Below, one piece after another: positions 1 to 64,000 of a stretch of 64,000 nucleotides of DNA. The stretch comes from Pelecanus crispus (Eukaryota; Chordata; Aves; Pelecaniformes; Pelecanidae), in contig NC_134675.1 of the NCBI RefSeq assembly GCF_030463565.1, positions 20,605,862-20,669,861 of the forward strand, written 5' to 3'. The position numbers were made by a program, and so were the translations under genes. A model generated the notes under the pieces. It did no database searches, was not told the origin of the DNA, and was given only the letters and a program-made list of their open reading frames with translations. The number at the start of each line of letters is the position of its first letter. The first letter of the stretch is position 1.

Positions 1-129
1 CCAAGTTCAGGTTGGTGTTTACCATCAATAAAGTGTTTAATTGATTGTTTGGTGGTGTTTCACCTTTAGCCCAAGGGAATCATAGAACCTCCACGATCCT
101 CTCTAGACAGCCCAGTTTGGGTCATGACA
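1..129 (+). mobile_element. LTR-B, 3' portion (cut by window start)
   Basis: This is the downstream part of an ERV LTR. The polyadenylation signal AATAAA near 29-34 lies in the same strand sense, and the element ends in ...GGGTCATGACA at 129. The same sequence appears in reverse at 23215, 27757, 32493 and 57346, which fixes the family and its end. The upstream part lies outside the window. Confidence 0.85.
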
Positions 130-207
130 GTATGCAAAGGCTGAGCCTTGTCCCCCAAATGGGACAAAAGAAAGCTAACCTTTGCACAATCACTGTGAAA
201 AGCACTA

Positions 208-293
208 TCCTAACCCCCCCATCCCACCGGGGCAGGGGGAGTGAGTGAGCGGCTGCGTGGTGCTTAGTTGCTGGCTGGGGCTAAACCATGACA
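208..293 (+). mobile_element. LTR-A 3' end fragment
   Basis: The last ~85 bp match the ends of the complete LTR-A copies at 1940-3593 and 49945-50520: the CCCCCATCCCACCGGGG stretch, the GTGAGTGAGCGGCTG stretch and the terminal ACCATGACA. The fragment abuts CR1 sequence on its right. The 78 bp between it and LTR-B (130-207) are unassigned. Confidence 0.75.
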
Positions 294-611
294 GTACCTG
301 GAAAAATTATGGAGAAGATCATACTGGGTGATACTGAAAGGCATTTAAAGATTAATGCAATCATCAGGCACAGTCAACATGGGTTCACAAAGGGAAAGTC
401 CTGTGTAACGAATTTGATAGCCTTCTATGATAAGGTCACCTGCCTATAGTGGATGAAGGGAAGGCGGTGGATGTAGTTTTTCTGTATTTTAGTGAGGCTT
501 TTGATACTGTCCCTCACAGCATCCTTCTTGACAAGTTGTCCAACTGTGGGATGAGCAGGTACATGGTGCACTGGGTGAAAAACTGGCTGAATGGCAGAGC
601 TCAGAGGGTTG
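294..611 (+). mobile_element. CR1 LINE fragment (reverse transcriptase region)
   Basis: This is a piece of CR1 ORF2 covering RT motif A; the frame at 449-640 reads [11 protein letters not shown]. It matches the reverse complement of 25250-25575, including a shared frame break just before the GTGGATGAAGGG stretch, so both derive from the same defective subfamily. It is truncated on both sides by LTRs. Confidence 0.85.
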
Positions 612-1047
612 ACAGGCTCAAAGAAGACGAGAAATATTAAAACAACACCTTTCCTCCCCTCTTTCCCATGCTCAACTTCATTCCTCTGTGCCCCTGAGTG
701 GTGCAGAGGAGCTTGCGGGGGAGGGGAGTTATGGTCATTACATAACGGTTTCTTTCCCTGCCGCTCCATCCTTCTGACACTTTTCCCCTGTTCCTGCATG
801 TGTTTGCCATGGACTGTAGTCCTTCAGGAAAAAATCTGCTCCAGTGTGGAATCTCCATGGGCCACAGTTTCCATCAGGAAAATAATCTGCTCCGGCATGG
901 GTCCTCCACAGGCTGCAGTGAGTATCTGTTCCAGTGCCAAGGAGCACCCCCTCCTCTTCCTTCTCTGACCTTGGTATTCCCTCTGCTGTTTCTCACTGTT
1001 TTCTTCTCTCCTTTTCTGCCTGTCCAGCATTTTTTGCCCTTTATTAA
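612..1047 (-). mobile_element. LTR-C fragment
   Basis: This is a partial LTR-C in reverse. It contains the family's reiterated TGCTCCAGTGTGG / CATGGGTCC units (about 780-930) and the reverse of the block that lies near the LTR start in the complete copy at 11909-12925. It is truncated by the next LTR-C. Confidence 0.7.
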
Positions 1048-1730
1048 TGTGGTGGGTTGGTCTTGGCTAGCCGCCAGGTGCACACCAAGCTGTTCTATCA
1101 CTCCTCCTCCTCAGCTAGACACAGGGAGAAAATATGATGAAAAGCTCATGGGTCGAGATAAGGACAGGGAGATCACTCACCAATTACCATCAGGGGCAAA
1201 ACAGACTCGACTTCAGGGAAATTATTTTAATTGATTGCCAATTAATAATAAAGTAGGATAATGAGAAAAAAGAACAAATCTAAAAAACACCTTCCCCCCA
1301 CCCCTCCCATCTTCCCGGGCTCAGCTTCACTCCCAACTCTTGTACCTCCTCCCCCCAAGGGGCACGGGGGATGGGGAATGGGGGTTGTGGTCTCCATCAG
1401 TTCATAATGCTTCATCTCTGCCACTCCTTCCTCTTCATGCTCTTCCCCTGCTCCAGTGTGGGGTCCCACCCATGGGATACAGTCTTTCACAAACTTCTCC
1501 AACATGGGTCATTCCCATGGGCTGCAGTTCTTCAAGAACTGCTCCAGCATGGGTCCTTTCCATGGGGTGCAGTCCTTCAGGAATGGACTGCTCCAGCATG
1601 GTCCCCCACAGGCCACACTTCCTGCCAGGAGCCTGCTCCAGTGTGTGCTCTCCACAGGCTGCAGCTTCATTCAGGAAGCTCCCCCCTGCAGTCCCCCCGC
1701 TGCCAAAACTTGGCATGTAAACCCAATACA
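1048..1730 (-). mobile_element. LTR-C copy with internal deletion
   Basis: Both LTR-C ends are recognisable in reverse: TGTGGTGGGTTGG at 1048 and ...AACCCAATACA ending at 1730. The segment between the repeat array and the start is missing compared with 11909-12925. The array of ~20-40 bp units (GCTCCAGCATGGGTCC) spans about 1440-1680. I could not find a convincing TSD. The following 1731-1939 is AT-rich and unassigned. Confidence 0.75.
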
Positions 1731-1939
1731 ATATTGTAAAAAAAGAGAACGTTGAAGTCAAAGACATACTGCATTAATAGAGTACTAAAGGAAGTGATGC
1801 AAAACAACAGTCTCCACACAATAACCAATAAAAATAACTACAGAATAACTAGGGATTTTTTTTTCTTATGAACAGGTGAAGTATTAAGCCCTTAAGCAAT
1901 GCAGTATACTGGACAATAAAACATTGTACCATATGATTT

Positions 1940-3593
1940 TGTCCTGGTTTTGGCTGGGATAGAGTTAATTTTCTTCCTAGTAACTGGCATAGTGCTGTGT
2001 TTGTTGCGTCAAGAGAGGCTTTGGAAGGTACCCAATAAGTCTGGTCGCGTTCAGTGCACTGAACTATCACGATTACGGATTCACAAATAACATAGGCACC
2101 TTTCGTCTAGTCGTGCTGCATGAACTATCACGGCCACACTTAAAGCGTCTGGTCGCATTCAATGACCACTATCACGGCTAGACCAATAAATCAAAGCAAT
2201 TTATTAAAGCAACAGACACACAGGTTCTTTGGATTACCGGTGATAAATTCACTGACTGCAAGGCACATGCAAATACCAAAGCTTTGGATAGTACACAGAT
2301 GCATCAACAGACCTAAAGCGACTCTATAGAGGTTTCTAAGTTTCGTGCGATGATGGGGGGGGTGGAGGGGTGCACTTGGTATAACCAAGTGTCAGATTCT
2401 TACCCAAAGGCGTCCCGATGGGGGGGAAGAGAGGCTCAGCCCGTCGACTGATCCCAGAGGTCAGAGTAGTACACGGTGGTATCTTCCCTAACATCCCCTC
2501 TCTCTTAGGCTAATTTATACTATTTTTACCTTTCAGGTGGAGCTTGAGGGACTCTAGTCATACATACTTTTGTTACGATTGGTGTAAAACTTTCTCGCTT
2601 CGTTTTAAAGGTGTAGGCTCGGAAAAATTCAGAGCACAGGCTCAGTGAGGAGTGGTCTCACCTTAGAGGCGGGTAGGTTTTGGGATGGAGGTGTGTTTTG
2701 GTATTATAATGATATTATAATGAGCAAAGTTTACCAAAAGGACAGCATTTTGTCAAAATCATGACAGTTTGTTGCCTCCGGGTATCAATTATGCAGCTTA
2801 TCGGTGCCATGGTCCTCTTCTGAGTGCCTTATCACAGAGCTTGGCCGTGGTGTCTCCACACCACTCCTCCCTCTGGGCAACTCCCCTTAGAGCCAGTGCA
2901 CCAGGCTCCCCTGATGTTGCTGACATCCAAGGTTGCAGGCTTAGGGAACTCCCTGATGGGATAGATTCCTTGCATCCAGCTGCATTTCATCTGGACAGCT
3001 TCTTCAATGCTGTGTTTTTCTTGAAATTGTAAATCTAAGTCTAATGTCTAAGTCACCTCCAGCAATTACTCCACAGTGTTTTGGATTTAGGATGAGAAGA
3101 ATGTTGATAACACACTGATGGTTTAGTGATTGCTAAGTACTGCTTATGCTAGTCAAGGACTTTTCAGCTTCCCAGGCTCTGCCAGGTGCACAAGAAACTG
3201 GGAGGGGGCACAGCCAGAATAGTTGATCCAAACTGACCAAAGGGCTATTCCATACCATATGATTTCATGCTCAGTATATAAACTGGGGGGAGCTGGCCGG
3301 GGAGCAGTGATCGCTGCTTGGGAACTGTCTGGGTATCGGTCAGCAGGAGGTGAGCAATTGCAATGTGCATCACTTGCTTTGTATATTATTATTACTATTA
3401 TTATTATATTGTTATTACTACTACTACTACTATTTTACTTTCTTTTATTTCAATTAATAAACTGTTCTTATCTCAACCCAAGAGTTTTTCCTCACTCTTA
3501 CTCCTCCGATTCTCTCCCCCATCCCATCGGGGTAGGGGGAGTGAGTGAGCGGCTGCATGGTGCTTAGTTGCTGGCTGGGGCTAAACCACGACA
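1940..3593 (+). mobile_element. Solo LTR-A with a nested LTR-D
   Basis: The LTR runs from TGTCCTGGTTTTGGC to ...AACCACGACA and is flanked by a perfect 5-bp TSD, GATTT (1935-1939 and 3594-3598). It holds a TATA box (TATATAAAC, about 3275), an ATT/ACT microsatellite (about 3386-3434) and an AATAAA signal near 3455. It is interrupted at 2002-3075 by LTR-D. Removing that gives a ~580-bp LTR, the size of the other copies. A 5-bp duplication fits class I or ERVL-type elements. Confidence 0.92.
2002..3075 (-). mobile_element. Solo LTR-D nested in LTR-A
   Basis: The element is bounded by TGTTGCG...CTCCACA and by a perfect TSD, GTGTT (1997-2001 and 3076-3080), created inside LTR-A. The minus strand carries a TTTAATAAATTGC polyadenylation context near 2205, which sets the orientation. 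The stretch 2030-2185 holds three degenerate ~60-bp units, each containing ACTATCACG. I know the family only from this copy. Confidence 0.88.
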
Positions 3594-3598
3594 GATTT

Positions 3599-4445
3599 AT
3601 ATAGAACAAGGAACTACTGAGTATTTTGCAAAAGAAGATAAGTCAACTTGTAATAATATGTTGCTGCTGTGAGAAGCCAGAACTATTTAACCAGTTCATT
3701 TTTTAATTCTTCTTATTAATTCCACTTTAAACAGAAAACAAACATGATCCAGGAAACTTTATTTTAAAAATGAAGAGGATCACAAACAAAATACTGAGGA
3801 ACTACAATTGGCTTATCCTGCAGATGTGATAGCCAGTAGATGAGAACAGCATGACTGAGCATACAATTTACACAAAAAAGAGAAACAGAGTTTCAAGAGT
3901 ATGTTTGGTCTGATGAATTTTGTACGAGTAGACTTAGCAAGCAGGAAAAGTAAAAGAAAATGGTGTGAAAGAAGGCCATTTAACTTCTAACATCTCTGGC
4001 CCCAGCCTCCCCTACTGCTGCACGCACCCATGGGGTAATGGACCAGCAGCTGGCGGCTCACCTCACCCTGAAGGAAAGTGGCATGGACCCTGCATCCTTC
4101 CCCAGCCGGCACCTTGCCCTCCTCACACCTCACCCTCTTCCCTCCTGCTCTTCCCGCTTCCCTTTTTTTGACAAAGCACTCCTCAGGTCCTGCTGTCTGT
4201 GCAGAAGAGCTGGCAGGGTGGCAGTTTAGGCACTGGTAACAACTGGAGCAGGACAGGAAATGCCTAGGCCTGAGATGAGCAGGGGTGTCACAGCACCCCG
4301 AAAGGCAGTCCTTGTGTGAACAGTGCGCTTCTGGGCACAGGGCATCACACAACAGCTAAGCACAGCAGAGGACTGGTGGGTCCACGCTGCTCTGCAACTT
4401 CTTCCAGTTATGATCAACATGCTAGATCAGAAGAAGCAGAAGGCA
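3599..4445. other. No recognised feature
   Basis: This is mixed AT-rich and moderately GC-rich sequence with no recognisable repeat, RNA gene or coding region. Short open frames near 3965-4352 occur on both strands over the same bases, have no recognisable protein features, and look like chance frames. Confidence 0.5.
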
Positions 4446-5040
4446 TGTAGTCAGCTGGTCTTTCCTGATTCCCCTGAAAGGGATAACCTCTGATAGTTTT
4501 AGTTATCTGCTGAGACATATATTTCAAAGAATGTGACTCCTTGTCTTGCATGATTGAAAACAGACCCTGAGTAAGCTTGTTAGGCTTCCTGTGTAAAACA
4601 CTGATAACACCTCCATGCCAAGATAACTCAAGGAACCGGTTTCATGGCATTCCAAGGCCAAAAAGATTGATGAGCTAATTAAATGGCTATAAATGGACAA
4701 AGGAAGCCCAAAAGTTCAACTAGCGGACAAGTGAAGAAGACTATTGGAGACCACCAGAGGACCCCCGAAAACCACCAAAGAGGGCAATTATGCATGCGGA
4801 TTGGGCATTTGCATATGATAATGATCTCATGTTTATGTATATGAATTCTTAGAAATCCTATGAATATGTATAACTTGATAGTATAAAATCTCTGAAAGTT
4901 TGCCAAATCATTGGAGCATTCATGGTGGAACGATCCCCAGTGCTGCCCAGCGCTGCAATAAAGAATGCCTGCTTAATAGTAACTTTGTTGCTATTGAGTT
5001 TTATTTCGGGAACTTTCTGAAGACTCCGTTTCCTCTTACA
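4446..5040 (+). mobile_element. Probable LTR-E
   Basis: The layout is LTR-like: a TATA-like TATAAAATC near 4882, an AATAAAG polyadenylation signal near 4958, a T-rich U5-like stretch, and an end at ...CCTCTTACA. The start could be the TGTAGTC at about 4446 or a later TGT. No TSD was found, so the limits are tentative. There is only one copy in the window. Confidence 0.5.
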
Positions 5041-6299
5041 GAGAGGTTCGGACTTTGAGGAATAGTATCCGCGAATTTTTGTATCACCCCTCTGCAGGTG
5101 ACTGAAGCTCTAGAACATGGGACTTGATTATAAGCAGTCTTAACAAGAGCTGCAAGTACTGCATGTATTCAGAAGACCACTCAGACAGTCATTTGTCCCT
5201 AAGATGTGGGGGAGCAAGGGGGCAGACAAGCAGGTTCACAGAGTCTAAACTCAGAAGAGTCTCAGCTCAATCCAGCTTAACTATTGACACCCACAGCTTG
5301 CAGACTTTCTCACAGAACCTGAATTCAAGCACATCTATTAAAAAAACCAAACGCCTTTTTGAAGAGCCAATGTACTGAAAATCCATCAACTTCTCAAGGA
5401 AGTTCTCCAGTGTAATTACTCTTCAATTAGGGAATTTCAGTCTTGAAAGTTCAGCTTCTACCTATTCCACCTATTCTGATACTTTTGCCAGCAAGTTTTA
5501 AAAGCTTTAGTATGATATATTTTTTCACTTTTTACATAACTACAATAAGGGATCAAGTAATCGTCTCTTGGTGACTTCCTCTTCACTGAAATATTGCTCA
5601 TCTCTGCCTATAACCTCTCTCGTATTTCCACATCTATAAAATGTGGACACTGACTGGATACAAACTTTTAGTAATGGTTTTACCAGTGTTTTGCTAGATC
5701 ATTTCCCTATTTTATATGATACTCCAGTGTAGTACTTCCTGACCGGAAGACCATTGTACGTCAAGGAGTTAGTGATCCGCATAACAGTTAACCTGAATAG
5801 GCCCAGGCCTGTGCTGAGCTGAGCCGTGCTGTGCTGCACTGTGCTGCATGTACAGCGTGGCCTTCAGGCCTGTGTTGTGCTGCGCATATCCCTTGACTGC
5901 AGGATAAATTCAGCCAGCTCATTGTAACAGAGGAGCCTGCAGGCAGCTCCCACTTAGTAATGGTAATTATGCCACCCGCATGGCCTTGCCTTTCTCTAAA
6001 AGTGCAGCAGGAAGTTTTAATGCCAACATCCTTTCTGCTTGACAGATGAAAGAATGAAGAGAGTTGTTTTCTTGTAAAACAATCTTATAAGAGCTCAAAC
6101 GACCAAAATGGAGAAACCCTTTCTACAGATGGGATCTGCACAACATGCTGCACCCTGATTGGGGGCTTGTTTGATGCTGCACAGCTCGGGGTTCTCAGCA
6201 TCTGAATGGACGTAAGATTATTTATGCTATTATCTCTTTCTTTATAGTGTTAGGTCTAATATATACCATTTTAAAAAATACAGATTCTGAGTGACTTTC
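5041..6299. other. No recognised feature
   Basis: This is non-coding-looking sequence. A short run rich in CTGTGCTG repeats lies at about 5815-5870. I recognise no repeat family or gene. Confidence 0.5.
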
Positions 6300-6488
6300 T
6301 GTATTGGGTATATGTGCCAAGGTTTCAGTAGTGAGGGGGTCGCTCACAGGTGGTCCCTGTGAGAAGACATCAGGGGCTGCCCTGTGCCAGACACAGCCAG
6401 TTCCAGGCAGCTTGATGAAGGACCCACCAGAGGCCAAAGCTGAGGCAATCAGCGAAGTTTGTGGTGCCTCTATGAAAACATATTTAAG
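6300..6488 (+). mobile_element. LTR-C 5' fragment
   Basis: It starts TGTATTGGG as in the complete copy at 11909 and runs through the GGCCAAAGCTGAG block to the ACATATTTAAG stretch. There it is cut by a second LTR-C start. Confidence 0.75.
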
Positions 6489-7455
6489 TGTATACAATTT
6501 ACGTGGAAAGGATTTGGTAGCGGGGGGGCTGCAGGGGTGGCTTCTGTGAGAAGAGGCCAGAAGATGCCCCCATGTCAGACAGAGCCAGTTCCAGACGGCT
6601 CCAAGACAGACCTACCGCTGGCCAAAGCTGAGCCAATCAGTGACTTTGGTAGCGCTTCTCTGATAACTTATTTAAGAAAGGGTAAAAAAACCTGCTGCAC
6701 AGCAGGAGCTGTGAGAGTGGAGTGAGAATATGTGAGAGAAACAACTCTGCAGACACCAAGGTCAGTGAAGAAGGAGGGGGAGGAGGTGCTCCAGGCACTG
6801 GAGCAGAGATTCCCCTGCAGCCTGTGGTGAAGACCATGGTGACACAGGTTGTCCCCCTGCAGCCCATGGAGGTCCACATGGAGCAGATATCCACTCTGCA
6901 GCCTGTGGAGAACCCCACACCAGAGCAGGTGGATGGGCCCGAAGGAGGCTGTGAGCCCATGGGAAGCCTGCGCTGGAGCAGGCTCCTGGCAGGAACTGTG
7001 GCCCATGGGGAGAAGCCCGCACAGGAGCAGGTTTTCTGGAAAGACCTGTGGCCCCATGGAAAGGACCCATGCTGATGCAGTCCATTTCTGAAGGACTGCA
7101 CCCTGTGGGAAGGACCCATGCTGGAGCAGTTCTTTAACTACAGCCTGTGGGGGAAGAGCGTGAGGAGGAAGGAGTGGCAGAGATGAAGCATTATGAACTG
7201 ACCACAACCTCCATTCCCCATCCCCCTGTGCCCCTTGGGGGGAGGAGGTACTAGAGTTGGGAGTGAAGTTGAGCCCGGGAAGAAGGAAGGTGTTTTTAGA
7301 TTTGTTCTCATTTCTCATTATCCTGCTCTGATTTAATTGGCAATAAATTAATTTCCCCAAGTCAACTCTGTTTTGCCCATGACGGTAATTGCTGAGTGAT
7401 CTCCCTGTCCTTATCTTGACCCACTAGCCTTTTCTCATATTTTCTCTTTTATAAA
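6489..7455 (+). mobile_element. LTR-C, near complete
   Basis: It starts with TGTATAC and carries the family landmarks in order: GGCTGCAGGGGTGGC, the CCAAAGCTGAGCCAATCAG block, a TTTAAGAAAGGG stretch, the GACACCAAGGTCAG block, the GC-rich reiterated array (about 6800-7140) and an ATTGGCAATAAATTAA signal near 7340. The usual AACCCACCAC end is missing, and LTR-F sequence follows. Confidence 0.8.
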
Positions 7456-7477
7456 AGCTAGGTGAAGAAGGAGGAAG

Positions 7478-7769
7478 GGGGGACATTTGGAGTTACGGTG
7501 TTTGTCTTCCCAAGTAACCGTTACACTTGATGAAGCCCTGCTTTCCTGGAAATGGCTAACCATCTGCCTGCTGATGGGAAGTAGTGAATGAATTCCTTAT
7601 TTTGCTTTGCTTGGGCATGCAGCTTTTGCTTTACCTGTGAAACTGTCTTTATCTCAACCCATGTGTTTTCTCACTTTTACCCTTCTGATTCTCTCCCCCA
7701 TCCCACTGTGGGGAGAGTGAGCGAGTGGCTGTGTGGGGCTTATCTGCCTACTGGGGTTAAACCATGATA
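7478..7769 (+). mobile_element. LTR-F copy
   Basis: A purine run (GAAGGAGGAAGGGGGGAC) of polypurine-tract type precedes sequence shared with 63050-63341, including TTTGTCTTCCCAAGTAACCG and GATGGGAAGTAG. The 3' part (CTTTATCTCAACCC to TTAAACCATGATA) resembles the end of LTR-A, so A and F appear to be related families. Confidence 0.7.
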
Positions 7770-8629
7770 CTTGTGGCCTACAGGATCGTAACATATACCT
7801 TATGCATAATTTTATTTTCTTATGTTTAATTTTGAAAAAAAATCTGTGTTAAAATTTGTTCTTGCTCCATCTGAATGTTACCTCATGCAATGCAACAATT
7901 TAGTATTTTCTCTATTTGCTTTTTTGTGTCTTAGAATAGTTTGGTATCTGTCTCAAGGAATAGCAGGAGTTGGTGAAGAATGTCTACAATTCCTTGGTAC
8001 CTTTCATGAGCTTTATCTCTAGTTTTAGTCTTGATGTGACTTTTTTCCCCCTTTTCCGTCTCTACAAACATGGTATCCGTCTGTATCTGTGACTATTCTA
8101 GGGGACCTTCGAGAGCATAGTGAAGTGACATTTTTTTAAGCCCCTTCAGCTGAATACAAAATTGTCATATGGTTAAGAACAACCATGTAGAAAATTGAGA
8201 GGGTGACTCTGGGCGCAAGTTGGTGGGAGACAACTCCCCACCACTGTTTGTAATCTGGGGCTGGCAGTGCATACAGCAGGATCACCAGCTTGCACTGGAA
8301 GAGCCTGTAAGCTGCATACAGGTCAAGGTCTATAGGCTAGCTGCCCCTGCTCTAGACAGTGCAATATGGCACCTTTGTAGATACTCTTACGTAGCTCAGT
8401 TTTAACCTGACTTTTCCCTTTCAACTAAATATTTCACTTTTTTATTGCATATTGGAAATAATTATTTCCAAAAACCTTTGCTCTATAATTCCAACAGCAT
8501 GTTTTGGTGACAACAAAAGAAAATAGAATTTCCAAATATACTTAATATATGTATGCGAGTAGTACAAGGACAACTTTTAGCCAAGATAAGCGACAAGTGC
8601 CCCTCCCCCAGCTTTTGGTGAAATACCCG
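7770..8629. other. No recognised feature upstream of the CpG block
   Basis: This is AT-rich sequence without recognisable repeats. Short open frames (7822-8022, 8220-8405) lack any family resemblance or coding signal. Confidence 0.5.
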
Positions 8630-9640
8630 CCCCTGCAGACAGCCAGTTGTACCATTTGCTCCGGGTGCCACGCCCTTCTTTTGGTTACATGGTCTGTTGT
8701 GATTGGCTGGAAGCATCCGTTACCGCACGGGCCACGGGGGGGGGGGGGGGGGAGTATTTTCACCCTTAGCCCCAGTGAGCGTAGTGGACTGTATCGTACT
8801 CTGAGCCTTCTTGTTTCTCCTTGCTGCGTGTCAGAGTTCTGCCGCCCTGGACTGCTGGTAGGAGGTGGGGGTGGTGTCTGTTCGCTTGAGCCGTTGGGGT
8901 TGCAGTTCGGGCTCCGCGGTGGGCCCTACCTGTGCCTGCTGGAGCGCGGGCGACGGGTGGTACCTGGGGAGGGGCCGTGGGAAGCCGGGCAGGCTTTAGT
9001 GCACTGTGCGGTGGGCCAAGGCACTGTGGGGGCTGGCTAGGGGCTGGCGGGAAAGGTGTCGTGCGGGTGGGTGCTGCGAAGCGCCAGTGGGCGGTGTTGT
9101 GGAGTGGCGGCAGCGGGGCGCCTAGCATTGTTCGCGAAGATCGTGTGAGGGCTGTGTTCCCCGTGGGGCTCGCCGGGGCGGTGCGATTAAATCACCCAGA
9201 TGTGCGGCTCGGAGTGTATGAGTGTGCTTCCTGGCTGTCGGGCAGCGGGCAGGCGGGTGTGCGTGTATTGGCTGGGCCGCGGGCGCGGTGTTAACTGCGG
9301 ATTTCCTGTTGCGTCAGGGTGCTGAGCGCTGGGAGCTGGCGAACCGCTGAGCGCAGCGTTACGCTTCTGTGTGCGGCAGCGGTGGGCGTGGGGTGCGCTC
9401 GCGCTTGGCGCTTCAGCAAGAGGCGGTAACGCCGCTGCCCCCCTCGTAACGCGGCTGAGCTCCACGGCAGGGCTAGCAGCTTCTGCCAGCTGCTCCCTGT
9501 TTTTAAAGTCGCTTCTCGAATAAACCTCGATTACTCCGGGGCCGCACCGTGAGACCAGGCAGCAGCGGTCAGGAGGCGTCTGAAGTACGGTTATGTGGGG
9601 CAGGGGCTGCAGGGTAGGTAGCAGACACGTTCTTCGTGTG
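8630..9640 (+). promoter_or_regulatory. MACIR: GC/CpG-rich block, probable MACIR promoter and 5' exon
   Basis: Roughly 1 kb is very rich in G+C and CpG (for example GGGCGCGGTGTTAACTGCGG and GGTGCGCTCGCGCTTGGCG), unlike all sequence around it. An inverted CCAAT box (GATTGGCTGG) lies at 8701-8710, followed by a run of 17 G (8736-8752). It lies 32 kb upstream of, and on the same side as, the MACIR coding exon. As I recall, human MACIR also has a non-coding 5' exon and one coding exon. I infer that transcription starts here. I could not choose a splice donor with confidence; the GTAGGT near 9614 is one candidate. Open frames inside the block are by-products of high GC. Confidence 0.6.
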
Positions 9641-11483
9641 GCTGAGCAGCAGTCCTCTCACAGTTGCATGGTGCTTTTCAAGCCCTTGCAGCACCCGGTG
9701 CTCTTATGTAGACATGGTTTTCCCCCTGCAGCACGGAGATCCTCATATATAGGTTTTCACTTTCCTTTTCTCCGAGTAGAGTTCCTATCTCTGTACTTAC
9801 TATTGTAGTGTAGTCAGCAAGAGGAATGAATTTGGTGAACTCTTTTCCTGCCACAGTGGAAGGGTCTGCAGGCCTGTTTTGCCCTGTGTTCTCTCTCAGA
9901 CCCACATTTTTTTCTCTTCCTATAAATGCTTTAAAATATAATGGAAATAAGAATTAGGCAGTAAAGAACAGAGCAGTGAAGCTGTTCTGGCAAGTCTAGG
10001 AGGAAAAAGAAAAAGGTATTAATTCTGATACCTTTGCAGAAACCTTGGGAATTTTTATGTAAATCCTTAAGCTTGTAGTTAGATTGATCAAGTGTATTTT
10101 TTCCATCAGCTATCATTAACAGTCTAAACTGGTGGGAAAGCCAGAATTAACATATGTTAGCACCTGTATCTGTTCATAACTGCTTAATTCTTTTAAGTTG
10201 CAACTTACAACCAACAGCAGTCCCAATTATACCATTCTTAATACTCTTATACAAGTGCTAAACTTGACTATAACTTTGCTATTCAGTCTAATAGTAACAA
10301 GATATACAAGTGCCCAGCTTTCTATGGGTAGTTTTATATTGCACTGTAGTAAAAGGTGGTGGGTTTTGGTTTGGGGGTTTTTTTGGTGGGGTTTTTTTTG
10401 TTTGGGTTTTTTTTTTTTTTAGTGAAAGGTAAATGGAGAGTCAAAGCTCTGTTTAAATGTCAGTTATATCATCCATGATACTCACAGATTGCATTTGTGC
10501 ACTCTAATGTACATTAAAAAGTTACTTTACAGAATATGAAGCTTGCTAAGTGGTTTTGGTTTATTGGCAGGTTTCTTTTGCCTATTAATATATTGGGGAG
10601 GGGGTGTCTCTGAACAGTTAAAGTACTGATGTTTCAAGTGTCCTACAGCTATGTAGGAAAACAGTCTCAGGTCTTAATTTTTCTTATCTAGTTATTATTT
10701 ATATGCAATTTTATGTAGGGTTTTAGCTGACATAAGTGAGAGTGCATGTGTACCTATTGCACAGAAAATAGCAAATAATGTATATTAGTAGATATTTTCT
10801 GTGAACATGTCTTGGCTTGTTATGGTGTCTAGGGTGGTGCTGTACATCACTGTACATACATGCTTGCATAGCTGCATGTAGAAATTAATTAATGTCAGAA
10901 GACTGCAGTTAAGCAGATTTCAGTAGGAATGATTGGGAAGGTCTGTGATGGGAGAATGACTTGCTGCTTCTACCAGTAGTTGGTTGCCTTCTGACTTTGC
11001 TCTGAATACGGTAGAATTCCTTGGAATGTTCCCATAAAGAGGCACAAGGACTAGAGATGTGCAGCATTGATTTCCCCTGTTGTTTCCCTTACTGAAAACT
11101 TCTTTTCCCACCACCCAACTTAATGTTGCTGCTGTTGGTGTATTTTGAAACATATTCTGTCTTATGTGGTATGTTGGTGTTTTGGGTTTTTTTTTTTTGT
11201 TTTGTGGGGGTTTTTTTGAGAGAGTGGTTATGAGGATGGAGGAGGGGGTGGTACTTGCAGTGACTCTGAAATTGAGGGAAGTGGATAATGGCTGTGTGAT
11301 CACTGAAATTAAATTCTTGTATGACTGTACTGGCATTTTAGCATGGCTTTCTTTTATAATCTCTTCATCTTTGACCAGCCATATGCTGCCTGTCTTGCCA
11401 CCAGGCTTGGATAATCAGATGCAAATGCAATATGTTATGGTAAAGTCAGATGAATTGAGTATTCCTGGTCAATGTTTAGACAG
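9641..11483. other. MACIR intron, mostly unique sequence
   Basis: There is no gene here. Two G/T-rich homopolymer-type tracts (about 10350-10420 and 11170-11215, GGGTTTTTT-like) are low-complexity. Otherwise this is AT-rich sequence of ordinary intron appearance. Confidence 0.55.
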
Positions 11484-11612
11484 TCATTGGAAGTGTTCAA
11501 GGTCAGGTTGGCTGGGGCTTTGAGCAACCTGATCTAGTGAAAGATGTTCCTGCCTGTGGCGAGGGGGTTGGAACTAGATGATCTTTAAAGGTTCCTTCCA
11601 ATCCAAATTACT
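11484..11612 (+). mobile_element. CR1 3' tail fragment
   Basis: It matches the end of CR1 ORF2 and the 3' UTR: GGAAGTGTTCAAGGTCAGG, TTGAGCAACCTGATCTAGTG, then CCTTCCAATCC. The same blocks occur at 19869-19975 and 45113-45240. It is severely 5'-truncated, as is usual for CR1. Confidence 0.9.
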
Positions 11613-11908
11613 CTGACTCCATTTTCTCTTGGCACTACTTGTAAGTGTAAATCATATTTATTATATTTGAGTGAGCTGTTGGACTTCTATTAGTGTTTGT
11701 CACGTACTGGCATTGCATGTAAACAAATGATACCTAAAACTGTTTAAGTATGGGGAGGGACATTTGAGGAGGCAGAGAGTAAAACTTGAAAGGTCATCAT
11801 ATTACATAGTTTAGTAAGCTTGAGGAAGTGACCTTCTGAAGTGTGGATGGTGTAAATGCAATGAGACACACCTTTCCAAGAAAAAGTACCTGCTGCAGAT
11901 TATATCAC

Positions 11909-12925
11909 TGTATTGGGTTTGTGTGGCAAGGTTTTGGTAACAGGGGGGGCTACAGGGGTGGCTTCTGCGAGAAGATGCCAGAAGCTTCCCCTGTGTCCAA
12001 TAGTGCTAGCCAGCTCCAAGACAGAGCCACTGCTAGCCAAAGCTGAGCCAATCGGTGGCAGTGGTAGCGCCTCTGTGATAACATATTTAAGAAGGGGAAA
12101 AACTGCTGCGCAACAGCAGCCAGAAGAGAGGAGTGAGAATATCTGAGAGAAACAACTATGCAGACACCAAGGTCAGTGAAGAAGGAAGGGGAGGAGGGTA
12201 CTCCAGGCACCAGAGCAGAGATCTCCCTGTAGCCTGTGGTAAAGACCATGGTGAGGCAGGCTGTCCCCCTGCAGCCCACGGAGGTTAACAGTGGAGCAGA
12301 TATCCACCTGCAGCCTGTGGAGGACCCCGCGCGATTGTAGGTGGATGCGCCCAAAGGAGGCTGTGACCCCGTGGGAAGCCCATGCTGGAGCAGGCTCCTG
12401 GCAGGACCTGTGGACCCATGGAGGGAGGAGTCCATGCAGGTTTGCTGGTAGGACTTGTGACCCCATGGAAAGGACCCACACTGGAGCAGTTAGTGAAGAA
12501 CTGTAGCCCGTGGGAAGGACCCCATGCTGGAGCAGGGGAACAGAGTGAGGAGGAAGGAGTGGCAGAGATGAAGCACTATGAACTGACCACAACCCCCATT
12601 CCCTGTCCCCCTGCACCGCTCAGCGGGAGGAGGTAGGGAAGCTAGGAGTGAGGCTGAGCCTGGGAAGAAGGGAGGGGGAGGGGGAAGGTGTTTTAAGATT
12701 CGTTTTTATTTCTCATTATCCTACTCTGGCATTTGATTGGCAATAAATTAAATTAATCTTCCCCAAGTCGAATCTGTTTTGCCCGTGATGGTAATTGGTG
12801 AGTGATCTCTCCCTGTCAACCCACGAGCCTTTCGTTATATTTTTTTCTCCCCTGTCCAGTTGAGGAGGGGGTGTGATAGAGTGGCTTGGTGGACACCTGG
12901 CATCTAGCCAAGGTTAACCCACCAC
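11909..12925 (+). mobile_element. Solo LTR-C (best-delimited copy)
   Basis: The LTR runs from TGTATTGGGTTTG to ...AACCCACCAC and is flanked by a 6-bp TSD, TATCAC (11903-11908 and 12926-12931), which would suit an ERVK-type integrase. In order it has a start block, a CCAATCGG block, an array of GGACCCATGCTGGAGCAG-like units (about 12230-12540) and an AATAAATTAAATT signal near 12742. Long open frames on its minus strand are caused by the GC-rich array and are not genes. Confidence 0.9.
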
Positions 12926-13734
12926 TATCACATTAAGACAAAGAACTAGGTATTTCAAGTGCTTCAGTTGGGGGACACACCCCCCAGAAAAACACTCCCC
13001 AGAAACCCTCAAAGTAAACTGTCTTGATTAAACATGATATTTTTTTCCAAATAACTTCAAGAATGGGTCTTGTTTAAAAATAGTGTCTGTCTTTGAATAG
13101 CTGTCCCTAGAAAAAGGCTAAGTATAATATAGCTTTTGTTTAGGTTGATAGTTTCAAAATAATCTCTGCAGATCTGTATTTTCAGGCATGACAATGTAAT
13201 TTACTACCAAACATGTTTCTTGTCCAACATAAAAGCAGTGAAGACCTCTATTGCTATTAGCATTTAGTTTTTAAAGAAAAAAAAGCAGTATTTATTCAAT
13301 TAAATTTGTAATACATTAAAACTCTAGCTTTCTCCTTCTGTCTTTATTTAATAGAGTTAATTGAATATTTTCTGACAAGTCGGGGTTGGTTTTGGTTTTT
13401 TTTTTTCCAAGTCAACTGTCCTGAAACTGGAGAGATGACTTTGAAAGCTAAACTTAATTTTCAATTGATGAGAAGATGAAAGGAAAGGATGTGAAAAAAA
13501 TAAAATGCAATAATAATTAAAAACTTTTTTAACTTACTGTTTTGAATTATTACTAACTAGAGAAACAAAATGTTTTGCTTTTACAGTATGTATCAACTTT
13601 TTACATGTGTCCTAGTTTAGTGATGAGTAATAGCAAACAGCTGTCTTGATGTTGTTTAGGAGCATCAACTTAGTACTGTAGTGTATGGGGGAAAATGTTC
13701 ATATATGATGGTTCTGGCCCACCAAAAGTCACTC

Positions 13735-14115
13735 CCCTCTTCTGGTCATGTCATCTGTTGTGACTGGCTAGCAGGACCAGCCACACCTACCAGTTTACCC
13801 AGAAATACATCAGGCCAGGGAAACCCTTCCCCTAAATGTGCGGGGGACCGCCATTTTGTTAAACATCATAACCCACGTGTTTTCATACTGCTCTGTGATT
13901 TGCTGATGGCCGTTTCTTGACACTGTCATACCCATGTGTTCTCAGACAGCCCTATGATTAGCTGGCAGAACTAGCTGCCCCTACCAGTGTACCCAGAAGC
14001 ATGACAGAAAAGGAAGCCCCCACTTTTGACAACGTCACTCCCCATGTGTTTTCATACTGCTTTGTGATTGGCTGATGGCTATTTTTGACAGTCATACCCA
14101 CATATTCTCAGATCT
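13735..14115. repeat. Imperfect duplication of a CCAAT/YY1-like block
   Basis: Two diverged copies of a ~170-190 bp unit lie side by side. GCTAGCAGGACCAGCC...CCTACCAGTTTACCCAGAA (from 13769) recurs as AGCTGGCAGAACTAGC...CTACCAGTGTACCCAGAA (from 13958), and CACGTGTTTTCATACTGCT (13876) recurs at about 14045. Each unit has a reverse CCAAT-like GTGATTGGCTG variant, and the first has a GCCATTTTG match to a YY1 site. Resemblance to 8660-8712 is suggestive only. Confidence 0.6.
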
Positions 14116-14159
14116 CCCTCTGTTTGGCTGCCTGCTTCCTTTGCATCAGAGGAAGGGCT

Positions 14160-14350
14160 CAGATATAAAAATATATACAATAAATGGAATATAAACATAT
14201 TTGCACACTCCTTATATATTTCTATATATGTTTTAAATAGATATTTATATATAGATGCACTATTTTTAATATACTTATATGTATCTATATGTGTATATAT
14301 ACACAATTATAAAGATACAGAAATTATATATCTGTAAAAGTATAGGTATA
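14160..14350. repeat. AT-rich low-complexity tract
   Basis: The stretch is dominated by TATATA/ATATTTATAT words, with no recognisable element. The following 14351-14689 holds no gene I recognise. Confidence 0.7.
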
Positions 14351-15187
14351 AAATGTCTAAAATATTCTTTAATAAGAGCTAATGGCATGAGTAATTAAAG
14401 TTTAAATGTGAGTAGAAAGTAATTAAACAAAAGGCAGGTTTGGGGTCCCCTGCTTTAAAAGGCTACAGAACAAGCCCTAACATGTCTGAGGTGGGGACTT
14501 CATGAGGGTGGAAGGGCACCAAAAGGATGGAGGGGGCATGGACAAGTCTTAATGTGCCCAAGGGCTACAAACCCCTCCTAGGAGGCCCACCAAGGGACCC
14601 CCTGGGAGAACCCTGTTATGTGCAAAGAAGAGATCAATTCTTTGAGCTGAATTGAGAGGCCTGTGCATCTGGGCCTAGCCCAAAAAGATGACCATGCAGT
14701 GTTACTGGGGCAAATCTTGGGCAGTCACTGAGGTGAAGGGCTCCAGAGCAGACGCTCGTGCTGGGGCACCCTTGCTAATGTGGCAAAAGCGCAGGGAGAG
14801 AGAGGGCACCCCAGCCCCCCGCCTAGAGCGGGAAAGAGTGGGAAAGGGCGAGCTGCTGATGTGTGGCAGCTCTGACACAGCGTGGGCGGGGACAGGAGTG
14901 ATGGCGGCAGTTTAAAACCCAGCGTAACTGCCACTTGAGCGCAGTCACTGAGGCAAAGGGCTCTGGAGCAGATGCCAAACCACCTCACCTATAAAAGCAG
15001 CCCCCAGGGAGTGTGAGGGACCAGGAGCGCAGCGAATAGGACGGGTAAACAGGGCGTGGTGTGTCAGGAGGGCGTGGCACGTCAGTTTGCGTGGGCAGGG
15101 CATGCGGGGAAGGCCGAGTCCCCCTCCTAGCTCCAAAGGGAAACTCAACTAGTGGTCATCGCCCTCCCAGGAGAATACCTGGCAGCT

Positions 15188-16185
15188 ATGGTTACCACTC
15201 GCCCAAAAGCCACCGCCAGAAGGAATGCGGTAACCCAGACAGAGCTCCCGCACAAACATGCAGCCGTCCGGGTCTCCGGCTGCAGGGAGTGCCTGAGCCT
15301 GTCACTCATACCGGAGGGCAGCACAGGCAACAACTGTCTTCGGTGTGACCAGGTAGATGATCTCCTCAGCCTTGTGGCAGAGCTGAAGGAGGAGGTGGAA
15401 AGGCTGAGGAGTATCAGGGAGTGCGAGAGGGAGATAGACTGGTGGAGCAACACCCTACCAAGGCAGCAGATGGAGGCCCCACAAGGAGCAGAGGATCCCC
15501 TACCCTCTTGCCAGCGAGCAGAAGGAGGGGACCTAAGAGACGGGGGGAATGGAAACAGGTCCCTGCCCGGGGAGGCAGGCGAATCCCCTCCCGGCCTCCC
15601 TCACCTTCCCAGCTGCCCTTACATAACAGATATGGGGCTCTGGAAGTTGAGGGCCAGGCCAGTGGGGAGGTAGGTGAAGGTCCAGCCAGGGGGTTGCCAA
15701 GAGCAAGTCAGTCACCCCCACGGATTACGACTGCCCCTGTTAAGAAAAAAAGGAGGGTAATTGTGGTAGGCGATTCCCTCCTGTGGGGAACTGAGGGCCC
15801 AATATGCTGTCTGGTACGGCTCTCCGATTATTACCTACTGCTGGTTATACAGGTTGGCAGTGATGAAGTTGCGGAGAGAAGTCCTAAAGCAATCAAGAGG
15901 GACTTCAGGGCACTGGGGTGATTGGTTGCAGGATTGGGAGCACAGGTAGTGTTTTCCTCTATCCCGTCAGTGGCAGGGAAGCATGCTGAAAGGAATGGGA
16001 AAACTCACCTGATTAACAAGTGGCTCAGAGGCTGGTGCCATCGGTGGAATTTTGGGGTTTTCGATCATGGGGAGGTTTACACAGCACCGGGCCTGCTGGC
16101 AGCAGATGGAGATCAGCTGTCTCCAAAGGGGAAAAGGATTCTCGCTCATGAGTTGGCGGGAGTCATTGAGAGGGCTTTAAACTAG
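15188..16185 (+). pseudogene. CR1 ORF1 relic (coiled coil plus esterase-like domain)
   Basis: The ORF starts MVTTRPKATARR. Residues ~55-75 (LVAELKEEVERLRSIRE) form a coiled coil as in CR1 ORF1. After a frameshift near 15420-15670 comes the C-terminal SGNH/GDSL-esterase-like domain known from CR1 ORF1: the nucleophile motif VVGDSLL (about 15763-15783) and the terminal LSPKGKRILAHEL (histidine motif about 16120-16158). Compared with the copy at 55641-55925, ~70 bp after GPICC are deleted. A TGA at 15919-15921 splits the esterase domain; the other copy has the same TGA. ORF1 proteins bind RNA and accompany ORF2 in retrotransposition. This copy cannot encode a whole one. Confidence 0.85.
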
Positions 16186-17727
16186 GTTTGAAGGGGGAAG
16201 GGGATATAACCAGGCTCAGCAGAGAGGAGCCCAGGGGTGGCATGGCAACGTTGGGGGTGAAATCGATAGCCCGGCTCAAGTGCATCTACACCAATGCACG
16301 CAGCATGGGCAACAAACAGGAGGAGCTGGAAGCCCTTGTGCAGCAGGATGGCTATGACATAGTCGCCATCACAGAAACATGGTGGGACGACTCTCATGAC
16401 TGGAGTGCTGCGCTGGATGGCTATAATCTCTTCAGAATGGATAGGCATGGGAGGAGAGGCGGTGGGGTGGCTCTGTATGTTAGGGAGTGTTTCGATTGTA
16501 TAGAGCTCAATGATTGTGATGATAAGGCCAAGTGCTTATGGATAAGGATGAGGGGGAAGGCCAACAAGGCGGATGTCCTGTTAGGAGTCTGCTATAGACC
16601 ACCCAACCAGGATGTAGAGGTAGATGAAGCGTTCCACAAGCGGCGGGCAGAAGTCTTGCAATTGCTAGCCCTTGTTCTCGTGGGGGACTTCAACTTGCCA
16701 GGCATCTGCTGGAAATACAACACAGCAGAGAGGCAACAGACTCGGAAGTTCCTAGAGTGTGTGGAGGATAACTTCCTGATGCAGCTGGTAAGTGAGCCTA
16801 CCAGGGGAGGTGCCTCGCTTGACCTGCTGTTTACAAACAGAGAAGGACTGGTGGGAGATGTCATGGTCAGAGGCCGTCTTGGACTTAGCGACCATGATAT
16901 GATAGAGTTCTCAATTCTTGGTGACGTAAGGAGGAGGGGCAGCAAAACCACTACCATGGACTTCCAGAGGGCAGACTTTGGCCTGTTCAGGACAATGGTT
17001 GGGAAAGTCCCTTGGGAGGCCGTCCTGAAGGGCAAAGGGGTCCAGGAAGGCTGGGCGTTCTTCAAGAAGGAAGTCTTAAGGGCGCAGGAGCGGGCTGTCC
17101 CCATGTGCCGTAAGACCAACCGTCGGGGAAGATGACTGGCCTGGCTGAACAGGGAGCTTTTGCTGGGACTCAGGGAAAAAAGGAGAGTCTACCACCTTTG
17201 GAAGAAGGGGCAGGCAACTCAGGAAGAGTACAGGGATCTCGTTAGGTCACGCAGAGAGAGAATTAGAAAGGCAAAAGCCCAGCTAGAACTCAATCTGGCC
17301 ACTGTTATAAGAGATAATAAAAAATGTTTCTACAAGTACATTAACAACAAAAAGAGAGCCAAGGAGAATCTCCATCCTTTGTTGGATGCAGGGGGGAACA
17401 TTGTCAGCAAGGATGAGGAAAAGGCTGAGGTACTTAATGCCTTCTTTGCCTCAGTCTCTAATAGTCAGACCAGTTATCCCCAGGGTATTCAGCCCCCTGA
17501 GCTGGAAGACAGGGATGGGGAGCAGAATGGAGCCCCCATAGTCCAGGAGGAAGCAGTTAATGACCTGCTACGCCACTTGGACGCTCACAAGTCTATGGGG
17601 CCAGATGGGATCCACCCGAGAGTACTGAGGGAGCTGGCAGAGGAGCTTGCCAAGCCACTTTCCATCATCTATCAGCAGTCCTGGTTAACAGGGGAGGGCC
17701 CTGATGACTGGAGGCTTGCCAATGTGA
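15868..17727 (+). repeat. Near-identical inverted repeat with 53835-55694
   Basis: These 1,860 bp pair with the minus-strand CR1 at 53835-55694 without any gap (paired coordinates always sum to 71562). I saw one mismatch, at 16157/55405. Immediately outside, the two CR1s differ at many sites: about 6 in 40 bp to the left and 6 in 60 bp to the right. Confidence 0.85.
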
Positions 17728-18284
17728 TGCCTATCTACAAGAAGGTCCGGAAGGAGGATCCGGGGAACTACAGGCCTGTCAGCCTGACCTCAGTGCCAGG
17801 AAAGACTATGGAGCAGTTCATATTGAGTGCACTCAACAGGCATGTGCAGGTCAACCAGGGGATTGGGCCCAGCCAGCATGGGTTCATGAAAGGCAGGTCC
17901 TGCTTGACCAACCTGATCTGCTTTTATGACCTGGTGACCCGCCTGGTGTATGAGGGAAAGGCTGCGGATGTCATCTACCTGGACTTTTTTACTGGGTAAT
18001 AAAACTGGCTGGGTGGCCGAGCCCAGAGAGTAGTCGTGAATGGAGTTAGGTCCAGTTGGCAGCCGGTCACGAGCAGTGTTCCCCAGGGCTCAGTGTTGGG
18101 GCCAGTCTTGCTTAATATCTTTATCGATGATCGGGATGAGGGGATTGAGTGCACCCTCAGTAAGTTTGCAGATGACACCAAACTGGGTGGGAGTGTCGAT
18201 CTGCTCAAGGGTAGGATGGCCCTGCAGAGGGACCTGGACAGATGGGCTGAGGCCAACTGTATGAGGTTCAACAAGGCCAAGTGT

Positions 18285-19997
18285 ATCAATGGACGAGGAG
18301 AAGGCTGATGTACTCAACAACTTTGCCTTGGTCTTCACCAGCAACCTCTCTCCTCACCCCTCCTGAATCGATGGACCAAAATATGGGGAGCAGGGGAGTA
18401 AAGCCCCTCCCACTGTAAGGGAAGATCAGGTTTGAGACCACCTGAAGACCCTCAATGTACACAAGTCTATGGGACCTGATGAGATGCACCCCAGAGTCCT
18501 GAGGGAATTGGCTGATGTAGTTGCCGAGCCGCTCTCCGTGATATTTGAAAAGTCATGGCAGTCAGGTGAAGTCCCTGCTGACTGGAAAAAGGGGAATGTT
18601 GTGCCCATTTTTAAAAAGGGAAGAAAGGAGGACCCTGGGAGCTACCCACCTGTCAGCCTCACCTCTGTGCCTGGGAAGACCATGGAGCAGATCCTCCTAG
18701 AAGATATGCTCAAGTACATGGAGGACAGGGAGGTGATTCGAGACAGCCAGCACAGATTCACCAAGGGCAAGTCCTGCCTGACCAACCTAGTGGCTTTCTA
18801 TGAAGGAGTGACTGCATCAGTGGACAAGGGAAAAGCAATGGATGTCATCTACTTGGATTTCTGTAAAGCCTTTGACACAGTCCCCCACAACATCCTTCTC
18901 TCTAAATTGGAGAGATATGGGTTTGATGGGTGGACTGTTCGATGGATAAGGAATTGGCTGGATGGTCGCATCCAGAGGGTCATGGTCAATGGCTCGATGT
19001 CCACATGGAGACTGGTGACAAGTGGAGTACCTCAGGGGTCTGTACTGGGACCGGTGCTGTTTAACATCTTCATCAATGACATAAACAGTGGGATCAAGTG
19101 CACCCTCAGCAAGTTCGCAGACGACACCAAGCTGAGTGGTGCGGTTGACACACCAGGAGGACGAGATGTTTTCCAGAGGGACCTGGACAAGCTGGAGAGG
19201 TGGGCCTCTGTGAACCTCATGAGGTTCAACAAGGCCAAAGTCCTGCACCTGGGATGGGGCAACCCCCGATATCAGTACAGGTTGGGGGATGAAGAGATTG
19301 AGAGCAGCCCTGCAGAGAAGGACTTGGGGGTACTGGTAGATGAAAAGCTGGACATGAGCCAACAATGTGCGCTTGCAGCCCAGAAAGCCAACCGTATCCT
19401 GGGCTGCATCAAAAGAAGCATGGCCAGCAGGTCGAGGGAGGTGATTGTCCCCCTCTACTCTGCTCTGGTGAGACCTCACCTGGAGTACTGCGTCCAGCTC
19501 TGGGGTCCCCAGTACAAGAAGGACATGGACCTGTTGGAGCGGGTCCAGAGGAGGGCCACTAAAATGATCCGAGGGCTGGAGCACCTCTCCTATGAGGCCA
19601 GGCTGAGAGAGTTGGGGTTGTTCAGCCTGGAGAGGAGAAGGCTGCGAGAAAACCTTATTGCGACCTTCCAGTACTTAAAGGGGGCCTACAGGAAGGATGG
19701 GGAGAATCTTTTTAGCAAGGCCTGTTGTGACAGAACAAGGAATAATGGATTTAAACTAAAGAAGAATAGATTTAGACTAGACATAAGAAAGAAATTTTTT
19801 ACAGTGAGGGTGGTGAAGCACTGGAACAGGTTGCCCAGAGAGGTGGTAGAGGCCCCATCCCTGGCAACATTCAAGGTCAGGTTGGATGGGTCTCTGAGCA
19901 ACCTGATCTAGTTAAAGCTGTCCCTGCTCACTGCAGGGGGGTTGGGCTAGATGACCTCTAAAGGTCCCTTCCAACCCAAAGCATTCTATGATTCTAT
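18285..19997 (+). mobile_element. 5'-truncated CR1 nested in the larger CR1
   Basis: It inserts into the RT region of the host CR1 with AAGTG at 18280-18284 repeated at 19998-20002. It ends with the CR1 signature CATTCTATGATTCTAT. Its ORF2 frame differs clearly from its host, so it is another subfamily. Confidence 0.9.
18469..19911 (+). pseudogene. CR1 ORF2 C-terminal two-thirds (open reverse transcriptase frame)
   Basis: This is a 480-codon open frame covering most of the RT: motif [14 protein letters not shown] (residues ~127-140), [11 protein letters not shown] (~185-195), the catalytic FADD (216-219), and the C-terminal region ending DGSLSNLI. The endonuclease is absent because of 5' truncation, so it cannot be autonomous. 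The absence of stops over 1.4 kb suggests it is younger than most CR1 pieces here. It has no promoter of its own. Confidence 0.88.
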
Positions 19998-20913
19998 AAG
20001 TGCTGGGTCCTGCACTTGGGTCACAATAACCCCATGCAATGCTACAGGCTTGGGGAAGAGTGGCTGGAAAGCTGCCTGGCCGAAAACGACCTGGGGGTTT
20101 TGGTCGACAGCCGGCTGAACATGAGCCAGCAGTGTGCCCAGGTGGCCAAGAAGGCCAACAGCATCCTGGCTTGTATCAGGAATAGTGTGGCCAGCAGGAG
20201 CAGGGAGGTGATTGTTCTCCTGTACTCGGCACTGGTGAGGCCGCACCTGGAATACTGTGTCCAGTTTTGGGCCCCTCAATGCAAGAAAGACATTGAGGTG
20301 CTGGAGCATGTTCAGAGAAGGGCAATGAAGCTGGTGAAGGGTCTGGAGCACAAGTCTTATGAGGAGCGGCTGAGGGAAGTGGGATTGTTTAGCCTGGAGA
20401 AGAGGAGGCTGAGGGGAGACCTTATTGCTCTCTACAACGACCTGAAAGGAGGTTGTAGCGAGGTGGTGGTTGGTCTCTTCTCCCAAGTATTTAGCGATAG
20501 GACGAGAGGAAATGGCCTGAAGTTGCGTCAGGGGAGGTTTAGATTGGATATTAGGAACAATTTCTTCACAGAAAGGGTAGTCAAGCATTGGAACAGGCTG
20601 CCCAGAGAGGTGGTGGAGTCACCATCCCTGGAAGTGTTCAAAAAACGGATAGACGTGGCACTCTGGGACATGGTTTAGTGGGCATGGTGGTGTTGGGTTG
20701 ATGATTGGACTGATAATCTTAGAGGTCCTTTCCAACCTTAATGATTCCTAATTTTTACTTTCATTAAAGAATAATCCAGCCACCAAGCCAGGAAACATGA
20801 AATTGTTACTTACCCTTAATTGGTTTAGTGGTGGACTTGGTAGTGTTAGGTTAATGGTTGGACTGGATGACCTTAAAGGTCTTTTCCAACCTAAACGATT
20901 CTATGATTCTTTG

Positions 20914-21218
20914 TGTGGTCCTGCAATGCACAGACAACACTGTTCATGAAAATGGATAGCCAGAACAAAATGTGAACTTTAGAAGAACATGTTCATGGTG
21001 ACAGTAAGGAAAAGACCCTAAGGGATTCACTAAAAGGACCATGTGAACCAGAAGAACTGGCCAATGGGCCTGTGAATTGCAAACTAGATTTCGAGGTGAG
21101 TATCACATAGAGAGTGGGTGATGGTGATGAGGGTGGTGTTGGGGGAGCTCCCTGTGCCCATGGATCATGCCGCTACCTGTAAGACCATTATGGGGTGCAG
21201 GCTGGTGCTGTATGTCTT
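20914..21218 (+). repeat. Left terminal inverted repeat of the Polinton relic
   Basis: Its sequence matches the reverse complement of 37530-37815. Landmarks are AGAAGAACTGGCCAATGGGC (from 21050) and ACCTGTAAGACCATTATGGG (from 21176), each found inverted near 37650 and 37560. Divergence is roughly 20% plus indels. A CR1 tail abuts its outer side. Confidence 0.85.
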
Positions 21219-21532
21219 TCCTTGTCCTTAGGTTGATGATAACCTTTATAGAACATATTGAACAGCTCCAGCCGACTGAGGAGGGAGAAGTCAAATTGTA
21301 CTATTATCTGTTCGTGTTTTTGTCTGGGCTTGTAACAGCTGAAGAAAGGAGAAAGGGCATAGAAGTGACAGTGATATTTGTGGGAGGAGGAAAAATCCTG
21401 GAGAAGTCTTGAACGGCAACCAACTCCTCTCGTACCCTGTTAACAAAGTTTCTTTGTACTTGAGTTAAATTGATTGTCCAGTGTTTCCTTTTGTACATGT
21501 GTGTAGTAGCAGCATGTCAGTAGACATGTCTA

Positions 21533-22478
21533 TGATGCCACTTCTATTAAAAGAGATTTACTTGCTCCTGGGGAGGTAGGAAGCTTTGGGGGTATAAATC
21601 CCCTTTTTGAAGCTGCTAAAAGGTGAATGGCTGATCTGAACAGAAGCCAAGTGGCAACCTGACTTGCAAACCAGGACACTTGCAGCTTATACCAGGAGGC
21701 AAGAAAGCACTTAAAAAGAAGCAAGATGACTGTGGCAGAGGTGGATGCACAATGGCAAGCAGACTTGGTGGCTACATAACAGTTTTCCAAGCACAATGAT
21801 GGTGTTAAGTACATCTTAGTGGTGATAGATGTTTAATCCAAGCATGCCTGGGCCATTGGCATAAAAGGTTCTGAAATAGCTGGGGCCTTTAAAACAATTT
21901 TTAGCAGGGGACACAAGCCTCAGAAATTACAGGCTGAGCAGGGAAAAGAATTTTTAAACCAGCCTTTAAACAAGCTGTTAAAGCAGTGTAATGCTCACCA
22001 TTTTGTTACTAATGATGAGGTAAAAGACTCTGTCATAGAGTGGTTTAACAGGATGCTCAAAACCAAGATGTGGAGATATTTTACACTGGGCAACACCTTC
22101 CACTACGCTGATGTGTTGTCAGAGTTTATAAAGAGCTATAACCATAGCTTCCACAGAACTATCAGAGCCAGGCCTGTGGACGCGAACCCTTTAAACTCTG
22201 CAAGGGTTTGGAAAACGGTACGGGGGGGGGGGGGGGGGGGCATGTTTAAAATGAAAGAATCTGCTCCTCTGCTGAAAAAGGGAGACCACGTCAGGGTGTC
22301 TAGAACAAAAAAGAGATTTGAGAAAGGTTATGAGCAGATGTTCACAGATAAAATTTTTGTAGTAGCTGAAATTGTGAGAAGGGGACAGATACCTGTGTAC
22401 TGCTTAATAGACTATGATCGTGAAGCAATCGAGGGGGCATTTTGCCCTGACGAACTTGAAAAAAGTGAATCCTCATGA
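21533..22478 (+). pseudogene. Polinton integrase relic
   Basis: This is an rve/DDE-type integrase as found in Mavericks. The N-terminal part reads GSFGGINPLFEAAK (about 21570). The core begins VDAQWQADL (21741). The first acidic residue is in YILVVIDV (about 21805-21830), immediately followed by a stop. The region of the second reads LQAEQGKEF (about 21930), with the usual Asp apparently replaced. The third lies in SVIEWFNRMLKTKMWRY (about 22032-22080). The C-terminal chromo/SH3-like part reads KKGDHVRVSRTKKRFEKGYE and ends near 22478. At least three stops and a 19-G run (22222-22240) interrupt it. The family joins element ends to target DNA. This copy is inactive. Confidence 0.88.
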
Positions 22479-22555
22479 GGACAGAATCTACAAAATTGAG
22501 AAGATCGTTGCTGCCAAAGGGAAAAGAAGAAAGAAACAGCTGCTGATGAAGCGGC

Positions 22556-22857
22556 ATGGCTGACCCCAGAAATTTCAGTTGGGTAGAAGCCTCCCAAGTC
22601 CAGGACACCTAGTGACTTGGGTTGGAGCGGGGGGGGAAAGGATGGTGGACGGGGGTTTTGATATCACTCTACCCAGCAAAGCCAGTGGCATGATTTTACC
22701 GCAAAACACCAGCTCAAACTTCACCGTGCAGCTGGAGAGGCCCCTGGAGATCTCAGGGAAGTGGGAGGTGGGGCTGGTGGAAATACAGTACCTGAACAGC
22801 TGGAATAATATCAATGAAGATGCCATCTTTGAAATAGCGCTGCAGGGTAAGACATAG
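22556..22857 (+). pseudogene. Polinton-associated structural-type ORF, N-terminal part
   Basis: This is a short frame directly downstream of the integrase. It reads ITLPSKASGMILPQNTSSNF (from about 22663), then LERPLEISGKWEVGLVEIQY. In my recollection of Polinton and adintovirus gene sets, a protein with this LPS...N...F...GxWEVxLxEI pattern follows the integrase, and its role is not settled. The frame ends at 22857, far shorter than expected, and then meets the CR1 tail, so it is truncated. Identification rests on this motif and its position. Confidence 0.65.
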
Positions 22858-23214
22858 AAGTATACTTTTGCAGAAAGACTATTATCCATCCCTCTTCATA
22901 TTGATGGAATAGAATAAATAGACTATTTCAGTTGGAAGGGACCTATAACAATCATCTAGTCCAACTGCCTGACCACTTCAGGGCTGACCAAAAGTTAAAG
23001 CATATTATTAAGGGCACTGTCCAAATGCCTCTTAAACACTGACAGGCTTGGGGCATCGACCACCTCTCTAGGAAGCCTGTTCCAGTGTTTGACTACCGTC
23101 TCAGTAAAGAAGTGCTTCCTAATGTCTGGTGTAAACCACCCCTGGCACAGCTTTGAAGCATTCCCATGCATCCAGTCACACGATACCACGGAGAAGAGAT
23201 CAGCACCTCCCTCT

Positions 23215-24549
23215 TATCATGACCCAAACTGGGCTGTCCAGAGAGGATCATGGAGGTTCTGTGATTCCCTTGGGCTAAATTAAGGTGAAATGACACCAAA
23301 TGATCGATTAAACACTTTATTGATGGTAAACACCAACCTGAACTTGGAAAGCATAACGGTAGGCAACCCAAACCAGGAAAGCACAACGATAGGCAACATA
23401 GCTTCTAATTCAAATACTTATAAGAGGAAAGGAAAAGGAAGAAAGACGAGAGAGGGAGATATCACCAGCCTTGGATCCAACAATGTTGATGGTAAACACA
23501 GCAGTCCTCTGGCAGCGGGTGCGCTGCTCGTGGAGCACAGGGCCAGGCGCTGGCGCCAGGTGGGAGAGACAGGTCTGCAGCAGGAGCGGAAACAGCACCT
23601 TGGAGTCCTCCGATGGTGGGGGTGAGCATGTGGCTCACCGAAGTTGTGGTTTTTATAGGTGTCGTGGTTTAGCCCCAGCCAGCAACTAAGCACCATGCAG
23701 CCGTTCGCTCACTCCCCCTGCCCCGGTGGGATGGCAGAGAGAATCAGAGGAGTAAGGGTGAGAAACACTCCTGGGTTGAGATAGTTTAATAATTGAAATA
23801 AAGTAAAATAGTAATGATAATAATAATGATAATAATAATAATATACAAAGCAAGTGATGTACAATGCAATTGCTCACCACCTCCTGACCGATACCCAGAC
23901 AGTTCCTGAGCAGCGATCACTCCCCCCTGCCAACTCCCCGCAGCTTATATACTGAGCATGACGTCATATGGTATGGAATAGCCCTTTGGCCAGTTTGGAT
24001 CAACTATTCTGGCTGTGCCCCCTCCCAGTTTCTTGTGCACCTGGCAGGGCATGGGAAGCTGAAAAGTCCTTGACTAGCATAAGCAGTACTTAGCAACAAC
24101 TAAAGCATCAGTGTGTTATCAGCATTATTCTCATGCTAAATCCAAAACACAGCACTATGCCTGCTACTAGGAAGAAAATTAACTCTATCCCAGCTGAAAC
24201 CAGGACAATAAGGCCAGTCCCCGCCTCTAGTCTTGCCCCCCTTGAGGCTTGTTCCAGAATGTTCTCCATCTTCTGTACAGGCCCCACTGTGGGGGGTGGT
24301 GGTTGCGAGGGCTCTTTCGGGTAGTCCTGAGCCCCTTCCTCAAATGAACTCTGCATGACCTTTGGCCATAAGAGGGCAGAACTGCATCTTCCAACATGAC
24401 TCCCAGCTCTGTGCCAATCTGCCAGGCTTCTCACCTGTGGTGCTATGCAGACCCCAATTTATCATCATGGAGACCTTAACTTGTCTCTTTGCAGACCTTA
24501 ACTTGCCTCACCACAGTGTTTGAGGCATTAACTCTTTCAGTCCCTGACA
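23215..24549 (-). mobile_element. Solo LTR-B with nested LTR-A
   Basis: The perfect TSD is CCTCT (23210-23214 and 24550-24554), created inside CR1. The minus-strand element reads TGTCAGGGACTGAAAG... to ...GGTCATGATA. Without the nested LTR-A it is about 780 bp. The polyadenylation signal is the reverse of CACTTTATTGATGG (about 23312), and a TATA-like CTATAAAA context spans the nested insertion. Confidence 0.9.
23660..24207 (-). mobile_element. Solo LTR-A nested in LTR-B
   Basis: The ends are TGTCGTGGTTTAGCCC...CAGGACA. It interrupts the TTTTATAGGCCAGTCC sequence that is intact in the LTR-B at 57910. The flanks ATAGG and ATAAGG are an almost perfect TSD. It contains an intact palindromic CRE, TGACGTCA (23959-23966), beside its TATA box. 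Confidence 0.88.
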
Positions 24550-24559
24550 CCTCTCCACT

Positions 24560-26553
24560 TCCCTTCCTCAGGAAGCTGTGGAGAGCAATGAGGTTGCCCC
24601 TCAGCCTCCTTCTATCCAAACTAGAAAAACCCAGAGTCCTTGGCCGTTCCTCATAGGACATGCCTTCCAGCCCTTTCACCAGCTTTGTTGCCCTCCTCTG
24701 GACACATTCACATCCTTCTTAAATTGTGGGGCCCACAACTGCACACAGTACTCAAGGTGAGGCTGCACCAATGCTGAATACAGCAGGATAATCACCTCTT
24801 TAGACCGGCTGGTTATGCTGTGTTTGATGCACCCCAGGATGTGGTTTGCCCTCTTGGCTGCCAGGGCACACTGCTGACTCCTATTGAGCCTGCTGTCAAC
24901 CAGCACCCCCAGATCCCTTTCTGCAGGGCTGCTCTCCAGTCACTCCTCTCCCAATTTATACTTGTGCCCAGCATTACTCCATCCCAGGTGCAGAATCCAG
25001 CATTTGTTCTTGTTAAATTTCATCCCATTAATCATAGCCCAATGCTCCAATGTATCTAGATCCCTCTGCAAGGCCTCTTGTGCCTTGGGAGAGTCAACAG
25101 CACCTCCCAGTTTAGTATCTTCAGCAAACTTGCTAATGGTGCATTCAGCTCCTGCTTCCAGATTGTTGATAAATATATTGAACAGAACTGGCCCTAGAAT
25201 TGAGCCCTGAGGAACACCACAGGTGACTGGTCGCCAGCCAGATGTAGCCCCATTCACTACAACCCTTTGAGCTCTGCCGTTCAGCCAGTTCTTCACACAG
25301 CGCACCATGTACCTGCTCATCCCACAGTTGGACAACCTGTCCAGAAGGATGCTGTGAGGGACAGTATCAAAAGCCTCACTAAAATCCAGAAAAACTACAT
25401 CCACCGCTTTCCCTTCATCCACTATAGGCAGGTGACCTTATCATAGAAGGCTATCAAATTCGTTACAGAGGACTTTCCCTTTGTGAACCCATGTTGACTG
25501 TGCCTGATGATTGCATTAATCTTTAAATGCCTTTCAATTTCACCCAGTATGATCTTCTCCATAATTTTTCCAGGTACTGAGGTTAGACTAAAAGCTCTGT
25601 AGTTTCCTGGGTCTTCCCTCACGCCCGTCTTGGAAATTGGAATAACATTGGCTAGCTTCTAGTCAGTGGGTCCTCCCCAGACTCCCAAGGTCTTAGGTAG
25701 ATGATCAAGAGGGGTCCTGCCATAACATCCACTAGCTCCTTCAGTACTCTGGGATGAATCCCATCAGGCCCCATGGACTTGTGAAGATTCAGCTGATACA
25801 ACTGGTCCCTTACAATTTCAGTGGCCACAAATGAAAAGTCACTGTTCCCACACTTGTGGTCCTCCGACTCAGGGGACCGGGCAGCCCAAGGTCTATCAGT
25901 ATTATTAAATACTGAGGCAGAAAACACATTGAATGCCTCTGCTTTATCATCATCCCTCTTTGTCAGTTGGCCATCTTCATCAAGTATCAGTCCAATGTTT
26001 TCCTTAGAACTCCTCTTGCTATTAACATACTTTAAAAAGCCTTTTTTTGCTGTCTGACACAACACTGGCCAGTTTCAACTCTAGTAACTCTATTTGAGCT
26101 TTGGCCTTCTGTGTTTTCTCCCTACACATGCGAATCATAGCTCTGTAATCTTCCTGCAAAGTCTGATCTCGCTTCCAGAGATCATACCATTTCTTTTGCC
26201 ACCTGAGTTCCAAGAGGAGTTCCCTGTTCAGCCAAGCTGGTCTTCTGCCCTGCTTGCTTGGCTTTTGACACAATGGGATTGCCTGCTCCTGTGCTTTTTA
26301 AAAGGTGGTTCTTAAAGACTGACCAGCACTCATGGATTCCTAAGCCCTCAAAAGCAGATTTCCAGGGGACGCTGCTAAATAGCTCCCTGAATAGATTAAA
26401 GTTTGCTCTCTTGAAGTCCAGAGTAGCAACTCTGCTGTCCTTTTTTCTCATTACACTGAAAATTTTAAACTCGACCATTTTGTGATCCCTGTGGCCAAGA
26501 CAGTCATTTACCATCACATCCCCCATGAGTCCTTCTCTATTCACAAATAGCAA
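24560..26553 (-). pseudogene. CR1 ORF2 relic (endonuclease C-terminus to RT end)
   Basis: Minus-strand pieces in order are the endonuclease end (LFVNREGLMGDVM, then GHRDHKMVEF, the histidine motif, 26553-26470), the linker, RT with FSLTSVPGK and QHGFTKGKS (25600-25480), motif [12 protein letters not shown] (about 25380), SGW...[10 protein letters not shown] (about 25210) and a FAEDTKLGG motif (about 25120). The usual FADD thus has its first Asp changed to Glu. Several frameshifts break it. The N-terminal endonuclease is missing. Confidence 0.85.
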
Positions 26554-26574
26554 GTCTAGGAGGGTGTCACGAAT

Positions 26575-27710
26575 GCAGGTTTGTGAATCCTGCTGATTAT
26601 GCCAATTTACTATGAATGAGTGACTTTACACAGTTTGATTTAGTAACAGTTATAATTTACTTGTAGGAAATCGCAGAATTTGATTATAATGTTTTTAATA
26701 GCACTCAGTCATCAGTGATTATCAAAGTGATTAGACAGAATTGGTCAAAACAGTGACTTAGTTACAGATTCGAAGATGGCAAGGTTCACTCTATTACTAC
26801 ATGGAAGTGCATAAAGGAAAATTAAATTATACTGAGTTGGAATGATTCACAAAGGGATTGCGTATGTAGGGGATAAGGAGGACCCTCGCGTTGAGTCACG
26901 AGGTTCAGAGTAGACCCCCCCTTGCTTTCTAAACTCAGAGAGGAGTCTAGGTGCGGCTAGGTCCAATCTTAGTCTCAGACTTGGTCAACGGTTTAATAGA
27001 AATAAGGATAAGGCAGCAGTATAAGACTCACTTTGAAATTAAATCGTACGTCTACAGACTACTTAAATCGATTCACACATGCACACTCACAAATAAGAAT
27101 GCATATATAAAAATGGTATACCTGTTAAAAATTCCCCTTGAGTTCAGTGAAATACTCACGTCGAATGTCTTGGCATTTCTGAACAGGCGAGGGTTGAGCC
27201 TCGAGGAGTGAAGGGTTTCAGCCCAGGCTCCACTGTCAGTCTTCGGCAATGGATTTCTGGTTGTAGCAAACTTTCAGAGTTTGCTGGCTCTGAGAGTTGT
27301 CTCACTCAGAGGGAGATGCTGGTGCAGCCCGCAGCAGTCCAGGAGAGCTCAAAGGGCCTCACTTAGGACTGCTGTTTATAGGATTGTGAGATGATTGACT
27401 TTAATCACCAGTAAATTTCCATCCGAGCCACAGTTTGGATCTGTAGTTGCTGGAATTCCAGTAACGATGATACCACTCTGTTTCAAGGCTGTCAGGGGTA
27501 GCTGTTTGTTCTTGCTCCCCTCATTAGCCATAATATGAAGATCTTGATAAGGACAGGGCCGCTCTCTGCTTCAGCCATGTAGGAGTTTCTGGTACAATTA
27601 AGGGGCGCTTAACTGACTAACTCGCTACACAAAAGCATCGGCCTGGAATTCCTGAGATTGTAAAGCCATTGAAGAGAAAGAGGAATGGAGGGGGGGGATG
27701 CACCACCACA
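26575..27710 (-). mobile_element. Solo LTR-G, copy 1
   Basis: The perfect TSD is GAGGG (26570-26574 and 27711-27715), inside CR1. The ends are TGTCACGAATG...ACCACCACA. Orientation is tentative and rests on a minus-strand TATA-like CCTATAAACAGC near 27383. Its right 405 bp (27306-27710) are identical to 40414-40818, while the left part differs clearly. Confidence 0.88.
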
Positions 27711-27756
27711 GAGGGCTAGTTGGCTCCCTGAGTGCTTGTGACAAGAAATTATCTTC

Positions 27757-28497
27757 TGTCAGGACCTGAACTGGGCTGTCCAGAGAGAATCGTGGAGGTT
27801 CTGTGATTCCCTTGGGCTAAATTAAGGTGAAATGACACCAAACGATCAATTAAACACTTTATTGATGGCAAAACAACAACCTGAACTGGGAAAGTGCAAC
27901 GGTAGGCAATGTGGGTTCTAATTTGAAATACCTATAAGAGGAAAGTAAAAGGAGAGAGAGAGAGAGAGATATCACCACCCTTGGATCCTTCAACGTCAGT
28001 GGTAAACGCGGCAATCCTCCAGTGGTGGGCGTGCTGATCTTGGAGCGTAGGCCCTCCGGATGCGGCAGCAGCGCCAGCACTGGGTGGGAGATGCAGGTCC
28101 GGAGCAGCAACAGCATGGAGTCTCCCAGTGTTGGGGGCACACACATGGCTCCTCGGAGTTGTGTCTTATAGTCTAGTCCCTGCCTCTAGTCTCTCCCCCC
28201 TTGAGGCTTGTTCCAGAATGTTCTTCATCTTCTGTGCAGGTGCCACTGTGGGGGGGGTGGTCGTAAGCCCCTTCTTCAAATGAACTCTGCATGACCTTTG
28301 GCCATAAGAAGGCAGAACTGCTCATCCTCCTACACTCCTCCCAGCTTCTTGCCCATTGGCTTCTCACCAATGGCTTCTCACCTGTGGTGCTATGCAGACC
28401 CCAATTTGTCGCCATGGAGACCTTAACTTGTCTCTATGTAGACCTTAACTAACCTCACCACAATGTTTGAGACATTACCTCTTTCAGTCTCTTGACA
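27757..28497 (-). mobile_element. LTR-B, 3' LTR of the provirus
   Basis: On the minus strand it runs from TGTCAAGAGACTG to ...GGTCCTGACA. The AATAAAGTGTTTAATTGATC polyadenylation context is near 27850. A (GA)n tract lies at 27954-27970. It adjoins env sequence on its right. Confidence 0.85.
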
Positions 28498-28659
28498 CCA
28501 CCCCGTGGCTCAAACATTGTATAATCTTCGTCCAGGGTGGTGATTCTCACATAATGGATAGGAAAGAGAGAGAGAGGATAGAGAAGATAAAAGTCGCAAG
28601 ATCATACATTTTACTGATCATCAAGGACAAGAACCCACAGCCCAATGCTATAAATGCTA

Positions 28660-29450
28660 TAACAGTATTTAAAAGACTCAAAATAACTTCCCCCTACAGG
28701 TGGTCCCCACCAGGATATGTTATTACAGGGAATGTATCTTCAACCATAGGTTTTTCTTACAGGTCTTTGTTGTCGGCAGACTTTGTGGTACACTGGCGTT
28801 CAAAATTTCACAACAAGATGCATTCCATAGGGTTTCCCATGTAGAGTTGTTTGGGAGTTGATACAAGGTCCCTCTAATGTCTTCCCATGTGGGATTTGGA
28901 TTTGATACATTTCGAATTTCAAGTGCCTCATCTAGTATTTTTGTAAGATTGCCAATTTAAATCCTTCCTCCACCAATCCAGGGAGGGCAACACACATTCC
29001 CTGATTGGTTTGATCCCAAATGTGTACGAACCCTTGTATCAATTCCCAGGCCAAATTGGCAGATTTTCCCCATGTTCCCACTATCCCAATAACAAGCAAA
29101 ATAAGGCAAACTTTACCACCCATAATGTCATCACACTTTCTATGAACTCAAAACAGGCATACCAATTCCCCCCCCACAATCACAAAAAGAGTAAGGTCAA
29201 TCCCTTTACCCCAACAGTGGTGGAGGAGAAATAGATTTTCCAATCCACCTTTCCCCAATACAAAACAGGCCTAATAGAATCAGGCAACCAATGCAAACAA
29301 TGACCCACTCAGAAACCGACAACATACGTTCCACGGTGGGTTTCTGACAACCTGTAAAACATATACATAAAGATGAATGACAATTAAAAGGATGGGACAA
29401 TCCACCGGGTATGAATTTGGTGGTCTTTCCCGTGTGTGTCAATGGCTACC
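28660..29450 (-). pseudogene. ERV env fragment
   Basis: Minus-strand frames include MGGKVCLILLVIGIVGTWGK (from 29123), a hydrophobic segment of signal-peptide type at the start of a surface glycoprotein. Further on (about 28890-28760) is a broken frame with three N-glycosylation sequons (NNST, NASC, NASV). Another hydrophobic stretch, VIVCIGCLILLGLFCIG, lies at about 29330-29280. The transmembrane subunit and fusion region are not seen. Position next to the 3' LTR supports env. It is heavily truncated and non-functional. Confidence 0.65.
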
Positions 29451-29489
29451 CAAGTATAAAGATTGAGTGGGTTTTTTTAAGCTTAGGGG

Positions 29490-30235
29490 TATCTCTCCCA
29501 CCAGTCTCCCAGATCTCCCAGTAGATCTCCCAGTAGATCTACTAGGACACGTTGTCCCGGATAATGGAGCAGGTTCACAGGGTCTTTAGTCTCCTTTTTC
29601 CCGGGGAGTATAGATGGAGGTTTAGGACAAAACGCAGTATGTCGTGGGCATCTGTTAATTCCCCAGCAGCTATTGACTCTATATACTGCATCCGACACCC
29701 GCCATGTCCATCCAGGTTCATGAGGTTTCAGGGTTCACTTCAGGAGCCCATTGGTACGTTCAACAATGCCATTTGCCTGGGGGTAGTGTGGAGTGTGAAA
29801 AATCCATTGGATCCCTTTGTCCCGTGCCCACTCCTGAACCACCCCGGCAGTCAAGTGGCTTCCATTATCTGATTGGATTGATTGGGATTTTGGTAGGTAA
29901 CTAAACCATAGCTTCAACCCTTTCACAGTGTTGTCCCCCGTTGCCCGTCATACTGCTTCTGCTTGAGTTAGTCCTGACACCACTTCAACCCCTACTAGTA
30001 CATATTGTTTCCCATCAGAGTTCCGAAATGGACCGATATAGTCCACTTGCCAAGTTTCCCGGAGGCCCTTTCCATTCCGTAAATGGAGAGGGGGTTCTTG
30101 CAAGGGATGTCTTCCTAGCCAGGTATGACACTGACTACAGGCAGAAATCTACAGGCAGAAATGATCATGTTGCACAGTTCCTAAGTAACGGGCCAGCCCC
30201 TGCCACCCTGCCACCGGCTTCTTTGAAAAGGTCTT
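29490..30235 (-). pseudogene. ERV integrase relic
   Basis: The core is readable at 29926-29735: SIQSDNGSHLTAGVVQEWA (second Asp), then FHTPHYPQANGIVERTNGLL (catalytic Glu). The C-terminal domain (HYPGQRVLVDLLGD, about 29560) carries a small tandem duplication of CAGTAGATCTCC (29519-29540). The N-terminal zinc-binding part (29941-30235) is broken by stops. It is continuous with the RT part on its right. Confidence 0.8.
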
Positions 30236-31602
30236 TAACCCCTGAATGACCACATTTCACGTGTAACCACTCTAACAGATGCTCCCACTTTACTTTGTTG
30301 CCGTATAATTTTCTCAGCCTCCTGTAAAGCTAAACTAACCACAAAGAGGCTCTTTTCCCAAACTGAATACCGTTTCTCTGCATCTTTAAAACTGTGTGAA
30401 TAAAACCCGATAGGACAAGTCAGGCCTTCAGGTCCTCTTTGCCACATGTGTATTGATAGCCCGTGAATTGCAGAACCCCATTCAATGTGGAGTGGATCAG
30501 TTGGGTGTATTGGCCCTAAAGCCTGATATACCCCAGCCTCAAAAATCAATAGCTTCAAGGCTTCCTCATGGATGGGGGTCCAATCCCAAGAGGCCCTTTT
30601 GCGTGTCAGGTCATATAGGAGTCGAGCTATGATGGAAAAGTCTGGAATGTGTTTTCTCCAGAATACCAACAGGCCTAAGGCATGTTGGAGTTCCCTCTTG
30701 TTTCTAGGCATTTTCACTTGTTCAAGGGTAGTCAAGGTTTCGGGGGGAATACACACTGTCCCACCCCTCCACCAGATACCCAGGAACCTTACTTCCGAGG
30801 ATGGGAGCTGTATCTTTTCTGTCGGAATCTGGAGTTCTAGACTCTCCAGATGAGTGATTATTTTTGTTTGGATCTGTCCCACTACGTTGGTATCAGGGCC
30901 GCCAATCAATATATCATCAATATATTGATATACCTTAACTCCCTTCTCAGGGGTAACACGGGCAAGCTCCTGCGCCAGTGCATAGTGGGCGATGGTCGGT
31001 GAGTGGCGATATCCCTGAGGAAGGCATGTAAAAGTAAACTGCACCCCTTCCCAGGTAAAAGCAAAACGATCTCTGTCTGCTTCCTGCAAGGGAACCATAA
31101 AAAACATGTCTTTTACATCAATAGTTGCCAAAATCTGGTGGGCTTGTTCCTTCATAGTAGCAGTCAGCTTGGCCATGTTAGGCACGGCAGCAGTCAAAGG
31201 GCCTGTGTTAGCATTTAGGCGCCGATAGTCAATTGTCATTCGCCACTTTCCAGTGGGTTTACGGACTGACCACACCGGAGAGTTATAAGGTGAGTGAGTT
31301 GGGATAATTATCCACTTTTCCCACAACTCGGTTATTACTGGGGTGATTCCCTCCCTTGCCCCTAACAGCAAGGCATAGGGTTTCACATTAACCAACTGGA
31401 GGCACGCAGTTTCCTGTACGCTCTCTAAAATGTGGTCCACCATAGGCTTTTTAATCGAGAAGGGGTCTCCCCTTTCCATAGGATCTAATCCACCTGTCCA
31501 ATATGCTACTCTCTGGGTCAGAGACCAGGGCGCTCTATTATCATTTGTGGTTATAAAAATCCCTGGTCCCCAATACCCTCTTGCCTCATCCTCACTCAGC
31601 AA
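30235..31602 (-). pseudogene. ERV reverse transcriptase (455-codon open frame)
   Basis: A long open frame covers the RT fingers and palm: HSPYNSPVWSVRKPTGKWR, then LATIDVKDMFFMVPL (first Asp), LPQGYRHSPTIAHYAL, and the catalytic YQYIDDILIGG (about 30935-30903). It continues into the connection region (EKRYSVWEKSLFVVSLALQE), after which RNase H is lost. An upstream protease is not visible; at its left edge the gag remnant nearly abuts. The frame is open but lacks protease, RNase H and a working integrase, so the gene is defective. Confidence 0.85.
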
Positions 31603-31641
31603 GATACGGTCATCCCCGGTAAGAGATACTCTCCATATGTA

Positions 31642-32450
31642 TTAATTTTCCATTTCTCGGGGTCCCCAGGAATATTTTTCGTGAATTTTAGCCAAATCAG
31701 TAGGGGAATAGGGAACGGTACGGGTGGTAACTTGTTGAGCTCCTCCTTGACCATCATTTATAGTCTCGGTCTTAATTAGAGGCCACATTTTGGCTTCCTC
31801 CCTTCCAGAGGAATATACCTCTAGGTCTTTAAGAGGGTACAGCAATTCTGATTCTTTTCCCCTGTCAGAGTTTGCATCCATATCTACGCTGATTTGGGAA
31901 CAGGTTTCATCTAATTGCTCCCTTAATATTCTCTCCTGCTCCAAAGCCTCTGCCAAAGCAGCATGTAGCCTCTGGTTAGTCATCGCTCAGCAGTGAGCTG
32001 AATTGAGAGACTTCTCGTCTCATTCTCTAATTGTTCCCGCTGTGCTGCCAACAGGGCAGCTCCTAAAACCGCACATATTCTGTCCACTACTGCTTGCAGA
32101 TCCCGCTGTGCTGCCACCAGGGCAGCTCCTAAAACTGCACATACCAATGCTTTCCCCTTTCCAAGCCTCAATCTGTTCCTTAGCCAAGGTGGAGATTCTG
32201 TCCGCTACAGCTTGTGGATCGTGCCAATTATTATGGGCCCAAGTCATACCAGGGGGAGAAGGTCGGGCGTTATAGCCCTCTAATCTCTCCAGGAGAGGGG
32301 TACAGTCTACAGCCGGACCTCCCAGGGAGGCCATAATGAGTACACAATTATAGGGATCAGATCCCTTGTTAGTCCTCTGAGGACTGGTCTCCCCTTGTGT
32401 ATGACTCCTCTCAGAGAGGGGCCGCAGTAAAGGCCTAGTCTCAACGATCG
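31642..32450 (-). pseudogene. ERV gag remnant
   Basis: Reading leftward from the 5' LTR: a start-like MASLGGPAVDCTPLLERLEG (about 32332), then a coiled-coil/repeat stretch with the duplicated unit AVLGAAL.AAQR (32140-32040), then EALEQERILREQLDETCSQ. It ends in MWPLIKTE and RTVPYSPTDLAKIHEKY (about 31715-31665), which resembles the N-terminal start of a retroviral capsid. The rest of capsid and nucleocapsid is missing. Gag would form the particle shell; this is a fragment. Confidence 0.65.
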
Positions 32451-32492
32451 CTTTAGCACCAGCAAGGGGATTCTGTCTGTGATGCCAATTTA

Positions 32493-33213
32493 TGTCACGA
32501 TCCAAACTGGGCTGTCCAGGGAGGATCGTGGCAGTTCTGTGATTCCCTTGGGCTAAATTAAGGTGAAATGACACCAAATGACTGATTAAACACTTTATTG
32601 ATGGTAAAAACCAACCTGAACTTGGAAAGCGTAACGGTAGGCAATGTGGGTTCTAATTGGAATACTTATAAGAGGAAAGGAAAAAGAGAAAAGGCGGGGG
32701 GGAGGAGAGGGAAAGAGGGAGGGATTGATTGCCACCCTTGGATCCCACGATGTCGATGGTAAACATGGCAATCCTCTGGTGGTAGGTACGCACGCGGCAA
32801 TCTTCCGGTGGTGGGCGTGCACGTGGCTCCTTGGAATTGCGTCTTTTATAGGCTAGTCCCTGCCTCTAGTCTCGCCCCCTTGAGGACTTATATGGTTCTT
32901 GTTCCAGAATGTTCTTCATCTTCTGCACAGGTGCCATTGTGGGGGGTGGTCGCAAGGGGTCTTTCGGGTGGTCGTGAGCCCCTTCCTCAAATGAACTCTG
33001 TATGACCTCTGATCATATATGGTGAGTTGTAAGGCACATCAGAAGGCGGAACTGTGCATCCTCCGACACGCCTTCCCAGCTCTGTGCCAATCAGCTTCTT
33101 ACCTGTAGTTTAGTGGTGCTATGCAGATCCTAATTTGTCGCTATGGAGACCTTAACTTGTCTCCCCACAATGTTTGAGACATCAACATACATTAACTCTT
33201 TCAGTCTCTCACA
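32493..33213 (-). mobile_element. LTR-B, 5' LTR of the provirus
   Basis: On the minus strand it runs from TGTGAGAGACTG to ...GATCGTGACA. The AATAAAGTGTTTAATC signal is near 32600. Its right neighbour is Polinton polymerase sequence. Confidence 0.85.
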
Positions 33214-34520
33214 GTCATAGACCACCTTCTGCATGTTCCAGGGGTGCCTGGTTTCTGTTGTCCATTTCTGTTTGTTCCTGATGATAGAACGCTACTCTAT
33301 CATGATCTTTTTAGGGTCATCACTGTCTGGATTTATGCCGTAATCCAACATGAGATCCCTCAGAGCCTCAAAATTGATCTTTTCTCTGTTTGCTGCATTT
33401 AGAATGATGCTTTTAACCTTTAAACAACACTTTCCTTCAAATTGCATGTAGCTGTAGGATTTGGGGCCTGATGACACAAACTCAGTAATGTTCTCATCTG
33501 GCAGCAACTTGCTTGTCAGCTTGTCTAAATAGTCCCTGAGCGGGTGGGTTTCAATCCCGTGGACGACTCAGGAATATCACAGAGACTGTGTCATGATAAA
33601 GGCAATTGTCTTGCAGGACATCTAAGAAATTGTAAAGCTCTAAACACACATATGCTGTGGTGAAGCAAGCTATAAAAATGTTAGTGTTACACTCCAGGGT
33701 CATGTGTCCTTTGGCATTCTTCCACGAGACAACAGCCACATCCTTGTCAATAAAATTACAAGAAGACACATCATAAGCCAGAGAAAATAGGTAACCATAC
33801 ACCTCATCTGGTTCTCATACTATGGTGGTGTTGGGTAGGTTGGATCTCTGTCCAAATTTTCTCCACAGAGAAAAACAGCTTTGCAACTTGGCATTTGGGC
33901 AGGGTTTTTATTAATATGTTCAGGCCACAAAATGACACCTTCTTTCTGCCTGTAATCTTCAACATATCATCATTATTTGTGCACCAGGCCGTGCAGCCTG
34001 AAGGTTCCTGCTTCTGGTGGAGGTGGAGTTTTATATAATCTGAGAAAAGGCTGCTGCCCCTCTTTTCAAAATGCCAAACCTCATAGATTTCACAAACCCT
34101 GTAGCTCTTCTCCAGAGCCTTGTTCAGTTCTGGGGAATACCAGGTACCCACAAGGGCTCTTTCTTCATCACTGTGGGTGCAGAGGGCCTGGCAGGTTTCA
34201 GCACAAGTGTGGCACAGGGGAAACAAATAGCTTCCCATTTACCCTCATGGGAAGCACAGGGAAAAAGAGCCTACAAGGTGGGCACACCTTTACTTTGACC
34301 ATTCTGAAGTAGGCTGTCAAGTTCTCAAAATTCTCAAAAATAACTGGGGTGCCCCAGAGGGTATTGTTTTATTTTGCTGATGAAGGGATAGAGACTAGTG
34401 AAATCATCGTAATGTATCTTTTCATCGGGGGCTTCTTTGTAATACAGACAAATGGCATTTGTCCTGCTGCTGAAAAGCACATCTCTGCACGGTGTGGGCA
34501 GTTATAAAAGTCAGTTCTTC

Positions 34521-35046
34521 ACCAGCCGAAGAGGGAGACAAGGATGCTTAGCATAAAATTACCAAGGGAATTTATTATCTTATTTTAGTTATGTGCATAG
34601 CAGTGCCCCAGCCTAATGCATGGAGGACCCCAATACACAGGAAAGCAGGGTTTATATATGTTACAATACAGTTGTGTAGACCAATCAAATTACTTATGTT
34701 AAGGGGTGGGCTAATCAGTTACTATTGCTCATGTAATTGGTATGTACTTGTCCCATGCAGGATCAGTACGTGCTTGTCCCATGCAGGTGGTGCGGACGTA
34801 TGGTCAGTGGCGTGTTCATCTTCATTGTTCTAAACCAATGACCTGTGCAGGTGTGTGGGGGTTTATCCTGGATTCTGATCAATTGCAGTTCTGGCTGTGG
34901 TTATATGCCTGGTTTCATTGGAGGGTAAATTTCCTATTGTTTTATTGTCTGTATGGGGTGTTCTCAGTCAGTAAGAGCTGGCTTAGGTTGGGTCTTCAGG
35001 TCACATCGACCCTGAGGTAAAAGCTCATAGTCTCAGGTAGTGTTCA
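34521..35046 (-). mobile_element. Solo LTR-I, copy 2, nested in the polymerase
   Basis: The flanking 6-bp duplication is TTCTTC (34515-34520 and 35047-35052). The left end resembles LTR-I copy 1 (GGGAGACAAGGATGC versus AGAGACTAGGATGC). The 6-bp TSD would suit an ERVK-type integrase. The first base pair of the left end is not the usual TG. Confidence 0.7.
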
Positions 35047-35512
35047 TTCTTCTAAGCAAGTTGTATTGCAGTTAGCATCTTGCCTTTGACACAGTTTGGT
35101 CCTGGCTAAGAACTCTGATTTTGTCATAGCGACCAACTTCCGCTCCCATATAGATCTGATGTTAAAATCTGCTCTCTTTAGGTAGTCCATTTTTTGTTGT
35201 GTTGTGCAATACAAATATCTGAAGGTGGCCCCCGCCAGAGGTTTCCAGTCATTTTCATGATAGCATTTGATAGAGCCATGGAAAAACCACCCATTAAATT
35301 CAGCAGCTGTTGGCACCCCATCAATGACTGCATAGCCACCCAATAAGTAGTATCCTACTTGATATTCACCACCTTGTAATGCATGACAGATTTAAATATT
35401 TTTCTTTTCAGTTGCATACTTAAGCCATTGAATAGAGGGGGATGAATATCTCTTTTTCCTCCAATGCTGGCCATCTGGAGGGAGGAGTGCAACCGTGTTA
35501 CATTTAAGGAAC

Positions 35513-36068
35513 TGTCCTGGTTTTGGCTGGGATAGAGTTAATTTTCTTCCTAGTAGCTGGCATAGTGCTGTGTTTTGGATTTAGTAGGAGAAGAATGTTG
35601 ATAACATGCTGATGTTTTAGTGATTGCTAAGTACTGCTTATGCTAGTCAAGGACTTTTCAGCTTCCCATGCTCTGCCAGGTACACAAGAAACTGGGAGGG
35701 GGCACAGCCAGGATAGTTGATCCAAACTGACCAAAGGGCTATTCCATACCATATGACGTCATGCTGAGTATATAAACTGGGGGGGTTGGCCGGGGAGCAG
35801 CGATCGCTGCTCGGGAGCTGTCTGGGTATCGGTTGGCGGGTGGTGAGCAATTGCATTGTGCATCACTTTATTTTTTTTTTTTTTTTTTTTTTTTGTTATT
35901 ATTATCATTACTAATTTACTTTATTTTGATTATTAAACTGTTCTTATCTCAACCCAGGAGTGTTTCTCACTCTTACTCCTCCGATTCTCTCCCCCATCCC
36001 ATCGGGGTAGGGGGAGTGAGCGAGCGGCTGCGTGGTGCTTAGTTGCTGGCTGGGGCTAAACCACGACA
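35513..36068 (+). mobile_element. Solo LTR-A nested in the polymerase
   Basis: A complete LTR-A, TGTCCTGGTTTTGGC...AACCACGACA. The R region has a run of ~23 T (about 35872-35894) where other copies have ATT/ACT repeats. It has an AP-terminus-like GCGATCGC and an AATAAA-like end. No direct TSD is visible (GGAAC left, GTCCT right), so one edge may have been altered. Confidence 0.85.
35754..35776 (+). promoter_or_regulatory. CRE palindrome and TATA box of LTR-A
   Basis: A perfect ATF/CREB palindrome TGACGTCA (35754-35761) lies 7 bp upstream of TATATAAA (35769-35776). The same CRE is intact in the LTR-A copies at 23959-23966 and 59515-59522 and mutated in those at 1940 and 49945. Confidence 0.7.
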
Positions 36069-36930
36069 GTCCTTTTTGAGTATGTGGTTTAAACCAGTAT
36101 GTGGACATGCAAGTAGAGGCCAGTGTCATATACTGAAATGGATCTATACGGTGATAAACCTTCACCTTTTCATTGTCCTCTTTCTCATAGAATGTGAAAT
36201 GGGTATTCACCATAATCTCATTTCTGTATGATCTGCAGGCCTCCCTCAGACTTTTTGCATCTTGTTGGCAGTAGTAACTCAGTTCTTCTTGCAAGTCAGG
36301 TACGTGTCCCCTTTAAACTCCCATTCTCCTTCAGTTTTCCTTTCCACCCCTTCTTCTTCATTCTAAGGCACATCCGGTGTAATTCCATGGCAAAAATGTA
36401 GTTTGGGACATGTGTTCTGGTTTCCTGTATACATTCCATGTCATAGATAATATAGCCCTGCCCTGCTTCTGGAGTTTTGATCATGGGCATGAAACACTGG
36501 TACTGGTTTACATTACAGATCTCTTCATAGTGCATTCCACACTTCCAGCCTTTACATCCATGCTATTTTTCTACATAGGTCTTACACTTTTAACAGAAAA
36601 TCATAACCAAACGATCAGTTTGTTTTTTAATAGCCAGGGCTTTGTGCCTCTGTAAACATTTCCCAGACCTGCACAACAGCCTGCAGCTGGGGCACCTTAT
36701 CCTTGTCTCTAAGTTAACTGCATAGTTGCAAGACAAGCAGAGCTGGCAATAACATTTACAGCTGTGGCCATGGTTATAGAATGTATGACAAAGCTCACAA
36801 AAGTTTCTTTCCCTAAATACGTTCCTGACATCCTTAACACCATAATAATGTTCATCATGTAAAAGGAGGAAACAGGTCTTGGGATATCTAAGACTGTAAT
36901 TTGGCTTAAAAATCCCCCAACCCTTTTTCC

Positions 36931-37529
36931 TGACTGAGGAGAGAGACTAGGATGCAAAGTATAGAATTACAAGAGTAATTCTTTTATTCATGTGCGTGAG
37001 GTGTCCCATCCAAATGTGGGCACCCCAAATGTGGTTTTACACATGGTTCTTATACCTTTCAAGTGTTCAGGTACAACACTAATTGACTAATCACTACTGT
37101 TTACTAATCATAGTAAAACTTCACAAAGCAACTATATTTCTATGATGTCATTGTCCACATGCTTCTCTATTGATCTAGACTTTCCTGGAGTCAGTCTTGC
37201 TATAGTTACTTATCTGTGATGCCAGACAATGGGAGGGTTTCACAGAGGTGTTAGAGGGGCTAGGATGCTGGCATTATCTTGGTAGTCCAGGAGTATCTTT
37301 TATCTGTGGTAGACAGCTTTAAGATTCCAAGAAGCAAAGTTCTTATCTCCAGGGCAGGGCTGTCCTTCTCCTTGTGATGAGCTGGGGTCCTTTAGTTTGC
37401 TTACTTAAGCGTGGCTATTCAGTATACAATGTGAACAAGAGATATATATATATATTAAGAAAGTTAATACAATTTCATACTATTAAAGACTAATTGGTAT
37501 AATACTTAGAGAATGAGTTTTTCCTAACA
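36931..37529 (-). mobile_element. LTR-I, copy 1
   Basis: The ends are TGACTGAGGAG...TTTCCTAACA. The minus-strand polyadenylation signal AATAAAAGAATTAC is near 36985. It sits between polymerase sequence and the right TIR. No TSD is seen, so flanking sequence has probably been lost. Confidence 0.65.
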
Positions 37530-38010
37530 ACGTATAGCACCAGCCTGCACCCCATAATGGTCTTACAGGTAGTAGCTGTAAGATCCCTCACAACCATGGG
37601 CAAAGGTCTCTGTGTGACAAGTCAAAATCAAGTTTGCGATTCACAGGCCCATTGGCCAGTTCTTCTGGTCTGCATGGCCTTTTTCAGGAATGCCTTAAGG
37701 TCTTTTTCTTATTTTCCTCACACACATGTTCTTCTGAAGTTGGCATTTTGTTCTGGTTTTCCATTTTTGCAGCCAGCATTGCCCGTGCCTTGCAGGACTG
37801 CGCAAAGCCCAAATTTTGCCCCAGTAACACTGTATGGTCATCCTGTTGGGCTGGGCCCAGATGTAGGAGCTTCTCAGTCCAGCTCACAGGACTGGTCTCT
37901 GCATGTGACAGGGTTTTCCCTGGCGGCCCCTTGGTGTGATTCCTAGGAGGGGTTCATAGCCTTTGGGCACATTCCAACTTGTCTGTGCCCCAGCCCCATC
38001 TTTTGGTGCC
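37530..38010 (-). repeat. Right terminal inverted repeat of the Polinton relic
   Basis: 37530-37815 is the inverted counterpart of 20914-21218. 37816-38010 would be its outer continuation, whose left partner was removed by a CR1. A minus-strand frame (37887-37684) runs through part of it, and fragments of the same reading (EELANGPVN) are legible in both TIRs, so an ORF may once have overlapped the repeat. Confidence 0.8.
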
Positions 38011-38800
38011 TGTGGTGGGTTAACCTTGGCTGGGTTCCAAGTGCCCACCAAGCCACTCTCTCACTCCCCCTCCTCAGCAAGACAGAGTAAGAAAATAAGA
38101 TGAAAACGCTCATGGGTCGAGATAAGGACAGGGAGATCTCTCACCAATTACCATGACAGGCAACACAGACTCAACTTGGGAAAGATTAATTTAATTTATT
38201 GCCAATTAATCACAGAGCAGGATAATGAGAAATAAGAACAAATCTAAAAACACCACCTTCCCTCCACCCCTCCCTTCTTCATGGGCTCAACTTCGCTCCC
38301 AACTCTTGTACTCTGCTGCTCCTTCCTCTTCATGCTGTTCACCTGCTCCAGTGTGGGGTCCCTCCCACAGGGTACAGTCCTTCATGAACTTCTCCAAAGT
38401 AAGTCCTTCCCCCGGGCTGCAGTTCTTCACAAATTGCTCCAGCGTGGGTCCTTTCCACAAGGTTCAGTCCTTCAGGAACAGAATGCTCCAGCATGGGTCC
38501 CCCATAGGCCGCAATTCCTGCCATGAGCCTGCTTCTGCTTGGGCTCTCCCTGGGCTGCAGATTCCTTCAGGGCACATCCACCTGCTCCAGCGTGGTGTTC
38601 TCCACAGGTGGCAGGGTGGCTATCTGCTCCACTGTAGACCTCCATGGGCTGCAGGGAGAAAACCTGCTTCACCATGTTCTTTACCACGGGCTGCAGGGGG
38701 ATCTCTGCTCTGGCACCTGGAGCACCTCCTCCCCCTCCTTCTTCACTGACCTTGGTGTCTGCTGGACTGTTACACATTTTTCTCACTCCTCTCACAGGAG
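38011..38800 (-). mobile_element. LTR-C (minus arm of a fold-back pair)
   Basis: It starts TGTGGTGGGTTAACC, the reverse of the LTR-C end, and runs through the reiterated array (about 38340-38620) to the reversed GACCTTGGTGTC block. It then meets an oppositely oriented LTR-C near 38800. The usual TATTGGG start is missing at the junction. Confidence 0.8.
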
Positions 38801-41232
38801 TAACTGCAACTGTGTTGGACAGAGCCAGTTCCAGCCAGCTCCAAAACGGACACGCCGCTGGCCAAAGCTGAGCCAATCAGTGATGCTGGTGCTGCCTCTG
38901 TGATAACATATTGAAGAAAGGGTAAAAAATGCTGCGCAGCAGCTGTGAGAGGAGTGAGAAAAATGTGTCCGGCAGACACCAAGGTCAGTGAAGGAGGGGG
39001 AGGAGGTGCTCCATGCACCAGAGCAGAGATTCCTCTGCAGCCCGTGGTAAAGACCATGGTGAAGCAGGTTGTCTCCCTGCAGCCCATGGAGGTCCATGGT
39101 GGAACAGATATCCACCTGCAGCCCATGGAGGACCCCACACCAAAGCAGGTGGATGTGCCCTAAAGGAATCTGCAGCCCATGGAGAGCCCATGACAAAACA
39201 GGCTCTTGGCAGGACCTGTTACCCCGTGGAGAGGAGCCCATGCTGGAGCAGGTTTGCTGGCAGGTTTTGTGACCCCATGGGGGACCCATGCTGGAGCAGT
39301 CTGCTCCTGAAGGACTGCACCTCATGGAAGGGACCCACGCTGGAGCAGTTCATGAAGAACTGTAGCCTGTGGGAAGGACCCACATTGGAGAATGTCGTGA
39401 AGGACTGTATCGCATGGGTGGGTGTCACGAATGCAGGTTTGTGAATCCTGCTGATTATGTCAATTCACTATGAATGAGTGACTTTACACAGTTTGATTTA
39501 GTAACAGTTATAATTTACTTGTAGCAAATCTCAGAATTTGATTATAATGTTTTTAATAGCACTCAATCATCAATGATTAATAAAGTGATTAGACAAAATT
39601 GATCAAAACAGTGACTTAGTTACAGATTTGAAGATGGCAAGGTTCACTCTATTACTACATGGAAGCGCATAAAAGAAAATTAAATCACACTTAGTTAGAA
39701 TGATTCATAAAGGGATTGCGTATATATGGAATAAGGGGGACCCTCCCGTTGAGTCACGAGGTTTAGAATAGACCCCCTTGCTTTCTAAACTCCTTCTCAG
39801 AGAGGAGCCTAGGTGCAGCTAGGTCTAGTTTTAGTCTCAGACTTGGTCAACGGTTTATATGAATAAGGATAATATATATATGTATATCTAGTACATAGAA
39901 AAAGTGTATAAAGGAAATTGGGTTACATGAGAGAGAGAGAGGGAGAAATCGCATGTAGGGGATACGGAAACCCTCCCATTGAGTCACGAGGTTTAGAATA
40001 GACCCCCTTGCTTTCTAAACTCCTTCTCAGAGAGGAGTCTAGGTGCAGCTGGGCCCACTCTTAGTCTCAGACTTGGTCAACTGATTATGAGACTAATGCT
40101 ATAAGAATAATACAGCAGTATAAAACTCCCTTTAAAATTAAATCATACATCTACAGACTACTTAAATCGATTCACGCATGCACACTCACAAATATGAATG
40201 CATATATGAAAATAGTATACCTATTAAAAATTCCCCTCGAGTTTAGTGAAATACTCGCATCTAATGCCTTGGCATTTTTCAACGGGCAAGAGTAGAGCCT
40301 CGAGGAGTGAAGGGTTTCAGCCCAGGCTCCACTGTCAGTCTTCGGCAATGGAGTTCTGGTTGCAGCAGACTTTCGGAGTCTGCTAGTTTCGCTGACTCTG
40401 AGAGGCGTTTCGATCAGAGGGAGATGCTGGTGCAGCCCGCAGCAGTCCAGGAGAGCTCAAAGGGCCTCACTTAGGACTGCTGTTTATAGGATTGTGAGAT
40501 GATTGACTTTAATCACCAGTAAATTTCCATCCGAGCCACAGTTTGGATCTGTAGTTGCTGGAATTCCAGTAACGATGATACCACTCTGTTTCAAGGCTGT
40601 CAGGGGTAGCTGTTTGTTCTTGCTCCCCTCATTAGCCATAATATGAAGATCTTGATAAGGACAGGGCCGCTCTCTGCTTCAGCCATGTAGGAGTTTCTGG
40701 TACAATTAAGGGGCGCTTAACTGACTAACTCGCTACACAAAAGCATCGGCCTGGAATTCCTGAGATTGTAAAGCCATTGAAGAGAAAGAGGAATGGAGGG
40801 GGGGGATGCACCACCACAGTGGGACTCCACACTGGAGCAGGGGAAGAGCGTGAGGAGGAATGAGTGGCAGAGACAACGCGTTGTGAACTGACTGCAACCC
40901 CCATTCCCCATCCCTCTGTGCCACTCAGTGGGGAAGAGGTAGATAATTTGGGAGTGAAATTGAGCCTGGGAAGAAGGGAGGGGTGGGAGGAAGGAGTTTT
41001 TAAATTTGTTCTTATTTCTCATTATCCTATTCTGATTTTGATTTGCAATAAATTAAATTAATTTCCCCAAGTCGAGTGTGTTTTGCCTCTGATGGTAATT
41101 GCTGAGTAATCTCCCTGTCCTTATCTTGACAAGCTTTTTTGTTGTATTTTTCTCCCCTGTCCTTGTTGAGGAGGGGGAGTGATAGAGTGGCTTGATGGGC
41201 ACCTGGCATCTAGGCAAGGTCAACCCACCACA
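38801..41232 (+). mobile_element. LTR-C (plus arm) split by LTR-G
   Basis: It begins within the family's early block (CAGAGCCAGTTCC, CCAAAGCTGAGCCAATCAG) and continues through the array to 39422. It resumes after LTR-G at 40819 and ends ...AACCCACCACA at 41232. With 38011-38800 it forms an inverted repeat of about 780-bp arms. Confidence 0.82.
39423..40818 (-). mobile_element. Solo LTR-G, copy 2
   Basis: The perfect TSD is GTGGG (39418-39422 and 40819-40823), inside LTR-C. It is ~260 bp longer than copy 1 because a ~130-bp unit (CGTTGAGTCACGAGG... to ...GACTTGGTCAAC) occurs twice (about 39738-39850 and 39975-40082). Its last 405 bp are identical to copy 1. Orientation is tentative, as for copy 1. 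Confidence 0.88.
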
Positions 41233-41779
41233 GGGAAACATTGCAGTACCCAGAAGGTCAGGTCTAGTCCATGGTTATGCCTGAGGTAGTAACTGTTAGA
41301 TCCCTTTTATTTTTTAAAGGTATGTTTACTGATATTTTTGTGAATGGAAAAAATATGCAGCTGAGTACAAGAGATGTTACTGTGGATGTGCTAATGAATG
41401 TAGATGGCCTCAAAGGAAGGGTTATAAAGGATCAAATAGACTAAAAGGCTTAAAAAATAGAGTGGAAAGATACTTCATTTTTTTGTACAGTACTGCTCAA
41501 GAATTTTTTTTAGCATATTTAAGAATATCAAGAGTATATTTATAGTATTTGTTATTAAAAAGGGGGCCAAAATAATTTTTAAAGACAGATGTCAGTGATA
41601 GTTTTGTTATGAGACACTCTAGAGTGTAAGACAAAACTGAATAGAGAAGTACTGGTTATGGTTTCTGGGTGATAAAAAAATCTGATTTCTGAGTTCCTCT
41701 CTCAGCTCCTTTATTGGCTAAAGGCTCTATTTGTGATCAGTCTCTGTTTTATTTTTAGGAGAGTAGCACTGTGCTTAAA

Positions 41780-42397
41780 ATGGACATAAATGGAGAGACC
41801 AGAACTACCATATCTACCCTCCCTGTACCTCTTGCAGAGGTCAGTTCTGCAGGCAAAACAGAAGCAGAGAAACCACGATGTTCCAGTACCCCCTGCTCAC
41901 CAATGCGACGGACAGTTTCAGGCTATCAGATCCTTCGTATGGATTCTAACTACCTGGTTGGCTTCACAACTGGAGAGGAGCTGCTAAAATTAGCCCAAAA
42001 GTATACAGGAAATGAAGATAATAAAGGGGAATCCAGGCCTAACTTGCACTCTAAACAGCTTGATTCAGGACTTGCATGTTCCTCCCGTTTGTACAAAACT
42101 AGAAGTAGGTACTATCAGCCATATGAGATCCCAGCAGTAAATGGGAGGAGGAGGAGACGGATGCCCAGCTCAGGGGATAAATGCACTAAGGCTTTACCAT
42201 ATGAACCTTACAAGGCACTTCATGGTCCCCTGCCTCTTTGCCTTTTAAAAGGTAAAAGGGCTCACTCTAAATCCCTGGACTACCTCAATTTAGACAAAAT
42301 GAACATCGAGGAACCTGCTGACACAGACATGCTACAATACCAGCTCCAACACCTTACCCTTAGAGGGGACCGTATGTTTGCAAGAAATAACACATGA
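41780..42397 (+). CDS. MACIR: Macrophage immunometabolism regulator (C5orf30)
   Basis: This is an intact 205-residue protein in one exon, close to the ~206 residues of the human protein as I recall it. Recognised blocks include CSSTPCSPMRRTVSGYQIL (residues ~34-52), SNYLVGFTTGEELLKLAQK, YKTRSRYYQPYEIPAVNGRR, the basic RRRRRMPSSGDK, and the near-terminal LQYQLQHLTLRGDR ending in FARNNT. The product is an UNC119-binding protein that regulates macrophage and fibroblast inflammatory responses and takes part in UNC119-dependent lipid-protein traffic. I chose the ATG at 41780; the codons before it (GTG CTT AAA) are in frame to a GTG at 41771. Human begins M-E-V-D-I-N-G, so the start here appears to sit at the third ancestral codon. 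Some conserved positions look changed (QILRMDS, GLACSSR, EEPADTDM). It may be an expressed sex-linked copy. Confidence 0.9.
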   Translation: MDINGETRTTISTLPVPLAEVSSAGKTEAEKPRCSSTPCSPMRRTVSGYQILRMDSNYLVGFTTGEELLKLAQKYTGNEDNKGESRPNLHSKQLDSGLACSSRLYKTRSRYYQPYEIPAVNGRRRRRMPSSGDKCTKALPYEPYKALHGPLPLCLLKGKRAHSKSLDYLNLDKMNIEEPADTDMLQYQLQHLTLRGDRMFARNNT

Positions 42398-43200
42398 ACT
42401 ATGAACTATGAACTATAATCTAAAATTTAGAACCAGTTTCTGGTTATTTCTCTGTTGCTGCAAAAATCCACTGTCATACTGTGTACATGTACATGACTGT
42501 CCACATTGTAGGTGGTATCAGCTAAATGTTATCAGAAAGTAATTTATTTGAATAGAATTTTGACAGTGCATTGTGTTACAAATACTTGGAGGGAAAAAAA
42601 CCTTTCCAGAGCAAGCAGCTTCTAATGCAAATTTGACTGCAGCTGGTGGATATTTCTTTGGACACCTTTTAACAAAGAAAAGGCTTTTGGTTTTTGGATT
42701 GGGGGGGTGTACAGTTATCTAGTATTTATGGTAATTTAATACTGAAAAATTGATGGTCTGCTTGGTTGTTGCTAATTTTGGCTTGATGTTAGAAATTGCT
42801 CTTGGATAAGTACTGAAGTTATCTTTTTGTTTCTTACTGTATTCTACAATAAAATGTATGTATGATTTTTTTACATCATGGGAAGGAATGTGAGCTTGGC
42901 TAAATTGGATCACTTGTTATTTTAAACCATCCCATTCAAACATTTTGAAACTGGGTTTGCACTGGTGGTGAGGGGGAAATTCACTCATAAAATAAACCTT
43001 TGTTCATTTGCTACTTTAAACCTATTAAATTATTTTTTTTAGTTTCTGCATGGAAGTAATTGTTTTGCCTCCTCTGTTTTATAAAACTAGTTTGGAAAAA
43101 GTATTTAGAATATTAAAAAATATTTTTGAGAGTGAAGGGTTTGGGTTTTTTGTTAATATGACTTATTTTTTACGTTGTCTTGACATGTAAACAAGGATTC

Positions 43201-43338
43201 ATAGAATCATAGAATCATTTAGGTTGGAAAAAGACCTTTAAGATCATCCAGTCCAACCATTAACCTAACACTACCAAGTCCACCACTAAACCAATTAAGG
43301 GCAGAGTAGCAATTTCATGTTTCCTGGCTTCAGATTCC
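43201..43338 (-). mobile_element. CR1 3' tail in the MACIR 3' UTR
   Basis: It is the reverse of a CR1 end (ATCATAGAATCATTTAGG, then ACCAAGTCCACCACTAAACC), followed by the linker TTTCATGTTTCCTGGCTT that also occurs at 20790 and 52410. It is the shortest of three copies with this unusual double-tail junction. Confidence 0.88.
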
Positions 43339-43378
43339 AGTAAATACAGTAGAATGTCTGCATCAGTATGTCAATAAA

Positions 43379-44883
43379 GTTTTTCATTTTAATTCATGAT
43401 TTCTATATAGTATAGTAATGGAAGATGTCAAATAATGCTAGAGCATTGCTTTGGAAATTTAGTTTATTTGAAGCACAGAACACTTTTATTAAGATCTGGA
43501 AGGCAGATTTTTAGATGGAGTGCAAGTGAAGTGTTTCTATATCAGCCCTGAAGAGCTGATTCTGGATTATTCAACAGAGTGGATTGAATACACTGGCTTA
43601 ATTTGTTGCTTAAGAATTTTTTGTCCAAATATGACATCAAATGCAGTTTTGACAGCTGTATTCTTAGATATATTTAAAACATGTTAGTAACTTATGTTTA
43701 AAAATTAAAAAAAGGTTTGACATTTTTAGGTGCAATCTATTACTAAAGCAGTGTGCAACTTTGGTTTACTTATTTAGAAATTAAAATTAAGATCACATTG
43801 TTTTGAAACATAACCTATTTGATCAGTTGTTTCTGGTACAATTCAGGTTTTTTTTGTTTCTCCTTCAGAATGAATAGCAAGCACTAGTCAGTGCATGTGT
43901 TGTGGAAAATGAAGAGTTCTTTTCATTCTGCCACTTACTCCACAACTGTAACTGAGGGCAGCGAAGAGGAGCCCAGTAGACTATGTTTTACTGGTTTGGT
44001 TAATGTTTTCTGGCTTAGTAGAATATTTATAACTGATGTGTATTTTAAAGGGTTAACTGCATCTCTGTATAAATTTAATGTATTGAACAATGATCTCTAA
44101 AGTAAACTTTTCCTATGAACTCTTTAGTTTGAAAAATGGAATATGGTCAGATGCCAAAGAGATGGAAGTTTTGTCTAAGGAATAAACACCACTATTTATT
44201 GAAATACCCTATGAAAATGTATTTCTGGCTGAAAAATAAAGAGAGTGATATAAATACCTATTTTTGTGGAGTCTTTTGCCATATAGAAGAACGAGGACAT
44301 TTCAAAATACAACTTTAGACCAGGAATCATTAAAACCTGAAAGCAGGAATCTTATACTTCTGTGAAACATTTAGACAGTTAGGATTCTTCTGTTGTTTTA
44401 GAAAATCAGACATACAATTGTTAGCACATTTTGTGCATATTGTTACTTTGGTCCTGTACAGTAATTGTATAGCTACATCTATAGAGAGGCTGGTGGCTGT
44501 CTTGCCAAGTTCAAACATGACAAATTTGTTAGTACTTTTTCTGTCTGGTGACTTGCTTCTGAAAGTGATTGCACCTGATAACATTGCTTAGCTGTTTTAC
44601 ACTTGCAGTTACACTTGCATAGTGCATAATCATTCAACAGCCATATTTTTTTTTAAGTTGGATTTGTAACGTTCTTAATTACAACTCTTAAATTCATATA
44701 GTGATTTCCAGATTTTACTTCTAAAAGAAGCAAAATTTCAGACATAAGAAAGCTTTTAATCTTGTCTTATTTTTGATAATTATAATGTCTTACATTAATC
44801 TATTAAAATTAAAGGCAAGATGGTTCTTCAGACTACTAAAATGAAATTGAATGTTATCAATACTGACTTCTCAAAGTGAGATC
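43379..44883. other. Unique AT-rich sequence downstream of MACIR
   Basis: No repeat or gene was recognised. Short open frames (43891-44100, 44136-44318) lack coding features. Part may be a longer MACIR 3' UTR. Confidence 0.5.
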
Positions 44884-45254
44884 TTTACTAAATATCAGGC
44901 TCCAGATGTTATTGCGGCCTTTCAATACATAAAGGGGGCTTATAAGAAAGATGGAGAGAGACTTTTTACTAGGGCCTGTAGTGACAGGACAACAGGTAAT
45001 GGTTTTAAACTAAAAGAAGGTAGATTTAGATTAGATGTAAGGAAGAAATTCTTTACGCTGAGGGTGGTGAGACTGGAAGAGGTTGCCCAAAGAAGATGAG
45101 GATGCCCCATCCCTGGAAGTGTTCAAGGTCAGGTTCAATGGGGCTTTGAGCAACCTGATCTAGTGGAAGATGTCCCTGCCCCCTGCAGGGGGGTGGAAAC
45201 TAGATGATCTTTGGAGGTCCCTTCCAACCCAAACCATTCTATGATTCTATGAAT
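44884..45254 (+). mobile_element. CR1 3' end
   Basis: It holds the last ~60 codons of CR1 ORF2 (FQYIKGAYKKDGERLF, then RFRLDVRKKFFTLRVV) and a tail ending ATTCTATGATTCTATGAA. It is closest to the subfamily of 18285-19997. Confidence 0.9.
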
Positions 45255-45392
45255 ACAGAGTTCTCACTATGCTTCTAATAAATTAAAAGAAAAAATTGCA
45301 TTGAGAAAACAATGTTTCCCTGTGGCCTATAGATATCTTCCAGATGATTAGAAGAGTGAAGGTGGTAGAAGCAATAAAAGGTAGTAACACTA

Positions 45393-48300
45393 ATCATAGA
45401 ATCATTTAGGTTGGAAAAGACCCTTAAGATCATCGAGTCCAAATGTAAACTTAACACTGCCAAGTCCACCACTAAACCATGTCCTTAAGTGCCACCTCTA
45501 CACGTCTTTTACATACCTCCAGGGATGGTGACTCAACCACTTCCTTGGGCAGACAGTTCCAATGCTTGACAACCCTTTCGGCAAAGAAATTTATATCCAA
45601 TCTAAAGCTCCCCTGGCGCAGCTTGAGACCATTTCCTCTCATCCTATTGCTAACTACTTGGGAAAAGAGACCGACACCCACCTCACTACAATCTCCTTTC
45701 AGGTAGCTGTAGAGAGCAATAAGGTCTCCCCTCAGCCTCCTTTTCTACAGGCTAAACAACCCCAGTTACCTCAGCCATTCTTCCTAAGACTTCTTCTCTA
45801 GACCCTTCACCAGCTTTGTTGCTCTTCTTTGGATGCATTCAGATGGCTGTTGACCAACAGCCCCAGGTCCTTTTCCACCAGACAGCTTTCAGGCCACTCT
45901 TCCCCAAGCCTGTAGCGTTGCATGGGGTTGTTGTGACCGAAGCGCAGGACCCGGCACTTGGCCTTGTTGAACTTCATACAATTGGCCATCCTGCCCAGAT
46001 CCCTCTGTAGAGCCTTCCTACCCTTGAGCAGATCGACACTCCCACCCAATTTGGTGTCATCTGCAAACTTACTGAGGGTGCACTCGATCCCCTCATCCAG
46101 ATCATTGATAAAGATATTAAACAGAACTGGCCCCAAAACAGAGCCCTGGGGAACACCGCTCGTGACCGGCCACCAACTGGATTTCACTCCATTCACCACA
46201 ACTCTCTGGGCTCAGACATCCAGCCAGTTTTTACCCAGCGAAGAGTACACCCGTCCAAGCCATGAGCAGCCAGTTTCTCTAGGGGAATGCTGTGGGAAAT
46301 GGTGTCAAAGGCTTTACTAAAGTCCAGGTAAACAACATCCACAGCCTTTCCCTTGTCCACTAAGTGTGTCATAGAAGGAGATCAGGTTAGCCAAGCAGGA
46401 CCTGCCTTTCACAAACCCATGCTGACTGGGCCTCATCACCGGGTTGTCCTGTATGTGCCGTGTGATGGCACTCAAGATGATCTGCTCCATAACCTTCCCC
46501 AGCACCGAGGTCAGGCTGACAGGCCTGTAGTTCCCCGGATCCTCCTTCCAGCCCTTCTTGTAGATGGGCATCACATTTACTAACCTCCAGTCAACTGGGA
46601 CCTCCACGGTTAGCTAGGACTGCTGATAAAGGATTGAAAGTGGCTTGGTGAGCACGTCCGCCAGCTCCCTCAGTACCCTTGGGTGGGTCCCATCCAGCCC
46701 CATAGACCCGTGTATGTCTAAGTGGTATAGCAGGTCTCTAACCATTTCCCCTTGGATTATGGGGGCTTCATTCTGCTTCCCCATCTCTGTCTTCCAGCTC
46801 AAGGGGCTGGCTACCCCGAGAACAACTGGTCTGACTATTAAAGACTGAGGCAAAGAAGGCATTAAGTACCTCAGCCTTTTCCTCATCCTTGGTGGCAGTG
46901 TTCCCCCTGCATCCAGCAAAGGATGGAGATTCTCCTTAGTCCTCCTTTTGTTGTTAATGCATTTATATTGTCTTTTACGGCAGTAGCCAGATTAAGCTAA
47001 GCTAGCTGGGCTTCGGCCCTTCTAATTTTCTCCCTGCATAACCTCATGACATCCTTGTGGTCCTCTTAAGTTGCCTGCCCCTTGTTCCAAAGGTCATAAA
47101 CTCTCTTTTTTTTTCCTGATTTACAGCCAAAGCTCTCTGTTCAGCCAGGCCGGTCTTCTTCCCCGACGGTTCATCTTACAGCACATGGGGACGGCCTGCC
47201 TCTGCACCTTTAAGATTCCCTTCTTGAAGAATGTCCAGCCTTCCTGGACTCCTTTGCCCTTCAAGACTGCCTCCCAAGGGACTCTGTCAACCAGGCCCCT
47301 AAACAGGCCAAAGTCTGCCCTCCGGAAGTCCAAGGTAGCAGTTCTGCTAACCACCCTTCTTACTTCTCCAAGAATCAAAAACTCTATCATTTCATGATTG
47401 CTATGCCCAAGACAGCCTCCAACCATCACATCACCCACAAGTCCTTCTCTGTTCACAAACAACAGGTCCAGCAGGGCGCCTTCCCTAGTTGGCTCACTCA
47501 CCAGCTGTGTCAGGAAGTTATCTTCCACACACTCCAGGAAACTCCTAGACTGTTTCCTCTCTGCTGTATTGTATTTCCAGCAGATATCTGGTAAGTTGAA
47601 GTCCCCCATGAGAACAAGGGCTAACGATTGTGAGACTTCTCCCAGCTGCTTATAGAATATTTCATCTGCCTCTTCATCCTGGTTGGGTGGTCCATAACAG
47701 ACTCCCCATGATATCTGCCTTGCTGGCCTTTCCCCTGATTCTTACCCATAAACATTCAACCCTATCATCACCATCATCAAGCTCTAGACAGTCAAAACAC
47801 TTCCTAACATACAGGGCTACCCCACTGCCACTCCTTCCTTACCTATGCCTTCTGAAGAGTTTATACCCATCCATTGCAGCACTCCAGTTGTGCAAGTCAT
47901 CCCACCACGTTTCCATGATGGCAGCTATATCATCATTTTCCAGCTGCACAATGGCTTCCAACTCCTCCTGTTTGTTGCCCATGCTGCGTGCATTGGTGTA
48001 GATGCACTTCGGTTAAGCCATTGATCCCACCACCTTTTTGGGGGGAGAAGCCCTAATTCGTATGTGACCATTCTCAGGCGCTTCCGTGGTTTCTAACACA
48101 TCAACAACCCTTGTGTCTTTACTGCTGCGTGGATCTTCATTCGCTACCCCATTGAGATAGCTAAGGTGCTGCATGCATTAGTACAGGGACATTTCAAATG
48201 TGTTCCAGTGTACTCAGCACATTGTGGAGCACACCGAAAGACCTTGATAGCATACCGTCCCTCAAACATTGGCGTGCTGCCCCCAGGCTTATCTCTAGTG

Positions 48301-48729
48301 ATCCTGGTTTTATCCCTTTCCCCTCTTCAAATCTAGTTTAAGGCTCTTTCAATGAGCCCTGCTAACTCCTGTGCAAAGATCCTTTTCCCCCTTTGAGACA
48401 GGTGTACCCCATCTGTTGCCAGCAGGCCTGCTGTCATTTAGACCGACCTGTGATCAAAAACCCCAAAATTCTGCCAGCAACACCAGTCACAGAGCCAGGT
48501 ATTGATTTGCTGGCTCTTCCTGTGTCTTCCCTCATCATTCCCTGCAACTGGAAGGATGGAGGAGATCACTACTTGTGCTCGTGATCCCTTAACCAGTCGT
48601 CTCAAGGCCCTGAAGTCTCTTTTGATTGCCCTCACACTTCTTATTGCAACTTCATCGCTGCCTACATGACAAAGCAATAATGGATAATAATCTGAGGGCC
48701 ATACCAGAGTAGGAAGTTTTCTTGTCACA
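45393..48729 (-). mobile_element. CR1 LINE (minus), nearly full ORF2 plus part of ORF1
   Basis: The 3' tail is at 45393. ORF2 pieces follow rightward: C-terminus (45681-45472), RT palm (46199-45807, [11 protein letters not shown]), RT fingers (46607-46317), linker and endonuclease (47609-47121, MGDFNLPDICWKYN then GHSNHEMIEF). The ORF1 esterase-like end (about 48726-48440) reads GSDEVAIRSVRAIKRDFRAL. Frameshifts and stops break every part. The copy is cut at 48730 by LTR sequence, so the 5' UTR is missing. Confidence 0.88.
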
Positions 48730-48953
48730 TAGTCATGGTTTAACCCCATTCGGCAACTCAGCACCACACAGCTGCTCGCCCACCATCCCCCACCAGTGGG
48801 ATGGGGGAGACAAAAAAAAAAGTAAAACCCGTGGGTTGAGATAAATGCAGAGGAAGAGAAAGAAATAATACTGATGATAAAAAAATATACAAAAAAAAGT
48901 GATGCACAATGCAACCGCTCACCACCCGCTAACTGATGCCCAGCCATGGGGCC
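48730..48953 (-). mobile_element. LTR-A-related fragment
   Basis: This is the reverse of an LTR-A/F-type 3' half: TCATGGTTTAACCCC, then CCAGTGGGATGGGGGAGA, GGGTTGAGATAAA, and a degenerate A-rich tract with GTGATGCACAATGCAACCGC. It may be the 3' LTR remnant of the adjacent ERVL-type pol. Confidence 0.7.
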
Positions 48954-49944
48954 ATAGCTACTTTCACCCAAAATCAAATTTCCTTGAGGTACACATTGGA
49001 CTTCCCCATCCTTTCACATCACCCACCAAGTGCACCCAGGTCCTTGAGCAAAAACAATCCCACGAATGGGTTTGCCTTTGCCAGAGGGGGAAGTAACCCA
49101 GACTGTCTTCCCCAGCATATTTTTTATGTGCACTACAGGGACTTTATCTCCTTCTACAGTACGTAGAAGTTTTGATTGGGCAGGGCCAGCTTGATTGGCA
49201 GATCCCCTAGTATTGACTAACCAGGTGGCTTTTGCTAAATGTGTATCCCAATGTTTGAATGTCCCACCACCCATTGGTCTCAGGGTAGTCTTTAACAGTC
49301 CATTGTATCATTCAATTTTCCCGGAGGCTGGTGCATGGTAAGGGATGTGATATACCCACTCAATGCCGTGCTCTTTGGCCCAGGTGTCTATGAGGTTGTT
49401 TCGGAAATGAGTCCCATTGCCTGACTCGATTCTTTCTGGGGTGCCATGTCACCACAGGACTTGCTTTTCAAGGCCCAGGATGGTGTTCCGGGCAGCGGCA
49501 TGGGGCACGGGATATGTTTCCAGCCATCCAGTGGTTGCTTCCACCATGGTGAGCACATGTTGCTTGCCTTGGTGTGTTTGTGGGAGCGTGATATAATCAT
49601 TCTGCCAGGCCTCCCCATATTTATATTTCAGCCATCATCCTCCATACCAGAGGGGGTTGAACCGCTTGGCTTGCTTGATTGCAGCGCATGTTTCACATTC
49701 ATGAATAACCTGTGCAATACTGTCCATAGTTAAGTCCTCCCCTCGATCACGAGCCCATCTATATGTTGCATCCCTTCCTTGATGGCCTGAGGCGTCATGG
49801 GCCCACCAAGATATAAATAATTCACCCTTATGTGAGGGTCTAGATCCACCTGAGCCACTTCAATCTTAGCGGCCTGATCCACCTGCTGGTTGTTTCCATG
49901 TTCTTCAGTGGCCCGACTCTTGGGTACGTGAGCATCTACGTGAC
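48954..49944 (-). pseudogene. ERVL-type integrase relic
   Basis: The C-terminal part is clear at 49274-49014: HLAKATWLVNTRGSANQ, then LRTVEGDKVPVVHIKNML and KGKPIRGIVFAQGPGCTWW. The core (49618-49280) is frame-broken; the antisense of 49400-49440 corresponds to a NGTHFRN-type stretch. The RNase H end near 49930-49870 reads into ATEEHGNNQQVDQAAKI. An integrase inserts proviral DNA; this one is broken by several stops. Confidence 0.8.
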
Positions 49945-50520
49945 TGTCCTGGTTTCGGCTGGGATAGAGTTAGTTTTCTTCCTAGTAGCAGGCATAGTGC
50001 TGTGTTTTGGATTTAGTAGGAGAAGAATGTTGATAACACACTGATGGTTTAGTTGTTGCTGAGTACTGCTTATGCTAGTCAAGGACTTTTCAGCTTCCCA
50101 GGCTCTGCCAGGTGCACAAGAAACTGGGAGGGGGCACAGCCAGGATAGTTGATCCAAACTGACCAAAGGGCTATTCCATACCACGTGATGTCATGCTCAG
50201 TATATAAACTGTGGGGGGTTGGCCGGGGAGCAGCAATTGTTGCTCAGGAACTGTCTGGGTATCGGTCAGCAGGAGGTGAGCAATTGCAATGTGCATCACT
50301 TGCTTTGTATATTATTATTACTATTATTATTATATTGTTATTACTACTACTACTACTATTTTACTTTCTTTTATTTCAATTAATAAACTGTTCTTATCTC
50401 AACCCAAGAGTTTTTCCTCACTCTTACTCCTCCGATTCTCTCCCCGATCCCATCGGGGTAGGTGGAGTGAGCGAGCAGCTGTGTGGTGCTTAGTTGCTTG
50501 GCTGGGGTTACACCACAACA
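49945..50520 (+). mobile_element. Solo LTR-A nested in the ERVL-type pol
   Basis: The perfect TSD is GTGAC (49940-49944 and 50521-50525), exactly within the RNase H coding region of the host element. The ends are TGTCCTGGTTTCGGC...ACACCACAACA. The ATT/ACT microsatellite lies at 50307-50362. The CRE is mutated (GTGATGTCA). Confidence 0.93.
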
Positions 50521-50525
50521 GTGAC

Positions 50526-52285
50526 GTACTTTTACAGACAGGTTCTCTACCCGGGCAGCAATATCTTGCCACAGTGCAGCAGCCCAGATGGGTTTGCCTC
50601 TGCGCTGCCAGTTGCTCTGCTTCCATTGCTGCAACCACCCCCACAGGGCATTTGCCACCATCCATGAGTCAGTACAGAGATAAAGGACTGGCCACTTCTC
50701 TCGTTCAGCAATAGAAGCCAGCTGGATGGATTTCACCTCTGCAAAGTTACTTGACTTCCCTTCTCCTTCAGCAGTTTCTGCGACTTGTCGTATAGGACTC
50801 CATACAGCAGCTCTCCACCTCCGATGCTTCCCCACAAGACGACAGGACCCATCAGTGAACAGGGCATATTGCTCCACATTTTCTGGCAGTTTATTATATA
50901 GTGGGGCCTCCTCAGCACGTGTCACCTTCTCCTCTGGTGATATTCTGAAGTTTTTGCCTTCTGGCCAGTCCATGATCACTTCCAAGATTCCTGGGCGACT
51001 GGGGTTTCCTATGCAAGCCTGTTGTGTGATTAGTGCAACCCACTTACTCCACGTAGCATCAGTTGCATGATGTGTACAGGGGACCCTCCCTTTGAACATC
51101 CAGCCCAGCACCGGCAGTCGGGGTGCCAGCAGGAGCTGGGCTTCAGTACCAACCACTTCCGAAGCAGCTCGAACCCCTTCATATGCTGCCAATATCTCTT
51201 TCTCAGTTGGAGTATAGCGGGCTTCGGATCCTCTGTATCCCCGACTCCAAAACGCTAGGGGTCGACCTCGAGTCTCCCCTGGGGCTTTCTGCCAGAGGCT
51301 CCAGGTAGGGCCATTCTCCCCAGCTGCTGTGTAGAGCACATTATTTACATCTTGCCCTGCCCGGACTGGCCCAAGGGCTACTGCATGAACTATCTCACGT
51401 TTAATTTGTTCAAAGGCTTGTTGTTGCTCAGGGTCCCATTTGAAATCGTTCTTCTTCCAGGTCACTTGATAGAGAGGGCTTACGATCTGACTGTAATTTG
51501 GAATATGCATTCTCCAAAAGCCCACAACGCCTAAGAAAGCTTGTGTTTCCTTTTTGCTAGTTGGTGGGGACATAGCTGTTATTTTGTTGATCACATCCAT
51601 TGGGATCTGGCGACGTCCATCTTGCCATTTTATTCCTAAAAACTGGATCTCCTGTGCAGGTCCCTTGACCTTACTTTGTTTTATGGTGAAACCAGCCTTC
51701 AGAAGGATTTGGACTATTTTCTCCCGTTTCTCAAAAACTTCTTCTGCTGTATTGCCCCACACAATGATGTCATCAATGTACTGCAGATGTTCTGGAGCTT
51801 CACCCTGTTCCAGTGCCATCTGGATCAGTCCATGGCCAATGGTAGGTCTGAGTTTCCACCCCTGGGGCAGTCGATTCCAGGTGTACTGAACACCCCTCCA
51901 GGTAAAAGCAAACTGGGGCCTGCTCTCTGCTGCCAAAGGGATTGAGAAAAATGCATTAGCAATGTCAATTGTGGCATACCACTTGGCTGCCTTTGACTCC
52001 AGTTCATATTGAAGTTCTAGCATGTCTGGCACGGCAGCACCCAGCGGCGGTGTAACTTCGTTCAGGCCACGATAGGCCACTGTTAGTCTCCACTCCCCAT
52101 TAGACTTTCGCACTGGCCATATGGGACTGTTAAAGGGTGAGTGAGTCTTGCTGATCACTCCCTGGCTCTCCAGTCGACGAATCAGGTTATGGATGGGAAT
52201 CAGGGAGTCTCGGTTGGTGCGATATTGCCGCCTGTGCACTATTGTGGAAGCGATGGGTACCTGTTGTTCTTCGACCCTCAGCAAC
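50526..52285 (-). pseudogene. ERVL-type pol: reverse transcriptase and RNase H, nearly open
   Basis: A long minus-strand frame is open from 52296 down into the LTR-A insertion. RT: FNSPIWPVRKSNGEWR, TIDIANAFFSIPLA (first Asp), LPQGWKLRPTIGHGLIQ, and the catalytic YIDDIIVWG (about 51785-51760), then FLGVVGFWRMHIPNYSQ. RNase H: LFTDGSCRLV (Asp), SNFAEVKSIQL (Glu), LYLCTDSWMVANALWG (Asp). The protein stops at the solo LTR inserted at 50525. The N-terminal RT start, protease and gag are missing because a CR1 abuts at 52286. The frame itself has few lesions, implying a fairly recent loss. Confidence 0.88.
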
Positions 52286-52517
52286 CCCACAATCATAGAA
52301 TCATAGAATCATTTAAGTTGGAAAAGACCTTTAAGGTCATCCAGTCCAACCATTAACCTAACACTACCAAGTCCACCACTAAACCAATTAAGGGTATAGT
52401 AGCAATTTCATGTTTCCTGGCTTGGTGGCTGGATTATTTTTTAATGAAAGTAAAAACCAAGAATCATTAAGGTTCGAAAGGACCTCTAAGATCATCAGTC
52501 CAACACCACCATGCCCA

Positions 52518-55374
52518 CTAAACCATGTCCCAGAGTGCCACATCTACCCGTTTTTTGAACATTTCCAGGGATTTTGACGCCACCACCTCTCTGGGCAGCC
52601 TGTTCCAATGCTTTACCATTCTTTCTGTGAAGAAATTTTTCCTAATATCCATTCTAAACCTCCCCTGATGCAACTTCAGGCCATTTCCTCTCGTCCTATC
52701 GCTAACTACTTGGGAGAAGAGACCAACAACCACCTCGCTACAACCTCCTTTCAGGTAGTTGTAAAGAGCAATAAGGTCTCCCCTCAGCCTCCTCTTCTCC
52801 AGACTAAACAATCCCAGTTCCCTTAGCCGCTCCTCATGAGACTTGTTCTCTAGACCCTTCACCAGCTTTGTTGCCCTTCTCTGGATACACTCCAGCAACT
52901 CCATGTCCTTCTTGCATTGAGGGGCCCAAAACTGGACACAGTATTCCAGGTGCAGACTCACTGGTGCCGAATACAAAGGGACGATCACTTCCCTGCTCCT
53001 GCTGGCCACACTATTCCTGATACAAGCCAGGATGCTGTTGGCCTTCTTGGCCACCTGGGCACACTGCTGGCTCATGTTCAGCCAGATGTCAACCAACACT
53101 CTCAGGTCCTTTTCGGCCAGGCAGCTTCCCAGCCACTCTTCCCCAAGCCTGTAGTGTTGCATGGGGTTGTTGTGACCCAAGTGCAGGACCCGGCACTTAG
53201 CCTTGTTGAACCTCATACAGTTGGCCTTGGCCCATCGATCCAGCCTGTCCAGATCCCTCTGCAGGGCCGTCCTACCCTCGAGCAGATCGACACTCCCACC
53301 CAGTTTGGTGTCATCTGCAAACTTGCTGAGGGCGCACTTGATCCCCTCGTCTAGATCATTGATAAAGATATTGAACAAGACTGGCCCCAGAACTGTGCCC
53401 TGGGGAACACCGCTTCTGACCGGTCACCAACTGGATGCAACTCCATTCACCACAACTCTCTGGGCTCAGACATCCAGCCAGTTTTTTACCCAGCGAAGAG
53501 TACACCTGCCTAGGCCATCAGCCCCCAGCTTCCCTAGGAGAATGCTGTGGGAGACGGTGTCAAAGACTTGAGTAAAAGTCCAGGTAAACCACATCCACAG
53601 ACTTTCCCTCATCCACTAGGCGGGTCAGCAGGTCATAGAAGGAGATCAGGTTCGTCAAGCAAGACCTGCCTTTCATGAACCCATGCTGGCTGGGCCCGAT
53701 CCCCTGGTTGACCTGCACATGCCTGTTGAGTGCACTCGGTATGAACCGCTCCATAATCTTTCCCGGCACCGAGGTCAGGCTGACGGGCCTGTAGTTCCCT
53801 GGATCCTCCTTCCGGACCTTCTTGCAGATGGGCGTCACATTGGCAAGCCTCCAGTCATCAGGGCCCTCCCCTGTTAACCAGGACTGCTGATAGATGATGG
53901 AAAGTGGCTTGGCAAGCTCCTCTGCCAGCTCCCTCAGTACTCTCGGGTGGATCCCATCTGGCCCCATAGACTTGTGAGCGTCCAAGTGGCGTAGCAGGTC
54001 ATTAACTGCTTCCTCCTGGACTATGGGGGCTCCATTCTGCTCCCCATCCCTGTCTTCCAGCTCAGGGGGCTGAATACCCTGGGGATAACTGGTCTGACTA
54101 TTAGAGACTGAGGCAAAGAAGGCATTAAGTACCTCAGCCTTTTCCTCATCCTTGCTGACAATGTTCCCCCCTGCATCCAACAAAGGATGGAGATTCTCCT
54201 TGGCTCTCTTTTTGTTGTTAATGTACTTGTAGAAACATTTTTTATTATCTCTTATAACAGTGGCCAGATTGAGTTCTAGCTGGGCTTTTGCCTTTCTAAT
54301 TCTCTCTCTGCGTGACCTAACGAGATCCCTGTACTCTTCCTGAGTTGCCTGCCCCTTCTTCCAAAGGTGGTAGACTCTCCTTTTTTCCCTGAGTCCCAGC
54401 AAAAGCTCCCTGTTCAGCCAGGCCAGTCATCTTCCCCGACGGTTGGTCTTACGGCACATGGGGACAGCCCGCTCCTGCGCCCTTAAGACTTCCTTCTTGA
54501 AGAACGCCCAGCCTTCCTGGACCCCTTTGCCCTTCAGGACGGCCTCCCAAGGGACTTTCCCAACCATTGTCCTGAACAGGCCAAAGTCTGCCCTCTGGAA
54601 GTCCATGGTAGTGGTTTTGCTGCCCCTCCTCCTTACGTCACCAAGAATTGAGAACTCTATCATATCATGGTCGCTAAGTCCAAGACGGCCTCTGACCATG
54701 ACATCTCCCACCAGTCCTTCTCTGTTTGTAAACAGCAGGTCAAGCGAGGCACCTCCCCTGGTAGGCTCACTTACCAGCTGCATCAGGAAGTTATCCTCCA
54801 CACACTCTAGGAACTTCCGAGTCTGTTGCCTCTCTGCTGTGTTGTATTTCCAGCAGATGCCTGGCAAGTTGAAGTCCCCCACGAGAACAAGGGCTAGCAA
54901 TTGCAAGACTTCTGCCCGCCGCTTGTGGAACGCTTCATCTACCTCTACATCCTGGTTGGGTGGTCTATAGCAGACTCCTAACAGGACATCCGCCTTGTTG
55001 GCCTTCCCCCTCATCCTTATCCATAAGCACTTGGCCTTATCATCACAATCATTGAGCTCTATACAATCGAAACACTCCCTAACATACAGAGCCACCCCAC
55101 CGCCTCTCCTCCCATGCCTATCCATTCTGAAGAGATTATAGCCATCCAGCGCAGCACTCCAGTCATGAGAGTCGTCCCACCATGTTTCTGTGATGGCGAC
55201 TATGTCATAGCCATCCTGCTGCACAAGGGCTTCCAGCTCCTCCTGTTTGTTGCCCATGCTGCGTGCATTGGTGTAGATGCACTTGAGCCGGGCTATCGAT
55301 TTCACCCCCAACGTTGCCATGCCACCCCTGGGCTCCTCTCTGCTGAGCCTGGTTATATCCCCTTCCCCCTTCAA
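52518..55374 (-). pseudogene. CR1 ORF2 relic (endonuclease + reverse transcriptase)
   Basis: The endonuclease (55374-54430) is identical in all 315 residues to that at 16188-17132, including the stop after TNRRGR. The RT part 1 (54402-53563) keeps [22 protein letters not shown] and YLDFY. The frame breaks near motif A (53560-53400). Part 2 (53378-52518) holds [11 protein letters not shown] (about 53325) and the full C-terminus to the end. It is dead because of the stop and frameshift. Confidence 0.88.
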
Positions 55375-55694
55375 ACCTAGTTTAAAGCCCTCTCAATGAC
55401 TCCCACCAACTCATGAGCGAGAATCCTTTTCCCCTTTGGAGACAGCTGATCTCCATCTGCTGCCAGCAGGCCCGGTGCTGTGTAAACCTCCCCATGATCG
55501 AAAACCCCAAAATTCCACCGATGGCACCAGCCTCTGAGCCACTTGTTAATCAGGTGAGTTTTCCCATTCCTTTCAGCATGCTTCCCTGCCACTGACGGGA
55601 TAGAGGAAAACACTACCTGTGCTCCCAATCCTGCAACCAATCACCCCAGTGCCCTGAAGTCCCTCTTGATTGCTTTAGGACTTCTCTCCGCAAC
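53835..55694 (-). repeat. Partner of the near-identical inverted repeat at 15868-17727
   Basis: The two segments pair base for base with no gap; the single mismatch seen (55405) turns LAHELA into LAHELV in ORF1. Differences become frequent directly outside. Confidence 0.85.
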
Positions 55695-56430
55695 CTCATC
55701 ACTGCCAGCCTGCATAACCAATAGCGGGTAATAATCAGAGGGCTGTACCAGACCAGGGAGTTTCCTAGTAATATTTCTAACCCAGACCCCAGGGAGGCAG
55801 CAGACTTCCCTGTGGGATGGGTCTGGACAGCATATTGGGCCCTCAGTTCCCCACAGGAGGGAATCGCCTACCACAGTTACCCTCCTTTTTTTCTTAACAG
55901 AAGCAGTCATAATGCATGGGGCTGACTGACTTGCCCTAGGCAACCCCCTGGCTGGACCTTCACCTACATCCTCATTTGCCTGGCCCTCAAGTTCCAGAGC
56001 CCCATATCTGTTGTGTAAGGGCAACTGGGAAGGTGAGGGAGGCCGGGAGGGGATTCGCCTGCTGCCCCGAGCAGGGACCTGTTTCCATTCCGCCCCCATC
56101 TCTTAGGTCCCCTCCTTCTGCTTGGTGGCAAGAGGGAAGGGGATCCTCTGCTCCTTGTGGAGCCTCCATCTGCTGCCTTGGCCCCAGGGATGGTAGGGTG
56201 TTGCTCCACCAATCTATCTCCCTCTCACACTCCCTGATACTCCTCAGCCTTTCCACTTCCTCTTTCAGCTCTGCCACCAGGCTGAGCAGATCCTTCACCT
56301 GGTCACCTCCGGTATGAGTGACAGGCTCAGGCGCTCCCTGCAGCCAGAGACCTAGACGGCTGTATGTTTGTGCGGGAGCGCCATCTGGTTCGCCACATTC
56401 CTTCTGGCGATGGCTTTCGGGCAAGTGGAA
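55377..56430 (-). pseudogene. CR1 ORF1 relic
   Basis: It holds a coiled coil (LVAELKEEVERLRSIRECE, about 56300-56230) and an esterase-like domain with VVGDSLLWGTEGP (about 55870-55832), HREVCCLPG, SDYYPLL and the terminal LSPKGKRILAHEL. A TGA at 55641-55643 splits the esterase part, exactly as in the plus-strand copy. Frameshifts lie near 56100-56210. It is longer and better preserved in the middle than the other copy. Confidence 0.83.
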
Positions 56431-56834
56431 ACCATAGTTATGTCTGCTCCTGGGAGGGCGATGACCACTAGTTGTGTTAACTCTTTAGAGCCAGGAGGGG
56501 GACTGCGCCCTGCCCGCACGCCCCACCTGCACAAACTGCCACACCACGCCCTTCTGACACACCACGCCCTGTTTGCCCACCTTGTTTGCCGCGTTCCTGG
56601 TCACTCGCGCTCCATGGGGGCTGCTCTTGTATGTGAGGGGGCACTCTTGTCCCTGCCCATGCTGAGTCAGAGCTGCCACTCATCAGGAGCTCACTCTTTC
56701 CCACTCTGGGGCGGGACCTGGGGTACCCTCTCTCTCCCTGTGCTTTTGCCTTTGTGCTTTTGCCACCGATTTGCCACTTTAGGAAGGGTCCCCCGTCGCA
56801 ATCCTCTGCTCCGGAGCCCTTCGCCTCACTGGCT

Positions 56835-57283
56835 TAATTTCTCTCTTGCTTTCTCGCTATTGCTCTTGCTCACCTTGAGCTTGCTTTCTCTTGCTCACTC
56901 TTTCTTGCGGTCACTTTCTCAATCTCTTTCTCTCACTCCCACCTTCCCTCTTGCTTGCGTTCTTGGCTGCACTCACTTTCTCACTCTCAAGCTTTCGCAC
57001 ACACTCTTGCTTTCTCACACGCTCTATTGCTTTTTCATGCTCTCACTTACTCACTCACAAGCTCATTTTCTTGCTCTCTTGATTTCTCATGCTCTCCCTA
57101 TGTTGCTCTTTCTCTTGCTTGCTCTTGCTTTCTCACTCACTGTCACTTTCTCTCATGCTTTCTCACTCATGCTCTTGCATTCTTTCTCACGGTCTCACTT
57201 TTTCATGCTCAATTTCTCACTTTAATATTTTCTTGCTTAATCACTTTTGTGCTTGCTTTTTTGCTCTCTCTCACCTCACAATC
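56835..57283 (+). repeat. Degenerate pyrimidine tract (CTTGCTCTCT-like)
   Basis: About 450 bp is nearly all C and T on the plus strand, made of varied TTGCT, CTCAC and TTTCTC words. The 285-codon frame that crosses it (56368-57225) is a Leu/Ser/Phe-rich consequence of composition. A similar but shorter tract lies at 62170-62353. Confidence 0.85.
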
Positions 57284-58655
57284 ACAGAATCACAGAATTG
57301 TGGAGGTCTGAAGGGACCTCTGGAGGTCACCTGGTCCAAACCCCCTGTCATGACCCAAACTGGACTGTCCAGAGCGGATTGTGGAGGTTCTGTGATTCCC
57401 TTGGGCTAAATTAAGGTGAAACAACACCAAACAATCAATTAAACACTTTATTGACAGTAAACGCCAACCTGAACTTGGAAAGAACCACAATATGCAGGGG
57501 ATAAGGGAGACCCTCCCGTTGAGTCACGAGGTTCAGAATAGACCCCCTTGCTTTCTAAACTCCTTTCCAGAGAGGAGTCTAGGTGTGGCTAGGTCCAATC
57601 TTAGTCTCAGACTTGGTCAACGGTTTATGTGAATAAGGAGGCAACCCGAACCAGGAAAGCACCACAATAAACAACACGGGTTCTAATCCAAATACTTATA
57701 AAAGGAAAGGAAAAGGAAGAAAGAGGAGAGAGAGAGAGAGAGATCGCCACCCTTGGATCCCGCAGCAGTCCTCCGGCAGTGGGCACGCTGCTCCCGGAGC
57801 ACAAGGCCTCCGACTGTGCTGGCAGCGGGTGGGGGAGGCTGCTCTGGAGCAGGGGCAGCAGCAGCGTGGGGTCCTCCGATGGTGGGGCTGCGCCACGTGG
57901 CTCCTCAAAGTTGTGTCTTTTATAGGCCAGTCCCCGCCTCTAGTCTCGCCCCCCTTGAGGCTTGTTCCAGAATGTTCTCCATCTTCTGCGCAGGCGCCAC
58001 TGTGGGGGGTGGTGGTCACAAGGCCTCTTTCGGGTGGTCGTGAGCCCCTTCCTCAAATGAACTCTGCATGACCTTTGGCCATCAGAGGGCGGAACTGTGA
58101 GTCCTCTGACAGCCTCCCGGCTCTGTGCCAACTCCGCGCCAACTCCGCACCAATCGGCTTCTCACCTGTGGTGCTATGCAGACCCCAATGTATCACTATG
58201 GAGACCTTAACTTGTCTCTTTGCAGACCTTAACTTGCCTCACCACAATGTTTGAGGCATTAACTCTTTCAGTCCCTGACACCCCCCTGCTCAAGCAGGGC
58301 CACCTAGAACCGACTGCCCAGGACTATGTCTAGATGACTTTTGAATATCTCCCCAAGGAGGGAGACTCCACAACCTCCCTGGGCAACCTGTGCCAGTGCT
58401 CAGTCACCCTCACAGTAAAAAAGTGTTTCCTGATGTTCAGCTGGAACCTCCTGTGTTTCAGTTTGTGCCCATTGCCTCTTGTCCTGTCGCTGGGCACCAC
58501 TGAAAAGAGCCTGGCTCCGTCTTTTTGCACCCTCCCTTCAGGTATTTAGACACATTGATGAGATCCCCCCTGAGCCTTCTCTTCTCCAGGCTAAACAGTC
58601 CCAGCTCTCTCAGCCTTTCCTCACAGGAGAGATGCTCCAGTCCCTTAATCATTTC
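57284..58655 (-). mobile_element. CR1 3' region (minus) split by LTR-B
   Basis: The tail starts at 57284 (ATCACAGAATCACAGAATTG). After the LTR-B it resumes at 58281 (CCCCCCTGCTCAAGCAGGG) and runs to about 58655. ORF2 C-terminal frames (58652-58330) read [20 protein letters not shown]. It is 5'-truncated. Confidence 0.9.
57346..58280 (-). mobile_element. Solo LTR-B carrying an LTR-G-like module
   Basis: The TSD is CCCCC (57341-57345 and 58281-58285). The minus-strand ends are TGTCAGGGACTG...GGTCATGACA. About 150 bp at 57490-57642 match LTR-G (GTTGAGTCACGAGGTTCAGA, CTTTCTAAACTCC, GTCTCAGACTTGGTCAACGG) and not the other LTR-B copies. Without it the length is that of a normal LTR-B (~785 bp). 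Confidence 0.88.
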
Positions 58656-59199
58656 CTAGCATTACAAAGCATATTTTCAGATATGTACACAATTCCTTAC
58701 AACTGACACTTAAGTTTGTATCCAAGTCTCATCTCAACCACTTGGCATGATTTGCGTGGCTACACAGTGGACACAACCATTTCTGCATCCATCGTGAAAG
58801 ACCTTGAAGTCAATGAAAGCCCATTGGCTTCCAGAGGTTTTGCATCAGCTTCCAAACCAGGCTATAGCCCTGCGACACTAACATCATCTATTCCTGTTCC
58901 TGCTGTCATCCTAGTCAGCTAGTTGGCACTCTGGGGCATAAGAAATATTTTTTTATCCTTCTTCCCAGTGGTCAGGGACTGGTCTCTTTTGCTGTCTCAG
59001 CTTGGCACCAGAAGATATGCTTATGCACTGTGTCCCACATTGGCCACACACACCCCATAGATGAGAGCATAGCGCAGACACACCCGCTTAGTGCCAGCCC
59101 GTTCCAACTCAACTTGATATATGTTCACGGCATAGCATTGTGCATAGTGCTAGTACAGATCTAAAAGGAGTAAAATTGATTGACACTACTAAATGGTGG
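58656..59199. other. No recognised feature
   Basis: Mixed-composition sequence without recognisable repeats or genes. Confidence 0.5.
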
Positions 59200-59764
59200 T
59201 GTCGTGGTTTAGCCCCAGCCAGCAACTAAGCACCACGCAGCCGCTCGCTCACTCCCCCTGCCCCGGTGGGATGGGGGAGAGAATCGGAGGAGTAAGAGTG
59301 AGAAAAACTCCTGGGTTGAGATAAGAACAGTTTAATTTTTCAGTTGAAACAAAATAAAGTACAATAGTAGTAGTAATAATAACAGTAATAATAATATACA
59401 AAGCAAGTGATGCACAATGCAATTGCTCACCACCCGCCGACCGATACCCAGACAGCTCCCGAGCAGCGATCGCTGCTCCCTGGCCAACACCCCCCCCAGT
59501 TTATATACTGAACATGACGTCATATGGTGTGGAATAGCCCTTTGGTCAGTTTGGATCAACTATCCTGGCTGTGCCCCCTCCCAGTTTCTTGTGCACCTGG
59601 CAGAGCCTGGGAAGCTGAAAAGTCCTTGACTAGCATAAGCACTACTTAGCAACAACTAAAAACATCAGTGTGTTATCAACATTCTTCTCCTACTAAATCC
59701 AAAACACAGCACTATGCCAGCTACTAGGAAGAAAATTAACTCTATCCCAGCCAAAACCAGGACA
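59200..59764 (-). mobile_element. Solo LTR-A
   Basis: The perfect TSD is GGTGG (59195-59199 and 59765-59769). The ends are TGTCGTGGTTTAGCCC...ACCAGGACA. It has an intact CRE, TGACGTCA (59515-59522), next to the reversed TATATAA, and an AGT/AAT microsatellite at about 59366-59398. Confidence 0.93.
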
Positions 59765-59769
59765 GGTGG

Positions 59770-60622
59770 ATGTGTTCCCCTCTGTGAGTGAATTAAGACT
59801 ACAGACTCTCACCTCAGCCTTCTCCACTTCAGGCAGCATGTTTCCAAGGAGAAAACAATGCTGAGTTTGGGCATTACTCCTGCCTGGGCAGTGTTCTCAG
59901 CACAAGCTGTCAGCACACTCAGCATCAATCGAAACTGAATAGTTAAACTGCTTTATCGGCGCATGCAAGCATTCATCTTCATCTGAACATCAGGAGCTTT
60001 CAGAAGTGTTTAGCTCTTATTCCCCCCCTAAAAATTATTACATTTATTAGTACTGCAATATATTATATGGAAGTGTTATTCTCTGATACCACTGTGCTAA
60101 GCAGCGTGCAACACAGAACAAAGATAGCCCCTGACCCAAAAGCTCACAACTTAAGTAATCTGAAATAGTTGTCCAATTTATGTTGCAGCAATAGATTCAG
60201 TTTTCAATTAACATACTTGGATTCAGTGGACCACTCGTGGAAACCCATAGGAATTTTACTAATGGATTTTATTTAATACAGAACAAGGCTTAAAAACAAA
60301 TATTGGATATCACTGAGATAAACCCATCGTTTCATAGAAAAATAACTACAAGTAAATTAATGTTCTATTTTCTAATTCAGGAATGTTTTTGATTGATCAA
60401 CCTACGAGCTTTGTACTGGTATAACATCGCTGTTATACTAGTATAAACAAAGTTCAAAAAGGTGTCTGGATTTCAGTGCAGAGGTAAAATTGAACCTTTC
60501 CGGAAATACTAGTGTCAGAATATTGGAATGCCTGTATTTTGGGGCAAAATGAGAGCGCGCCTTGTCACTTGCAATGAATTTAGAAGGCAAAACATCTTTC
60601 CTTCTAACACTTTGTTACTTCT
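59770..60622. other. No recognised feature
   Basis: AT-rich sequence with no repeat family or gene recognised. Confidence 0.5.
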
Positions 60623-61780
60623 TGTACTGCATTTACATGGCAAGGGTTTTGGTAGCGGGGCGGGGGAAACCGCAGGGGTGGCTTCTGTGAGGAGACACCA
60701 GAAGCTGCCCCCATGTCGGATAGAGCCAGTTCCAGCCGGCTCCAAGATGGACCTGCCACTGGCCAAAGCTAAACCCATCAGTGATGCTGTTGGTGCCTCT
60801 CTGATAACATATTTAAGAAAGGGTAAAAAATGCTGCACAGCAGCTGTGAGAGAGAGGAGTGAGAACATGCGAGAGAAACAACTCTGCAGACACCAAGGTC
60901 AGTGAAGAAGGAGGGGGAGGAGGTGCTCCAGGTGCCAGAGCAGAGATTCCCCGGTAGACCGTGGAGAAGACCATGGTGGAGCAGGCTGTCCCCCTGCAGC
61001 CCATAGAATCATAGAATGCTTTGGGTTGGAAGGGACCTTGAGAGATCATCGAGCCCAACCCCCCCTGCAGTAAGCAGGGATTGAACCTGTGAACTTGGCG
61101 TTATTAGCACCATGCTCTAACCAACTGAGCTAAGCCGGCTGGTCATGGAGGACCCCACACCGGAGCAGATATCCACACTGCAGCCCGTGGAGAGCCCACG
61201 CCGGAGCAGGCTCCTGGCAGGACCTGTGACCCTGCGGGGGACCCACGCTGGAGCAGTCCGTTCCTGAAGGACTGCACCCCCATGGAAAGGACCAATGCTG
61301 GAGCAGTTCGTGAAGAACTGCAGCCCGTGGGAAGGACCCATGCTGGAGCAGTTCGTGAAGGACTGTATCCCCACGCTGGAGCAGAGGAACAGCATGAGGA
61401 GGAAGGAGTGGCAGAGACAAAGCATTATGACCTGACTGCATCCCCCCCGTTCCCCACCCCCCCTGCGCTGCTCAGTGGGGGAGGAGGTAGAAGAGTCAGG
61501 AGTGAAGTTGAGCCTGGGAAGAAGGGGGTGGGGGGAAGGTGGTTTTAATTTTGTCTTTGCTTCTCATTATCCTACTCCGTTTAGTTGGCAATAAATTAAA
61601 TGAATCTTCCCCAAGTCAAGTCTGTTTTGCCCGTGATGGTAATTGCTGAGTGATCTCCCTGTCCTTATGTTGACTCACAAGCTTTTTCGTCGTATTTTCT
61701 CTCCCCTGTGTCCTGCTGAGGAGGGGGAGTGACAGAGCGGCTGGGTGGGCACCTGGCGGCCAGCCAAGGTCAACCCACCC
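60623..61780 (+). mobile_element. LTR-C with a nested SINE
   Basis: It starts TGTACTGCATTTACATGGC and carries all LTR-C landmarks, with an AATAAATTAAATG signal near 61590. It ends around ...GTCAACCCACCCC. A SINE lies at 61003-61142 within the first array units. No clear TSD was found. Confidence 0.82.
61003..61142 (-). mobile_element. tRNA-Ile-headed, CR1-tailed SINE (TguSINE1-like)
   Basis: On the minus strand, 61142-61079 reads as a tRNA-Ile(AAT)-derived head with A box TTAGCTCAGTTGGTTAGAGC, the anticodon loop in GTGCTAATAACGCC, and B box GGTTCAATCCC (slightly changed from GGTTCGATCCC). It passes into a CR1 tail (GGGTTGGGCTCGATGATCTC... ending ATTCTATGATTCTAT at 61003). This is the structure I recall for TguSINE1 of passerines. 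The tRNA is not functional: the acceptor stem is not closed and the 3' part is CR1. Confidence 0.85.
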
Positions 61781-62169
61781 CCTAGAATGTTCCTTCTGTC
61801 TCAGGTATGGGAAATATTTTGAAACTATAATATGTCACTGTTAACATTTTCAGAACATGATTAGTCTTGCCATAACATAATTGAACAACATTGACACTAA
61901 GCATCTGCTGTAACAAACTGCATTCCACAATTCTGGCAATATTAACAATAAAAGCAGCAATGTCAAGATAATATCTACATTCAGTTTATAAGATAAGCTA
62001 TTTTTCTCCATACCAAATTGGGAAGTAATGCAATGAATAACTTCCAAAAGTAACCTGACCATAACAGCCAGCTTGCATTTTAACTGCTGATTTATATCAG
62101 CTAGCTGTCACAAACAACTCCCCTAAACAGTTTCCAAAGTGGGCAAACAGGGAAAGGAAGAGGAAAAAC
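61781..62169. other. No recognised feature
   Basis: AT-rich sequence without recognisable repeats or genes. Confidence 0.5.
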
Positions 62170-62353
62170 AACATGTCTGTTTCTCGCTTTCTCTCTCTTT
62201 CACTAGCCTTTCTCTCTCTCTAGCTTTTTATCTATCTCGCCTTTTCATTCACTCTCAGTCTCGCTCTCACATTCTCGCTTTTGCTTTCTCTCTCTCTTGC
62301 TCTCTCCCTCTATTTCGCTCTCTCTTCGTCTAGCTTTTGCTCTTGCTCTCACA
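62170..62353 (+). repeat. Pyrimidine tract
   Basis: About 185 bp of CTCTCTTTCT/CTCGCT words on the plus strand, upstream of the ERV remnant. Composition is like 56835-57283. Confidence 0.8.
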
Positions 62354-62479
62354 CGGTGTGGGATAATAATGGAAGATTGGCAAGGAGGATTGTAAACATG
62401 CTCAAGTGACTTGCAGCTGGGGTGTAGAAAAACACATATATCATTCTAATTGTTGTTTATCCTTGTGTGTTTGACAAGT

Positions 62480-63046
62480 AGAACATCCGTGTCTAGATAA
62501 CATAGGCCTGTGATAGACTTGGAGGCACCTTATCGATCATGCTTGAGATTCCTGCCCTGCTACAGTGGTAAACTACGCCTGCGCGAATCCCTGATAAACA
62601 GGCGAAAACAGCAGGTTTGGCGATCGGGGAGGCCACGATGGTGACTCCCTGTATTCCGGGATGGCCCAGTACTGAGCACTGGACCCCTGTGGCCACTTTC
62701 CTGGCTACATTGGCTCCGCTGGAAGCATGGCCTGAAATAGATGACAGGGCAGTGGTTACCCCCCCCAGACAATTGAAACAGCTATGCGTGGATTGCCACA
62801 GAAAGCGGCAGCGGAGTCTTCTTGCAAATTAGCGGGAAGATTGGGATGGTTATTAGTTACCGGTCTTAGAGCTCTTGATCATGAAGTTGTGGCATTACAG
62901 AGTAAAATGAGAGAGTTGGAAAGGGAAGCCGGGACTTTACAAGATGCAAAGGCGATTGCACAAGAAGTAATTACTACTCAAGCAGAGCGGTGCCATGGGC
63001 TGCAAGGTACTGTAGAGCGGTTGGTAGCGCATATTGCTAATAAATG
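62480..63046 (+). pseudogene. ERV internal remnant with coiled-coil ORF
   Basis: A frame at 62617-62829 (LATLAPLEAWPEIDD, QLKQLCVDCHRK) continues after a frameshift into 62784-63046. That part is a Glu/Gln-rich coiled coil (LQSKMRELEREAGTLQDAKA, then QAERCHGLQGTVERL) ending at a TGA directly before a purine run and LTR-F. A coiled coil also occurs in the gag remnant at 31900-32150. I cannot name the protein. A gag-like fragment of a non-autonomous ERV is the likeliest reading. Confidence 0.5.
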
Positions 63047-63049
63047 AGG

Positions 63050-63341
63050 GGACGTTCGTAGTGATGGCGTTTGTCTTCCCAAGTAACCGTTACGTGTGAT
63101 GGAGCCCTGCTTTCCTGGAGATGGCTGAACACCTGCCTGCCGATGGGAAGTAGCGAACGAATTCCTTGTTTTGCTTTGCTTGCGTGCGCAGCTTTTGCTT
63201 TACCTATTAAACTGTCTTTATCTCAGCCCACGAGTTTTCTCATTTTTACTCTTCCGATTCTCTCCCCCATCCCACTGGGCGGGGAGTGAGCGAGTGGCTG
63301 TGTGGGGCTTAGTTGGCAGCTGGGGTTAAACCACCAGACAA
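63050..63341 (+). mobile_element. LTR-F copy
   Basis: It follows GAGGGGAC (polypurine-like) and matches 7478-7769 almost throughout: TTTGTCTTCCCAAGTAACCG, GATGGGAAGTAG, TTTTGCTTTACCTATTAAAC, and the LTR-A-like end TTAAACCACCAGA. It is the downstream LTR of the remnant at 62480-63046. Confidence 0.75.
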
Positions 63342-64000
63342 TGGGTGAGGGCATCATATCAAGGGGTGGCTCAGCATCCCCTTGCCACTGGATATTGTAC
63401 TTTGTCAACTTTCCTGTAAGTCCTGTTCTCCCCTTGACCCAGTTGTGATGTGCTTTTGGATTGTACTGGAGTATGCAATTCCCTGGGGAATGGAAACAGA
63501 CTCTCTGATTCTTTTGAGGATGGAGAACGGCATCCATATTTCTAAGGGTGCATCTTGTGTGGGTTCAATATCTAACAGAGCTACATAAGTAGCCAGCAGC
63601 AATTTTTCCCAGGGTGAATACCGTGATTGTGAACCTTGCCACCCCTTTGACCCAAACCATATGGGACTTAATCGGGCCTTATCAGGAGCTCATTGCCACA
63701 ATCCCCATTGATATCCTTTTTCTGCAAGTCCTTTATGTAGGCTAAAGGGGGCCCCTGGTGTTATTGGGCCCATAGTCTGATAGTCTAAAACATTGTGTAT
63801 TAATAAACAAAGTGCCTCTTCATGAGCAAATGTCCATTCCCAGGTAGCATGCTTCTTCAACAGATCGTATAAGGGTCGAGCAATTATATACTAAACCCTG
63901 CAATATGAGCTCACCAGAATCTTAAAGTTCCTAGGACTTGTCAGAGCTCCTTCTTATTGCAGGGTGAGCTCAACTCGGATATTTGCTGCAAGGTATCAGA
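63342..64000 (-). pseudogene. ERV pol fragment, RT connection to RNase H (runs off window)
   Basis: Minus-strand frames read LLATYVALLDIEPTQDAP (about 63602), VSIPQGIAYSSTIQKH, then WVKGRTGLTGKLTKYNIQWQ (about 63450) and AEPPLDMMPSPIVW, which is RT connection/RNase H-type sequence. Further right (63900-64000) are pieces aligned with 30600-30720 of the other provirus. It ends abruptly at LTR-F of opposite orientation, so the two belong to different elements. Confidence 0.7.

What the first reader, a model, noticed from the sequence alone, without database searches (positions are those of the whole stretch)
20914..38010. A Maverick/Polinton DNA transposon relic in a bird chromosome, with matching inverted ends
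Integrase, a structural-type ORF and a protein-primed DNA polymerase of Polinton type lie between inverted repeats that I could align (20914-21218 with 37530-37815). Polintons are virus-like elements related to adintoviruses and are scarce in birds compared with fish and reptiles. Finding the TIRs shows that the two gene groups, now separated by more than 10 kb of CR1 and ERV, belong to one insertion. Capsid, ATPase and protease genes are gone, and key residues of integrase and polymerase are changed. Presence and gene identity are seen in sequence; single-element origin is inferred.
Basis: partly seen in the sequence, partly recalled or inferred. Interest (0 to 1): 0.85.

Follow-up and report, generated by a model that had tools for sequence, protein, structure and literature searches.

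The report
Decayed Maverick virus-transposon in bird chromosome
This stretch of what looks like a bird sex chromosome holds the broken remains of an ancient virus-like mobile element (a Maverick, or Polinton) whose matching ends can still be recognised although later jumping genes have landed inside it; such relics are known from birds, but one with both ends visible, and a second copy close by, is a useful fossil.

Summary
The inverted repeats are real: 20909-21215 pairs with 37530-37807. The left repeat continues at 14515-14722, pairing with 37807-38010; CR1 LINE sequence (14723-20908) split it at one base. The element spans at least 14515-38010, not 20914-38010. Beside the left repeat lies a nearly full-length, broken chromodomain integrase and the start of one more gene; on the right-repeat side lie broken pieces of a family-B DNA polymerase. 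Both groups point inward, as in vertebrate Mavericks. A second relic 73 kb downstream (C45:20716804-20722338) has the same repeat and polymerase (main blocks 82-87% identical), about 1.1 kb from a SYK exon with a stop codon. In the 169 kb examined, the repeat occurs only at these places. About 5-6 kb of Maverick sequence remains, against roughly 17 kb in intact elements. No capsid, ATPase or protease gene was seen, but references were lacking. Target-site duplication and end motif are untestable because the ends are lost. Bird Mavericks, including chicken and turkey remnants on chromosomes 2 and Z, are in print. Verdict: real, correctly interpreted, new member of a known kind. W chromosome likely but unproven; species unknown.

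The parts
14515..14722 (+).
   Evidence: 79% identical to the reverse complement of 37807-38010, 175 bits; shuffles at most 26.5 bits
14723..20908 (+). CR1-type LINE sequence (probably at least two nested copies) that split the left repeat
   Evidence: Frames with endonuclease PF03372 (16170-17132) and reverse transcriptase PF00078 (18436-19908); ends where the repeat resumes. CR1 label and number of copies judged by eye
20909..21215 (+). Inner part of the left terminal inverted repeat
   Evidence: 71% identical, gaps counted, to the reverse complement of 37530-37807, E 3e-43; shuffles at most 27.4 bits
21546..22578 (+). Broken Maverick integrase (rve core plus chromodomain; stops and a frame change)
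   Evidence: 48 hits, best 1.2e-70; TBLASTN E 3e-105, chromodomain in another frame; second acidic residue of the triad substituted
22642..22869 (+). Start of the gene that follows the integrase; minor capsid gene by position in vertebrate Mavericks; truncated
   Evidence: One database relative of 2 candidates, unnamed: 83% identity over 72% of the 97-aa query, E 2.1e-28; TBLASTN 79% over 76 residues. The name rests only on gene order in PMC8097293
22999..33213 (.). Nested CR1-type and retroviral insertions in place of the centre of the element; boundaries approximate
   Evidence: Reverse transcriptase domains at 24940-25434 and 30235-31641; matches to other repeats in the window
33214..34487 (-). 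Polymerase, palm region and 3' part, several frames
   Evidence: 83% identical over 1310 columns to copy 2; motif A piece PF03175 E 9e-4, under the cut-off
34488..35091 (.). 604 bp inserted in the polymerase relative to copy 2, nature unknown
   Evidence: The flanking blocks overlap by a few bases in copy 2; no second copy in the 169 kb
35092..35453 (-). Polymerase, middle block
   Evidence: 82% identical over 377 columns to copy 2
35513..36068 (.). Nested dispersed repeat, type not determined
   Evidence: Further copies near 3076-3594, 23660-24207, 49945-50520 and 59200-59764
36090..36930 (-). Polymerase, 5' region; about 0.4 kb present in copy 2 is missing here
   Evidence: Blocks 78-91% identical to copy 2
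36931..37529 (.). Unassigned stretch between polymerase and right repeat
   Evidence: No match to copy 2 and mostly single-copy in the 169 kb
37530..38010 (-). Right terminal inverted repeat, cut at its outer end at 38010/38011 by a dispersed repeat read as an LTR
   Evidence: Pairs with both left segments and with the repeat of copy 2 (75%, E 5e-76); the repeat starting at about 38011 has further copies starting at the same base, near 1048, 12925, 41234 and 61779; the LTR label is recalled

Best explanation
One Maverick (Polinton) element of the vertebrate type inserted here and has decayed neutrally. It had long inverted ends, an inward-pointing integrase and structural module at the left, and an inward-pointing polymerase at the right. 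CR1-type LINE sequence later split the left end, a dispersed repeat (probably an LTR) cut the outer right end, and LINE and retroviral insertions together with deletions replaced the centre. A second related relic about 73 kb downstream decayed in parallel. Shown: the repeats, the gene identities, order, nesting and decay. Inferred: insertion by its own integrase, protein-primed replication in life, the W location. No present function is proposed.
For: Inverted repeats far above 200 shuffles each. Left repeat interrupted at one base by LINE sequence. Nearly full-length chromodomain integrase; a profile of 27 relatives finds retroviral integrase and chromobox structures; the tree puts the window in supported sets of 7 and 13 rows. 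Polymerase by 78-91% DNA identity to copy 2, 2 of whose 9 pieces pass PF03175. In 169 kb the repeat lies only at the left end, the right end and copy 2, each beside Maverick genes. Differences between the two polymerase copies are spread nearly evenly over codon positions, 95/711, 87/716 and 104/715, as for sequence without coding constraint. Layout agrees with PMC8097293 section 7.
Against: The window's own polymerase pieces stay under the Pfam cut-off, and one 144-aa piece found no relative. No capsid, ATPase or protease gene was seen. End motif and target-site duplication cannot be seen. The clocks disagree: the arms differ by K2P 0.23-0.29 depending on the alignment, the polymerase copies by only 0.15.
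Confidence: 0.93

Rival explanations
1. Two different Maverick insertions in opposite orientation, one leaving the integrase half and one the polymerase half, rather than one element.
For: Two relics lie on this contig, so insertions are clustered; copy 2 is itself a polymerase half with no integrase half found in the fetched flank.
Against: The two halves are complementary and inward-pointing as in one element. Left-right arm K2P is 0.232-0.235 in the four-row alignment, against 0.288 (left inner arm to copy 2) and 0.369 (right arm to copy 2, including an unrelated outer stretch). This is weak support: another alignment gives 0.285 for the inner arms, and without an outgroup the three ends cannot be rooted.
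Confidence: 0.07
2. The second relic is a duplicate of the first made after insertion (segmental duplication), not a separate insertion.
For: Same contig; polymerase K2P only 0.15 with flat codon positions.
Against: The right ends of the two copies are less alike (75% over 389 columns) than the polymerase blocks, and not clearly closer to each other than the two arms of copy 1. I did not compare the host flanks of the two copies specifically.
Confidence: 0.3
3. The integrase comes from another rve-integrase element (Ginger transposon, Ty3/gypsy or retrovirus), unrelated to the polymerase.
For: The rve core is shared with retroviral integrases; gypsy-type integrases are also found in Polintons (PMC2836005, start of abstract in a search listing).
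Against: The closest full-length relatives (P0001-P0004, P0006) are chromodomain integrases at 51-57% identity, matched over most of their length, and the repeat that flanks the integrase also flanks both polymerase copies.
Confidence: 0.02

Closest known systems
Vertebrate Mavericks (Barreat and Katzourakis 2021, PMC8097293; section 7 and passages seen)
   Same: Inward-pointing integrase and polymerase modules on opposite strands; long terminal inverted repeats (theirs 46-1447 bp, here at least 481)
   Different: Most genes missing, outer ends lost, heavily nested; intact elements average 16.9 kb
[quoted passage not shown] passage in PMC8097293)
   Same: Defective copies in bird genomes
   Different: Here both inverted ends are recognisable; I did not see which of theirs keep ends (over all vertebrates 2,166 elements lacked discernible ones)
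Chicken and turkey Polinton remnants on chromosomes 2 and Z (Guizard et al. 2016, PMC4992247; passage seen)
   Same: Interrupted integrase and polymerase frames; a sex-chromosome location is likely here too
   Different: No terminal repeats mentioned in the passage; orthology untested

Membership tests
Maverick/Polinton | Long terminal inverted repeats | tested here: met
Maverick/Polinton | rve integrase with chromodomain | tested here: met
   of 48 relatives 38 carry PF00665 and 27 carry PF00385. The window fragment itself passes neither Pfam model
Maverick/Polinton | Protein-primed family-B DNA polymerase | tested here: met
   PF03175 over the cut-off in 2 of 9 pieces of copy 2 and 78-91% DNA identity of the window pieces to copy 2; the window's own best piece is under the cut-off. 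That this family covers the protein-primed group is recalled; priming itself was not tested
Maverick/Polinton | Two gene modules on opposite strands pointing inward | tested here: met
   Integrase on +, polymerase on -, compared with PMC8097293 section 7
Maverick/Polinton | Capsid, ATPase and protease genes | tested here: inconclusive
   8 selected frames of the centre gave no such Pfam match; only the start of the gene after the integrase remains; no vertebrate references were available; a genome-wide protease search did not complete
Maverick/Polinton | 6-bp target-site duplication and conserved 6-bp end motif | not testable with these tools
   The right repeat is cut at 38010, so the element's edges are unknown
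Ginger or LTR-element integrase | Integrase not linked by its terminal repeat to a family-B polymerase | tested here: not met
   The same repeat flanks the integrase and both polymerase copies

The most novel reading that the evidence does not exclude
The relics are a virus fossil shared by the two sex chromosomes: copy 2, lying by a decayed SYK exon, would be the W counterpart of the Z-linked Polinton polymerase reported in chicken and turkey, inserted before Z and W stopped recombining here, so that one viral insertion dates sex-chromosome divergence and gives a long clock for Mavericks in birds.
Probability: 0.12. Interest if true: 0.65.

Novelty: new member of a known kind. Interest (0 to 1): 0.42.

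Why it matters
Mavericks are virus-like elements known in birds only as degraded copies (PMC9683012, passage). A relic with both inverted ends recognisable shows that a whole element, not only a gene fragment, inserted in this lineage. Two relics near each other on a probable sex chromosome could become datable markers for when these elements were last active and for sex-chromosome history.

Tried and rejected
Viral contigs (IMG/VR): no relative in four scans, with the integrase alignment, two polymerase pieces of copy 2, and a motif pattern. Phage records: no match to the integrase. Pfam alone does not recognise the window's integrase fragment. Search for the lost outer right end: no match beyond 14515. 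Second integrase half or second end for copy 2: none in the fetched stretch. Three weak hits of intact integrases elsewhere in the 169 kb (29738-30124 beside a retroviral frame, and C45:20673811 and C45:20703437; E 3e-4 to 5e-6, 21-27% identity) were not followed up. The segmental-duplication reading is kept as a rival. Papers: 8 searches; W chromosome with Polinton and passerine found 0 papers, which covers only this open-licence library.

Of the whole-genome searches only the first was answered. So the copy number in the genome, a Z counterpart and SYK elsewhere are untested.
Full report
What was checked. The finding claims an integrase, a structural-type frame and a protein-primed DNA polymerase between inverted repeats. 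BLASTN of 20600-21600 against 36900-38600 gives one minus-strand match, 222 of 311 columns identical, E 3e-43. The right arm is continuous through 37807, while the left arm stops at 14722 and resumes at 20909. Between them lies LINE sequence of CR1 type with endonuclease (PF03372) and reverse transcriptase (PF00078) frames. So the left repeat has at least 515 bp, and the element spans at least 14515-38010. In 200 dinucleotide shuffles of each left segment the best score against the right arm was 27.4 bits.

Is the repeat the element's own? In 169 kb of this contig (20 kb upstream, the window, 85 kb downstream) the repeat occurs at the left end, the right end and one further place, C45:20716804-20717188, at E <= 1e-4. 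That place lies beside a second polymerase relic, 73 kb beyond the right end. Each occurrence sits next to Maverick genes, which argues against a chance or unrelated repeat.

Integrase. The frame 21837-22478 has 48 relatives at E <= 1e-3 among 111 candidates, best 1.2e-70 and 57% identity; 38 of the 48 carry rve (PF00665) and 27 a chromodomain (PF00385). The window fragment itself passes neither in Pfam. TBLASTN of P0001 (367 aa) covers its residues 15-325 at 21567-22526 with stops, and 303-350 at 22435-22578 in another frame: nearly whole but broken. In an alignment of 11 relatives and the window frame the second acidic residue of the catalytic triad is substituted (triad assignment recalled). 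A tree of 45 of the 48 relatives (P0046-P0048 left out) plus the window puts the window in a supported set of 7 rows (98/94), mostly short fragments, inside 13 rows (100/99) that include a bowfin protein, P0033. The branch joining the window to its nearest rows is weak (89/36), and apart from that bowfin protein no row of the set has an organism name, so kinship to other bird elements is not shown.

Next gene. After the integrase comes the start of another gene, with one unnamed relative at 83% identity over 72% of the query. In vertebrate Mavericks the minor capsid gene stands there (PMC8097293, section 7), so 'structural-type' is plausible by position only; Pfam gives nothing.

Polymerase. 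Pieces on the minus strand between 36930 and 33214 align with copy 2 in six blocks, 78-91% identical, the four larger ones 82-87%. Of 9 pieces of copy 2, 2 pass the PF03175 cut-off (29.7 and 31.7 bits against 25.8), and copy 2 is the only place reported in the whole genome for that family (4 candidates scored, counts are lower bounds). Of the window's own pieces only the motif A piece (E 9e-4, 18.6 bits) and one other (E 0.05) touch the family, both under the cut-off, and a 144-aa piece found nothing. Motif C departs from the canonical form (recalled) in both copies, in different ways. Relative to copy 2 the window copy has 604 bp inserted (34488-35091), a nested repeat (35513-36068), a loss of about 0.4 kb, and no counterpart of the first part of the copy 2 region. 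Adding the recognised parts gives about 5-6 kb of Maverick sequence (my sum of the parts listed), against a mean of 16.9 kb for intact elements.

Decay and age. Differences between the two polymerase copies fall almost evenly on the three codon positions, 95 of 711, 87 of 716 and 104 of 715, so they arose mostly without coding constraint. K2P is 0.15 for the polymerase and 0.23-0.29 between the arms of the window element, depending on the alignment. These disagree and I cannot say which is the better clock. CpG observed/expected is 0-0.22 in four element pieces and 0.29 in the whole window. With avian neutral rates of roughly 1.5-3 per billion years per site (recalled), an arm divergence of 0.235 corresponds to about 40-80 million years; this is an inference, not a date.

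Setting. Copy 2 begins 1.1 kb from the first coding exon of SYK on the same strand. No further SYK exon for residues 140-260 was found in the fetched stretch. SYK is Z-linked in birds (recalled). At least 56% of the 169 kb, and 64% of the window, is repeated within it. Bird W chromosomes are reported to hold over 55% transposable elements (PMC8310711, start of abstract in the listing). A decayed SYK exon in very repeat-rich DNA fits a W chromosome; it is not proof.

Comparison with what is known. PMC8097293 reports terminal repeats of 46-1447 bp, mean size 16.9 kb and inward-pointing modules (section 7), and defective copies in several bird groups (passages). PMC4992247 reports Polinton remnants on chicken chromosomes 2 and Z, conserved in turkey, with the polymerase best conserved on Z (passage). 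[quoted passage not shown] This relic fits that picture and adds both inverted ends, the nesting order and a second nearby copy. It is a new member of a known kind.

Limits. Whole-genome searches after did not complete, so copy number, a Z counterpart and further ends are unknown. No vertebrate Maverick capsid, ATPase or protease references were available.

Noticed in passing
L004:310-720 (C45:20715309-20715719): First coding exon of SYK with an in-frame stop and a missing codon; decayed, possibly the W copy of a Z gene.
   Followed up: partly
window 15809-17988 and 53574-55753: Two LINE stretches in opposite orientation, 98.4% identical over 2180 bp: a recent pair or a local inverted duplication.
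   Followed up: no
window 38011-41234: Stretches of one repeat family in opposite orientations side by side, cutting off the outer right end of the Maverick.
   Followed up: partly
L005:3761-6496 (minus strand): A 911-aa open frame of retroviral look (judged by eye), so some retroviral insertions on this contig may be much younger than the Maverick.
   Followed up: no
window 61066-61139 (minus strand): tRNA match (Rfam, 37.9 bits), the only Rfam match in the window at the gathering threshold.
   Followed up: no
window 34488-35091: 604-bp stretch inserted in the polymerase relative to copy 2, without a second copy in the 169 kb, origin unknown.
   Followed up: no
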